A model generated the notes under the pieces. It was given only the letters and a program-made list of their open reading frames with translations. It ran no database searches and had not been told where the DNA came from. Positions 1-46,541 of a stretch of DNA of 46,541 bases are shown here, piece by piece. Location of the stretch: IMG/VR virus record IMGVR_UViG_3300042383_000676, positions 1-46,541 of that record; one strand, 5' to 3'. Positions within the stretch are counted from its first letter, which is position 1; each line of letters starts with the position of its first letter. The position numbers were made by a program, and so were the translations under genes. The stretch comes from a virus.

Positions 1-1450
1 TGAAACTATCGTTGGACAACTTCGCCCAGTAATGACCGATCAGTATTTACACGGTGAATTGTCAAATGGTAAAAAAATCACGGCAGCATGGGAGGGTAAA
101 TTTGGTACCTTAGAATATGATGCAGTCATGAATAAATCGTATGATAAGCAGCTTATAATTGACTGGGAAGATGGTACTAGTGATGAAGCAAGTGGTGACA
201 CCATATACAGATTGATTTATGATTCAAAACATCCTTGGATGCTTAGTGCGAATGGTACTATTTTCACACATGCGCGAGAAGGAATCATACCTGGATTACT
301 CAAACGATGGTATGCTGAACGTAAAGAAATGCAGAAAAAGCTCAAAGAAGCAATTGCAGCTGGTGATAAAGAACAAGAAGAATATTGGGATAAACGTCAA
401 TTAGTTAAAAAGATTAATTTGAATAGTTTATACGGAGCGATTCTAAACCAAGGATGCCGATTCTTTGATAAACGTATCGGACAATCAACTACATTAACTG
501 GAAGACAGATTGCTAAACATATGGCGGCAAAAGTTAATGAAATTATTACAGGCGAGTATAATCATATTGGTAAATCTATTATTTATGGTGATACTGATTC
601 TTGTTACTTCTCTGCATATTCAACACTGAAAAAAGAAATAGATGCTGGTAATATTCCATGGTCTAAAGAAGCTATTTCATCATTATATGATCAAATAGGC
701 GATGAAGTTAATACTACATTTGCTGATTTTATGTTAAATTCATTTAATTGCCCGTTATCAAGAGGAGAAGTCATTAAAGCTGGACGAGAAATTGTTGGTG
801 TCAAAGGGTTATTTATTACTAAAAAGCGTTATGCTGTATTAGTATACGATAAAGAAGGCAAACGGAAAGATAAAGATGGCAAACCTGGAGAAATCAAGGC
901 AATGGGTCTCGATCTTAAACGATCAGATACCCCCGAATTTGTACAAAATTTCTTGAGTGAAATATTAGAAATGGTATTAACTGGGGTTGAAGAACGTGAT
1001 GTATTGGATAAAATTGCTGATTTTAGAATTGCATTCAAAAAAAGACCAGGCTGGGAAAAAGGGTCTCCAAAACGTGCAAATAAAATCACCTCGTATCATC
1101 ATAAAGAGGAAGATTTAGGAAAAGCAAATATGCCAGGGCACGTGAGAGCGAGTATCAATTGGAATACCTTAAAAAACATATTTGGTGATAGATATTCAAT
1201 GAATATCACAGATGGTGCAAAAGTTATAGTTTGTAAATTAAAACAAAACCCATTAGGGTTGACAAGTGTAGCATATCCAGTTGATGAATTACGGTTGCCA
1301 ACATGGTTTAAAGAATTACCATTTGATCATGCTGAAATGGAAGCAGTAATTATCGATAAAAAAGTTTCAAACTTAATTGGCGTATTAAACTGGGATCTAT
1401 TAAGCACACATGAAAAAACATCAGTCAATAGTATGTTTAATTTTTATTAA
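1..1450 (+). CDS. 43: DNA polymerase, family B (T4 gp43-like), C-terminal part
   Basis: This is the replicative DNA polymerase; the gene enters from the left edge, and the reading frame is open from base 2 with no stop, so the first ATG at 32 is internal. The palm motifs of family B are visible. Motif B is KKINLNSLYG at 407-436 (Lys plus the NSLYG turn that binds the incoming nucleotide) and motif C is YGDTDS at 584-601, with the two catalytic aspartates. A basic thumb-like region follows (GWEKGSPKRANKI, about 1045-1085) and the protein ends in hydrophobic residues (VNSMFNFY), where T4-type polymerases carry a clamp-binding tail; that last role is inferred. About 480 residues are present. The 3'-5' exonuclease and N-terminal domains must lie upstream of the window. 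A probable sliding clamp gene follows directly, consistent with a replication operon. Confidence 0.95.
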   Translation, partial: ETIVGQLRPVMTDQYLHGELSNGKKITAAWEGKFGTLEYDAVMNKSYDKQLIIDWEDGTSDEASGDTIYRLIYDSKHPWMLSANGTIFTHAREGIIPGLLKRWYAERKEMQKKLKEAIAAGDKEQEEYWDKRQLVKKINLNSLYGAILNQGCRFFDKRIGQSTTLTGRQIAKHMAAKVNEIITGEYNHIGKSIIYGDTDSCYFSAYSTLKKEIDAGNIPWSKEAISSLYDQIGDEVNTTFADFMLNSFNCPLSRGEVIKAGREIVGVKGLFITKKRYAVLVYDKEGKRKDKDGKPGEIKAMGLDLKRSDTPEFVQNFLSEILEMVLTGVEERDVLDKIADFRIAFKKRPGWEKGSPKRANKITSYHHKEEDLGKANMPGHVRASINWNTLKNIFGDRYSMNITDGAKVIVCKLKQNPLGLTSVAYPVDELRLPTWFKELPFDHAEMEAVIIDKKVSNLIGVLNWDLLSTHEKTSVNSMFNFY

Positions 1451-1454
1451 GATG

Positions 1455-1483
1455 TTGACAAATGGAACAAGCTATAGTATAAT
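1455..1483 (+). promoter_or_regulatory. Early sigma70-type promoter upstream of the clamp gene
   Basis: A TTGACA box (1455-1460) and a TATAAT box (1478-1483) are both exact consensus and are separated by exactly 17 bp. The promoter sits in the 53-base gap between the polymerase stop and the next start codon, 20 bases before ATG 1504. It would be read by the host housekeeping polymerase. Confidence 0.85.
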
Positions 1484-1503
1484 ACACATAATTAAGGAAA
1501 TAT

Positions 1504-2232
1504 ATGAAAGATTTTTTACAAGATTTAGTAGCACATACTCATACATTAGGGGTAATACCCCTAATTAGGGTTAATGCATCAGACTCCGAAACTACAATGG
1601 ATGCAGTATCGGAAGATAGAAAGCTAATATTCAGAGCAAAAACGCATACCCCTGTGCCAAACATATCCGGGGAGTTTGGAATGCAATATCTAAACAAATT
1701 AGATATGCATTTAAGATGTCCAGAATACCAAGATAATGCTAAGATCACTGTAACATCAACCGTTAAAGATGGTATAGAAATACCAACTGGTATACACTTT
1801 CAAAATCAAACTGGGGATTTTCAAAATGATTTTAGATTCATGTTTATCAAACTAGTTAATGCTAAAATGAAATTCTGTGACTTCGAATGCAAGAAATGGG
1901 ATGTTGAATTCACCCCTCAACAGGCCAATATCCAACGGTTTAAATACCAGGCTTCTGTGAATAGTGATGATAAACTATTTACAGTATCAACAACTGGTGA
2001 TTCATTAGTATTTACATTTGGTGATGAGGCTGCAACACATGCCGGTAGTTGTGTTTTTCATTCCGGCATCTCTGGGTCTATACGAAATAACTGGACATGG
2101 CAGAAAGGATTAATTCTCAGTGTATTGAATTTAGATGGTGATAAAACTATTAAAATTTCAGACCAAGGCGCATTTCAAATCAATATAGATAGCGGAATAG
2201 CAGAATACCAATATATATTCCCAGGACAATAA
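1504..2232 (+). CDS. 45: Probable DNA polymerase sliding clamp (gp45-like)
   Basis: A 242-residue protein encoded directly after the polymerase and driven by its own strong promoter. Size (T4 gp45 has 228 residues), position and a two-part beta-rich layout fit a T4-type trimeric sliding clamp. An N-terminal half with FGMQYLNKLDMHL (about residues 58-70) resembles the 'YDLNxFLG' helix of gp45. A C-terminal half with KWDVEFTPQQANIQRF (about 137-152) and an ending QINIDSGIAEYQYIFPG resembles clamp annotations in distant T4-like phages. That resemblance is from memory of the family and not from an alignment. The clamp would encircle DNA and tether the polymerase; in T4 gp45 also activates late transcription with gp55 and gp33. 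The start is supported by AAGGAAAT just before ATG 1504. It could still be an unrelated beta-rich protein. Confidence 0.65.
   Translation: MKDFLQDLVAHTHTLGVIPLIRVNASDSETTMDAVSEDRKLIFRAKTHTPVPNISGEFGMQYLNKLDMHLRCPEYQDNAKITVTSTVKDGIEIPTGIHFQNQTGDFQNDFRFMFIKLVNAKMKFCDFECKKWDVEFTPQQANIQRFKYQASVNSDDKLFTVSTTGDSLVFTFGDEAATHAGSCVFHSGISGSIRNNWTWQKGLILSVLNLDGDKTIKISDQGAFQINIDSGIAEYQYIFPGQ
1545..1565 (+). promoter_or_regulatory. Perfect stem-loop in the first codons of the clamp gene
   Basis: ATTAGGGGT and ACCCCTAAT form a perfect 9-bp stem with an AAT loop, about 41 bases inside the coding sequence. A further TTAGGG copy at 1565-1570 offers an alternative pairing partner. No T-run follows, so it is not a classic terminator. 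It could be a translational or RNA-stability element, or chance. Confidence 0.35.
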
Positions 2233-2242
2233 GGATATTTTC

Positions 2243-2575
2243 ATGAGTAATATAATTAAAGACGAAATAGATTTAGAAAGATTTGTTGAATTATTTGATA
2301 CTGCGATGAATTCTGAAAATCCAGCAGTTCAAAAATGTTTCAATAATTTAATGCTAGTAGTCGCATTGGTACATGCTGAAGATAAAACTCCATCTATTGG
2401 GCCATTGCGTAAATTAGTAACTGAAGTACGGGAATTGCAACAACGAGTATACAGAATTGAATCAGAAACCCACTCGAAAAGAAATCCGTATATTCACGAT
2501 TACACGTGGACAACTACTGGACACGGTTATGTTCCACCATTTTCTGGTGCATCAAGTACGTATACATTTAAATAA
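2243..2575 (+). CDS. Hypothetical protein, 110 residues, possible coiled coil
   Basis: A small protein of unknown function. The start at 2243 is supported by AAGGATATTTTC just upstream, nearly the same ribosome-binding leader as at 4537. The first 60 residues are acidic and helical in character. Residues about 60-82 (RKLVTEVRELQQRVYRIES) have the heptad pattern of a short coiled coil, and the tail (residues 88-110) is rich in Tyr, Thr, Gly and Ser. It starts 10 bases after the clamp gene and is probably cotranscribed with it, so a role near replication is possible but unproven. I recognise no catalytic motif. Confidence 0.75.
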   Translation: MSNIIKDEIDLERFVELFDTAMNSENPAVQKCFNNLMLVVALVHAEDKTPSIGPLRKLVTEVRELQQRVYRIESETHSKRNPYIHDYTWTTTGHGYVPPFSGASSTYTFK

Positions 2576-2583
2576 TTTTACCC

Positions 2584-2597
2584 GCTACATATGTAGC
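2584..2597. repeat. 14-bp perfect palindrome between two small genes
   Basis: GCTACATATGTAGC reads identically on both strands. It sits in the 50-base gap between the genes ending at 2575 and starting at 2626. With no unpaired loop it would be a weak RNA hairpin, so a protein-binding site is as likely as an RNA element. It may be chance. Confidence 0.3.
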
Positions 2598-2625
2598 ATT
2601 TAACCACAAAAGAAAGGACGCTATT

Positions 2626-2868
2626 ATGGCAAAAAACTACAAAACATTTTCATACTTTGAATCCCGCCCAGATGTTGTAAAAATCTTTGAAGATTTAGAA
2701 GCATTTCATGATTTCTGCAGATTCGAACTCCGTAAATTTGATCCATCAGAATTATATCGAAAAGATTCTAAATCATATGGTGCTTATATGGCGAGTAAAC
2801 GTCCAAAGAAACCATATCAAGGTAATAAACCTTGGGATAAAAACAAAGCTAAATTTGTTAAAAAGTAA
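2626..2868 (+). CDS. Conserved-looking small basic protein, 80 residues
   Basis: Function unknown. The start is supported by AGAAAGGACGC upstream of ATG 2626. The N-terminal half is aromatic and acidic, including SYFESRPDVVKIFEDLEAFH and FCRFELRKFDP. The C-terminal half (residues 45-80) is strongly basic and Pro/Lys-rich (SKRPKKPYQGNKPWDKNK), suggesting nucleic-acid or polyanion binding; that is inference. It sits inside the replication block and is followed by a clear terminator (2877-2901), so it is probably the last gene of the clamp transcript. Confidence 0.8.
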   Translation: MAKNYKTFSYFESRPDVVKIFEDLEAFHDFCRFELRKFDPSELYRKDSKSYGAYMASKRPKKPYQGNKPWDKNKAKFVKK

Positions 2869-2876
2869 TTAATTAC

Positions 2877-2901
2877 AGTGGGGAGAAATCCCCACTTTTT
2901 T
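2877..2901 (+). terminator. Rho-independent terminator
   Basis: AGTGGGGA pairs with TCCCCACT around a GAAA tetraloop, with a run of six T. It lies 8 bases after the stop of the 80-residue gene. A GTG inside this hairpin (2878) opens the next reading frame, but it should not be taken as a start. Confidence 0.85.
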
Positions 2902-2913
2902 CAAGGAAAATAC

Positions 2914-3267
2914 ATGACAATGGTTAGTCCAGGATACTCAACAAATTTAGGCAATCCAGCTGCGTTCACTTGGGTATCTGCAGGTGGTACTATTTCAAGT
3001 GCTAGTTTAAAACCATCAACAACATTTAAAGATAATAATGGTAATTCAGTATTGGAGATTGAAGAATCAGTGAAAGTAACCGGTAAATTAGTAATAAATG
3101 GTGAAGACATATGTGAAAGATTAGCAAGAATTGAAGACATGTTGCATATACCACAAAGAGATGTTATAATGGAACAGAAATACGAAAAGCTTAAAACACT
3201 TTGGCAAGAATATAACGAAACATTAGAAGCGATTAAAACTTGGGAAACCATAAAGGAATCATCATGA
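2914..3267 (+). CDS. Hypothetical protein, 117 residues, beta N-terminus and helical C-terminus
   Basis: Function unknown. ATG 2914 is preferred because AAGGAAA stands 5 bases before it and because the longer frame from GTG 2878 would start inside a terminator hairpin. The N-terminus (MVSPGYSTN and on to residue 50) is Ser/Thr/Gly-rich like a virion-associated domain. From about residue 55 it turns into a helix (KLVINGEDICERLARIEDML) and a long heptad-like segment with LKTLWQEYNETLEAIKTW. Similar small proteins occur among cyanophage-type genomes as far as I recall, without a known role. The stop overlaps the next start (ATGA), so the two are translationally coupled. Confidence 0.75.
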   Translation: MTMVSPGYSTNLGNPAAFTWVSAGGTISSASLKPSTTFKDNNGNSVLEIEESVKVTGKLVINGEDICERLARIEDMLHIPQRDVIMEQKYEKLKTLWQEYNETLEAIKTWETIKESS

Positions 3268-3443
3268 AAACACATAACATTACATTCTCATCAGAATTCC
3301 TTTCACAATTTTCTGGATCATCAGAAGATTTAGAAGATATACAATTAAAGCTGGCACATATGTTGCCTGATTTGGATAATGCAGCCTCATCTATAACTTA
3401 CAACAGTACCGGTTATGATAAAGTGCTAGAAATAAAATTATAA
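3264..3443 (+). CDS. Hypothetical acidic protein, 59 residues
   Basis: A very small protein of unknown function, starting at ATG 3264 in a 4-base ATGA overlap with the preceding stop and preceded by AAAGGAATC. A TTG at 3240 could extend the frame but lies far inside the upstream gene and has no better ribosome site. The composition is acidic with a helical central part (EDLEDIQLKLAHMLPDLD). The methyltransferase-like gene follows after 6 bases. Confidence 0.6.
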   Translation: MKTHNITFSSEFLSQFSGSSEDLEDIQLKLAHMLPDLDNAASSITYNSTGYDKVLEIKL

Positions 3444-3449
3444 AAAATC

Positions 3450-4067
3450 ATGAAATTTGATTACGTAGACATAGGGACATGTGACTTCTACACAAGCGCA
3501 GATGATTTAGAAATTAATCCATCTGCAAAAGTGTTGTTGGTCGAACCATTAAAATTTTATCTTGATAATATTCCATCACATGATAATATTATCAAAGCAA
3601 ATTTTGCAATAGGTGATCATTTAGATCGGGTAAGTGTTTATTATCTTGATCAAGCATCTATAACAAAATTCTGTCTTCCACAATGGTTGCGCGGATGCAG
3701 TAGCATAGGTAGACCGCATTGGTTGGCATTAGATCAATTGTCTAAAACTGGATTAAGTATAGAACTGGTCAAAAACTACCAAATTGATATGATCACATTT
3801 TCAGATTTATGTGATCGTTATGATATCACTGGTATTGAAAGACTTAAAATCGATACTGAAGGGCATGATCACCATATATTACCAGGGGTATATGAAAAGG
3901 TGGTAGCGGGGCTTTCAATTGACACCATTATTTTTGAATATCAAGCATATATGGGCAATACTGGTATATTAGATGATTTAACTATTGAATTTGAAAAGAT
4001 TGGGTACACTAAATCATGGTTAACTAACATTGATGTTAAGTTAGATAAAATAAAGGATATAAAATGA
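3450..4067 (+). CDS. FkbM-family SAM-dependent methyltransferase
   Basis: A 205-residue Rossmann-type methyltransferase of the FkbM group. The visible signatures are DIGTC near residues 7-11 (shortened SAM-binding glycine motif), LLVEPL at about 29-34 (acidic residue that usually binds the SAM ribose), and LKIDTEGHD at about 131-139, the most typical FkbM motif. FkbM enzymes commonly methylate sugar or polyketide hydroxyls, so DNA or glycan modification is possible here; the substrate cannot be read from sequence. It is shorter than many FkbM proteins because the frame begins directly at the first beta strand, so a cap domain is missing. It lies in a coupled run: 6 bases after the previous gene and overlapping the next by ATGA. 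Confidence 0.8.
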   Translation: MKFDYVDIGTCDFYTSADDLEINPSAKVLLVEPLKFYLDNIPSHDNIIKANFAIGDHLDRVSVYYLDQASITKFCLPQWLRGCSSIGRPHWLALDQLSKTGLSIELVKNYQIDMITFSDLCDRYDITGIERLKIDTEGHDHHILPGVYEKVVAGLSIDTIIFEYQAYMGNTGILDDLTIEFEKIGYTKSWLTNIDVKLDKIKDIK

Positions 4068-4510
4068 TTAAGAAATTTTTTAAAGATATTACTGGCATAA
4101 CTGCCAGGGAAGAAGCAAAAATCGAGAAAGATCGTTTAGAATCAGCGCGAAAAAAACAAGAACGTGCTGAACGTAAACGTCAACGGCAAGAGAAAATCAA
4201 CACATCGCTGTCTGAAAAAGAAATTGCTGATAAAAAACAAGAACCATGGGTAGATGTAATTGGATTTAAAGTCAATCAGGAAAATATCAGAAATGGTTTT
4301 TATGAACTTGATTGGAATGATTATTTTATTCTTCAATTAAAACAAGAAGGATATGGATTTGATGGTGATCCAGATGAAGAAATTGTAGCTAGATGGTTCA
4401 GGGAGATTTGCCTTAATGCTGCAGCCGATGTTGGTGTAGATATGACTGATCGGTCATCTGGATATATCAATGTAACAAAGCTGGCCGATGGTAAAGCTGA
4501 AGTAAAATAA
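4064..4510 (+). CDS. Hypothetical protein with charged coiled-coil N-terminus, 148 residues
   Basis: Function unknown. The start at 4064 overlaps the stop of the methyltransferase gene (ATGA). Residues about 15-60 are a highly charged Lys/Arg/Glu/Gln helix (EEAKIEKDRLESARKKQERA and so on), a likely coiled coil. The rest looks globular and acidic, with WVDVIGFKVNQENIRNGFYE and a segment LKQEGYGFDGDPDEEIVARW. The context is methyltransferase upstream and exonuclease downstream. I cannot assign an activity. Confidence 0.7.
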   Translation: MIKKFFKDITGITAREEAKIEKDRLESARKKQERAERKRQRQEKINTSLSEKEIADKKQEPWVDVIGFKVNQENIRNGFYELDWNDYFILQLKQEGYGFDGDPDEEIVARWFREICLNAAADVGVDMTDRSSGYINVTKLADGKAEVK

Positions 4511-4536
4511 TTAACACACCGAAATAAGGATATTTC

Positions 4537-5523
4537 ATGACTTATATTATAGTCGATTTGTCTAACACGTTTTATCGTGCTAGACATGCAATTAGTGGCT
4601 CTTCAGACATAAAACTCGGAATGGCATTTCACATAACATTTCATAGTATCAAAAAAGCATGGCAGGATTTTGATGGTAAACATGTAGTCGTATGTCTTGA
4701 AGGGCGTAGTTGGCGAAAGGATTATTATGAACCATATAAACGAAATCGGGCAGATAATCGTGCCGCAATGACACCAAAAGAAAAAGATGAAGAAGAATTA
4801 TTCTGGGAATCTTTTAATGAATTAAAAGCATTCATTACTGAAAAAACAAACTGCACTGTACTACATCATCCACAATTAGAGGCGGATGATTTAATTGCTG
4901 GGTTCATTCAAAATCACCCAGAATCAAAACATGTTATTATAAGCACTGATAGTGATTTTCAACAGTTAATTGGACCAAATGTTAGTCAATACAATGGGGT
5001 TGCAGATCATCATATTACACATGAAGGATACTTCGATGCAAAAGGTAAACCCGTATTAGATAAAAAAACTGGCGAACCTAAAAAACCGTTGGATCCAGAA
5101 TGGATGCTGTTTGAAAAATGTATGAGAGGAGATACCAGCGATAATGTATTTTCAGCATACCCAGGTGTTAGAACTAAAGGTACTAAAAATAAAGTTGGGT
5201 TGACCGAAGCATTTGCTGATCGTACTAATAAAGGATATGCATTTAACAATTTAATGTTACAACGATGGACTGATCATAACGGTGTTGAACACCGGGTATT
5301 AGATGATTATGAACGCAATCGTCAATTAATAGACTTATCAGCACAACCAGAACATATCCGTACAATAATAACTGAAACAATCAATGAAAATTCAAAACCA
5401 AAAGAAATAACCCAGGTGGGTATCAGATTACTAAAATTTTGTCAATCGTTTGATATGAAACGAATGATGGACAACATTCAGCAATTTGCTGAACCTTTTC
5501 AAGCCAGATATACAGGAAATTAA
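4537..5523 (+). CDS. rnh: 5'-3' exonuclease / RNase H (T4 Rnh-like, FEN superfamily)
   Basis: A 328-residue nuclease of the flap-endonuclease superfamily; T4 RNase H has 305. Such enzymes remove RNA primers and flaps during lagging-strand synthesis. The acidic metal-binding positions are in place: Asp7 in IIVDLSN, Glu115/Asp117/Asp118 in QLEADDLIAGF, Asp138/Asp140 in ISTDSDFQQL and Asp199/Asp202 in RGDTSDNV. The basic arch segment (YKRNRADNRAAM, residues 67-78) is also typical. Start ATG 4537 is preceded by AAGGATATTTC. The gene sits in the replication block downstream of polymerase and clamp, as expected for Okazaki-fragment processing. The FEN family call is certain; whether it is the direct orthologue of T4 rnh is slightly less so. 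Confidence 0.9.
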   Translation: MTYIIVDLSNTFYRARHAISGSSDIKLGMAFHITFHSIKKAWQDFDGKHVVVCLEGRSWRKDYYEPYKRNRADNRAAMTPKEKDEEELFWESFNELKAFITEKTNCTVLHHPQLEADDLIAGFIQNHPESKHVIISTDSDFQQLIGPNVSQYNGVADHHITHEGYFDAKGKPVLDKKTGEPKKPLDPEWMLFEKCMRGDTSDNVFSAYPGVRTKGTKNKVGLTEAFADRTNKGYAFNNLMLQRWTDHNGVEHRVLDDYERNRQLIDLSAQPEHIRTIITETINENSKPKEITQVGIRLLKFCQSFDMKRMMDNIQQFAEPFQARYTGN

Positions 5524-5524
5524 T

Positions 5525-6181
5525 ATGAACAAAGATAGAGACCCAACAATTGAAGAGCAAGAAGAATTGTTACAAATTATCAAATTCACACCAAGACAAT
5601 ACAAAATTGAAATCGTGGGTCGTGGTGGTGAAATTGTTATTGGTAAAGTAGATCGTGCAGCATATGACTATCTTGAAGATAATGGTATCGATATCAGTGA
5701 TTTCATTGATGATGAAGATAACGATTTAGAAGTCCCAGAAAAATTTCGATTCATTCAAGACGGTTGCTGGTTTGAACTAGACGATATAGCACATGAAAAT
5801 GGTGCATCGATGGATGACTTAAGTGATATCATCGTGTATGATGAAAAAGATAATGAAGTTTGGAGACATTCATTAGATCAAAGTTCATTAGAAGATGACG
5901 AGATTGGTGTGGAAGAAATTGAAGAATGTTATGTTTCTGAAAAACTATCAAATGGTGAAGTTGCATTTATTGGTCAATCATTGGAAAACGGTTTATTTTT
6001 TGGTGGTGAATTTACACTACGGGATGAATTTGATCCTACCAAGATAAAGATCGAATATAGTGATATCGAAGGATGGGCAATCTTTTCAAGTGTTCAATAT
6101 AATGGCGAATATGTTGATACCGTTGAATATGATACCAATGGGAAAGGAATGGATTTTCAATTGGTATTAATTGAAAAATAA
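5525..6181 (+). CDS. Hypothetical acidic protein, 218 residues
   Basis: Function unknown. ATG 5525, one base after the exonuclease stop and preceded by AGGAAATTA, is a better start than the in-frame codon at 5486 inside the exonuclease gene. The protein is strongly acidic, with several Asp/Glu clusters (DFIDDEDNDLEVPE, residues about 58-72; SSLEDDEIGVEEIEE near 120-135), and otherwise rich in beta-type segments. Acidic phage proteins of this size are sometimes DNA mimics or inhibitors, but nothing here proves that. It is the last gene before a new promoter at 6185. Confidence 0.75.
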   Translation: MNKDRDPTIEEQEELLQIIKFTPRQYKIEIVGRGGEIVIGKVDRAAYDYLEDNGIDISDFIDDEDNDLEVPEKFRFIQDGCWFELDDIAHENGASMDDLSDIIVYDEKDNEVWRHSLDQSSLEDDEIGVEEIEECYVSEKLSNGEVAFIGQSLENGLFFGGEFTLRDEFDPTKIKIEYSDIEGWAIFSSVQYNGEYVDTVEYDTNGKGMDFQLVLIEK

Positions 6182-6184
6182 GTG

Positions 6185-6213
6185 TTGACACATTGAAGTT
6201 AGTGTTTTATACT
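6185..6213 (+). promoter_or_regulatory. Early sigma70-type promoter
   Basis: TTGACA (6185-6190), a 17-bp spacer and TATACT (6208-6213), 47 bases before the next start codon at 6261. It begins 3 bases after the previous stop and would drive the run of small genes from 6261. Confidence 0.8.
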
Positions 6214-6260
6214 TTAGTTCTTTTAAAACATTAACTTTTCAACAATAGAGGAAATAATTC

Positions 6261-6749
6261 ATGTCAGCTATAATCACAGATGAAATTACCGATGCAATCA
6301 GTAAAAAAAATGCTGTACAAAGACGAAAGTTGGATCGAACTCCTTCGCTCATTGATCGTTTGAATATCAAAGGCAAATATGAGAATCATAAATTAGCAAA
6401 AGTATGGGCATGGCGCAACCACGATCATGGTGAAGTATTTGCCAGTTCATTAGAAGTGGATTACATCGCATTCAACCAACACATTCTCATCGAAGAAAAT
6501 CCAGAGCTGGTTGCAAAACTGACACGGATTGGTTTTGCACCACAAGTTGGATTTCCAGATGAAGAACAATTTAAAAATTTTGCACGTGTTATGTATAACA
6601 AAAAACATAACATTGCAATAACTCTATATCAACCAAAAAAAGGCGCAGCTATCAAAACCGCTTACGAAATTATGCGGAAATCACAGTTTGATGGTACAAC
6701 TGGTATGATGATATTTTTGGCAGCATTGGAAGTTTTATTTAAAAAATAA
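6261..6749 (+). CDS. Hypothetical protein, 162 residues
   Basis: First gene of the transcript from the promoter at 6185, with GAGGAAATAATTC before ATG 6261. Function unknown. It appears as a compact mixed alpha/beta protein without signal peptide or membrane segment. A central motif WAWRNHDHGEVFASSLEVDY (about residues 49-68) carries two close histidines, and the C-terminal part is helical and hydrophobic (TGMMIFLAALEVLFKK). Being first behind a strong early promoter suggests early, abundant expression, perhaps as a host-takeover factor; this is inference from context only. Confidence 0.75.
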   Translation: MSAIITDEITDAISKKNAVQRRKLDRTPSLIDRLNIKGKYENHKLAKVWAWRNHDHGEVFASSLEVDYIAFNQHILIEENPELVAKLTRIGFAPQVGFPDEEQFKNFARVMYNKKHNIAITLYQPKKGAAIKTAYEIMRKSQFDGTTGMMIFLAALEVLFKK

Positions 6750-6759
6750 TCGAGGATTT

Positions 6760-6984
6760 ATGACTAAGGAATGGTTTCAGAATATACCGAGAAAAGGGAT
6801 TTTGTGCAAATGCAGATATAATAAAGACGGTGATCATTATAGAATAGATGTTATCACACGATATAATGATCACCCACTTTCTGAATTTAGATTTAGAAAT
6901 AATGAAAAATATTATGCAGATGCAGTGCCATTAACGGTTGATGAGGTATTAAATTTGACTTATATAGAGGATTATGATGAGTGA
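6760..6984 (+). CDS. Hypothetical protein, 74 residues
   Basis: A small protein of unknown function with a start supported by CGAGGATTT before ATG 6760. The N-terminal half has a beta-hairpin look (KGILCKCRYNKDGDHYRIDV) and the C-terminus is acidic (EVLNLTYIEDYDE). It follows the previous gene by 10 bases and overlaps the next start by 11 bases, so it belongs to the same transcript. Small proteins with this 'IPxxGILCK' opening are common in T4-like genomes, with no known role. Confidence 0.7.
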   Translation: MTKEWFQNIPRKGILCKCRYNKDGDHYRIDVITRYNDHPLSEFRFRNNEKYYADAVPLTVDEVLNLTYIEDYDE

Positions 6985-7444
6985 GATTCATGCGAAACCA
7001 ATAGTTGATGGTAAACTGTGGGTTGTTGAGCAAGATGGAGAAAAAGTTGCAACATTATCCAAACAAGAAAATAACAAATTTAAATTAAGTGGAAATAATG
7101 GAGAACTATGGTTTGATGAAGAAGATGAATTATTGTCTAAATTTGGCAGTAAATTCTTTTTATCTGAAAACACATTTAAGGTTGCATTAAACCAAAATGA
7201 ATGTCATGGGTTTCCAACAAAAACTAAACCATACAATACAATGTATGATGTTAGACGTAGGTTACCACTTTATACAAAACAGCCACAAAGCAAATGCTTT
7301 CATTGTGCCGGTTGGTATATTGTTAAATTTAAAAACTGGGTTGTAACACAATGCCCAAAATTGATTACAATTGAACGGTATGAATATCATGGACCATTTA
7401 AAACTAAAGCGGAATTAAATAAATTCAAATGCAATCTAAAATAA
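6974..7444 (+). CDS. Hypothetical protein with Cys pairs, 156 residues
   Basis: Function unknown. Two in-frame ATGs (6974 and 6977) follow GAGG at 6967-6970, and either could be used. It begins inside the end of the preceding gene. The N-terminal two-thirds is beta-like. The C-terminal part contains CFHC (about residues 110-113), then single Cys at about 131 and 153. CxxC followed by further cysteines could bind zinc, but the spacing fits no family I recognise. It ends inside the start of the following gene (16-base overlap). Confidence 0.7.
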   Translation: MMSEIHAKPIVDGKLWVVEQDGEKVATLSKQENNKFKLSGNNGELWFDEEDELLSKFGSKFFLSENTFKVALNQNECHGFPTKTKPYNTMYDVRRRLPLYTKQPQSKCFHCAGWYIVKFKNWVVTQCPKLITIERYEYHGPFKTKAELNKFKCNLK

Positions 7445-7671
7445 ACACTACGCCAATAACGCAATATATTCAAATGCTTAGAGCAGCTGAATTGAGCCAA
7501 CAAAAAGAATTAAAAATCCCTATTCAGCAAGCTAGGTTACTTAACCTTGCATTAGCTGAAATGATGGAAAAAATAAACAGAGATTATGAAAGCTTATTTC
7601 ATGATTTAAAAAAATCTATTGACACAGAAGTAATTTCTGTTAGAATGGATGGCGGTGGTTTCGAAGAGTAA
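7429..7671 (+). CDS. Hypothetical helical protein, 80 residues
   Basis: A small, probably all-helical protein (QYIQMLRAAELSQQKELKIP, then QQARLLNLALAEMMEKIN), of a type repeatedly seen in T4-like marine phages as I recall, with unknown function. It starts at ATG 7429, 16 bases inside the upstream gene, and has only a weak ribosome site, so it may depend on translational coupling. The C-terminus is Gly-rich (RMDGGGFEE). The stop is just before a late-promoter-like motif. Confidence 0.7.
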   Translation: MQSKINTTPITQYIQMLRAAELSQQKELKIPIQQARLLNLALAEMMEKINRDYESLFHDLKKSIDTEVISVRMDGGGFEE

Positions 7672-7675
7672 TTTA

Positions 7676-7685
7676 GATAAATACG
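7676..7685 (+). promoter_or_regulatory. Putative late (gp55-type) promoter
   Basis: GATAAATACG resembles the T4 late -10 motif TATAAATA plus downstream C. The 8-base core (7676-7683) ends 20 bases before ATG 7704, the same spacing as at the other late motifs in this window. No -35 box is required for gp55. The motif is short and the sequence AT-rich, so chance is possible. Confidence 0.5.
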
Positions 7686-7703
7686 TAGTTAATTGGGGGA
7701 ACA

Positions 7704-7994
7704 ATGAGTAGACCAAAACCACACGTATTATTAGAATACATCAATAAGAAAACCTATAAAACGGATCAGATACTTGAAGCAGATGAAAATGCTATATGGG
7801 CTGTATTTTATAAAAAATCAGCTTTTAATTTAAAAACATTTAACGGATTGACGAGTCATCCTGGTCCAAAATATAAAAAAACCAGCTTTTCAAATCCTGG
7901 TCATGCCCATAATTTAGCTAAAAGGCTGAATGAACAATTTGGGTGTACTGATTTTGAAGTGTTTAAATTAACTACTGGGACAGTAGTAAAATGA
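7704..7994 (+). CDS. Hypothetical basic protein, 96 residues
   Basis: Function unknown. The start is supported by TTGGGGGAAC before ATG 7704 and by the late-type promoter motif 20 bases upstream. The protein is basic (many Lys), with an aromatic core (AIWAVFYKKSAFNLKTFNG) and a C-terminal helix-strand unit (HNLAKRLNEQFGCTDFEVFK). The stop overlaps the next start by ATGA. If the late promoter is real, this pair is also expressed with virion genes despite lying in the early block. Confidence 0.7.
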   Translation: MSRPKPHVLLEYINKKTYKTDQILEADENAIWAVFYKKSAFNLKTFNGLTSHPGPKYKKTSFSNPGHAHNLAKRLNEQFGCTDFEVFKLTTGTVVK

Positions 7995-8386
7995 ATAGAA
8001 TAGATTTAACAAAAGTATTTTTAAAACAGTGGAATGTAAGCACTGATGATGCAAATGTTAAATTTTATTCTAGAAAATGGTGGAAAGATAATAGAGCTAC
8101 TAATAGTTCATGTAGATTAACGGAAGAAGGTCGTGACTTTCTTGTAAATACGCTACAAATAAAGGCATACGAAATTCCTTTTACAGAATCAATTGACAGT
8201 AGCCCACAAACTGTGATATACTTAGCTCGATTTATTGATTCACCATTTTTCCTAACTAACCACAGCATTACGGTTTTTTCGGAAATAAAGAGCTTTGAGT
8301 TACATTTATTTTCAGATGACATCAGAAAGTATGGTATAATAAAGTCTCTTAACGCTAGAATAGAAAAATTGAACAACAACAATTAA
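7991..8386 (+). CDS. Hypothetical protein, 131 residues
   Basis: Function unknown. It starts in a 4-base overlap with the gene before (ATGA at 7991). Mixed alpha/beta composition, with basic N-terminus (KVFLKQWNVS) and a segment YSRKWWKDNRATNSSCRLTE at about 20-39; the later part has alternating hydrophobic residues typical of beta strands. No catalytic motif, signal peptide or membrane segment is seen. It is the last gene before the MoxR promoter. Confidence 0.7.
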   Translation: MNRIDLTKVFLKQWNVSTDDANVKFYSRKWWKDNRATNSSCRLTEEGRDFLVNTLQIKAYEIPFTESIDSSPQTVIYLARFIDSPFFLTNHSITVFSEIKSFELHLFSDDIRKYGIIKSLNARIEKLNNNN

Positions 8387-8393
8387 AAAATAG

Positions 8394-8422
8394 TTGACAC
8401 GATTTACAACATGCAGTACAAT
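8394..8422 (+). promoter_or_regulatory. Early sigma70-type promoter of the MoxR gene
   Basis: TTGACA (8394-8399), 17-bp spacer, TACAAT (8417-8422), 41 bases before ATG 8464. It lies in the 77-base gap between the previous stop and the ATPase gene. Confidence 0.85.
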
Positions 8423-8463
8423 ATACACTTACTTTTTAACAACACACACACTGAGGAAACAGA

Positions 8464-9555
8464 ATGAGTGAAATCAACACCACAAGAACAGTCGGCCCTA
8501 AAGCAGCAAAGAAAGCGTTGGTAAAAGCTTTCAAACATAAAATCCCTGTCTTTATGTGGGGTCCTCCAGGTATTGGTAAATCTGATCTTATCAAACAAAT
8601 TGGTGCAGATACCGATTCTCATGTAATCGATGTTCGTTTGTCACTGTGGGATCCAACTGACATCAAAGGTGTTCCATATTTTGATGATAAAACTTCAACA
8701 ATGAAATGGGCTCCACCTGAAGAATTACCAAGCTTATGGTTTGCTGACCAATTCTCTCGAATCATTTTGTTCTTGGATGAAATGAACTCAGCGGCACCAA
8801 GCGTTCAGGCAGCAGCCTATCAATTGGTATTGAACCGTAGAGTTGGTACTTATACATTACCAGATAACGTTGTGATTGTTGCAGCCGGTAACCGTGAAGG
8901 TGACAAAGGTGTTACCTATAAAATGCCAGCTCCTCTTTCAAACCGTTTTACTCACCTTGAACTAACTCACTCGTTTGATGACTGGTTCGAATGGGCTACT
9001 GAAAACAAAATCAACAAAGACGTTGTTGGTTACTTGAACTGGTCGAAAGGTGATTTATACAACTTTGATCCAAGAACTAGCTCTAGAGCGTTTGCAACTC
9101 CACGTTCATGGTCATTCGTTAGCACTTTGTTATCTGAAAATGATACCGATGATGCAACATTAATGACATTGATGGCAGGTTCTGTTGGTGATGGTACTGC
9201 AACAAAGTTTGCCGGTTATCAAAAATTGGTTGGTAAAATGCCAAACCCATCTGATATCTTGAAAGGTAAAGTTACAAAACTTGACTACAAAGAAATTTCA
9301 GCAATGTACTCGTTAACAGTTGGTATGTGTTACGAGTTGAAAGATGGATGTGACCGCAAAGATCCAGATTGGAACTTGCAAGTCAATAACTTCTTCCAAT
9401 TCATGATGGACAACTTTGAAACTGAGTTGGTTGTAATGGGCGCAAAAATTGCGTTGGCAACTTACAAATTGCCATTGGACATCAATTCAATCAAATGCTT
9501 TATGGAATTCCATAAAAAATACGGCAAATTCATCGCCGCAGCAACCGGCAATTAA
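8464..9555 (+). CDS. MoxR-type AAA+ ATPase
   Basis: A 363-residue AAA+ ATPase of the MoxR/RavA group. Walker A is GPPGIGKS (residues 33-40) and Walker B is IILFLDEMN with Asp105-Glu106. The sensor-1-like AAGNREG follows at about 142-148, and LSNRFTHLEL at about 157-166 is the typical MoxR arginine-finger region. MoxR ATPases act with von Willebrand factor A proteins as chaperones that remodel or load metal into target complexes, and such a partner is encoded next (9624-10835). The start has CTGAGGAAACAG before it and its own promoter. Codon use looks slightly richer in G/C third positions than in neighbours, compatible with strong expression. ATPase identity is secure; the substrate is unknown. 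Confidence 0.92.
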   Translation: MSEINTTRTVGPKAAKKALVKAFKHKIPVFMWGPPGIGKSDLIKQIGADTDSHVIDVRLSLWDPTDIKGVPYFDDKTSTMKWAPPEELPSLWFADQFSRIILFLDEMNSAAPSVQAAAYQLVLNRRVGTYTLPDNVVIVAAGNREGDKGVTYKMPAPLSNRFTHLELTHSFDDWFEWATENKINKDVVGYLNWSKGDLYNFDPRTSSRAFATPRSWSFVSTLLSENDTDDATLMTLMAGSVGDGTATKFAGYQKLVGKMPNPSDILKGKVTKLDYKEISAMYSLTVGMCYELKDGCDRKDPDWNLQVNNFFQFMMDNFETELVVMGAKIALATYKLPLDINSIKCFMEFHKKYGKFIAAATGN

Positions 9556-9560
9556 TAGCC

Positions 9561-9600
9561 AATGGTGGTAGCTCACTGTGAGCTACCACCATTTTGATTT
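9561..9600 (+). terminator. Strong stem-loop between ATPase and VWA genes
   Basis: AATGGTGGTAGCTCA (9561-9575) pairs perfectly with TGAGCTACCACCATT (9579-9593) around a 3-base loop, a 15-bp stem, followed by a modest T-rich tract (TTTTGATTT). It lies 6 bases after the ATPase stop. It may terminate most transcripts or protect the upstream mRNA end, lowering expression of the VWA gene, for which no separate promoter is evident. Confidence 0.7.
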
Positions 9601-9623
9601 AAACATTACAGAGAAAACATATA

Positions 9624-10835
9624 ATGTCAACTCCAACAATAGATGTACAAAAAATAACAGACAATATTATTACTGCCAGGGTTGGGTTACTCTTACAACA
9701 TCCATTTTTTGGTACATTGGCAACTCGTCTAATTATCAAAGAAGGTGGGCCTTGGTGTAAAACTGCATCAACCGAAGGCCGCCATATTTTTTATAACAAG
9801 GAATTCTTTGCACCATTATCAGTTGCACATATCCAGTTTGTCCTAGCACATGAGATTCTACACAATGCATTTGATCATATGGGTAGACGTGAAGGTAGAC
9901 ATCCAAAAATTCACAACTGGGCAGCGGATTATTGCGTAAATGGTCAAATTGTTCGTGATAAAATTGGTGACTGGAAAATTCCAGGGATCAACATCCTGCA
10001 CGATACACAATATTATGGCATGGGTTCAGAAGAAATCTATGATATTCTTAAAGATCAAAACGATGAACAATTGGACAAGCTGGGTGAATTATTAGATCAG
10101 CATATCGATTGGACTGAACCTGATGAAAATGATGATGGGTCTGGCAATGGCCGTCCGGTTTATACCAAAGACGAATTGTCCAGTATCCGTGATGAAATGC
10201 GGGAAGCAATCATGACAGCTGCACAGGCAGCTGGTGCTGGTAATACACCAGGATTGATTCAGCGTATGATCACAGACTTGGTTGAACCGAAAATGAATTG
10301 GCGTGAAATCTTACGTCAACAAATCCAAAGTGTAATAAAAAGTGATTATACTTGGATGAAACCTAGTAGAAAAGGTTGGCATTTGTCAGCAGTTCTCCCA
10401 GGAAGCAATGTTCAAGACACTATTGATATCTGCGTTTGTATTGATATGTCTGGGTCGATTAGTGATGAACAAGCACGTGATTTTTTAAGTGAAATCAAAG
10501 GTATTATGGAAGCGTATCAAGATTTCAAAATTAAATTGTGGTGTTTCGATACCCAAGTTTACAATGAACAAGATTTCGATGGTTATACCATTGATGAATT
10601 TGATTCATATCAACCAATGGGTGGTGGTGGAACAGATTTTGATGTAAACTGGGAATACATGAAAGATCATGATATCCAACCCAAAAAGTTCATCATGTTC
10701 ACCGATGGTTACCCATGCGGTTCATGGGGTGATGAGTTATACTGCGATACTATTTTTATTATCCATGGTAATAATACAATTGTCCCACCATTTGGTGAAT
10801 ATGCGTATTATGAAGAGGTCAAGGCAAACTCATAA
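9624..10835 (+). CDS. Metallopeptidase-like plus VWA-domain protein (MoxR partner)
   Basis: A 403-residue two-domain protein. The N-terminal domain has LAHEILHNAFDH, an HExxH zinc motif (His76, Glu77, His80), and a downstream NWAADYCVN (residues 98-106), as in the DUF2201-type metallopeptidase-like domain. The C-terminal domain is VWA-like with an intact MIDAS site: DMSGS at 274-278, Thr337 in GGGGTDF and Asp361 in FTDG. Between them (about 150-200) is an acidic linker (WTEPDENDDGSGNG). Proteins of this architecture are usually encoded next to MoxR ATPases, as here. It probably binds the ATPase and a target protein; peptidase activity is possible, because His and Glu are present, but unproven. 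The start is ATG 9624 with a weak AGAGAAAA site. It lies after a strong hairpin. Confidence 0.88.
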   Translation: MSTPTIDVQKITDNIITARVGLLLQHPFFGTLATRLIIKEGGPWCKTASTEGRHIFYNKEFFAPLSVAHIQFVLAHEILHNAFDHMGRREGRHPKIHNWAADYCVNGQIVRDKIGDWKIPGINILHDTQYYGMGSEEIYDILKDQNDEQLDKLGELLDQHIDWTEPDENDDGSGNGRPVYTKDELSSIRDEMREAIMTAAQAAGAGNTPGLIQRMITDLVEPKMNWREILRQQIQSVIKSDYTWMKPSRKGWHLSAVLPGSNVQDTIDICVCIDMSGSISDEQARDFLSEIKGIMEAYQDFKIKLWCFDTQVYNEQDFDGYTIDEFDSYQPMGGGGTDFDVNWEYMKDHDIQPKKFIMFTDGYPCGSWGDELYCDTIFIIHGNNTIVPPFGEYAYYEEVKANS

Positions 10836-11119
10836 TGGCAATAAAAAACGGCATTCCAAACCCGTTGAACTATTTTGATTTGCGGAGGGTAGAATATGCT
10901 CCTCCGCATTTCAAATACTTCATTATCAACAAGTACAATCCAACGTTATTCAAAAATCTTAATATATGGATTGAACAAAACCTAAATAGCAGATATTACA
11001 TTGGCCAAGGAATAATGCTTGACAACAATCGTTCAATAGTGTATAATACACGTATTGGATTTGAAGATGAAATGGAAACAACATTCTTCGCACTATCTTG
11101 TCCACATATTCACGGGTAG
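10835..11119 (+). CDS. Hypothetical protein, 94 residues
   Basis: Function unknown. ATG 10835 overlaps the VWA stop by one base (TAATG), so it is probably translationally coupled to it. The protein is aromatic-rich and basic in the first half (NYFDLRRVEYAPPHFKYFII) and probably globular; the C-terminus has PHIHG. The distal third of the gene contains a full sigma70-type promoter (11019-11047) for the following gene. A role with the MoxR/VWA pair is possible from position only. Confidence 0.65.
   Translation: MAIKNGIPNPLNYFDLRRVEYAPPHFKYFIINKYNPTLFKNLNIWIEQNLNSRYYIGQGIMLDNNRSIVYNTRIGFEDEMETTFFALSCPHIHG
11019..11047 (+). promoter_or_regulatory. Early sigma70-type promoter inside the 94-residue gene
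   Basis: TTGACA (11019-11024), 17-bp spacer, TATAAT (11042-11047), both exact consensus, 109 bases before ATG 11157. It is embedded in coding sequence and would drive the genes through thyX. Confidence 0.75.
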
Positions 11120-11156
11120 TGCATCAACATATAGATATTAATTATAAGGAGATAAT

Positions 11157-11417
11157 ATGTCTAACGAAAATCAAACTGTAGAAGAAACAACAGTAGAAAA
11201 CCAAGAGCAACAAACAGAACAAGGCAGTGATCTTAACATCAATGATTTAAACACATTACGTGCAATTATCGATTTAGCAAGTTCGCGCGGCGCATTCAAA
11301 ACTGCTGAAATGGTTGCGGTTGGCTCTGCTTACAACAAATTAAATGCATTTTTAGAAAAAATTGCAAAACAATCAGAAGCAGCTAATGGTGAACAACCAA
11401 CCGAAGGCGCTGCATAA
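11157..11417 (+). CDS. Hypothetical acidic/helical protein, 86 residues
   Basis: A small protein preceded by AAGGAGATAAT, an excellent ribosome site, suggesting high translation. The first 28 residues are Glu/Gln/Asn-rich and probably disordered. Residues 29-76 form a helical unit (DLNTLRAIIDLASSRGAFKT, then VAVGSAYNKLNAFLEKI). Similar short proteins occur in many T4-like cyanophages as I recall, with no known function. The stop overlaps the next start by one base (TAATG). Confidence 0.75.
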   Translation: MSNENQTVEETTVENQEQQTEQGSDLNINDLNTLRAIIDLASSRGAFKTAEMVAVGSAYNKLNAFLEKIAKQSEAANGEQPTEGAA

Positions 11418-12052
11418 TGAGCGATATTAAACACGTAGGTAGGTACAAACTTACCAATAAAAAATGCATCGTTGCATATCGTACATTACCAGGTGATGCA
11501 TATAATTGTCTGATCATTCCAACAGAAAGTTTGATTGATAGCTATCATGATAGTTTAATCAATCTGGTTGAAAGTAACACTGGGCAATCTGCATATGAAT
11601 TTGCAGAAGCAATGTCTAGAACAAATTTTCCAGATGGTACTATTATGTTGGCGGCATTACATGCAAGTGGTAAATTAATCAAAGTACCAACTGATCATGT
11701 TGAAATGTTACCAAGACCAGGTGCGTCAATTCTGTTATCTGAATTGAATCAATATATCGCAGAACAGCGCGGTATCCCAGTTGATGAATTATCGTTAAAA
11801 CCAACTGAAACCAAAAAAGAAAATGTTGATGTTACCGAAATCGGATCTGTTCATGATTTGGCGAATACCGAAGATGTGACAAAAACATCGTCAGCATCAG
11901 TAAATCAAGTTCCTGAAGAACCATTAACAGTAGAACAACAAGCTAAAAAATATCGATCAGAAGCGGATAGATTAGCAAAAGAAGCTGCAAATTTTAGAAG
12001 ATTGGCAGAAGATTTAGTTCCAACTGTCAAAAAATCAAGAGCTAAAGCATGA
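11417..12052 (+). CDS. Hypothetical protein, 211 residues, C-terminal coiled coil
   Basis: Function unknown. The N-terminal 110 residues look globular (GRYKLTNKKCIVAYRTLPGD, LHASGKLIKVPTDHVEMLPR). Residues about 125-175 are low-complexity Thr/Glu/Val, and the last 40 residues form a basic, Ala-rich coiled coil (QQAKKYRSEADRLAKEAANF). The gene is coupled to both neighbours (one-base overlap before, four-base ATGA overlap after). Related cyanophage genomes carry similar genes close to small helical genes, but I know of no function. Confidence 0.75.
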   Translation: MSDIKHVGRYKLTNKKCIVAYRTLPGDAYNCLIIPTESLIDSYHDSLINLVESNTGQSAYEFAEAMSRTNFPDGTIMLAALHASGKLIKVPTDHVEMLPRPGASILLSELNQYIAEQRGIPVDELSLKPTETKKENVDVTEIGSVHDLANTEDVTKTSSASVNQVPEEPLTVEQQAKKYRSEADRLAKEAANFRRLAEDLVPTVKKSRAKA

Positions 12053-12369
12053 TAGGGAATAATAAAGATCTCCCATGCGAAATTGTTGATATTTGGCCAG
12101 AAATCTTTAATGAGGTAACGATAACAGCGTTACCTCTATTATATGTAGAAAAGGTTAGAATAAATTTTAAAGATGGTAAAACATGGGAACTAGGGATATC
12201 ATCTAAAAATAATAAAAAAGACCTAAAAAAATTTGAAGAAGGTGTTTCAGAAATTTTGAAAACATATGATGAATTTATTGAAGAAGTTGATGTAAAAATT
12301 AACACTGGAAAGGTCAGAAAAGACGTTGAAAAATCTATTAAACGGATGTTAAAGAAGATTAAACTATGA
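12049..12369 (+). CDS. Hypothetical protein, 106 residues
   Basis: Function unknown. It starts in an ATGA overlap with the upstream stop. The N-terminus contains EIVDIWPEIFNEVTITALPL, followed by strand-type sequence (VEKVRINFKDGKTWELGI) and a Lys-rich helical C-terminus ending KRMLKKIKL. I recall similar proteins in marine T4-like phages, always unannotated. A 9-bp stem (12112-12120 with 12128-12136, GAGGTAACG/CGTTACCTC, 7-base loop) lies inside codons 22-30. The stop overlaps the thyX start. Confidence 0.7.
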   Translation: MIGNNKDLPCEIVDIWPEIFNEVTITALPLLYVEKVRINFKDGKTWELGISSKNNKKDLKKFEEGVSEILKTYDEFIEEVDVKINTGKVRKDVEKSIKRMLKKIKL

Positions 12370-13103
12370 AAGTTAAACTAATATCATATTCACAACCAAC
12401 AGAAGAAGTTACTGAATCTGGCATCGAAGATGCACAAGATTTAGTTGCATTCTGTGCAAGAGTATCAAATCCTTCCAATCAGTATAATACCGAAACCAGT
12501 GACAAATTGATTAGGTATCTTATTAAACATGCCCACTGGAGTCCATTAGAGATGATTAGTGCGTGTTTAGAGATTGAGACTACCCGTGACATTGCTAGAC
12601 AAATATTGCGTCATCGTAGCTTCAGTTTTCAAGAATTTAGTCAACGATACGCGGATCCAACAAAAGATATGAATTTTGTAATTCGCGAAGCTAGGTTTCA
12701 AGATTTGAAAAATAGACAAAATTCAATTGTCTTAGATGTTACCAATCCAGAACATCGTGAATTAGCACGTATCTGGGAAGAAAAACAACAAGAAGTAATC
12801 AATACTGCTAAATCAGCGTATACATGGGCAGTTAGTAATGGTATTGCAAAAGAACAAGCTAGATCAGTTCTCCCAGAAGGTAATACCGAAAGTCGCATGT
12901 ATATCAATGGCACATTGCGTTCTTGGATTCATTTTATTCAAGTTAGAACAGATGAATCAACACAAAAAGAACACCGTGAAATTGCACTAGAATGTGCAAA
13001 AGCCATTACCAAAATATTTCCAATGGCTGATGAGTTTGTTTATAAAGAACCAGAACCGATTAAACGATCCTGGTTTTCAAAACTTTTTAAACTATTTAAG
13101 TAA
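12366..13103 (+). CDS. thyX: Flavin-dependent thymidylate synthase ThyX
   Basis: ThyX makes dTMP from dUMP using FAD, NADPH and methylenetetrahydrofolate. The 245-residue length is normal for the family, and the ThyX signature RHRxxSxxxxSxR is intact at residues 82-94 (RHRSFSFQEFSQR), followed by the usual Tyr95. Further conserved-type segments are HAHWSPLEM (55-63) and ARSVLPEGNTESRMYINGTL at about residue 163. A basic tail (about 230-245) is added at the C-terminus. The start overlaps the upstream stop by ATGA; the gene ends just before the bidirectional terminator. It supplies thymidylate for phage replication, as in many cyanophages. Confidence 0.95.
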   Translation: MKVKLISYSQPTEEVTESGIEDAQDLVAFCARVSNPSNQYNTETSDKLIRYLIKHAHWSPLEMISACLEIETTRDIARQILRHRSFSFQEFSQRYADPTKDMNFVIREARFQDLKNRQNSIVLDVTNPEHRELARIWEEKQQEVINTAKSAYTWAVSNGIAKEQARSVLPEGNTESRMYINGTLRSWIHFIQVRTDESTQKEHREIALECAKAITKIFPMADEFVYKEPEPIKRSWFSKLFKLFK

Positions 13104-13106
13104 TAC

Positions 13107-13136
13107 AAAAATGCCGGGATTATCCCGGCATTTTTT
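13107..13136. terminator. Bidirectional terminator between convergent early and late blocks
   Basis: ATGCCGGGA and TCCCGGCAT form a 9-bp GC-rich stem with a TTA loop, flanked by A-run on the left and T-run on the right, so it works in both directions. It serves thyX (stop 13103, + strand) and the glycine-rich fibre gene, whose stop codon (13135-13137, - strand) reaches into the T-run. Confidence 0.9.
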
Positions 13137-15684
13137 AGTATTTGATATAAACAATACCAGCTGTTCCAGCATTACTACCTGCTGTACTCGTCCACCCAGA
13201 AGGTACTAGTGATTGTCCATTTGCACCAGAATATGCGCCGTAATCATCATTAGTAGTTGGACCTCCGGCGCCGCCATATTGGTAGCCGCCGCCGCCGCCA
13301 CCGCCGCCGCCGCCATCAGCCCCTCCTTTGTCACCACCTGATGCGCCGGTCGTAGTGCTAGAAGTACCAGTAATTTGTCCATATCCATGCGAATTTCGGC
13401 CAGCGCCTCCTCCTCCTCCGCCGCCTCCAGCAACTGCTATTATATTTCCATTAACTAATACAAATGATGCGCCACCACCACCACCACCACTACCAGATGT
13501 ACCATGTGTTCCAGAAGAACCACCTCTACCACCAGAAAAGCTTGTAGAACTGCCTATACTAGCACCTGCAACGCCACCAGCAGTTTCAGTCCCTGTTCCA
13601 CCGTTTCCGCCTAATCCGCCAATACCGGCTGTAATCACTTGTCCAGGTGTTACAGTTAAATACCCGGACACATAATCACCTGCAAATCCTGCATGTCCTG
13701 AATAATCACCATCCCCAGATCCAGATCCACCTGACCCACCAGTAATTTGTACAAGAATTGTAGTTACACCAGCTGGTACAGTAAATGTATGACTACCATA
13801 TGTGGTCCAATTATATATAGTTTCAGGAATCTGTGTAATAGCCATCCATCCATGATACTGAACTAATCCAGCACGAGCCCTATCTGCAATTGCGGCAGGT
13901 GGGTATATGGCTTGTGTACCGGCATAACTAATAGAATATCCACGATGATCAATATTATACCAGACATTATATCCACCAGGACCATCCCCATCATAATTAC
14001 CACCAGAATTAGCAATACCAGATGTCCCTTGGCGAACAACACCACCTGTGTTAGATGCATCAATGGTCGCACTACCAGGACCGCCAACAGTTTGTCCGCT
14101 TGCCATTGGGCCTTGGTCACATATAAATACACGGGTACCATTATAGGTAAATGAGGTAGGAGTGCCAGGTGTACCATAGCCACTGTTAGTCCATTGAACC
14201 CCAAAACCACCACCATCTCCTATAACGATTGATGTTGAGGTACCTGGTACTACTTGGTATGCTACACCATCTACACCACCACCAGACCCACCAGGTACTG
14301 CCCATGTCCCATAACCGCTATCATGCCATCCATAACTACCACCACCACCACCAACTGCAGATATAACCAATCTAGATACACTAGAAGGCACGGTCCATGC
14401 AAATGTTCCAGGAGTTGAATAATAGCTTGTAGCAACCGCACCCAATGTAACAGCAACAGATTCAGCAACAGTAGTCCCATTATTCTTCAATTTTACCGTA
14501 AATACCTGCGATGCTCTGGCGTCAGTCCCAGTATTTTTAGATGTTAAACTGAATGATCCAGTACCATTTGTCAACGTAATTGGGCCACCACTTAAAATAT
14601 TTTCTTCAAATTCATCTGCAGTCATACCACTTGTTTCTATTGCCCATGTAATAGATGATTCAACTGGTAGTTGTTTTGATGCTATACTGAACATCACAAC
14701 ATTTCCTGGGGCAATTGATAATGCTGATGGTGAAATATAATACTGTGATATTGGGGCACCGCCTATAAATGTATTATTGTTACCATAAGAACTATCTAAT
14801 ATCACAGCTGGTACTGAAACATTGTTTCCGGTTGGAGTTGTTTGATTAATCATACTTAATAAAGTACCATTAACATTTGTATCAGCATCAGAGCCATCCC
14901 CATCATTAAATGTAACAGTAGCAATTATTTGTGAATTATCAGAAGTTTTTCTAACCGAAATTTTATAACTATTTAATGAGTACGTTACTGGGTGTGCTTC
15001 AAATACTACCAAATCATTAGTTGTTAATGAACTCCATCCAAGATTATTAGAAGATCCAGACCATTTTGTAAATGTGTTTCCAAACTTAACAACACCAATG
15101 TCGGAAAGAAATGATTGCCATGCCAGGTTTTTAACAGTTGATGTTGCACCAACTATACTCGATGAAAAATCAATAGTGCCACCAGCATTAAAAAAATATC
15201 TTAAATTAGTGGTAGATCCTGGTGTTGCATTGTTACCTGTAATTGCAATTACATGGACCAACGCATTATTCCATTCCGAAGTGTAGGTTTTTGAAGTAAT
15301 CGAATTTGCAGTAGTATTTGATTGTGACACAGATGTTGCAATCAATAACCGATCTGCAGTAATAATATTTGAAAAATTATCATATTGATTTCGGATAGCT
15401 TCAGTGATTGTTGTTCCAGTGGTCACTATCACTAAATTCCCACCATCTAACGCGGTAGTCGAGCCAACTGTAAATCCAGTTTGATGTTGTCTGGCTTTAA
15501 CCATATCATTACGAAGTTCAACCCATTCCACATGTGATATCAAATCACCGGTAACCGGTGTGGTAGAAGTAACTTGCTGACCGTAGCCACTATCCCCAGA
15601 ACCAGTTCCAAAAACTGCATCTACTTTATTTTTTATACTTGTATAATCACTTAGTTGGATTTTTTTCCCTTGTCCAGCTGCCAT
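13135..15684 (-). CDS. Glycine-rich tail fibre/adhesin-like protein, 849 residues
   Basis: Last gene of the late structural module, probably a receptor-binding fibre protein. The N-terminus (residues 1-65, including GKKIQLSDYTSIKNKVDAVF) resembles fibre N-termini of cyanophage-type genomes. The middle is Ser/Thr/Asn-rich beta sequence. Two copies of a glycine-rich domain follow: each begins with a strand unit (FAWTVPSSVSRLVISAVGGG near residue 423; FTVPAGVTTILVQITGGSGG near 633) and runs into Gly-dominated tracts (GGGGGGGG-type between about 660 and 820), like the polyglycine helices of T-even gp38 adhesins. The coding DNA is locally GC-rich there (13265-13325) in an AT-rich genome. The start is ATG at 15684 with AAGGAAAAAAT before it. 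Gp38 orthology is not claimed. Confidence 0.8.
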   Translation of the reverse strand: MAAGQGKKIQLSDYTSIKNKVDAVFGTGSGDSGYGQQVTSTTPVTGDLISHVEWVELRNDMVKARQHQTGFTVGSTTALDGGNLVIVTTGTTITEAIRNQYDNFSNIITADRLLIATSVSQSNTTANSITSKTYTSEWNNALVHVIAITGNNATPGSTTNLRYFFNAGGTIDFSSSIVGATSTVKNLAWQSFLSDIGVVKFGNTFTKWSGSSNNLGWSSLTTNDLVVFEAHPVTYSLNSYKISVRKTSDNSQIIATVTFNDGDGSDADTNVNGTLLSMINQTTPTGNNVSVPAVILDSSYGNNNTFIGGAPISQYYISPSALSIAPGNVVMFSIASKQLPVESSITWAIETSGMTADEFEENILSGGPITLTNGTGSFSLTSKNTGTDARASQVFTVKLKNNGTTVAESVAVTLGAVATSYYSTPGTFAWTVPSSVSRLVISAVGGGGGSYGWHDSGYGTWAVPGGSGGGVDGVAYQVVPGTSTSIVIGDGGGFGVQWTNSGYGTPGTPTSFTYNGTRVFICDQGPMASGQTVGGPGSATIDASNTGGVVRQGTSGIANSGGNYDGDGPGGYNVWYNIDHRGYSISYAGTQAIYPPAAIADRARAGLVQYHGWMAITQIPETIYNWTTYGSHTFTVPAGVTTILVQITGGSGGSGSGDGDYSGHAGFAGDYVSGYLTVTPGQVITAGIGGLGGNGGTGTETAGGVAGASIGSSTSFSGGRGGSSGTHGTSGSGGGGGGASFVLVNGNIIAVAGGGGGGGGAGRNSHGYGQITGTSSTTTGASGGDKGGADGGGGGGGGGGYQYGGAGGPTTNDDYGAYSGANGQSLVPSGWTSTAGSNAGTAGIVYIKY

Positions 15685-15693
15685 ATTTTTTCC

Positions 15694-17391
15694 TTATAGA
15701 ATAATCGCTTCAATTATTTTAACACCGGTGTCTACACTACTCTCAAGCGCAATTCCAAACATATTTTGTGTAGATTCTGAATATTGTGCTGCCCCATTAG
15801 GACCAGCAACCAATCGATCACCTTTGTTGATTTTTCCAATAACTTTTACGGGAACTCGGCCTTTTAACGCAATATATGTACCACCAACTAAATCCATATT
15901 CATCATAAATGCAGGATTGGTTGATACTACTCCAATGGCTCTAAAACCCATTTGACAAGCAGTAACTTCTTTATCACCACCTATCATCACAACTGTTCCA
16001 GCTTCATACGCTTGATCTGTTAGATATTTTTCAGCCAAGTCAGCATATCTTGCTTGAGTAGCTGTGCCATTAAATATATTTGCGGTTAAATTGCCTTCTG
16101 CATCTCTTGCTGCGATTGAATTAACTGTTGCAGCAGTATCTGCACCATGATAAGTGGCACCATTCCCTGTCCCAACCCGTAAGTTATCAGCTTTATCAGC
16201 AGTTGAATATACATATCCTGCATATATATTATTGTATTTAAAATCAGTTGATCCAATATTAGAAGTTAATGTTGCACCAGGTAAAATATCAGTAGCAACC
16301 AACTTCATTGGTGTTTTTAATCCATTTGACGTAGTATTAAATATAATAGTATCATTAAAAATATTTTCAATAGTTGGAATCATTGTATATGAACTAATAG
16401 TAGTACCATATGGAATTGATAGTTTTGTATTTACTGTCCAAGATGTACCAGACCCACTAACAATGTATGTACCAGTTGGAATACCAACACCCCATAAAAA
16501 CTGACCAATTGCCACACCGGTACTGGCAGCAAGTGTTAATGTTTTATCAGCAATACCACCAGTTGTTGTCCATATCGCAGTATCAGTTGTCATGGGCTTG
16601 TTATATACATGCAACTTTGCGGTTGGTAACCCAACATTAAACCCAGTATCAGCAAATATTGCACTATTACCACTTTGCTGTACAAATATACTAGCATCAA
16701 CCCCACCTAAGCTATCACTGTTAGTAGCAGTTCCCCAGAATCTGTGTATAGTACTGGTTTTCCCTGGATGGACAGGATCATGCGTATTACATAATGTTAC
16801 ACCTGGATGAATGTAATCAAACCCAGATATTGGATTTAATGTTGGTTCTAATTGGAATTGTTGCAAATCTGCACTAATTGTAAATACTGTTGTCCCATTT
16901 ACAATCGCCTCGATAATATCATGTGATCCACCATCTACATCATATACATTTACGAATTCAAAGCTAGTACCAAGAACATCTTTCTGTGGTGGGCCAACAA
17001 GTACATAGCCGGGGGTACCGGACGTACTTCCAGTTAATGAATATACATATAATTGCTTGTTTGCTCTATCATACCAAAAATCACCTTCAGTAAGATATGA
17101 TGGTCTTTCTGATGATATATCCGCACCATTTGTTACACGCCACTGTAAATTATTATCATAAAACTTTAATTTGTTACTGGCACTATCAAACCATAATTGA
17201 CCAGTGATCGGTCTAGTTGGTGAGTTTGTGTTTGAAAAATTTTCTAATAAATAAAGGAAATTTTCATTTTGAATGGTTCCGTACCCAGCATAATTTTTCC
17301 CAACTAATGATAATTCAGTTGTGTTATCAATTGTTCCATCAGATACTGTTGTTAATTGTGTACCATTATATGTATTAATGATATATGTCAT
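15694..17391 (-). CDS. Tail fibre-like virion protein, 565 residues
   Basis: A structural protein paralogous to its upstream neighbour (17402-19396). Both open with a domain containing LVGKNYAGYG, then GQLWFD, then a DFWYD/DLWVD unit and a RFWGTATNSD-LGGVD unit. The mid-part contains a small module with GIPTGTYIVSGSGTSWTVN (about residues 295-313). The C-terminal domain (about 449-565) begins DLAEKYLTDQAYEAGTVVMI and is a type often seen at the ends of cyanophage fibre proteins, perhaps a trimerisation or chaperone-like cap (inference). ATG 17391 is preceded by TAAGGAATAATAA. The gene is separated from neighbours by about 10 bases, in one late transcript. Confidence 0.8.
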   Translation of the reverse strand: MTYIINTYNGTQLTTVSDGTIDNTTELSLVGKNYAGYGTIQNENFLYLLENFSNTNSPTRPITGQLWFDSASNKLKFYDNNLQWRVTNGADISSERPSYLTEGDFWYDRANKQLYVYSLTGSTSGTPGYVLVGPPQKDVLGTSFEFVNVYDVDGGSHDIIEAIVNGTTVFTISADLQQFQLEPTLNPISGFDYIHPGVTLCNTHDPVHPGKTSTIHRFWGTATNSDSLGGVDASIFVQQSGNSAIFADTGFNVGLPTAKLHVYNKPMTTDTAIWTTTGGIADKTLTLAASTGVAIGQFLWGVGIPTGTYIVSGSGTSWTVNTKLSIPYGTTISSYTMIPTIENIFNDTIIFNTTSNGLKTPMKLVATDILPGATLTSNIGSTDFKYNNIYAGYVYSTADKADNLRVGTGNGATYHGADTAATVNSIAARDAEGNLTANIFNGTATQARYADLAEKYLTDQAYEAGTVVMIGGDKEVTACQMGFRAIGVVSTNPAFMMNMDLVGGTYIALKGRVPVKVIGKINKGDRLVAGPNGAAQYSESTQNMFGIALESSVDTGVKIIEAIIL

Positions 17392-17401
17392 TTATTATTC
17401 C

Positions 17402-19396
17402 TTATAAAATACCAGTAAAAATTATATAGTTGAATCCAGATGCTGGGCTTGATATATTTGGTAATGAAAAATTTGCAGCATCAATGATATAACTTGGCCC
17501 CAATACAGCAAATAAATCCGGGTATTGTGATCGCAATCGTGCAGATCCATTGCATATTAAATATCCAGTTGGAAGTGTCAATGATGGATATAACATAATA
17601 CTACCAACAACTACTGTAGAAACATTACTTAAAAATGTTTGTTTTGATACACTATATAAATTACTAGATCCAAATACCAATACTTCTGGGAATTGTTGAG
17701 TACCAACTGATCCAGTTTGTGAAATATTAAGAGTCCATCTGGTATCATCATTCTGAACCGCACTTTCAATATAAGTCCCTGGGGTAATTCCCTCCCCAGA
17801 GATAGTCATACCAACTTCGATTGTGCCATAAGTTACACTAGCAATAGTTAATAAGGTGCCTGTTATATACCCATTTGCTTCAGCTGCATATTCCCTATAT
17901 ACTAAAAATTTATCAGTTGCATCAGAATCTAATAATTCCTCTTTACCAGTAATTATTGTTTGATTAGCAGTAGTATTAAACACCAAACTATTTTGAGCAG
18001 ATGACCCGTTATATGATATTGGCGCAGCACTTTCGATATCGCCAATAATACTAAATTGTGATGTAGTTGCTAAATAACCCGCCGATCCAGATACACTACC
18101 AGCCACATTTCCTGTTACATTTCCTGTTACATTACCAATAACATTACCAACGAAATTTTGAACATATAAGTTTCTAAACTGATATTGGCTTGAACCGATA
18201 TCATATACACCAGAATTTCCTGGTAATATAATTGATCCAGATATAGGTGATCCAACAGAATCTAATTTACTTACACGTACAATACCATTGGAAATGGTTA
18301 AATCATTACCAATTATTGCACTTAATCCAACTTTTATACCACCAGCAGTATTAATACTTGGAGTGGTGGCTGATGCATTATTTCCACCTGTGATAGTTAA
18401 TCCAACTGCAGTAGTTATTCCATTTACATGCAATGTTGAAATAGGTTGATTTGTACCAATTCCTACCAATTTATCTGGATGGAAGAAAGCTACTGTATTT
18501 AAGTTATCACTTAAATCTTTTAATCGTATTTCTAATGTATTGTTTCCTATATTAGATGAGATTAAGTAGTTTGATGCATGAATTGAATCATTACCAATAT
18601 TTAAATTATAATCATTACCAATATTTAATTTATTAACACTGAATTCCAATCCAGGTTTTATGATATTATTCTGATCATTTCGTAAAAAATGTGTATTATC
18701 AACCCCACCTAATTTATCACTGTCAGTTGCTGTCCCCCAAAATCTATAACTTAACCCATTGAAATCAGGTCTAGTTTGTCCAGGGTATAACGCATCATCA
18801 GAATTAATCAGTGTAATACCTTGTTGAATAGTTTTAAATCCAGATATAGCTTTTTTTGGAACAAATTTTTGTGAACTTATAACTGCTACTCTATTATTTT
18901 CAGAATATAATGAAATTACGTTATGACTAGAATTTGATGAATCGTAGATTGTTTCAACAATTTGTCCAGACAATGCACCTTGACTATATTGTGGTCCAAC
19001 TAGCGTCCAATTAGTTCCAGATCCAGAGTAAATATATAATTGCTGATTGATTGTATCTACCCATAAATCACCAGTACTAGCAGAAGATGGTTTACTAATC
19101 GCTTTCTTAACGGCACCGGCAGCACCCCAGTTATTAGGTGTACCATCTAAATTTACCATTAATTGGCTATTAACATTATCAAACCATAATTGACCTTGAA
19201 TTGGGTTCGATGGTGGGTTTGAATTAGCAAAGCTTTCCATCAAATGTAAAAAATTATTTGCAATATGTGAGCTATACCCTGCATAATTCTTACCAACAAA
19301 TGTTAAACTTGTTTGAGTATTGATCGTTTTGTCTATAACAGTTATAGGTTGTTTTGTTGGATTTGATGATTCTGTATATGAAACTATATATGACAT
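17402..19396 (-). CDS. Tail fibre protein with C-terminal collar domain, 664 residues
   Basis: A structural protein with the same N-terminal layout as the following 565-residue paralogue (FVGKNYAGYS, GQLWFD, DLWVD, RFWGTATDSDKLGGVD). Its middle is long beta-type repeat-like sequence including three close copies of GNVxGNV/GNVTGNV (DNA near 18110-18160). The C-terminus (about residues 599-664; SIMLYPSLTLPTGYLICNGS) matches the phage tail-collar domain found in short and long tail fibre proteins, including T4 gp12. ATG 19396 follows TGGAGTTTAATAG. It may be a gp12-like short fibre, but the rest of the protein is unlike T4 gp12, so only 'collar-domain fibre' is safe. Confidence 0.82.
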   Translation of the reverse strand: MSYIVSYTESSNPTKQPITVIDKTINTQTSLTFVGKNYAGYSSHIANNFLHLMESFANSNPPSNPIQGQLWFDNVNSQLMVNLDGTPNNWGAAGAVKKAISKPSSASTGDLWVDTINQQLYIYSGSGTNWTLVGPQYSQGALSGQIVETIYDSSNSSHNVISLYSENNRVAVISSQKFVPKKAISGFKTIQQGITLINSDDALYPGQTRPDFNGLSYRFWGTATDSDKLGGVDNTHFLRNDQNNIIKPGLEFSVNKLNIGNDYNLNIGNDSIHASNYLISSNIGNNTLEIRLKDLSDNLNTVAFFHPDKLVGIGTNQPISTLHVNGITTAVGLTITGGNNASATTPSINTAGGIKVGLSAIIGNDLTISNGIVRVSKLDSVGSPISGSIILPGNSGVYDIGSSQYQFRNLYVQNFVGNVIGNVTGNVTGNVAGSVSGSAGYLATTSQFSIIGDIESAAPISYNGSSAQNSLVFNTTANQTIITGKEELLDSDATDKFLVYREYAAEANGYITGTLLTIASVTYGTIEVGMTISGEGITPGTYIESAVQNDDTRWTLNISQTGSVGTQQFPEVLVFGSSNLYSVSKQTFLSNVSTVVVGSIMLYPSLTLPTGYLICNGSARLRSQYPDLFAVLGPSYIIDAANFSLPNISSPASGFNYIIFTGIL

Positions 19397-19399
19397 CTA

Positions 19400-19999
19400 T
19401 TAAACTCCAGATAATGATTGAATTCGAACTGTATAATCAATTTGAACTAATCTATTCAATGATTTTTGCACTGGATGAAAAATTACATGGGTTAATAACA
19501 TATTACTACCATATGGGTCATAACTACGTAGTCCCAATTCATCAAATACATATGCACTTTCCCCATTTGTGGTAGTATCATATGCCGCCTGATTGGTAGG
19601 CTCACCATAATCCAATAAACATGATACTAAAATATCTGTATAATTATTACCAGTATTATGTATTACCTCAATTCTATTTCTACTTGGGTCTAAGTTCCCA
19701 CTTACAGTATCATTAACAATTTTTGAATATGTTTTATTATATAAATTTGCATTGGATCCTGAGCTATTTGGTGTTAAATAAGTAATAATACCAGTAGGAT
19801 CAACTACTGTACCACCATTTCCAAATGCCATTTCATATATAAACTGTTGTCCTTTATTGGCAACACTATTTGCTAATGCAATACTTATATTTTCATAATG
19901 AATTGCATTACGTTTGTTAACGAATATCTCTTGAGTTGTTGGATCAAATATCTTAATATGGCCTTCAACATGTATTCCTGTTTTTTCTTTACTCTGCAT
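19400..19999 (-). CDS. Virion structural protein, 199 residues
   Basis: A small structural protein, unassigned. I place the start at ATG 19999 (MQSKEKTGIH). The longer frame to 20029 begins with TTG lying inside a late-promoter motif (20018-20027), so that start would not be transcribed from it. AGAGAGATTACC precedes the chosen ATG. The N-terminal part (GHIKIFDPTTQEIFVNKRNA, IHYENISIALAN) is a pattern I recall from cyanophage-type structural clusters. The rest is beta-rich, with IFHPVQKSLNRLVQIDYTVR near the end. It lies between the protease and the fibre genes, and its own promoter motif suggests separate late expression. Confidence 0.72.
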   Translation of the reverse strand: MQSKEKTGIHVEGHIKIFDPTTQEIFVNKRNAIHYENISIALANSVANKGQQFIYEMAFGNGGTVVDPTGIITYLTPNSSGSNANLYNKTYSKIVNDTVSGNLDPSRNRIEVIHNTGNNYTDILVSCLLDYGEPTNQAAYDTTTNGESAYVFDELGLRSYDPYGSNMLLTHVIFHPVQKSLNRLVQIDYTVRIQSLSGV

Positions 20000-20017
20000 G
20001 GTAATCTCTCTATATCC

Positions 20018-20027
20018 TATATTTATC
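20018..20027 (-). promoter_or_regulatory. Putative late (gp55-type) promoter
   Basis: On the minus strand GATAAATATA; the 8-base GATAAATA core (20020-20027) lies 20 bases before ATG 19999. It is in the short gap after the protease stop codon (20043). Confidence 0.55.
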
Positions 20028-20042
20028 AATTAATATTATCTA

Positions 20043-21722
20043 CTAATTTAATCCATATCTTAGTTTTTTTGGTCTAGGGTAAACTACACCTGTAGATGGT
20101 CTAAATTTATAATTTGTTTTTGGAAATATAATATTAATGGTGTATCTCTCCAAATTGTGATATAAATATTTATTTGGGCCATTTTGTAAATCATATAAAT
20201 CAGAAGTACCCCCAGAGGTAGACGTTAGTTGTCCAGTTTTAGCATAAGATGTAATATAATTCTTTGCAGCAGCTTGCGCCATATTTGGATATATTTCTAG
20301 TGCACATGCTAATACGCCACACACTTGTGGTGATGCCATTGATGTCCCAGATATTTTTCCTTTATAATATGATGAATTTCTAGGATCAGTGGATGCCGCA
20401 TATGTCCCATTATCATTAAAAGAACTCATTATATATTTACCTGGAGCATACAGGGATATTGCAGGACCTGTATTACTAAATGATGCTTTTCGTTCAGTAT
20501 AAATTGTATCTATTGCACCAACTCCAATTACTCCAGGAACAGACCCTGGTGTTGAACCACGATGTGTGTACCACAAATATGATGTACCACCATATGTTGC
20601 GTTAAAAGTATTATCATAATCTGGTCCAGAGGATACATCTATTAAAAATGAATCATTACCAGCCGCTGCAACTATTATAATACCATCGTTAATTGCCTGT
20701 TGTATGTCAGATGCCATTGAAGTACTATAATATGGCACTGCCGCAATTGCTGATGTATTATATATACCAGCATTTGTTAACTCAGTTACAGTTAATGCAG
20801 TTGAATAATCACCAACACTAATTCCACGCTTTATTGCATGTGTAATAGAACCCGTACCAAGTGATGACGATGGAAATGTTACAGTAGTTCCATAACTACA
20901 ATTACAAATTGTTGGATTTTTCACCCCAGTTAACGGATTTATTGCCTTATTTCTATGAAACGCCCTAATGTAATCCCATAATATTAATGCATCCATTGTG
21001 TTTGAATTTGGAGACACTCCGAATGGACTAATATTATATATATTAGCATCTCTAGCCCATCCATTTGTATTACCGGCAACCGTTCCTGCAACATGACACC
21101 CATGATTGTTTTCTGGACCGGTATATGGGGTGTATACATATTGCCCAGATAACGCTGTAGTAGCATCATTATCTATTGATGATGCTATCGAATTTAATGA
21201 ATGCCAATCAAATTGATTAACTCTACTCCCACCAGTACCATCTGAATTAACACTAAATTCTGGGTGTTCAGGATTGATATGACCATCAATTATAATAACA
21301 TCAACATGTCTCCCACTTGTTGTTGTTGAAATAGTTTCCGTTAGTGTTGAAGTGCCATTACTTCCCCAATTCGCAGTTTGGTCACCTTTTACACATCTAG
21401 ATAGCCCCCAATTATAATAAGAACTACTATTAGATGATGACTTGTCAAATGCTTCAACTGGTGTGGTCCAGTTTGGTGTAATCGTAGATAATACCAAACT
21501 CGCTAATTCAATATTGGTTATTCTAGGATCTAATAACAACTTTTGTACTTCGTCATAAGTTAATAAATAATGTGTATTTTTACTTAATGGTCTTCTTTTA
21601 TATACTGAAACTTCCCTATCCGGGACATTCTCAGTCCCACCAATGGTCTCCATATCTATATAAAATTGGTCCAACTCTGACTCATCATTTAGTGTAATAA
21701 TATATTCAGAATAATCACTCAT
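20043..21722 (-). CDS. Subtilisin-family (S8) serine protease, 559 residues
   Basis: A protease of the subtilisin clan encoded inside the fibre gene cluster. All catalytic elements are visible. Asp146 lies in DVIIIDGHI, His207 in NNHGCHVAGTVAGN, the oxyanion Asn356 in VAAAGNDS and the nucleophile Ser461 in SGTSMASPQVCG. An N-terminal part of about 100 residues precedes the catalytic domain and includes TYDEVQKLLLDPRITNIELA, which resembles an inhibitory pro-domain; there is no evident signal peptide. The C-terminus (about 500-559) is an extra, basic-aromatic segment. Cys is found next to His207 (HGCH rather than HGTH). It starts just after the 283-residue fibre gene, with GGAG upstream. Plausible roles are cleaving a virion precursor or degrading host surface protein, both inferred. 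Confidence 0.92.
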   Translation of the reverse strand: MSDYSEYIITLNDESELDQFYIDMETIGGTENVPDREVSVYKRRPLSKNTHYLLTYDEVQKLLLDPRITNIELASLVLSTITPNWTTPVEAFDKSSSNSSSYYNWGLSRCVKGDQTANWGSNGTSTLTETISTTTSGRHVDVIIIDGHINPEHPEFSVNSDGTGGSRVNQFDWHSLNSIASSIDNDATTALSGQYVYTPYTGPENNHGCHVAGTVAGNTNGWARDANIYNISPFGVSPNSNTMDALILWDYIRAFHRNKAINPLTGVKNPTICNCSYGTTVTFPSSSLGTGSITHAIKRGISVGDYSTALTVTELTNAGIYNTSAIAAVPYYSTSMASDIQQAINDGIIIVAAAGNDSFLIDVSSGPDYDNTFNATYGGTSYLWYTHRGSTPGSVPGVIGVGAIDTIYTERKASFSNTGPAISLYAPGKYIMSSFNDNGTYAASTDPRNSSYYKGKISGTSMASPQVCGVLACALEIYPNMAQAAAKNYITSYAKTGQLTSTSGGTSDLYDLQNGPNKYLYHNLERYTINIIFPKTNYKFRPSTGVVYPRPKKLRYGLN

Positions 21723-21723
21723 A

Positions 21724-22575
21724 CTATTGCTCCAATGGTAATAATGTCAAAGTGATAGTAAATGTACCAGCAGATGAATTGGTATTTGTTATTGCTAACA
21801 AAATATTTGTCGATGCTGGTGATTCATTACTAAATCCAATTACACCGGGTGCTATAGGCACGGTGGTATTAGCAGTTGTAACTACTTCCGCAATAATACC
21901 GGTCGTTGTTGGATCTACAGAAATAAGTCTAGCAGCATCTGCAGTTCGGGATGCGGCATCTGTATAGATCCTTACCCATGCGCCACCAATACTCGATGCG
22001 GTTTGAACACTGTACAATACATATCCGTTATACCCAGTTATTGTTAGATTTGCAGTTGCGCCAGCCGCAATTAATGTTGTTGTTGCACTAGCCTGTGTTC
22101 TAGCTGGTTTATTCGTTAATGAAGTATAGTTGCCACTAAATCCAGAAATAACTCCATTATTAATTGTAATACTTGTACCATCTATCTTAACTCCACCTAA
22201 TACCGATGCAGTAGCAGTTGGTAATGTATATGCAGCAGCACTGCTAATTATTCCATTATTAATTGTAATACTTGTACCATCTATCTTAACTCCACCTAAT
22301 GCCGTTGTAGTCGCAGTTGGTAATGTATATGCAGCAGTACTACTAATTACTCCATTATTAATTGTAATACTTGTACCATCAACTTTAACTCCACCTAATG
22401 CCGTTGTAGTCGCAGTTGGTAATGTATATGATGGTATCGAATTAACTGCCGTGTATAAATCAGTAAAGTTGCTATTAATTTTTATAGCACCTTGTCGCAA
22501 TGTATCACCAGTTCCATCATTTGCGATGGAACCAGTTGATAATATGAGTTGTTGCGTTGTCGTCCATGTTGTCAT
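21724..22575 (-). CDS. Fibre-type structural protein with three 33-residue repeats
   Basis: A 283-residue protein. The N-terminus (SIANDGTGDTLRQGAIKINS, NFTDLYTAVNS) is a common attachment-type start of fibre proteins in T4-like phages. It is followed by three near-identical 33-residue units (consensus YTLPTATTTALGGVKxDGTS, ITINNGVISS) at about residues 50-148, the phage tail 'GGVKVDGTSI' repeat. The C-terminal 115 residues are Thr/Ala/Ile-rich with strands, ending LTLLPLEQ. ATG 22575 is preceded by AAGGAATAAAC. It follows the giant virion gene by 14 bases and precedes the protease by one base. It may be a baseplate-bound fibre or decoration protein. Confidence 0.78.
   Translation of the reverse strand: MTTWTTTQQLILSTGSIANDGTGDTLRQGAIKINSNFTDLYTAVNSIPSYTLPTATTTALGGVKVDGTSITINNGVISSTAAYTLPTATTTALGGVKIDGTSITINNGIISSAAAYTLPTATASVLGGVKIDGTSITINNGVISGFSGNYTSLTNKPARTQASATTTLIAAGATANLTITGYNGYVLYSVQTASSIGGAWVRIYTDAASRTADAARLISVDPTTTGIIAEVVTTANTTVPIAPGVIGFSNESPASTNILLAITNTNSSAGTFTITLTLLPLEQ
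22143..22439 (-). repeat. Three tandem 99-bp coding repeats
   Basis: Three direct units of 99 bp (33 codons) start near 22151, 22250 and 22349 on the plus-strand text, recognised by TCCATTATTAATTGTAATAC in each. The two right-hand units are closer to each other than to the leftmost one. Unit number could vary by recombination. Confidence 0.85.
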
Positions 22576-22589
22576 AGTTTATTCCTTAA

Positions 22590-25500
22590 TTATAAAGTCC
22601 ATTGTAACCCAGTTTTCTTGACTATAGTAATCTTCGTACCAGCTGGTACAGGTCTTGTTAATCGTATTTTTTTCGAAGTTCCATCAACTGAAAAATCAGC
22701 ATCAAACTGTACATCACCAGCTGGACTATATGGCGAAATATTCAAATTAAATACTATATACGGATGTTTTTTTAATCTTATATGTGCTGAAAAAAACTCC
22801 CAGTTATTATAATCAGTTAAGAAATCTTCACTAGTATGAGAAGAGATACATCTATATGTATATATTCCATAACTTATTATATCACCGATATTATAGGTTG
22901 TTGTTATTGACCAGCTTGTAACTTCATAATGCACAAATACATCAATTTCATCACATTGACCATAATTATTCGGTATCACACTTGTAAATTCTTCAGGTAA
23001 ATCCCACTCAGTAACTGCTTTTGATGGGATAAATGTCACATCAACCATATTAGAAAATGAGCTCATGGTAACATGTTCAGTAACATTATTATCACGATAT
23101 GAAATAATAGTACTTGGTCCAATATTTTGAACTTCTGTCCCAGATTCATATAGGTTTACTGCACCAGTTCCCATTGTTCCACGTCTTATTTGACTCAACG
23201 TGTTGTCATGAATTTTAAAGTACTCAATTCGTTCACCATTAATATCAATCACACCTGGTTTATTTTTCTTTATGTCAGGTATATCAAAATTATCTGTGTT
23301 CTTTAAATATATCACATCATCAGTTATGTAAAAATCCTGAGTCAATTCAGTTCGTTGATCATAATTCAAATTTTTATATTGGAATCTGTTCAACATATCT
23401 TTAAACTGCATATATGAAACCCGTGTAGTTTTATTACTATTATAGGTAATAATATCAAATACATCTTCTGTCGTAGGTTCAAATAATAATGTTAAACTAA
23501 TTTTATCAGGGTTTATTATAAAATCAACACCTGGTGTTAATAATTTTCCAGTTTTTACAACCCATATATAATCCTCATTTATAATTTCATTTGGAAGCTG
23601 GATAATACCACCCAACACTTCTAAATTATAATAATATTGTGAAGAATCTTGTACAGGTATAATATCTGGTGTAGCATCAATCTCTATCCTTGATACACCC
23701 AAAATTGTATTATTATAAGAACTAAATATAACCACAATATTGTTAGGTCCAATTACAGTATCAAATATGATCCCAGCGGGTGATCCACCAAATGCTGGAA
23801 TATAAGTGTATTCAGAACTCAATAATATGCGTTGATCTATTCTAACAATCATATTGATTTCATTCGGTGATGCATCACCAACGATACTAGTTAATATATA
23901 TGCTTGTGTTTTAGGTCTATTATCACCAACAACTTTCTGTGATGTTGTTATAGTAAATGTTCTTTCAGCATTACTAGCAAGAATATAATGAACAATCGCA
24001 TTAGGTGGTATAGGATTAGAAAATATAAACTTCAAAACACCATCAACATTTTCAATATGATTTGATAAGAATTCACCATGAAAATATGCATATGCAGTTA
24101 CACTAATAGAAGAATTCCACATTGTTTTGGTTGCAAATATTGTTTGACCACCATTCCCAACAAAAAATCCAGTATCTAATATATCAGATCCATTTACACC
24201 AATACTGAAAATAGTTACAATGAAGCCTTCATCAGGTGCCGTTGTAAATGTAATAGTATTGTCATCATAGTTAACAATATAATCAACACCAATTTCTTGG
24301 TAAACAATCTCTGAAAGTAATTCATCATCTTCATTTCTAAAAAATGATTCAACCGTAACGATTAATGATTGGTTACTATTCATTCGTTGGCCAATATCAA
24401 ATATAGTATCTTCACCATTTGCAACATGCTTTTCAACTTTAATATTGCCTGAAACAACTGATTGACTATCATATACCTTAATAGAGACTGCATCTACCAA
24501 TTGACCAGGAACTATTTCCTCTGGAGCATAACTAGTATTTTCTGTTACAAGCCCATCCCCATCAACATTGACATCACTTGGTGAAATTCCTGTTGCTGAG
24601 GTATATGCCAAATTCCCACCATCATAAGAGGTGTCATAATCTTCCTCATATGGTTTAATTGAGCCATCACTTGTAATTTTTCTTAAAATGATTACATCGC
24701 CTTCATTAATACTAACATTTATAGGTATATTAATACTAACATACCCATTAATACCAACTGTGACCTCATCGTTAGATTCCGATTCAACCAACGCTGTTTT
24801 CATTACGGCATTAATATTTGTTTGAAAATGTTCTGGTCCAGTAGCGCCAGGCATAATTCCATAGTATTGATCATCAATTCTAGTACCATTTAAATATACA
24901 GTAATTAACGTACCAATTTCTGGGACATATGGCAAATCTATTGAATGTTCATTAGCACCAACATTTACTGCATGATCATCATAAGTTGTATCATAATTAT
25001 CCCATCTATCAGATGCATATGGTGTGCTATCCCATCCTTTATTGTATTCAAAATTCATACCATCAACGATTACACCACCATAGTCAACACCAGTCATTAA
25101 TTGTGATAAATCTTTACCCAAATCGGTAGAAGATGGATTATAAAAATGTTGAATTCTGTCAGCCGCATTTAATGTTGAAACATCTTTACTATATGTAATT
25201 TCTATAATAGACCCAATTACAGGTATTGTATCAAATGTTATTGAGCCAGTTACTTTACTGAAGTAAATATTATATTCAGGATTTATTGGTTCATGTACTA
25301 TAGCTAATGTGTATACACCTCTAGAAATTTCAACACCGTTTATAGTTACTAATGCTTTTCCAATCTTAATATCTGGTGCCCATGATAATCCATAAGTACT
25401 GTTTACACCATCCGCTTCAAAACTTTCAGTTTCTTCTAATTTATTAATACTATAATCATTAGTAATTCTATCGAATTTTAAACCAATTGTATTAGTTCTG

Positions 25501-28500
25501 ATATTACTGTCACCTATGATTGCTACAGCTCGTGCAGCATCACCATTACTGGCATTACTAATTCTCACCACAGGTGCAGCTAAATAACCAGACCCACTAG
25601 TAACAAGAACTATACTATCTACTTTTCCATTATTAATAGTGGTGTATGCAGTAGCACCAGATCCAGAATCACTTATAATTTCAACCGTTGGCGCAGTTAA
25701 ATACCCGTATCCAGAATATGTCAACGTTAATTTGGTAACTTTAAATCCAACATGATCCAACCAGCTTTTCCATGGATATTCATTAATCGCAGTATCATAT
25801 GCAACAATTTCACCATTTTCAACAGTTGCATCAATCACTGTAGTTCCGCCATAATTATATAATGATGGTAAATCAAAATCCGTAGTTCCAAATTTACCGA
25901 TATCATTATTATTGTAAGAACTTACATATTCTCTAATTTTCGTTCTATATGGTTTCACTTCAGCAACATATGATTCAAAATCTGCTAAATTATCATTTTT
26001 ATATGTAATAGGTTGATCCAACATACCAACATTATGAGTTGCTTTTACAAAACTTGTTTTAAAAATCCAATCTATATATGTTTGTTCACTAAATGCATAT
26101 CTTATACTATTGAAAAATAAATTTAGATATTCAACTTTTAAATCATTGATGAATATTGATTCCTTAATGGCTGTCAATATGTTACGCAATTCAGTTGTTA
26201 CATTTATATCATAACCAGTGGTATCATATAAGGCACCATCATACGCAGTTTGATTATATAATGATGTTTTTAATTGAATAGTACCGTTTTCAATGCCAAT
26301 TATTGTATATTCCTGTGTCCAATCAATAGTACCAACAGTTGAATTACGTTTTAATAATACCCATTCACCAACATTATTATACTTAACTTTAACAATATCA
26401 TTTACTTTTGGTGAAATCGATGTTAAATCTGAAAAATTTAGAACTTCGTATTCAATTGCAGTAAATTCATTATAGCCTGGCTCATACCAATTAACTTTAT
26501 CCCAATAATTAGGAGTATTATAAGATTGTGTTAATGATCTAACCCACCCAGGTACGGATGCATATGATCTAATCGTAGTCATTGTAACTGTTTGTACATT
26601 ATTCACAGTCCAAGTCGTACCATTTCCACTCACTATAAATGTACCTGGAATTACACCTGTTCCATATAAATATTGTCCGGTTTCTATGATACCAGTAATC
26701 GATCCGTCAATAGTATCAATAGTCAACGTAGTCCCATTAATATTAGCAATGCTTGCAACAAATGAATTTCTTTTTGGTTGATATGAATATATCGCCCATG
26801 TATCATTTGATTGGGTATCACTATTAATCAATATAGCAAAATCTCTAACACGTATAACAGTATCATCTGAATAACCTTCACCACTATTAATAATTGAACA
26901 ACTTATAATTTGTCCTTTTGAATTAATAATTGGAACTATATTTGCATTAATACCGCTGCCTAATACAGTAATAACAGGGGCTGTAATATACCCTAACCCA
27001 GAATTTATTATTTTAACATCAGTAATTTTACCATCATTTATTATAGGTAATAAGACAGGCTGTTTAACAGAACTAACGTTAATAAATTGTAATTCAGAAT
27101 CTGTGTCAATTGCTTTATCGTATAATCTTGATGACTCCAATGGTGCCGAATCATATTTCTCCAATAATGATAAATCACGAGTTGATGAAGATATTTGATT
27201 TTTTATTAGAACTAAATTTGCTTGTTCAATATATTGTTTTAATGCTTCAAATCTATTTACAAACATAGATTGACGTGGGCGATTCTCGATACCATATCGT
27301 AATTTCGGTGATACAGTATTATCAGGCACCAGGCGGCCAGCCGTGTCACTTCCACATAAGCTATCAAACCATTTCTGTTCAACATTGTAAGGTATTGTTG
27401 TTAATGGATCATTACTGATAAGTTTCCATTCAGAATGTATTTTTTGATCAATATCGCCAATTGTCCAATATTGTAATGATAAAACAACATCTTTATTTTG
27501 TAATAAATATTTACAATTAGCTACATTAAATGAATTCATACCAGTTAACGATACAAATTTATATCCTTCACTTACTGGATTTGCAATCATGTTTGCAACA
27601 CTTGCACTAGAAATATATCTTCCAGATACTGATGGAACTGTTACTTTATTTTTAACCCAATAGTAATATGTATATTTTAAACTTTTACTGATATTATCAA
27701 AATAAGTTTTAACACTATATACACTATCAGAGTATAATGATTTCCCACTAATACCCATTGATAACCCACTATCAGTGTCTGATTGTGCATCCCACGCAGA
27801 TGGTTTTAATGATGTTTCAACCCATTCATAAATATCAACAGATGCCAATGGTGCAAGTTTATACCAATTAGTTGATCTGTATACATCATCAACATCATTA
27901 CATTCAATAAATTTAGAAGTACTTAAATCCCACCATATTTTACCAACTTGTTTTGTCGTCCATGCAGCAGTAGTATCTACATTAACAGAAGATGTCCCAA
28001 CAGAATAAATTGCTGGATCATAAAATGTCTTGTAACTAATCTCTTCGTCAGCTGGCCCTGCAATTTTACCTTGTAATGGATCTAATACATCCAAACTAGC
28101 TAAAAGCATATTGGTTTTTTTATTATATACAAATGCTTTTTTTATTTTACTAATATTTGGGACAGTAACCTCGGTATTCAACTTGGACCAGCTGTACGCA
28201 TTAGCTTGTTTATTGTATTCAACAACCAATCCAATATTTTGCAATTGATTATCATATGAAGGCGTTCCAATTAACACAGTTCCATCACCAACTGAAAACC
28301 CAACATTTGCAGTATTTTCAATATTAGTAATTAATGATATGGTTTCACTAAAAATCCATTTAGTCGCATATCTATCATAGATATCAATTCTACCAGAAGG
28401 TGAATTTGAATATTTGCTATGTACAACTATTGTATTATCACCCATGAACGATATGTTTGTACCAAATTTTTCGTTAGATTCTGGGACAGTATTTAATATT

Positions 28501-31500
28501 TGTTGGTATTCTGAATACATTGTACCAAATTTATAAACAGTAACAGTCCCCTCATTTGGATATTGCACTGTTTCCAGTGGATCAGATATTGCAATATATG
28601 TTCCGGTATCATTAACTGAAATACCAGTACCAAACGCCGATGTACTACCAGTCAATGTTTGTAAAAATTCAAAATCTTTATAAATATGCACTTTGCCAAC
28701 TGCAGAAATCAATAGTGTAGAGTTATCTGTACTGACATTTACATTTGTTCCATATAAATCACCGGAAACCTGGCCATTATAATTAGTTGTTAAATCATAC
28801 TGCCAGTAATTTACAACAAAATTAATTGTACCAGATGGTTGAACATCGGGTGCAGCACTTAGTGTTACAGTTTTTGTTACAGTATTAACACTTATTACTT
28901 GTTGATTACTATAGAATCCGGTCCCAACCACATACATACCAAACCCGATTTTAGCAACCGAAGATAATTTTATAATATTACCATAGCTACCAGCAGGATT
29001 ATATTCAGCACTTGTAACTATACTTTGATTGTATGAAACTTTATAAACTTTCCCAGTATCATTATCTGAACCTGGTGCCCCAATATATAATGCATAAGAG
29101 CTCGCATCATTGTCAAATGATAAACTATATCCAAATTTTTCATTTGATGCAGGGAATGGGCTAACAAATGTAGATACTTCAAAGTAATTGTCTGTATCAT
29201 CCTTTTCATAAATCGTAACAACACCTTGGTTTGTATAAATTGAATCAAGCCCTTTAATTGTAGTATGATTTAAATCATAGATTTCTCGTGTTATTGCATT
29301 GTTTAATCCAGTAGTATTATCAAATGAAACAGCAGCCGAATCAAATGTATTAACACTATTATCAAATCGCATATCTGTATAGTAAATTACAGATGCATTA
29401 CTTGCATTTGGGGAACCAACCGCAAGCCATTTCCCATCACCTGACATTGCAATAACTTCACCAAATATATTATTTGGATTGATTCCATTATTAGAAATAT
29501 ATGGGGTTGTTAATACTTGCTTTTGTCTTCTAATAGAAGAATCGTTAGAGCTGTATGTATATATTTCTCCAAGTGCAGTTGATATGGCTACTAATTTTCC
29601 AGAATCCCAAGACGCAATAGATCTACCATAATTCATTTCAGATGTAATATATGGTTGGACTATCATTCTCCCAGTATACACTGGATTATATCGCCATACT
29701 GCCCAGTTACCGGTTCCATCATTGTCTGTCCATAGTTTTTCACCAGATAAAATGTTATTTTGCAAAATAGTATTTGCATTATCAATATTAGTAATACGTT
29801 GATTAGTAAATTTAAAAATTTCAATAGATGATTGATGGGTAAACGGATTTTCAATTGTTAACCCTGTTTTTATAATTACTATAGTATGTGTTGTTGTTGA
29901 ATTTATTTTATAAAAACCATTAAATCCAATAACACCAGTAATACCAATATAATCACCTGTACCTAATGTGACTATGGAAGATGTTGTAATTGTTAAAACA
30001 CCATCATTAGCTGTATATGTAACATTAGTTATAACTAAATTTGATGGGGTATATCTATACACATTCCAAGAGCGTTGTTCAAATGTACACCACACATAAC
30101 TACCTTCAGAAAAGTTAGATATGTCTTGATCGATAATCTGATCTATAGATTTCAAAGTAACTAATACATCAGACTCTCTAACATATCCAGCCGATCTTAA
30201 AAATGGTTTTTTAGAAGTAACAACCGGAAATGGGTTTGAATTATATCCAATTGGTTTTAAATACAAATCCGTTGGAAGTTGTTGTATAATATAGTCTGAT
30301 AACGATAAATCAATATTTGGTACTAATTTATATCCTTGAGGATTATTAACGTGGGTTTGTTCATCTAATAAGATTTCCACCTCATCAAATGCACTACTAG
30401 CACCATATTGACCTACACGCAATGCCCATTCTTCGTAAAATGTCAGACTTTCTGCATTTTCTGTATTAAATACACCAAATAAATGGTCAAATACATTTTG
30501 AGTACCTTTATCACGAATCATGCCTTGATAGAACTTAAATTCACTAACATTATCTTGAATAATATTGTCTAAATATTGACGTTTCTGATACCCAATCAAA
30601 TGTTGTGCCATTGTTTGCTGTGAATTATCAAAACTATCAACTTCTAATGTATAAAATTCATTAAATTGTGTAGCGATTGTTGTCAAGTTTGGTAAAATTT
30701 GCTGAACTGGTTTCTTTGATAATTTAACCCAGTTGCTTGGCATAAAATTTTCGGATCCAGCCATGCATATATCTGCACTATAATAATACGATTGATACCT
30801 TACCACATCCCCAATAACATAATCTTTCCATGGTGTCCAATTTGATACACTAGCATCATCAAATATAAAGCCAGGAATATCAAATCCACCATACCAGTCA
30901 CTACTCACATATGCAGATACTTTAATTCTATCTTGTTTATATCCACTAGTTGGATCATAAATTAAATCATTAAACATTGTTGTATTGTTGATAATAACAA
31001 CATGTTCTTTTTGTATCAAGTAAAAGCTAGCATTGTAAATACCATCATCATTGGTTGGTGCATAACTAACAAAATTTTCATCTCTGTTTGATTTTAAATA
31101 TAATGGTGATATTGGTTGCCCGTCTACTCTAAACATTTCATAATCATTGTATGGATTAGATATATCGTCAATAATATTGATAGTTGTAGAAAATGTTATT
31201 TTATTCGCAGATGGACTTAAGGATATAACTGAACTCCCAACCGTACTTAATCCATCCATTTTTAAATAATATTCGGTTTGAAATGTAGAATTAGCTGGAA
31301 TATTTCTAAGAGCCTTATAGTAATCACCAAAATATCTAACAATAGTACCATATTGAACAGCGGTGTTAGGTACCCATTCTGACCATTTATCCTGTCCGGT
31401 TGACCAATTTTGTGTTGTCCAAAATAAAAATTCCTTAGCACTGGTTTCCCAATTACATACTTGTGCTAAATTAGAATTAAAATCATCAAATATGAAACCT

Positions 31501-34500
31501 TGATCTTTTAAGTACTCACCATAGCCAAGTAAAAAGTCAACTACTTCTTGAATAGTACTAAACACTGAATTGTATGGCAATGTGATTGGTGTTTGTCTAT
31601 TCCAGGCTTTTCTAAAATATACAGTTCTTCCACCAACAATTGGTAATGATGCTAATTGTTGATATTTTGAATTATCGAATACAGAATCACGGTTAATAAA
31701 CACAGTGGCTCTATAAAACACGTTACCTAATTTAACTATTTGCCCGTGTGGGTATGATTCACCACTTTTCCATGAAACATATGATTCTGAAATTCCACCA
31801 ATTGTTATAATTGACCCTTTTTGTGACCAATTATAATAGTTGAAATATGGCTGTGTTTTACTGTATCCGTTTACAGAATATCCATTCGCGAGTTTTGATA
31901 CAATAACTCCACTATATGTTATTTTACTCGTAGGAGTAGACGTATTTAATATAATTTTATAATCATCTGACGGTACAAATACCCCACCAGCAGTTAATGG
32001 TGATTTTGAATCTAATATTAATTTAAATTGTTGTTTGCTTGTGAATGCACCAACTCTATAACATAAATTATAATTCAAATTAAAAATATCATATAGATAC
32101 TGATTATATTTTGTTAAATCTTCACTTACTAAATAATTAATAATATAGTTTATTATCCCAGATGTCTGGACACGTGAATTACTAGAATAGATACTTGGTA
32201 ATTTTAAATCAGATGCTGTTATATGCACCCCAGATTCTGTGTAAATTAGCTGCCCATTGAGATTTCTTTTTATTCTTGATCTATCAAATAATACACCAAT
32301 AACACTTGATGGTTTCATTAATATAGTTGTTAAAAGTAAACTAAATGGGAAGTGTGAACTACGTCTCCATGCATTTTCTACCGGTGCAATATCACCAAAA
32401 ACAAAATCACCTTGTATATTTTGTGATAAAAATCCTGAAACAATTCCAGAATCAAATGGACTTACTAAATTTCCACCATCATCTACAGGAATATGTGATA
32501 ATAAAAATGGTTTTAAGTAATCTACCAATACAATTGGATCTTTACCAGGTTCTTTTAATAGGCCATTACTGATATCTTCCCACATTATGTGATTATCACT
32601 GGTATATGGAGCAGGTCCATACACAGTATCCCACCACGATGGCTTATCAGTAATTCCCATGATTTCCCATGGACATATATTTGGTCTATCAGTATCCAAA
32701 ATCCATTTGTATACTCCTCTCCAATATCCAGGTGCAGTTGACCCGTTTGGTGATGATAACCCACTATAATTAAATGTGAATGGATTATTTTGATCAAATG
32801 TAACTGCTGAAAAATTAACATCAATTAATGACAACCATTTATAAAAACTTGATGATAATATTTTGTTAAACTCAGTCATACTATAATCATTTTTAACATT
32901 ATACCTAGATATAATGTCATTAATATTGAAAATATTAGGATCGTATGATATTTTAGTATTATTGTATATTCTTTTTTCTAACTCTATTAGTAAATCATCA
33001 CGATAATCACCATATGCAAGTGTTAAACTACCATCGTGTCCCTGTATCATTGATACTGGTGTTATTAAAGTTGTATCAACATATATATTAGGATCATATA
33101 ATGGAAAAATCCCTAATTTAGAAGGGGTTTCTGGTACAAAACATCCATCAGTATTCTCATATTCATAAATTGTTATTTCATCACCAGGTGCAATAGTCGC
33201 AGAAATATCAACGAACCCTTGATCATCAAACATATAATCATGGCCATACAATAGTTGAACACCATTTAAATATATTCCAACTGCTCTGTTAGATAATGCA
33301 TCTAAAGTAAATGGTACATTCAATGGATATTGTGTTTGAATATAATCTAAAACTATATAAGTTGTTTTAACACTAGCACCAAATGGGATCATATCACTAA
33401 AATAATACGGAGACGTTTTAGGAACATTTCTAGTTAACTCTTGCATGATCAAATCTACATGATTTTTTACGTCAGTATCAATACCAAGAGTTTCTGCTAC
33501 TTTAATAAAATTTCGTTTAAACTTATTATAGTCTTCACGAGCTTGTTCAATTGCTCTAACAATATTAACCTGATCATTTGTAATATGATACAATGATAGA
33601 CAAGATGGTCCGCTATGACGGACAAACTTTGTTCCATATTGTGATATATTACCCAAATCTCTTAAATTACTAGATCCAGGAAAAATTCCATTGAATCCTG
33701 GTAAATTGTCAACCATTGATGTTACATGGTCTAGTACTTCACCAAGTGAAAAATTAGAAATAGTTTCATTTAATGGATTATTTTGCAAATTATTTGGTAT
33801 TTCATAATATCCATTTGAATTTATTGGTTGTGAAGCAAATGTTCTTATTGTCAATACGTCAGTTAATGATATTGGGGTTGTCAATACTATTCGTTTATAT
33901 TTTGGAGAATTTTCAACCACCCATTGTGTGACTAAGCCAATATCTTTTTGTAATCTAATACCATTAATGTAAATCTTTACTTCTAAATCATCTAATAAAG
34001 ATATATCATCAAAAATATCAATATCAAAATTATTTACTTTACCAGAGTTTTTATATATTCTAATACCAGCTTGGGTAATTAGCGATGTATTTGTGACCCA
34101 CCCATTGGAATAGACAGGAGAACCAACATAATCAGATGTAATTAAGTACCCAGTTCCTACATTTTTATCAACAAATGACAAAGTTGAACTATCTCTATAA
34201 CTAAACATATCAGAAATAAAGTTAAAGTTGAATACAATATCACCAATATTGTTTATACTTTTATAAGTTATTGGGAAATTTAAAATAGGGTCATCAATTC
34301 CAGTTGTATTGACTTTATACGTAAATACCTGTGATCCTTTAAAATTAGAACCACTATACACAGAAGTGTCACTGAAACTAATACCATTTTCGTCAACTAC
34401 ATCAAACACCGGCTGTTGATTCTGCTTTATTTTTTGCTGCCCAAGGACCCAATTAGATCCATTAAACCAAAATTGCTTATTAATCATAGACCCATTTGTA

Positions 34501-35939
34501 ACACGAACTACGTCATTGATCGATGGTACTCGTATTTTATGCAAATGTATTAAGGAATCGATTATTTCAACTTTATAAATTGCATTGGCAACACTTGAAT
34601 CCAAATCTGCTGTGAAAATGATATATTGACCATCAGATACTGCTATTTTATCTACAGTATACCCGGTTGATCCTTCAATATCAGAAAAAACATCATTTGT
34701 AAAATCATCAACTAAATCAACATCTATTATGCCGGTAGTTCCAAAATTAAAAAGTTTTAAATTAGCAGAAAACTCAATAATTGGTCTATTAGCACGAGCA
34801 CTTTGATTTAATGTGACTACTATTTTATTTAATTTTGCACTTGTAATTAATACATCTTTATGAACCCATCTATTTGATCTACTCCACGCATTTTTATCAG
34901 TACTATCACGATTTATTGTAATATAATCAGGAGTTGGCGCTATAACATCCAATAAAGAGCTGTCTACTAGTTTAATTGCATTACCAACACCCTCAACATA
35001 AAATGTACCAGAAGCATATTGGGTTGGTACCACTTTACCACTAAATGAAACCAACATTCCATTGCTTAATGGTGTACCATTTGTTAATGTATATGTCTTT
35101 TTGCCTAAAATATCTGATTCAATATCAATTTCAGTGTTATCATCGATTGAAGATATAATAAAAATACCACCGGTATCTAAAGAGGTTTCACTTTGATAAA
35201 ATAATTGATTAGGTGCATTAAGTGGAACAGTAAATGTAATGGTCCCGTTTTCAACTGCATGTCCAGTAACTCCTTCTGTATATCGATACTGACCACCAAC
35301 TGATCTTTCAGTAACAATACTGAATGGATTCCCAACTGAATTTATTTCAAATACATAGGTTTGGCCTCTATATAAGCGAAGTTGTGGATTAGTAGTAACA
35401 CCATTTGGCGTGAATACATATTCAGTTGTATTACCATAAGTTGTTGTTTTTACAGAAAACGTACTTATAGAGTTACTTTGTTGTCCATGAATATTAATTA
35501 CAGATGGAATTTCCCAATAATAGTTTTGATAATTTACTAACTTGTCCCAATCAATATTAGGATTCCAGCTATACATTTCTTCTTTATTCAATCTGGCATG
35601 ATTTGATACATCACCACCAAAAACCTTAATTTTATTGATATAATCTTGATAATCTTTAAAATAAATGTTATTACCTTCTTCATCATTTATTGTGATAGAA
35701 GGTTCTAATTGATAATTCTGTCTATTACTATCCGGTGCTTGAATAAAAACATCTGCACCGGTTGTAGCTTTTGCATTTTGACGGCCAATATATCCATTCA
35801 ATTTTGAAACAGTACCACGTTGAGTCAATTGCTCAACAGTTGCTTGCAAAAATTTTGAATTTGCATCTGTTCTAAAATATCTTGGTAAAAAAGTTGCAGA
35901 TATATTAGTAGATGCGTTTGGATTAACTCTATCGGTCAT
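22590..35939 (-). CDS. Giant virion structural protein, 4449 residues (gp7-position)
   Basis: One uninterrupted frame of 13.35 kb, starting one base within the gp6 stop (TAATG) with GGGAG upstream. It stands where T4 gp7 (about 1030 residues) follows gp6, so it may be an enlarged wedge protein or carry baseplate and fibre functions together; homology to gp7 is not shown. Visible parts: a conserved-looking N-terminus (SKFLQATVEQLTQRGTVSKL) and four carbohydrate-binding-like modules (near residues 1387-1430, 1515-1560, 1696-1740, 4335-4380; W-Y-G-Y-Y spacing as in CBM5/12). A beta-propeller/FG-GAP-like region lies at about 2110-2570 (KFGYSLSFD, KWLAVGSP, KFGTNISF, GTVLIGTP). Two pairs of GYxxAPxV repeats sit near 2980-3020 and 3410-3450. 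There are no membrane segments and few cysteines. It is probably a long baseplate or fibre component acting at the cell surface. Confidence 0.85.
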   Translation of the reverse strand: MTDRVNPNASTNISATFLPRYFRTDANSKFLQATVEQLTQRGTVSKLNGYIGRQNAKATTGADVFIQAPDSNRQNYQLEPSITINDEEGNNIYFKDYQDYINKIKVFGGDVSNHARLNKEEMYSWNPNIDWDKLVNYQNYYWEIPSVINIHGQQSNSISTFSVKTTTYGNTTEYVFTPNGVTTNPQLRLYRGQTYVFEINSVGNPFSIVTERSVGGQYRYTEGVTGHAVENGTITFTVPLNAPNQLFYQSETSLDTGGIFIISSIDDNTEIDIESDILGKKTYTLTNGTPLSNGMLVSFSGKVVPTQYASGTFYVEGVGNAIKLVDSSLLDVIAPTPDYITINRDSTDKNAWSRSNRWVHKDVLITSAKLNKIVVTLNQSARANRPIIEFSANLKLFNFGTTGIIDVDLVDDFTNDVFSDIEGSTGYTVDKIAVSDGQYIIFTADLDSSVANAIYKVEIIDSLIHLHKIRVPSINDVVRVTNGSMINKQFWFNGSNWVLGQQKIKQNQQPVFDVVDENGISFSDTSVYSGSNFKGSQVFTYKVNTTGIDDPILNFPITYKSINNIGDIVFNFNFISDMFSYRDSSTLSFVDKNVGTGYLITSDYVGSPVYSNGWVTNTSLITQAGIRIYKNSGKVNNFDIDIFDDISLLDDLEVKIYINGIRLQKDIGLVTQWVVENSPKYKRIVLTTPISLTDVLTIRTFASQPINSNGYYEIPNNLQNNPLNETISNFSLGEVLDHVTSMVDNLPGFNGIFPGSSNLRDLGNISQYGTKFVRHSGPSCLSLYHITNDQVNIVRAIEQAREDYNKFKRNFIKVAETLGIDTDVKNHVDLIMQELTRNVPKTSPYYFSDMIPFGASVKTTYIVLDYIQTQYPLNVPFTLDALSNRAVGIYLNGVQLLYGHDYMFDDQGFVDISATIAPGDEITIYEYENTDGCFVPETPSKLGIFPLYDPNIYVDTTLITPVSMIQGHDGSLTLAYGDYRDDLLIELEKRIYNNTKISYDPNIFNINDIISRYNVKNDYSMTEFNKILSSSFYKWLSLIDVNFSAVTFDQNNPFTFNYSGLSSPNGSTAPGYWRGVYKWILDTDRPNICPWEIMGITDKPSWWDTVYGPAPYTSDNHIMWEDISNGLLKEPGKDPIVLVDYLKPFLLSHIPVDDGGNLVSPFDSGIVSGFLSQNIQGDFVFGDIAPVENAWRRSSHFPFSLLLTTILMKPSSVIGVLFDRSRIKRNLNGQLIYTESGVHITASDLKLPSIYSSNSRVQTSGIINYIINYLVSEDLTKYNQYLYDIFNLNYNLCYRVGAFTSKQQFKLILDSKSPLTAGGVFVPSDDYKIILNTSTPTSKITYSGVIVSKLANGYSVNGYSKTQPYFNYYNWSQKGSIITIGGISESYVSWKSGESYPHGQIVKLGNVFYRATVFINRDSVFDNSKYQQLASLPIVGGRTVYFRKAWNRQTPITLPYNSVFSTIQEVVDFLLGYGEYLKDQGFIFDDFNSNLAQVCNWETSAKEFLFWTTQNWSTGQDKWSEWVPNTAVQYGTIVRYFGDYYKALRNIPANSTFQTEYYLKMDGLSTVGSSVISLSPSANKITFSTTINIIDDISNPYNDYEMFRVDGQPISPLYLKSNRDENFVSYAPTNDDGIYNASFYLIQKEHVVIINNTTMFNDLIYDPTSGYKQDRIKVSAYVSSDWYGGFDIPGFIFDDASVSNWTPWKDYVIGDVVRYQSYYYSADICMAGSENFMPSNWVKLSKKPVQQILPNLTTIATQFNEFYTLEVDSFDNSQQTMAQHLIGYQKRQYLDNIIQDNVSEFKFYQGMIRDKGTQNVFDHLFGVFNTENAESLTFYEEWALRVGQYGASSAFDEVEILLDEQTHVNNPQGYKLVPNIDLSLSDYIIQQLPTDLYLKPIGYNSNPFPVVTSKKPFLRSAGYVRESDVLVTLKSIDQIIDQDISNFSEGSYVWCTFEQRSWNVYRYTPSNLVITNVTYTANDGVLTITTSSIVTLGTGDYIGITGVIGFNGFYKINSTTTHTIVIIKTGLTIENPFTHQSSIEIFKFTNQRITNIDNANTILQNNILSGEKLWTDNDGTGNWAVWRYNPVYTGRMIVQPYITSEMNYGRSIASWDSGKLVAISTALGEIYTYSSNDSSIRRQKQVLTTPYISNNGINPNNIFGEVIAMSGDGKWLAVGSPNASNASVIYYTDMRFDNSVNTFDSAAVSFDNTTGLNNAITREIYDLNHTTIKGLDSIYTNQGVVTIYEKDDTDNYFEVSTFVSPFPASNEKFGYSLSFDNDASSYALYIGAPGSDNDTGKVYKVSYNQSIVTSAEYNPAGSYGNIIKLSSVAKIGFGMYVVGTGFYSNQQVISVNTVTKTVTLSAAPDVQPSGTINFVVNYWQYDLTTNYNGQVSGDLYGTNVNVSTDNSTLLISAVGKVHIYKDFEFLQTLTGSTSAFGTGISVNDTGTYIAISDPLETVQYPNEGTVTVYKFGTMYSEYQQILNTVPESNEKFGTNISFMGDNTIVVHSKYSNSPSGRIDIYDRYATKWIFSETISLITNIENTANVGFSVGDGTVLIGTPSYDNQLQNIGLVVEYNKQANAYSWSKLNTEVTVPNISKIKKAFVYNKKTNMLLASLDVLDPLQGKIAGPADEEISYKTFYDPAIYSVGTSSVNVDTTAAWTTKQVGKIWWDLSTSKFIECNDVDDVYRSTNWYKLAPLASVDIYEWVETSLKPSAWDAQSDTDSGLSMGISGKSLYSDSVYSVKTYFDNISKSLKYTYYYWVKNKVTVPSVSGRYISSASVANMIANPVSEGYKFVSLTGMNSFNVANCKYLLQNKDVVLSLQYWTIGDIDQKIHSEWKLISNDPLTTIPYNVEQKWFDSLCGSDTAGRLVPDNTVSPKLRYGIENRPRQSMFVNRFEALKQYIEQANLVLIKNQISSSTRDLSLLEKYDSAPLESSRLYDKAIDTDSELQFINVSSVKQPVLLPIINDGKITDVKIINSGLGYITAPVITVLGSGINANIVPIINSKGQIISCSIINSGEGYSDDTVIRVRDFAILINSDTQSNDTWAIYSYQPKRNSFVASIANINGTTLTIDTIDGSITGIIETGQYLYGTGVIPGTFIVSGNGTTWTVNNVQTVTMTTIRSYASVPGWVRSLTQSYNTPNYWDKVNWYEPGYNEFTAIEYEVLNFSDLTSISPKVNDIVKVKYNNVGEWVLLKRNSTVGTIDWTQEYTIIGIENGTIQLKTSLYNQTAYDGALYDTTGYDINVTTELRNILTAIKESIFINDLKVEYLNLFFNSIRYAFSEQTYIDWIFKTSFVKATHNVGMLDQPITYKNDNLADFESYVAEVKPYRTKIREYVSSYNNNDIGKFGTTDFDLPSLYNYGGTTVIDATVENGEIVAYDTAINEYPWKSWLDHVGFKVTKLTLTYSGYGYLTAPTVEIISDSGSGATAYTTINNGKVDSIVLVTSGSGYLAAPVVRISNASNGDAARAVAIIGDSNIRTNTIGLKFDRITNDYSINKLEETESFEADGVNSTYGLSWAPDIKIGKALVTINGVEISRGVYTLAIVHEPINPEYNIYFSKVTGSITFDTIPVIGSIIEITYSKDVSTLNAADRIQHFYNPSSTDLGKDLSQLMTGVDYGGVIVDGMNFEYNKGWDSTPYASDRWDNYDTTYDDHAVNVGANEHSIDLPYVPEIGTLITVYLNGTRIDDQYYGIMPGATGPEHFQTNINAVMKTALVESESNDEVTVGINGYVSINIPINVSINEGDVIILRKITSDGSIKPYEEDYDTSYDGGNLAYTSATGISPSDVNVDGDGLVTENTSYAPEEIVPGQLVDAVSIKVYDSQSVVSGNIKVEKHVANGEDTIFDIGQRMNSNQSLIVTVESFFRNEDDELLSEIVYQEIGVDYIVNYDDNTITFTTAPDEGFIVTIFSIGVNGSDILDTGFFVGNGGQTIFATKTMWNSSISVTAYAYFHGEFLSNHIENVDGVLKFIFSNPIPPNAIVHYILASNAERTFTITTSQKVVGDNRPKTQAYILTSIVGDASPNEINMIVRIDQRILLSSEYTYIPAFGGSPAGIIFDTVIGPNNIVVIFSSYNNTILGVSRIEIDATPDIIPVQDSSQYYYNLEVLGGIIQLPNEIINEDYIWVVKTGKLLTPGVDFIINPDKISLTLLFEPTTEDVFDIITYNSNKTTRVSYMQFKDMLNRFQYKNLNYDQRTELTQDFYITDDVIYLKNTDNFDIPDIKKNKPGVIDINGERIEYFKIHDNTLSQIRRGTMGTGAVNLYESGTEVQNIGPSTIISYRDNNVTEHVTMSSFSNMVDVTFIPSKAVTEWDLPEEFTSVIPNNYGQCDEIDVFVHYEVTSWSITTTYNIGDIISYGIYTYRCISSHTSEDFLTDYNNWEFFSAHIRLKKHPYIVFNLNISPYSPAGDVQFDADFSVDGTSKKIRLTRPVPAGTKITIVKKTGLQWTL

Positions 35940-38900
35940 TATAAACTCCCATATGGTGAACTAGTCACGGATTGTTGTGATGTGCTTGCTGTTGCAGATA
36001 TACTGCTGCCTGATTTAATATTACTTGATGTAATACCTGATATAATTTCAATATCATCAACTGTTGCGCCATTTATAAATAATTGGTCTGTATTTGCAGT
36101 TATTTCAAATAAACTTCCAAAATTTAAATCCGATTTGTTCGGAACGATAACAAAACTAACAATGTCTGGTGCTAATTGCGAAATTACATATGTTGACAAC
36201 TCAGTAAAATAAAAAGTATCACCAAAATTCCAATTTTGTATAGAAAAAAATTGGTTAATTGCAGTTATTACTCGGGATTTTACATCATTATCAGTAACTA
36301 CTTGCTCAGGATTTTTGATAACTTTAAATGTTGCTTGTAGTTCTGGAATTGCTGTTCTACCAAACAATACCGTATATGATACTGGATGATATATAATTTC
36401 ATCAGAAACCGTTTTAATTAAATTTAAACTTGGTGATAATGTATTATACAGCTCGTCAGAACTTGGTGGTAATGGCTTAGTTGTTATTGTTCCGTTAATC
36501 CATTGTCTAAATGTAATATCATAATCATTTGTTAATACAAAAATATCAATAATATTACTTACACCTGGATCTATTCTAGAATCATAGTCAGCAGCATGTG
36601 TATATTTAAACTTTATGTTGTCTCGCCCAATGTATACCTTATAATCAAGTGATGTAACCAATCCATATGGTAATACCAATTTTTTAACCACACCAGTATC
36701 TATAAAATAAAAGTATTGACCATTTGCATATGCAGATAATGAATCAACTGCTGATTGGCTAGCAAGAATAATAACTTTATTGTCAGAATTACTTACATAT
36801 CTATAATCTTCTTGGCCATTTGTAATTAAGTATTTTTGTTGAAATATATACTTATTATTTGATGTAGAAGGCGGTACTAATTTTTGAAATAGATCTGGGT
36901 CGTATACTGTAGAATTATTGTTATCAACAAATGCTACAACAACTTTTTTTGTATCAATATAACCATCTTGACCTATATAACTTGAAGAAATTTTCCAAGT
37001 TATATCATTTGTATATGATGGTGATCCCAATTGTGTAAATGAGATTGGTCCATTAACAGCAGCAGAATTTACAATACTAAGTGTTATAGTAATATATCCA
37101 TTGGTTAATTGTTCAACCTTATTTACGATTGCACCCTGGCCAATTCCAACACCGGTTACTAACATCCCAACTGTTATGCCCAATGCATTGGTTACTGTTA
37201 AAGTTGGTTTACCAATTAACCCGATGGCATTAACGGTAGTCGCAGATGTATTCACATTGATACTTAATACAGTAATCAAATCATTAACAATCGTTGCCGT
37301 TTCACTGTTATAAATCTTATTATTTCCATCAAAATAAAATCGAATAGCCTTATCACTTTCAAATATGTATCGAGTTTCTCTACTGACAATTGTATATGAG
37401 CCATTATTTGGTATGAAATTCAACAACCAACTTGCATCTCTATGATTATTAGTTAAATCTCCTTGAAATTCTAAACTAAAAGAGCTAATAGAATTCAAAT
37501 TAGAATTATAAACAATCTGCCATGCGCTAGTGGTAACATCATAACGTAATCCAAATGGTTGGTTTGAAAATACAAGATCAATAATATTTGATATTGTGGT
37601 TTTTTCATCAATGGATGAAGACCATTTAGGAATAATCTTACTTATCACTGATAATGATGGCACAATTGTGTTGAATTGATATACTCCATTATTAACACTG
37701 ATTACTTCTGCCCATAAATAATATGATGATCCAGGCAATACGGCAGTGCCTTCTACAAGACTGTTGTAATTATTTGTGTCAAAGTAGTACCCATATGGAG
37801 CTATAAACTTAACCATTGCACCAACTTTGATATAAATTAAATCAAACGCAGCGTTTGATGAAACTGTTAATGTTCCATACGAAGTTGTAATATCAGTCTC
37901 GGTTTGCACAAACGTTGCAGAAAATCCATCAGTAACTGCATCTCGTATGAATTTTGAATAGTAAAAATTTCGCAAATTATCATAAGAAAGGATATCAAAA
38001 ACAGTATTATAAATTACATATTCAACATCAGTTTTTGAAATATATGAAAAATTAATAGAATTTGAATAAACCTCATTATAAATGACACCATCATCAGAAT
38101 ATAATACAGTAGAACTATACTTGCTAGATGGATCCACTAAATCAAAATACCTACTAATACCACTTGAAGTTCTATTAATCGCTTTTACTTTTAATACTTG
38201 CTGAGATGCACTCAATGGACTAATATTGTAGTCCTCACCAGTAATCATTCTATTTTGCGTATAGTATGTTTGTGGTGCATTTGTTTTAATACTTTCGTTA
38301 GATTCAGCTGGTGTTGAATTGGTCACAGAAGATGTCAATGACAACGAAATACTTAACGTATGATTTTGCCCGGTCGCAGAAATATATGGCAATTCAATAG
38401 ATACATTTCTTATATCTTGTGGATTAATTACATAAGATATTCCATTACTAACTCGGTAATATACCCTGAATGTACCTTGTGGAAGATTTCCAAAAGTACC
38501 ATCAGCAAAAGTTAAACTGATTGCGTCACTTGCTCGCGTAACTACTCCATAGATATTTCTAATATTATTATTAACACTATTATAAACAATATTAGTACCA
38601 GTTAAGCTAGGAACTTTTGTCCAAGCATTTGATTCTAATCCATTAACATCCAATCCATATAACCAAACATCATTATTGTTAATATTTTGAGATGTTATAT
38701 CAATCGATTCATTAGTACTTGGTTGAGTAATAGCAAACGTACCGGTATTCAGTGAACCTTGTGTAAAATTAAAGAAAAACCCAGAGTTTGCACTCCCGGC
38801 TCCTTGACCATCATCCCTGTATATACATGCAATACTATTACCAAGCTTTGGTGCTTCTTCATATATGAAATTTTGGCCTTTAAAAGCGGTACTGGTGATT

Positions 38901-39538
38901 TCAAAATTCATTGACATTCCAGATACTACTTTTGTAAACCCATATACAGGAACATCATTATTGGCTGCATTAAATCGATATTGACTGGTAGGAATACCAT
39001 ATATTGTCGCACTATCCGTTGGATTTCCAAACTGTTGCGATACGGGTAATGCTGCATTTAATACTTTAATAAATTGATCATTCCAATTAGAATTAGATGG
39101 ATCATTCCATGATATAACTTGATTTGCTAAATTACGGCCATTACTATCTATTACTGTCTCGGTTGTTGATATTGTTGTAAATTTTAACAACCCTTGTGCA
39201 GCAATGTTACGTTTGGCATTATAACTTATTACTCTGGCTAACCGTAATATACTATCACGTCTTTCAGCCAATTCTAAGAAGTTTTCACGTGCATTTAAAT
39301 CAACTCTGAATGCAATGTTTTGTCCTAAAAATGCAATAAGATCAATCAATGCCAAATATTCAGAACTCTCAATATAATCATTGAAGTCTTCTGGATAATT
39401 TTGACGTATATAATTAACCATTGTGCGTCTAATATTCTCAAAATCATAGCTTTGAAAATCCGCATTGCGAAAAGATTGGTATACCTTTGTCCAATCCTCT
39501 GCTACTAAAAGTCTATTTTCTCTATCTGTTGCACTCAT
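35939..39538 (-). CDS. 6: Baseplate wedge protein gp6
   Basis: A 1199-residue baseplate wedge protein; T4 gp6 has 660, so this version is much enlarged. The N-terminus is strongly gp6-like (NYIRQNYPEDFNDYIESSEY, LALIDLIAFLGQNIAFRVDL, NARENFLELAERRDSILRLA), and so is the block TYYTQNRMITGEDYNISPLS at about 425-444. The extra length is mainly in the second half, including a GMLVTGVGIGQGAIV module (about 790) related to modules in other virion proteins here. The C-terminus is Ser/Thr-rich. In T4, gp6 joins wedges into the ring with gp53 and gp25, both encoded just upstream. ATG 39538 is preceded by AGGACATAAC and a late-promoter motif. Confidence 0.92.
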   Translation of the reverse strand: MSATDRENRLLVAEDWTKVYQSFRNADFQSYDFENIRRTMVNYIRQNYPEDFNDYIESSEYLALIDLIAFLGQNIAFRVDLNARENFLELAERRDSILRLARVISYNAKRNIAAQGLLKFTTISTTETVIDSNGRNLANQVISWNDPSNSNWNDQFIKVLNAALPVSQQFGNPTDSATIYGIPTSQYRFNAANNDVPVYGFTKVVSGMSMNFEITSTAFKGQNFIYEEAPKLGNSIACIYRDDGQGAGSANSGFFFNFTQGSLNTGTFAITQPSTNESIDITSQNINNNDVWLYGLDVNGLESNAWTKVPSLTGTNIVYNSVNNNIRNIYGVVTRASDAISLTFADGTFGNLPQGTFRVYYRVSNGISYVINPQDIRNVSIELPYISATGQNHTLSISLSLTSSVTNSTPAESNESIKTNAPQTYYTQNRMITGEDYNISPLSASQQVLKVKAINRTSSGISRYFDLVDPSSKYSSTVLYSDDGVIYNEVYSNSINFSYISKTDVEYVIYNTVFDILSYDNLRNFYYSKFIRDAVTDGFSATFVQTETDITTSYGTLTVSSNAAFDLIYIKVGAMVKFIAPYGYYFDTNNYNSLVEGTAVLPGSSYYLWAEVISVNNGVYQFNTIVPSLSVISKIIPKWSSSIDEKTTISNIIDLVFSNQPFGLRYDVTTSAWQIVYNSNLNSISSFSLEFQGDLTNNHRDASWLLNFIPNNGSYTIVSRETRYIFESDKAIRFYFDGNNKIYNSETATIVNDLITVLSINVNTSATTVNAIGLIGKPTLTVTNALGITVGMLVTGVGIGQGAIVNKVEQLTNGYITITLSIVNSAAVNGPISFTQLGSPSYTNDITWKISSSYIGQDGYIDTKKVVVAFVDNNNSTVYDPDLFQKLVPPSTSNNKYIFQQKYLITNGQEDYRYVSNSDNKVIILASQSAVDSLSAYANGQYFYFIDTGVVKKLVLPYGLVTSLDYKVYIGRDNIKFKYTHAADYDSRIDPGVSNIIDIFVLTNDYDITFRQWINGTITTKPLPPSSDELYNTLSPSLNLIKTVSDEIIYHPVSYTVLFGRTAIPELQATFKVIKNPEQVVTDNDVKSRVITAINQFFSIQNWNFGDTFYFTELSTYVISQLAPDIVSFVIVPNKSDLNFGSLFEITANTDQLFINGATVDDIEIISGITSSNIKSGSSISATASTSQQSVTSSPYGSL

Positions 39539-39553
39539 GTTATGTCCTAATAA

Positions 39554-39564
39554 CAGTATTTATC
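39554..39564 (-). promoter_or_regulatory. Putative late (gp55-type) promoter of gp6
   Basis: On the minus strand GATAAATACTG; the 8-base core (39557-39564) lies 18 bases before ATG 39538. It is close to the T4 late consensus TATAAATACTATT and sits in the 47-base gap between gp25 and gp6. Confidence 0.65.
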
Positions 39565-39585
39565 GTAATGTATAAACTACATACT

Positions 39586-40014
39586 TTATTGCAATAATAA
39601 CCCATTTGTTTGATCAAATTGTAGTTGCAATTTTTGTGATATATTGTATGGTAAGTATGTTAATATACACTCAATCTGAATACCAGATTCATATTGTGTA
39701 ACAATAACATCTTTCGCAGTTATTCGTGGATCATAGTTAATAATTTCATTAACATTTTGTATAATCAATCCTCTAACCTGATCTGTTAACGGTTCAAACA
39801 GTAAATCCCAAATTATTGTTCCAAATGTAGGATTCATTAACAATTCACCTTGTCTAATGTTGAAATGGTTTAATAAATCTTGTTTTATTAAATTAAAATC
39901 ATATAACTTATAGTTCTCAGTATCAGGGCTAACAGTACTAAATCCTCTATACATCTGCGAACTAATTGGCTGGTTTTTTGAAGGAACCGTAACTTTTTGA
40001 TATATTGAACTCAT
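39586..40014 (-). CDS. 25: Baseplate wedge protein gp25
   Basis: A 142-residue member of the gp25/lysozyme-like baseplate family, present in contractile tails and related systems such as type VI TssE. The core is recognisable: NIRQGELLMNPTFGTIIWDL (about 52-71), directly followed by LFEPLTDQ (72-79) holding the family's conserved Glu-Pro pair, and then VNEIINYDPRI. The usual Arg of 'EPR' is replaced by Leu, as in some cyanophage homologues. It lies between gp5 and gp6 as in T4-like phages. ATG 40014 has AGGATAACATAC upstream, and the gene begins 5 bases after gp5 ends. Confidence 0.92.
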   Translation of the reverse strand: MSSIYQKVTVPSKNQPISSQMYRGFSTVSPDTENYKLYDFNLIKQDLLNHFNIRQGELLMNPTFGTIIWDLLFEPLTDQVRGLIIQNVNEIINYDPRITAKDVIVTQYESGIQIECILTYLPYNISQKLQLQFDQTNGLLLQ

Positions 40015-40019
40015 GTATG

Positions 40020-41561
40020 TTATCCTGTAATTTTATTAAATGTATCAGTTGTTGTACTATAATTTTTCCATGCAGCAGCGGGTTCTTTCATAGATTCAGT
40101 TGGATGTGTTAACTGATTGTCAACATTTCTGTCAGTCTTATCTGACGAATATTTTAATGGATCTAAATTTTCATGCTGTGGGTATGGTTCATGTGTTGGA
40201 ACTCTACGCATTATAGATTCAAATGTCGATCCATCGGCTGATGGTAAAATATGTGTCAATAATGGTGATGCAATCTCGGCAATTGCGGCGATTGGCCCAT
40301 TCATATGGACTTTTGCAGCAGTTACCAGCTGGTTTCCACCAGAATTAATCTCAGTTGTAGTTCCAGCAGTAAATTTATTACTCCCAGTTGTATTAACATC
40401 CATTTTACCAAGCGTAGTAATTTTTCCATTTTGTCCAATAACAATATCTGTATTTTTTGCAGACTCAGCATGAATATTATTACCTGCCTTTACATTAACA
40501 TTTCTTCCTGCTTCTAAATTTATATCTCTACCGGCATGAAAATTAAAATCCTTTGAGGTGTGTATACTAATGCTATCTTCTGCAAATATATCTATTTTTC
40601 CGTTACTGGTTAGTTCTATCCAAGTAGATCCGCTTGCATTACCAATGTAAATCAAATCTTCACTATTATGTAATAAAATTTGATGACCAGTCCGAGTTCG
40701 GATTCTAATCAATTCATTATGAGGTATATCAACATTTCCACCGGTTTCCCCCTGTTCTATCGCAGCATATGATGGACCACCTGTTCCGGCTGGTGTTTTT
40801 CTTAAAAATTTATCATCCCCATCATCCATTACAAAAGTAGACCCACCTATATGGCTAACTGGTGCGTTCGTGATTCTGGAATCAGATTTACCAACTGCTC
40901 CAGTTTTTGCAGTTGGCTTTTTATCAAATGGGCCTGGTGTGCTGATACCAAAAACCATACTAGGTGTTTCACGTCTGGCGCTGCTTGTTGTTATCCCTCT
41001 GGTATCATCCAAAAGTAACCCCTGAGATGCTAACGCATCAACTAATGGGTGTTGTGGTTTTTTAAATTGAGTTGAATCACCGTCTCTATTATTTTCTAAC
41101 TTGTTGTATTCTGCCACTGGTACGCGGCCAGGTCTTCCAGCTGCATCAGCGGTTGCCGAATCTACTGAATTCTGGGTTGCTGCAATACCGGGAATCATAA
41201 AATTCATACCTTCATCAGGTACACATCCAATCCAGTAACCTCTTCCAGGATCATCATTAACAAATATAACTACAACTAATGTCCCAACATCAGGTGGCAC
41301 AAACCACATCCCGTAACTTTTTTGAGTATTGTTATAATCATTCTGATTTGTTACATAATCAAATCCAGTTACTCCATAAAATGGACTCATATATTTTACT
41401 TGTTGTACCTGTGCAGCAGATGTATCATTACCAGAACCTGGTCGTAATAACTGTACTTCCAATGATCCCATATATGATGTATCCAGATGGCTAATTACTT
41501 TTGCTAAACATGGGCCTGTTGGCAATTCTGATTTTATACCGCTATTCTTATCTTCTGCCAT
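40020..41561 (-). CDS. 5: gp5-like baseplate spike protein without evident lysozyme domain
   Basis: A 513-residue central spike protein. The N-terminus (residues 15-125) is an OB-fold like gp5/VgrG: CLAKVISHLDTSYMGSLEVQ, then GMWFVPPDVGTLVVVIFVND and GYWIGCVPD. A linker of about 150 residues follows in which I see no lysozyme motif, although T4 gp5 carries one. From about residue 280 comes HNELIRIRTRTGHQILLHNS, the VgrG/gp5 gate region, then repeated short strands (DINLEAGRNVNVKAGNNIHA, about 345-365) of the beta-helix needle. The start overlaps the hub stop by one base (TAATG). In the virion it should form a trimer at the tip of the tail, joined to the hub. Confidence 0.88.
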   Translation of the reverse strand: MAEDKNSGIKSELPTGPCLAKVISHLDTSYMGSLEVQLLRPGSGNDTSAAQVQQVKYMSPFYGVTGFDYVTNQNDYNNTQKSYGMWFVPPDVGTLVVVIFVNDDPGRGYWIGCVPDEGMNFMIPGIAATQNSVDSATADAAGRPGRVPVAEYNKLENNRDGDSTQFKKPQHPLVDALASQGLLLDDTRGITTSSARRETPSMVFGISTPGPFDKKPTAKTGAVGKSDSRITNAPVSHIGGSTFVMDDGDDKFLRKTPAGTGGPSYAAIEQGETGGNVDIPHNELIRIRTRTGHQILLHNSEDLIYIGNASGSTWIELTSNGKIDIFAEDSISIHTSKDFNFHAGRDINLEAGRNVNVKAGNNIHAESAKNTDIVIGQNGKITTLGKMDVNTTGSNKFTAGTTTEINSGGNQLVTAAKVHMNGPIAAIAEIASPLLTHILPSADGSTFESIMRRVPTHEPYPQHENLDPLKYSSDKTDRNVDNQLTHPTESMKEPAAAWKNYSTTTDTFNKITG

Positions 41562-43879
41562 TAAAATTTCCCTGATCCAAATTGTGGTGTAATCATATCC
41601 GCACCTGTATTTTTTACTAATGTGTTCATCTTTGATGATCCCATACTATATTCTGTATCTACCGATAATCCTTTGTCGGTTACTGGCTGCAATGAGGCAG
41701 TTAACAATTCTTTTGCTTTTGGTTCATCTTGATTATTCTGACCTCTCAGTCTGTTAGCAGTTAACGTTTGTTTAAAAAGGCCACCTTTAAACTCACTTCT
41801 AATGTTTGTCAATCTATATAACCCACTAAATCTCTGGCACAATTTATTATTCTTAAGATTATACATCCCTGTTGATGAGTTTATATCAGTAGGAGTTCTA
41901 AAATTTATAACAATATGAACTTCTCCATTTTGATAGTGCATACTACCATCTTTCGTAATATTCATTTTATCTTCTTTATCCGTAAAATTACCAGTACCAC
42001 TATTAGAAATATAATACGGATCACCTATAATGTCGCATGTTATATTCATCATATCCATTGAATTAATTACCGCGTCATGAAATATTTTTGCAGCTCGTGT
42101 AGCTGCAATATCACCACTTGTTCCACCAATATTATCATTGGATGTCTTGGTATTATCATATTTTGTAGATGATGCATCAATAGAATCATCATCACCAGAT
42201 GGTGGAGAAACTGATGAAGTACCATTTTGTGATGATGGTTTATCAGCTACTTTAGAGGCTTGTTGTGATGACACAACATCGCCGTTATAAATGTAATTAT
42301 CGGTGGCCATTGATGTATAAAATGCATTATGCATAGTAAATTCAAATCTTATTAAATCTACGTTTTTACCAGTGTAAATATAATTGTATTCCTTAACTGC
42401 TTGCTTAGTTAATTCCTCAATTCCAGGTGCTGGAGCATTCGGTGCCATAGTTTTACTAGCATGTACATAATATGGTATTACTCTATATACAATTAATTTT
42501 GGAACTTGACCAGTTATTTTTAAATTTTCATCTGTTACAATGTGGTACGCTTGTGTATCAATTCTCCACCACTGATACATCCCTTCGGGGGTTAATTTTT
42601 CAAATTTTAAAACATCATTTGGAATGTTGCTTTTTATCATTACTTGATTGATTGCATTAATAATGTCAGAATCTTGGGCAAATTTAAAATCAACTGATCC
42701 AGGTTTAGCAGCAACTTTTGATCTATTATGTGATTTAGTTTTTGGATTCCATACATCATTGTCTAATGCAAATGGTGCATCCCCACTCCTATCTTTATTG
42801 TAATTCATCGTTGCTTTACCTAATGCATTACAAGTACCATCGTTCTGCACAATACTCGATACAGTTGAATTTGATGATATCTTTACATCAACTCGTTTTA
42901 CACCAAGTGTTTTAAATATTTCGTCATTATTTGCCGAGGTTGGATTTTTTGTTGCACCATCTTTGGTTTCAGTATTACCTGGTTTAGTTACCGATGATCC
43001 AGCACCACTGGATGAAATATTAGTTGGAAACATTATTAATATTTCATCTGGAACTTTTACTATTTTTTTATCTTTTAATTGTTTTAATCTGGCATTGACA
43101 ACTTGTTGTAGACTTTTTGGGCCGCTTTGTAACATCTCTTGGACAGTACTACCTGAAACAGTAGTATCGGTTTTAAGCTTTTTATATTCATCATTTAATG
43201 CTTTACCAGCAGTAGTGTATCCTTGAATAGTATATACACTTCCTGCTTCAGTTACTTTCATGTTGCATGTATTGAAATGAAATGTAATAAATTTAGTAGT
43301 ATTTGGTATTTTAACCATCTGACCATTTTCAGTATTACCTCTAAATTCAATTGATAACAAATAGGGAGCTTCGTTCCAATTTTTATACTTTTGATTATAT
43401 GCAGCTACCTGCACTGCTTGCATAAACATTCCCATACTATATGGTTCTATTACTGTAAATTCAAGCGTGGTATTTGTTGTATTGCCATGATCATTTGAAA
43501 ATGACGCATAACCATCAATTACTAAATCATCGATGAAAAAATCAAATTTACCACCATCTAAAGTAATTCTATCGTTTGGTTGCATACTTGCAGATTTACA
43601 TATTAATGGTGGCATTTTTCCAGCAATATACGATTTATCTGGATGATTATATCCATTTGCATCTAAACAACTCAAACTAATAATATATGAATATGATGCA
43701 TATTTGTGTAAAGGATTTGCGATTGGCAACTTTGTATCAGACTTTCCAGATTTTCCGGTTGGACTTGAAAAAATCTTACCTATTCCATCAGTAACTGATG
43801 AAATTGCACCAGATATTGCTGAAACTGGTGATATGTTATCTAATACATGCGTTACACTTGGTATATTTGTTGCTCCCAT
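41561..43879 (-). CDS. Probable baseplate hub protein (gp27-like), 772 residues
   Basis: It lies directly upstream of gp5, where the gp27-type hub gene is expected. Residues about 50-230 look like a tail-tube-type beta domain: KYASYSYIISLSCLDANGYN, FDFFIDDLVIDGYASF, then TLEFTVIEPYSMGMFMQAVQ. A middle part is Lys/Thr/Ser-rich with linkers (about 285-330 and 545-590), and the last 150 residues again contain beta strands and RFSGLYRLTNIRSEFKGGLF, typical of hub proteins binding gp5. T4 gp27 is only 391 residues, so this is a doubled-size version. No enzymatic motif is seen. The identity rests on context and general pattern, not on an alignment. Confidence 0.65.
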   Translation of the reverse strand: MGATNIPSVTHVLDNISPVSAISGAISSVTDGIGKIFSSPTGKSGKSDTKLPIANPLHKYASYSYIISLSCLDANGYNHPDKSYIAGKMPPLICKSASMQPNDRITLDGGKFDFFIDDLVIDGYASFSNDHGNTTNTTLEFTVIEPYSMGMFMQAVQVAAYNQKYKNWNEAPYLLSIEFRGNTENGQMVKIPNTTKFITFHFNTCNMKVTEAGSVYTIQGYTTAGKALNDEYKKLKTDTTVSGSTVQEMLQSGPKSLQQVVNARLKQLKDKKIVKVPDEILIMFPTNISSSGAGSSVTKPGNTETKDGATKNPTSANNDEIFKTLGVKRVDVKISSNSTVSSIVQNDGTCNALGKATMNYNKDRSGDAPFALDNDVWNPKTKSHNRSKVAAKPGSVDFKFAQDSDIINAINQVMIKSNIPNDVLKFEKLTPEGMYQWWRIDTQAYHIVTDENLKITGQVPKLIVYRVIPYYVHASKTMAPNAPAPGIEELTKQAVKEYNYIYTGKNVDLIRFEFTMHNAFYTSMATDNYIYNGDVVSSQQASKVADKPSSQNGTSSVSPPSGDDDSIDASSTKYDNTKTSNDNIGGTSGDIAATRAAKIFHDAVINSMDMMNITCDIIGDPYYISNSGTGNFTDKEDKMNITKDGSMHYQNGEVHIVINFRTPTDINSSTGMYNLKNNKLCQRFSGLYRLTNIRSEFKGGLFKQTLTANRLRGQNNQDEPKAKELLTASLQPVTDKGLSVDTEYSMGSSKMNTLVKNTGADMITPQFGSGKF

Positions 43880-43880
43880 A

Positions 43881-44183
43881 TTATAACCCCAATACTGATA
43901 TTAAACTGCTGCTTTTTGGAAGATATATTTGTTTTCCTGGAATAAAATCAAATATTGGATCTTCCAATACATCTAAATTTCGTTGAATAAATACCCACCA
44001 TAATGTAGAATCACCGTAAACGTCAAACGCTAATAAGTCTGGTCTATAAGTGTATTGTGGTTCAATTGTATACAAATAATCATCTACCTCTGCACTAACT
44101 GGCCTAATTGCCAATATATCCAAATAATTTTGATTAACTGGGGTTGTGTACCATGGACTAGTACTAGAATATTTTGCTGCCAT
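43881..44183 (-). CDS. 53: Baseplate wedge protein gp53
   Basis: A 100-residue LysM-like baseplate wedge protein. The diagnostic series is intact: IEPQYTYRPDLLAFDVYGDS (about 46-65), LWWVFIQRNLDVLEDPIFDF (67-86), then a final IYLPKSS segment. In T4 gp53 connects neighbouring wedges, binding gp6 and gp25. It is shorter than T4 gp53 (196 residues), as in many cyanophages. ATG 44183 overlaps the gp48/54-like stop by one base (TAATG), and the hub gene follows after 1 base. Confidence 0.93.
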   Translation of the reverse strand: MAAKYSSTSPWYTTPVNQNYLDILAIRPVSAEVDDYLYTIEPQYTYRPDLLAFDVYGDSTLWWVFIQRNLDVLEDPIFDFIPGKQIYLPKSSSLISVLGL

Positions 44184-45184
44184 TATATATACCCCACTGA
44201 ACTATTCATGTATCCGCCTGTAACAAATTTATCGAGACTAAACTTACGCACACTATCTCTACTGTATATTGGTTGTAATGTAACTTCGATTGAACTTTTA
44301 GTTGGAACATGAGCTGTACCACTATCGGTGCCACCAACACCAAATGTACCGAGTACACCAGATACTTGCCCAACCGTACCAGCAACACTACTCAATGCAC
44401 CAGTAATTCCCGATAATCCATTAACTGCACCACCGATGGTGTCAAACAATCCACCCATTTGATCAGATATTGCAGATATTTCACTTGCCATACTACCAGC
44501 TACATGGCACCCAATATAATCACTACTAGCATCTAATTGAACAGACATTTTTGTAACTACAACTGGTACATTTTTAAATACATAATGTCCATATCCATTA
44601 AGATGTACGATTGGTGGTGGATTTCCTGCTTTTGGATCGCTGCCGGTGAACATTTTGGTTAATGATCTTAAATAATGAACCATAGCTATCCAATATAACC
44701 CTTGTGTGGAATCCTCAACATACATAGGTGCTTGAATTTGGATTGTTCCAGGATCACTATTTTGATAATATTGGAACATATAATTGTTATGCACTACTGA
44801 TTGCGTACCGTACCTTGCACCACTCGCTATTGTAATTTGGGGTGTGTACGGGAATATCAACCCACCAGCTTGTTTCAGTGGTGCCATAACTGGACTAGAT
44901 TTAAAGCTGGACCAATTCGCCAAGCTTAATCGCACTCGCCAATCATCAGCATTTTCATCGCCTCCGAATGATGCAACTGCTCCTAAAATATCACCCACCG
45001 CTTCTGCTCCAGCAGGAATGTTGATACTTCGGATCGCACTCATCACCCCACCAGAATCATAAGCAGATGATAATGCTGATCCAAGATTTCCAACGGTGTC
45101 AACTAAGCCAGCCGCTGATGTAATCGCGTTTTGTGCTGTACTAATAGTGGATGATAAGTCCCCACCAAGATCAAATAAACTCAT
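44183..45184 (-). CDS. gp48/gp54-like tail tube-baseplate junction protein
   Basis: First gene of the late structural module. ATG 45184 (MSLFDLGGDL) follows AAAAGGAAAAAAC and is the right start. The longer frame to 45220 starts with TTG and runs through the promoter region. The 333-residue protein has an N-terminal helical/Ala-rich segment, then a tube-like domain: WRVRLSLANWSSFKSSPVMA, YTPQITIASGARYGTQSV, QGLYWIAMVHYLRSLTKMFT. The C-terminus (SSIEVTLQPIYSRDSVRKFS) resembles that of T4 gp48 (from memory). gp48 and gp54 cap the baseplate and start tail-tube polymerisation; which of the two it equals cannot be decided. Confidence 0.78.
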   Translation of the reverse strand: MSLFDLGGDLSSTISTAQNAITSAAGLVDTVGNLGSALSSAYDSGGVMSAIRSINIPAGAEAVGDILGAVASFGGDENADDWRVRLSLANWSSFKSSPVMAPLKQAGGLIFPYTPQITIASGARYGTQSVVHNNYMFQYYQNSDPGTIQIQAPMYVEDSTQGLYWIAMVHYLRSLTKMFTGSDPKAGNPPPIVHLNGYGHYVFKNVPVVVTKMSVQLDASSDYIGCHVAGSMASEISAISDQMGGLFDTIGGAVNGLSGITGALSSVAGTVGQVSGVLGTFGVGGTDSGTAHVPTKSSIEVTLQPIYSRDSVRKFSLDKFVTGGYMNSSVGYI

Positions 45185-45203
45185 TGTTTTTTCCTTTTTT
45201 ATA

Positions 45204-45213
45204 CAGTATTTAG
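45204..45213 (-). promoter_or_regulatory. Putative late (gp55-type) promoter of the structural module
   Basis: On the minus strand CTAAATACTG; it matches GATAAATACTG of the gp6 promoter except for the first bases. The core (45207-45213) ends 22 bases before ATG 45184. It directly abuts the -35 box of the divergent gp55 promoter. Confidence 0.55.
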
Positions 45214-45242
45214 TTGACAAAATTATGTTCGTATGTTATAAT
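45214..45242 (+). promoter_or_regulatory. Early sigma70-type promoter of the gp55 gene
   Basis: TTGACA (45214-45219), 17-bp spacer and TATAAT (45237-45242), both exact consensus, 23 bases before ATG 45266. Transcription diverges from the structural module. Confidence 0.85.
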
Positions 45243-45265
45243 ACATAAACTTATAAGGATATAAA

Positions 45266-46096
45266 ATGAAAGAAACACCAAAAAATTATCTCAATAACAA
45301 GGATTTGTTATTAGAAATTCACCGATCAAAATCCTCATACTGTAGCTTTACAGACCCCTCATATCATCAATATGACATCATTTTGTATGATTTGGAAAAG
45401 ATTAACATCAGATCAGTTGCTACTGCCAAACGCAATAGAGCTAAACGATTAAGTGAAATCGAATTTGCAAAAAGAAAGGCAGCAGGTGAAAAAGTTAAAC
45501 AAGCTGATTGTGAAATCAACTATAAAAAAATCCAAAAAACAGATTTAGTGTTCAGGATTATGACATATGAGCATATACCACTGAATAATATCCGTAAAAA
45601 AAATCCAAAAACAGAAGCGGATAAAAGAGAAAAAGTAAACTTTAAACCGTTTCAACATTGGGTTTTTAACGATAATGACGAACTTGTTTGTGTTGGAAAA
45701 AGCCATTGGAAAGGCGATTTATTAACAGGGCATTTTGATAAAAATGCTGGAAAAATGACTGAAAGATTAGCAAGAATGTTGCTAATGATGTGTGAACGGT
45801 ATGGCACTAGAAGTAATGTTAGGGGTTATTCATACAACGATGAAATGCGTGGTCAAGCTATTCTACAATTGGTTAGTATTGGTCTTCAATTTGATGAATC
45901 AAAATCTGATAATCCGTTTGCATACCTAACATCATGTGTAATTAACAGTTTTGTTAGAATTATAAACATTGAAAAAAAACATAGAGAAATCAGGGATGAT
46001 ATCTTAGAAATGAATGGATTAAACCCATCATTCACACGCACGAACTCAGGCGATTACGAGTCTGGGGAACGAAGAAATAACGAAGATTACGATTAA
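45266..46096 (+). CDS. 55: Late-transcription sigma factor gp55
   Basis: A 276-residue gp55-type sigma factor that directs RNA polymerase to late promoters. The N-terminus (NYLNNKDLLLEIHRSK, residues 7-22) resembles the opening of T4 gp55. The C-terminal core, CERYGTRSNVRGYSYNDEMR, then GLQFDESKSDNPFAYLTSCV and FVRIINIEKKHREIRDDILE (about 175-250), resembles sigma region 2. T4 gp55 has only 185 residues. Here about 130-150 extra residues (LVFRIMTYEHIPLNNIRKKN, GKSHWKGDLLTGHFDKNAGK) separate the two parts, a form I recall from marine T4-like phages. AAGGATATAAA precedes ATG 45266. It probably acts on the TATAAATA-like sites found in this window. Confidence 0.92.
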   Translation: MKETPKNYLNNKDLLLEIHRSKSSYCSFTDPSYHQYDIILYDLEKINIRSVATAKRNRAKRLSEIEFAKRKAAGEKVKQADCEINYKKIQKTDLVFRIMTYEHIPLNNIRKKNPKTEADKREKVNFKPFQHWVFNDNDELVCVGKSHWKGDLLTGHFDKNAGKMTERLARMLLMMCERYGTRSNVRGYSYNDEMRGQAILQLVSIGLQFDESKSDNPFAYLTSCVINSFVRIINIEKKHREIRDDILEMNGLNPSFTRTNSGDYESGERRNNEDYD

Positions 46097-46120
46097 AATA
46101 TAATACTTTGACCCAATATG

Positions 46121-46128
46121 CATAAATA
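46121..46128 (+). promoter_or_regulatory. Possible late promoter of the GIY-YIG gene
   Basis: CATAAATA, 24 bases before ATG 46153, fits the late motif and spacing loosely. A weak early-type alternative (TTGACC at 46108-46113, TATTTA 17 bases later) overlaps it, so which one is used is unclear. Confidence 0.3.
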
Positions 46129-46152
46129 GTTATTTACACATAGGATTAAAAT

Positions 46153-46541
46153 ATGTTTATATATAAAATAACAATACTACCGATTAATAAAGTGTATATT
46201 GGGTTAGATACTAAACCTGAATATAAGAAAAATAGATGGAAAGAACATTGTCGTGAATCAATTAAAAACCCACGTGGAAAATTACACGAAAATATGAATT
46301 TATATGGCATAGATAATTGCCAGTATGAAGTTATACAAAATGGATTTAATTCGTTAGGTGAATTAGCACTTGCCGAAATAAATTTTATTAAACAGTTTAA
46401 CTCGTTTGCCGATGGTTTGAATTCCTCATTAGGTGGTGATGGTCTTGGAAAACATGCGTTTATAGATATGTCTGATGAAGAAATATCTGCGATTAGGGAT
46501 AGATTAGGTCAGCATTTTGCATTATATAATACCAATAGAGG
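46153..46541 (+). CDS. GIY-YIG endonuclease, N-terminal part (runs off the window)
   Basis: Translation from ATG 46153 (AGGATTAAAAT upstream) is open to the right edge, giving 129 residues plus. The N-terminus has FIYKIT (Tyr4 of the 'GIY' strand), KVYIGLDT (Tyr15-Ile16-Gly17 of 'YIG'), RWKEH (Arg28, His32) and LAEINFIKQF (Glu75, the metal-binding Glu), the full set of GIY-YIG catalytic positions. This is followed by GLNSSLGGDGLGKHAF and an acidic helix (MSDEEISAIRDRLGQH), compatible with a homing-endonuclease DNA-binding tail. It is likely a free-standing homing endonuclease of the T4 Seg kind. The 'GIY' Gly is Phe2 here. It sits next to gp55, a typical insertion spot. Confidence 0.85.
   Translation, partial: MFIYKITILPINKVYIGLDTKPEYKKNRWKEHCRESIKNPRGKLHENMNLYGIDNCQYEVIQNGFNSLGELALAEINFIKQFNSFADGLNSSLGGDGLGKHAFIDMSDEEISAIRDRLGQHFALYNTNR

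Follow-up and report, generated by a model that had tools for sequence, protein, structure and literature searches.

What could a large phage do with a MoxR-type AAA+ ATPase encoded beside a protein that joins a putative metallopeptidase to a VWA domain, and on what would such a machine act? The question is raised by two genes at positions 8464-10835 of the IMG/VR record IMGVR_UViG_3300042383_000676, positions 1 to 46,541 of which (46.5 kb) form the stretch of DNA analysed here, hereafter the window. A first-pass annotation of the sequence had described them as a MoxR ATPase and a metallopeptidase/VWA partner, and as the window's best candidate for an undescribed functional system. Both ORFs are found there, with Pfam and PHROG matches to these families (Table 1).

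The record is probably a genome fragment of a large uncultured bacterial virus. With a family-B DNA polymerase, a 5'-3' exonuclease and ThyX, baseplate and tail genes of the T4 type, a late sigma factor, a subtilase and a 4449-aa virion protein, its gene content assigns the lineage to the T4-superfamily jumbo myoviruses. Protein identities of 37-53% make PA5oct-like Pseudomonas phages, Sinorhizobium phage Phosso and Agrobacterium phage Atu_ph07 its closest isolates, and no near-identical phage DNA is present in the phage collection. The subtilase gene lies within the tail/fibre module, and the giant virion protein matches phrog_10938 and carries a CBM_5_12 carbohydrate-binding module at its C-terminus. 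A giant virion protein is also found in phAPEC6 (382 kDa), and that of N4 is its vRNAP.

Table 1. Features of the window at and around the ATPase and zincin-VWA genes
Feature	Position	Strand	Observation
Sigma70-type promoter TTGACA-17-TACAAT	8394..8422	+	11/12; upstream of ATPase gene
MoxR/NorQ/CbbQ-type AAA+ ATPase, 363 aa, N4 gp24 orthologue	8464..9555	+	ORF, family matches, alignment, AlphaFold, PDB folds
Walker A GPPGIGKS, residues 33-40	8560..8583	+	K39 in 147/147 covering homologues; S40 in all but one
Walker B D105-E106 (LDE)	8776..8781	+	Invariant, 150/150 homologues
15-bp hairpin, terminator-like or attenuator-like	9561..9593	+	Intergenic; RNA fold -24.8 kcal/mol, z -5.25
DUF2201_N zincin + VWA-like protein, 403 aa, N4 gp25 orthologue	9624..10835	+	ORF, family matches, alignment
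Zincin motif H76-E77-x-x-H80-x4-H85 (HExxHxxxxH)	9849..9878	+	Three histidines 166/166; E77 165/166
MIDAS motif 1 DxSGS (D274-x-S276-G-S278), residues 274-278	10443..10457	+	Metal ligands invariant, 166/166
Remaining MIDAS residues T337 and D361	10632-10634; 10704-10706	+	Site complete
94-aa gene, clade-specific companion	10835..11119	+	Overlaps VWA stop codon
Consensus sigma70 promoter TTGACA-17-TATAAT	11019..11047	+	12/12; inside 94-aa gene, before 86-aa gene at 11157
ThyX gene	12366-13103		1.5 kb downstream of the pair
Subtilase (Peptidase_S8) gene	20043-21722	-	Within tail/fibre module
4449-aa virion protein	22590-35939	-	phrog_10938; C-terminal CBM_5_12

Two proteins with complete active sites

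The ATPase matches phrog_1297 over residues 5-357 of 363 (E 2.9e-97) and, over the cut-off, Pfam AAA_3/AAA. Its AAA+ core is complete, with Walker A and B, sensor 1 and arginine finger; the sensor-1 residue N143 and arginines R161 and R214 are invariant wherever they are covered in the alignment of 150 ATPases. For its AlphaFold model (pLDDT 88.2) the best PDB folds are NorQ (E 1.8e-9) and CbbQ2 (E 2.5e-8), 2r44 and cso-CbbQ also being listed, and several of the NorQ matches are structures in complex with the VWA domain of NorD. Family matches and predicted fold together place the protein in the NorQ/CbbQ branch of the MoxR family, and they support the general MoxR/VWA remodelling mechanism that had been put forward. 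The NorQ/NorD and CbbQ/CbbO systems have the ATPase fold and a VWA partner in common with the window's pair, but NorQ and CbbQ share only ~15% sequence identity with the ATPase and serve respiratory or Rubisco enzymes, and NorD and CbbO, unlike the partner described here, are not known to have a zincin domain.

This partner matches PF13203 (DUF2201_N, 'putative metallopeptidase', E 5.3e-38), PF09967 (DUF2201, VWA-like, E 5.2e-15) and, over residues 9-398 of 403, phrog_1314. The latter is named 'HNH endonuclease', as are many RefSeq phage homologues; no Pfam HNH family is matched at E 0.1, and the label looks like a propagated misannotation. A PDB search by sequence gave no significant match, leaving the zincin part without a sequence relative there, and a bacterial DUF2201 member matches the M48 and SprT-like peptidase families weakly; a zinc peptidase is predicted from the motif. 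In the AlphaFold model (pLDDT 81, linker regions being weaker) the VWA part matches solved integrin I-domains and other VWA domains, the MIDAS domain of midasin also being listed. Against the known defence-system proteins of PADLOC, the pair gave weak matches only.

Relatives were gathered at 143 viral and 18 genome-contig loci, and 166 zincin-VWA proteins (149 from phages, 17 from genome contigs) and 150 ATPases were aligned, including those of N4, S-TIM5 and Bacillus phage G. Residues H76, H80, H85, D102, N106, D274, S276, S278, T337 and D361 never vary among the 166 proteins, H85 and D102 being the candidates for the third zinc ligand, G277 of the MIDAS motif is replaced by A in three genome-contig proteins, and the sole variation of E77 is a Q in Agrobacterium phage Atu_ph07 (HQILH). 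The invariance of catalytic and MIDAS residues across homologues puts conservation of the motifs far beyond chance; the Walker A/B, MIDAS and HExxH motifs, reported as intact at first, are all present and, this E77Q apart, conserved. The Atu_ph07 protein (gp263, L004:11208-12497) retains all histidines and MIDAS residues and is probably a natural catalytic-dead zincin variant; as this phage does without the catalytic glutamate, proteolysis may not be essential.

A pair shared by hundreds of phages

Wherever both genes are present (156 of 156 loci) they lie on the same strand, the ATPase gene first, with a gap usually below 120 nt, and the exceptions to this short gap are inserts. In the PA5oct-like phage MIJ3 (L002:13099-15859), an annotated HNH homing endonuclease and three small genes stand between the two; inserts also separate them at L088, L089, L090 and L006.

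By tblastn, the two proteins match 812 and 770 of the 50,697 records of the phage collection, in phages that include N4-like, rV5-like and jumbo members. These ~800 records, together with the literature, rule out an undescribed system: the pair is that of N4 gp24/gp25, both being full-length phrog_1297/phrog_1314 matches, and it has been described in jumbo phages (PMC7824862). It is real and highly conserved, and its sequence makes it a new member of a phage family already known. The first-pass annotation had itself named, as evidence against its view, a pair present in many phages with a function already assigned; the many phages were found, while the function has been proposed (virion assembly) rather than assigned.

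Family, gene order and strand are the same in N4 (Schitoviridae), where gp24 is an AAA+ ATPase and gp25 a vWFA protein that keeps HExxHxxxxH and the MIDAS residues, and the RaK2 annotation calls its own pair gp24-like and gp25-like. Many N4-like members are nevertheless only ~25% identical to the window's pair, and the N4 pair has no 94-aa companion. Middle transcription in N4 is carried out by a phage RNAP. It is to this class that N4 gp24/gp25 belong (PMC4193335), whereas the window has host-sigma70-type promoters. The N4-like phages share gp24 and gp25 as core genes to which no function is assigned (PMC4193335, PMC7650795), and the main text of the CRISPRi-ART paper gives no fitness values for them.

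Iyer et al. (2021) described, for the jumbo phages of group 2.2, a MoxR and metallopeptidase-vWA chaperone-cochaperone pair, and proposed for it, by analogy with the archaeal virus ATV, a role in virion assembly (PMC7824862). The domain architecture is identical to that found here, and the window lineage is related to this group (T4-superfamily jumbo, with Phosso, PA5oct-like phages and Atu_ph07 as best isolates). Two example accessions of the published pair were absent from SCTP-2, the one record checked; the description matches. In ATV, p892 stimulates the ATPase activity of p618 (PMC4124505); these also form a viral MoxR and VWA pair, and it is by this pairing that they are likened here, although the virus is archaeal and spindle-shaped and its pair has no peptidase domain (PMC7824862).

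Whether the small 94-aa gene always follows had been raised as a question. It lies 3' of the pair in 132 of the 133 viral relatives with room for it, directly so in 101, in copies 30-81% identical to that of the window; its product has no Pfam match, no significant PHROG match and no match in the 50,697 phage records. These searches make the gene a companion of the window's clade, not of the pair generally. Further downstream, a ThyX relative is found in 86 of the 98 loci with room, and thymidylate synthase is close to the pair in RaK2, PBECO4 and S-TIM5.

Promoters and a hairpin at the locus

The claim that the pair has its own strong promoter is borne out: a promoter of at least 11/12 stands at a similar distance before the ATPase gene in 104/119 relatives, against 0/119 shuffles. 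The consensus promoter inside the 94-aa gene is poorly conserved, with at least 11/12 in 9 of 132 relatives. The promoters being strong and of the host-sigma70 type, the proteins should be made early, and it is from this promoter type that we infer early expression of the pair.

At the junction between the two genes, the window has the hairpin alone, with no promoter, and all 93 relatives with a gap of 40-120 nt fold there at -10 kcal/mol or lower. In 124/143 relatives a second sigma70 promoter occupies the junction, and the 17 nt of its spacer form a perfect inverted repeat around a 4-nt loop, often TTCG (124 observed vs 1 in spacer shuffles); the stems covary, their bases differing between phages while pairing is kept. 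Examples among loci L007-L149 are TTGACAGGACCTTCGGGTCCTGTTATAAT (L092:5930-5958) and TTGACACCTCCTTCGGGAGGTGTTATACT (L040:5933-5961). In relatives further removed, a terminator-like hairpin comes first and a separate promoter after it. The 183-nt gap of L078 includes a promoter, a terminator-like hairpin and a sequence resembling a tRNA. The new finding is the conservation of strong sigma70 promoters at two places, ahead of the ATPase gene and again between the two genes. On the simplest reading, the ATPase transcript would end or be attenuated at the junction and the partner would be started anew, so that the two proteins could be made in differing amounts.

Pattern scans of IMG/VR yielded at least 227 newly fetched sites of the palindromic promoter, at least 204 at the ATPase-VWA junction and at least 23 beside other genes; about 10% of the matches listed from the collection lie at other genes. 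A cassette dispersed genome-wide was also considered and rejected: ten records of 82-223 kb, with 1-23 consensus promoters, hold at most one copy each (one in nine of them, none in G001). Comeau et al. (2014) reportedly described promoter-terminator cassettes, PeSLs, in T4-like phages. These reportedly resemble the junction of the window's relatives in associating an early sigma70 promoter with a stem-loop, but their copies would be dispersed, whereas in the relatives the stem lies exactly within the 17-nt spacer, about once per contig and at one gene junction. A composite of the PeSL type, sigma70 promoter with overlapping stem-loop, is present at the junction in these 124 relatives and absent from it in the window.

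Possible targets of the machine

The explanation that we judge, by a little, to be probable is that of a phage AAA+ chaperone-protease module of the MoxR/NorQ kind, with a phage protein complex as its most likely target. Observed directly are the domain identity, the invariance of the active sites, the gene linkage, and the promoters and hairpin as sequence features. From these, the ATPase would form a hexameric ring, on which the VWA domain of the partner would dock via its MIDAS metal site, bringing the target protein; ATP hydrolysis would remodel this target, and the zincin domain would cut it. Strong host-sigma70-type promoters would drive the two genes early in this phage group, each as a unit under its own control, a hairpin or terminator separating the two. 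What the machine acts on would most likely be a phage protein complex needing assembly or maturation, a host complex being the main alternative. Confidence is high for the predicted composition (ring, VWA adaptor and zincin) and moderate for a phage-protein target.

The virion proteome of phAPEC6 includes gp265c, an "ATPase" of 49.52 kDa, with 6 unique peptides and 19% coverage (PMC7247149). In the near-identical relative PBECO4, the masses are 49.50 kDa for the ATPase, 25.03 for gp007, 35.48 for thymidylate synthase and 35.96 for gp013, and gene order and masses identify gp265c as the MoxR ATPase orthologue, which supports both a phage target and the published assembly proposal. The same virion list also holds SSB, a RecA-like protein, topoisomerase and thymidylate synthase, so the ATPase may have been co-purified or be a contaminant, and the 54.1-kDa zincin-VWA partner is missing from this proteome (PMC7247149). 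A phage target is also supported by the position of the pair next to structural genes, which directly precede it in RaK2 and PBECO4, and in RPP1, where it adjoins a second structural module (PMC4193335). The presence of the pair in the core of N4-like phages of very different hosts argues in the same direction. The location 'away from structural genes' noted at first is true of the window, where the neighbours are DNA-metabolism genes and count against a phage-target module, but not of the family in general.

A specific form of this explanation, which we hold only tentatively, is the virion- or tail-assembly chaperone with proteolytic processing that Iyer et al. (2021) proposed from the parallel with ATV p618/p892. 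The published proposal, the phAPEC6 mass spectrometry and the structural neighbours in RaK2, PBECO4 and S-TIM5 agree with it. The conserved promoters of the window's clade give a timing clue at odds with it, as they are of early and not late type, argue for early action and therefore fit virion assembly more poorly; no T4-type late promoter motif (TATAAATA) was found near the pair, though the scan gave nothing usable for any gene, structural genes included. Since both short-tailed (N4-like) and contractile-tailed phages carry the pair, a tail-specific role is unlikely.

The main rival, which appears to us doubtful, is a host-directed machine, in which the pair, made early, would dismantle or modify a host complex, for example an enzyme of respiration or of cofactors, or a complex that serves transcription or defence. 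The strong sigma70 promoters at the locus in relatives would suit such a role, as would the status of N4 gp24/gp25 as middle rather than late genes (PMC4193335), and bacteria own MoxR-DUF2201 pairs, some in retron-like operons, which puts the pair on both sides of the conflict. The ATPase orthologue in purified phAPEC6 virions stands against it, and the pair is retained in phages whose hosts are many and unrelated, which does not speak for a single host-specific target.

Bacterial pairs were found in 83 of 399 sampled genomes, all of one order (Burkholderiales-type), and an adjacent MoxR gene is clear in 19 of the 20 bacterial DUF2201 loci read; most of the homologues sampled there keep the two genes linked on the same strand. 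A minority of them stand at the end of an operon that starts with a reverse transcriptase of 910-1080 aa bearing NAxxH, YADD and VTG, the hallmarks of retron RTs, followed often by a DNA methylase, by an unknown protein of 300-350 aa, then by MoxR and the DUF2201 zincin-VWA protein. Such operons, whose RT has a long N-terminal part, are seen at L158:141-7203, L164:468-7212, L153, L154, L155, L159-L163, L165 and L166. With PADLOC the best RT match is RT_XIII and the 300-350-aa protein gives nothing; by its genes the operon resembles a defence operon and is a candidate for one. That bacterial DUF2201 proteins are generally partnered by the retron-like RT was rejected, since in the sampled order only a minority have it. 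It seems unlikely that the pair is an exchangeable conflict module, with the phage copy neutralising or taking over a host or defence complex opposite the bacterial pairs or the retron-like operon; if true, large virulent phages would express their copy very early, from some of the best sigma70 promoters that their genomes contain, and it would act by ATP-driven proteolysis.

Least probable of all is a chaperone inserting metal or cofactor into a phage metabolic enzyme, for instance one of the nucleotide-metabolism enzymes encoded nearby: the NorQ/CbbQ-like fold of the ATPase and the nearby ThyX and thymidylate synthase genes are in keeping with it, but the 98 loci scored for ThyX are close relatives with shared synteny, large phages commonly carry nucleotide-metabolism genes, so that the linkage may be incidental, and a metal cluster is not known to be required by either ThyX or ThyA.

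Implications

The interest of the locus lies in the function of the pair and in its regulatory element rather than in a new kind of system. Few phage proteins without an assigned function are conserved as widely as those of the N4 gp24/gp25 type, and that catalytic and MIDAS residues stay invariant in phages so divergent suggests that the machine works and matters. The hairpin-in-promoter element lends itself well to a transcription test, and N4, an E. coli phage that is easily worked with, could show what a family present in hundreds of sequenced phages does.
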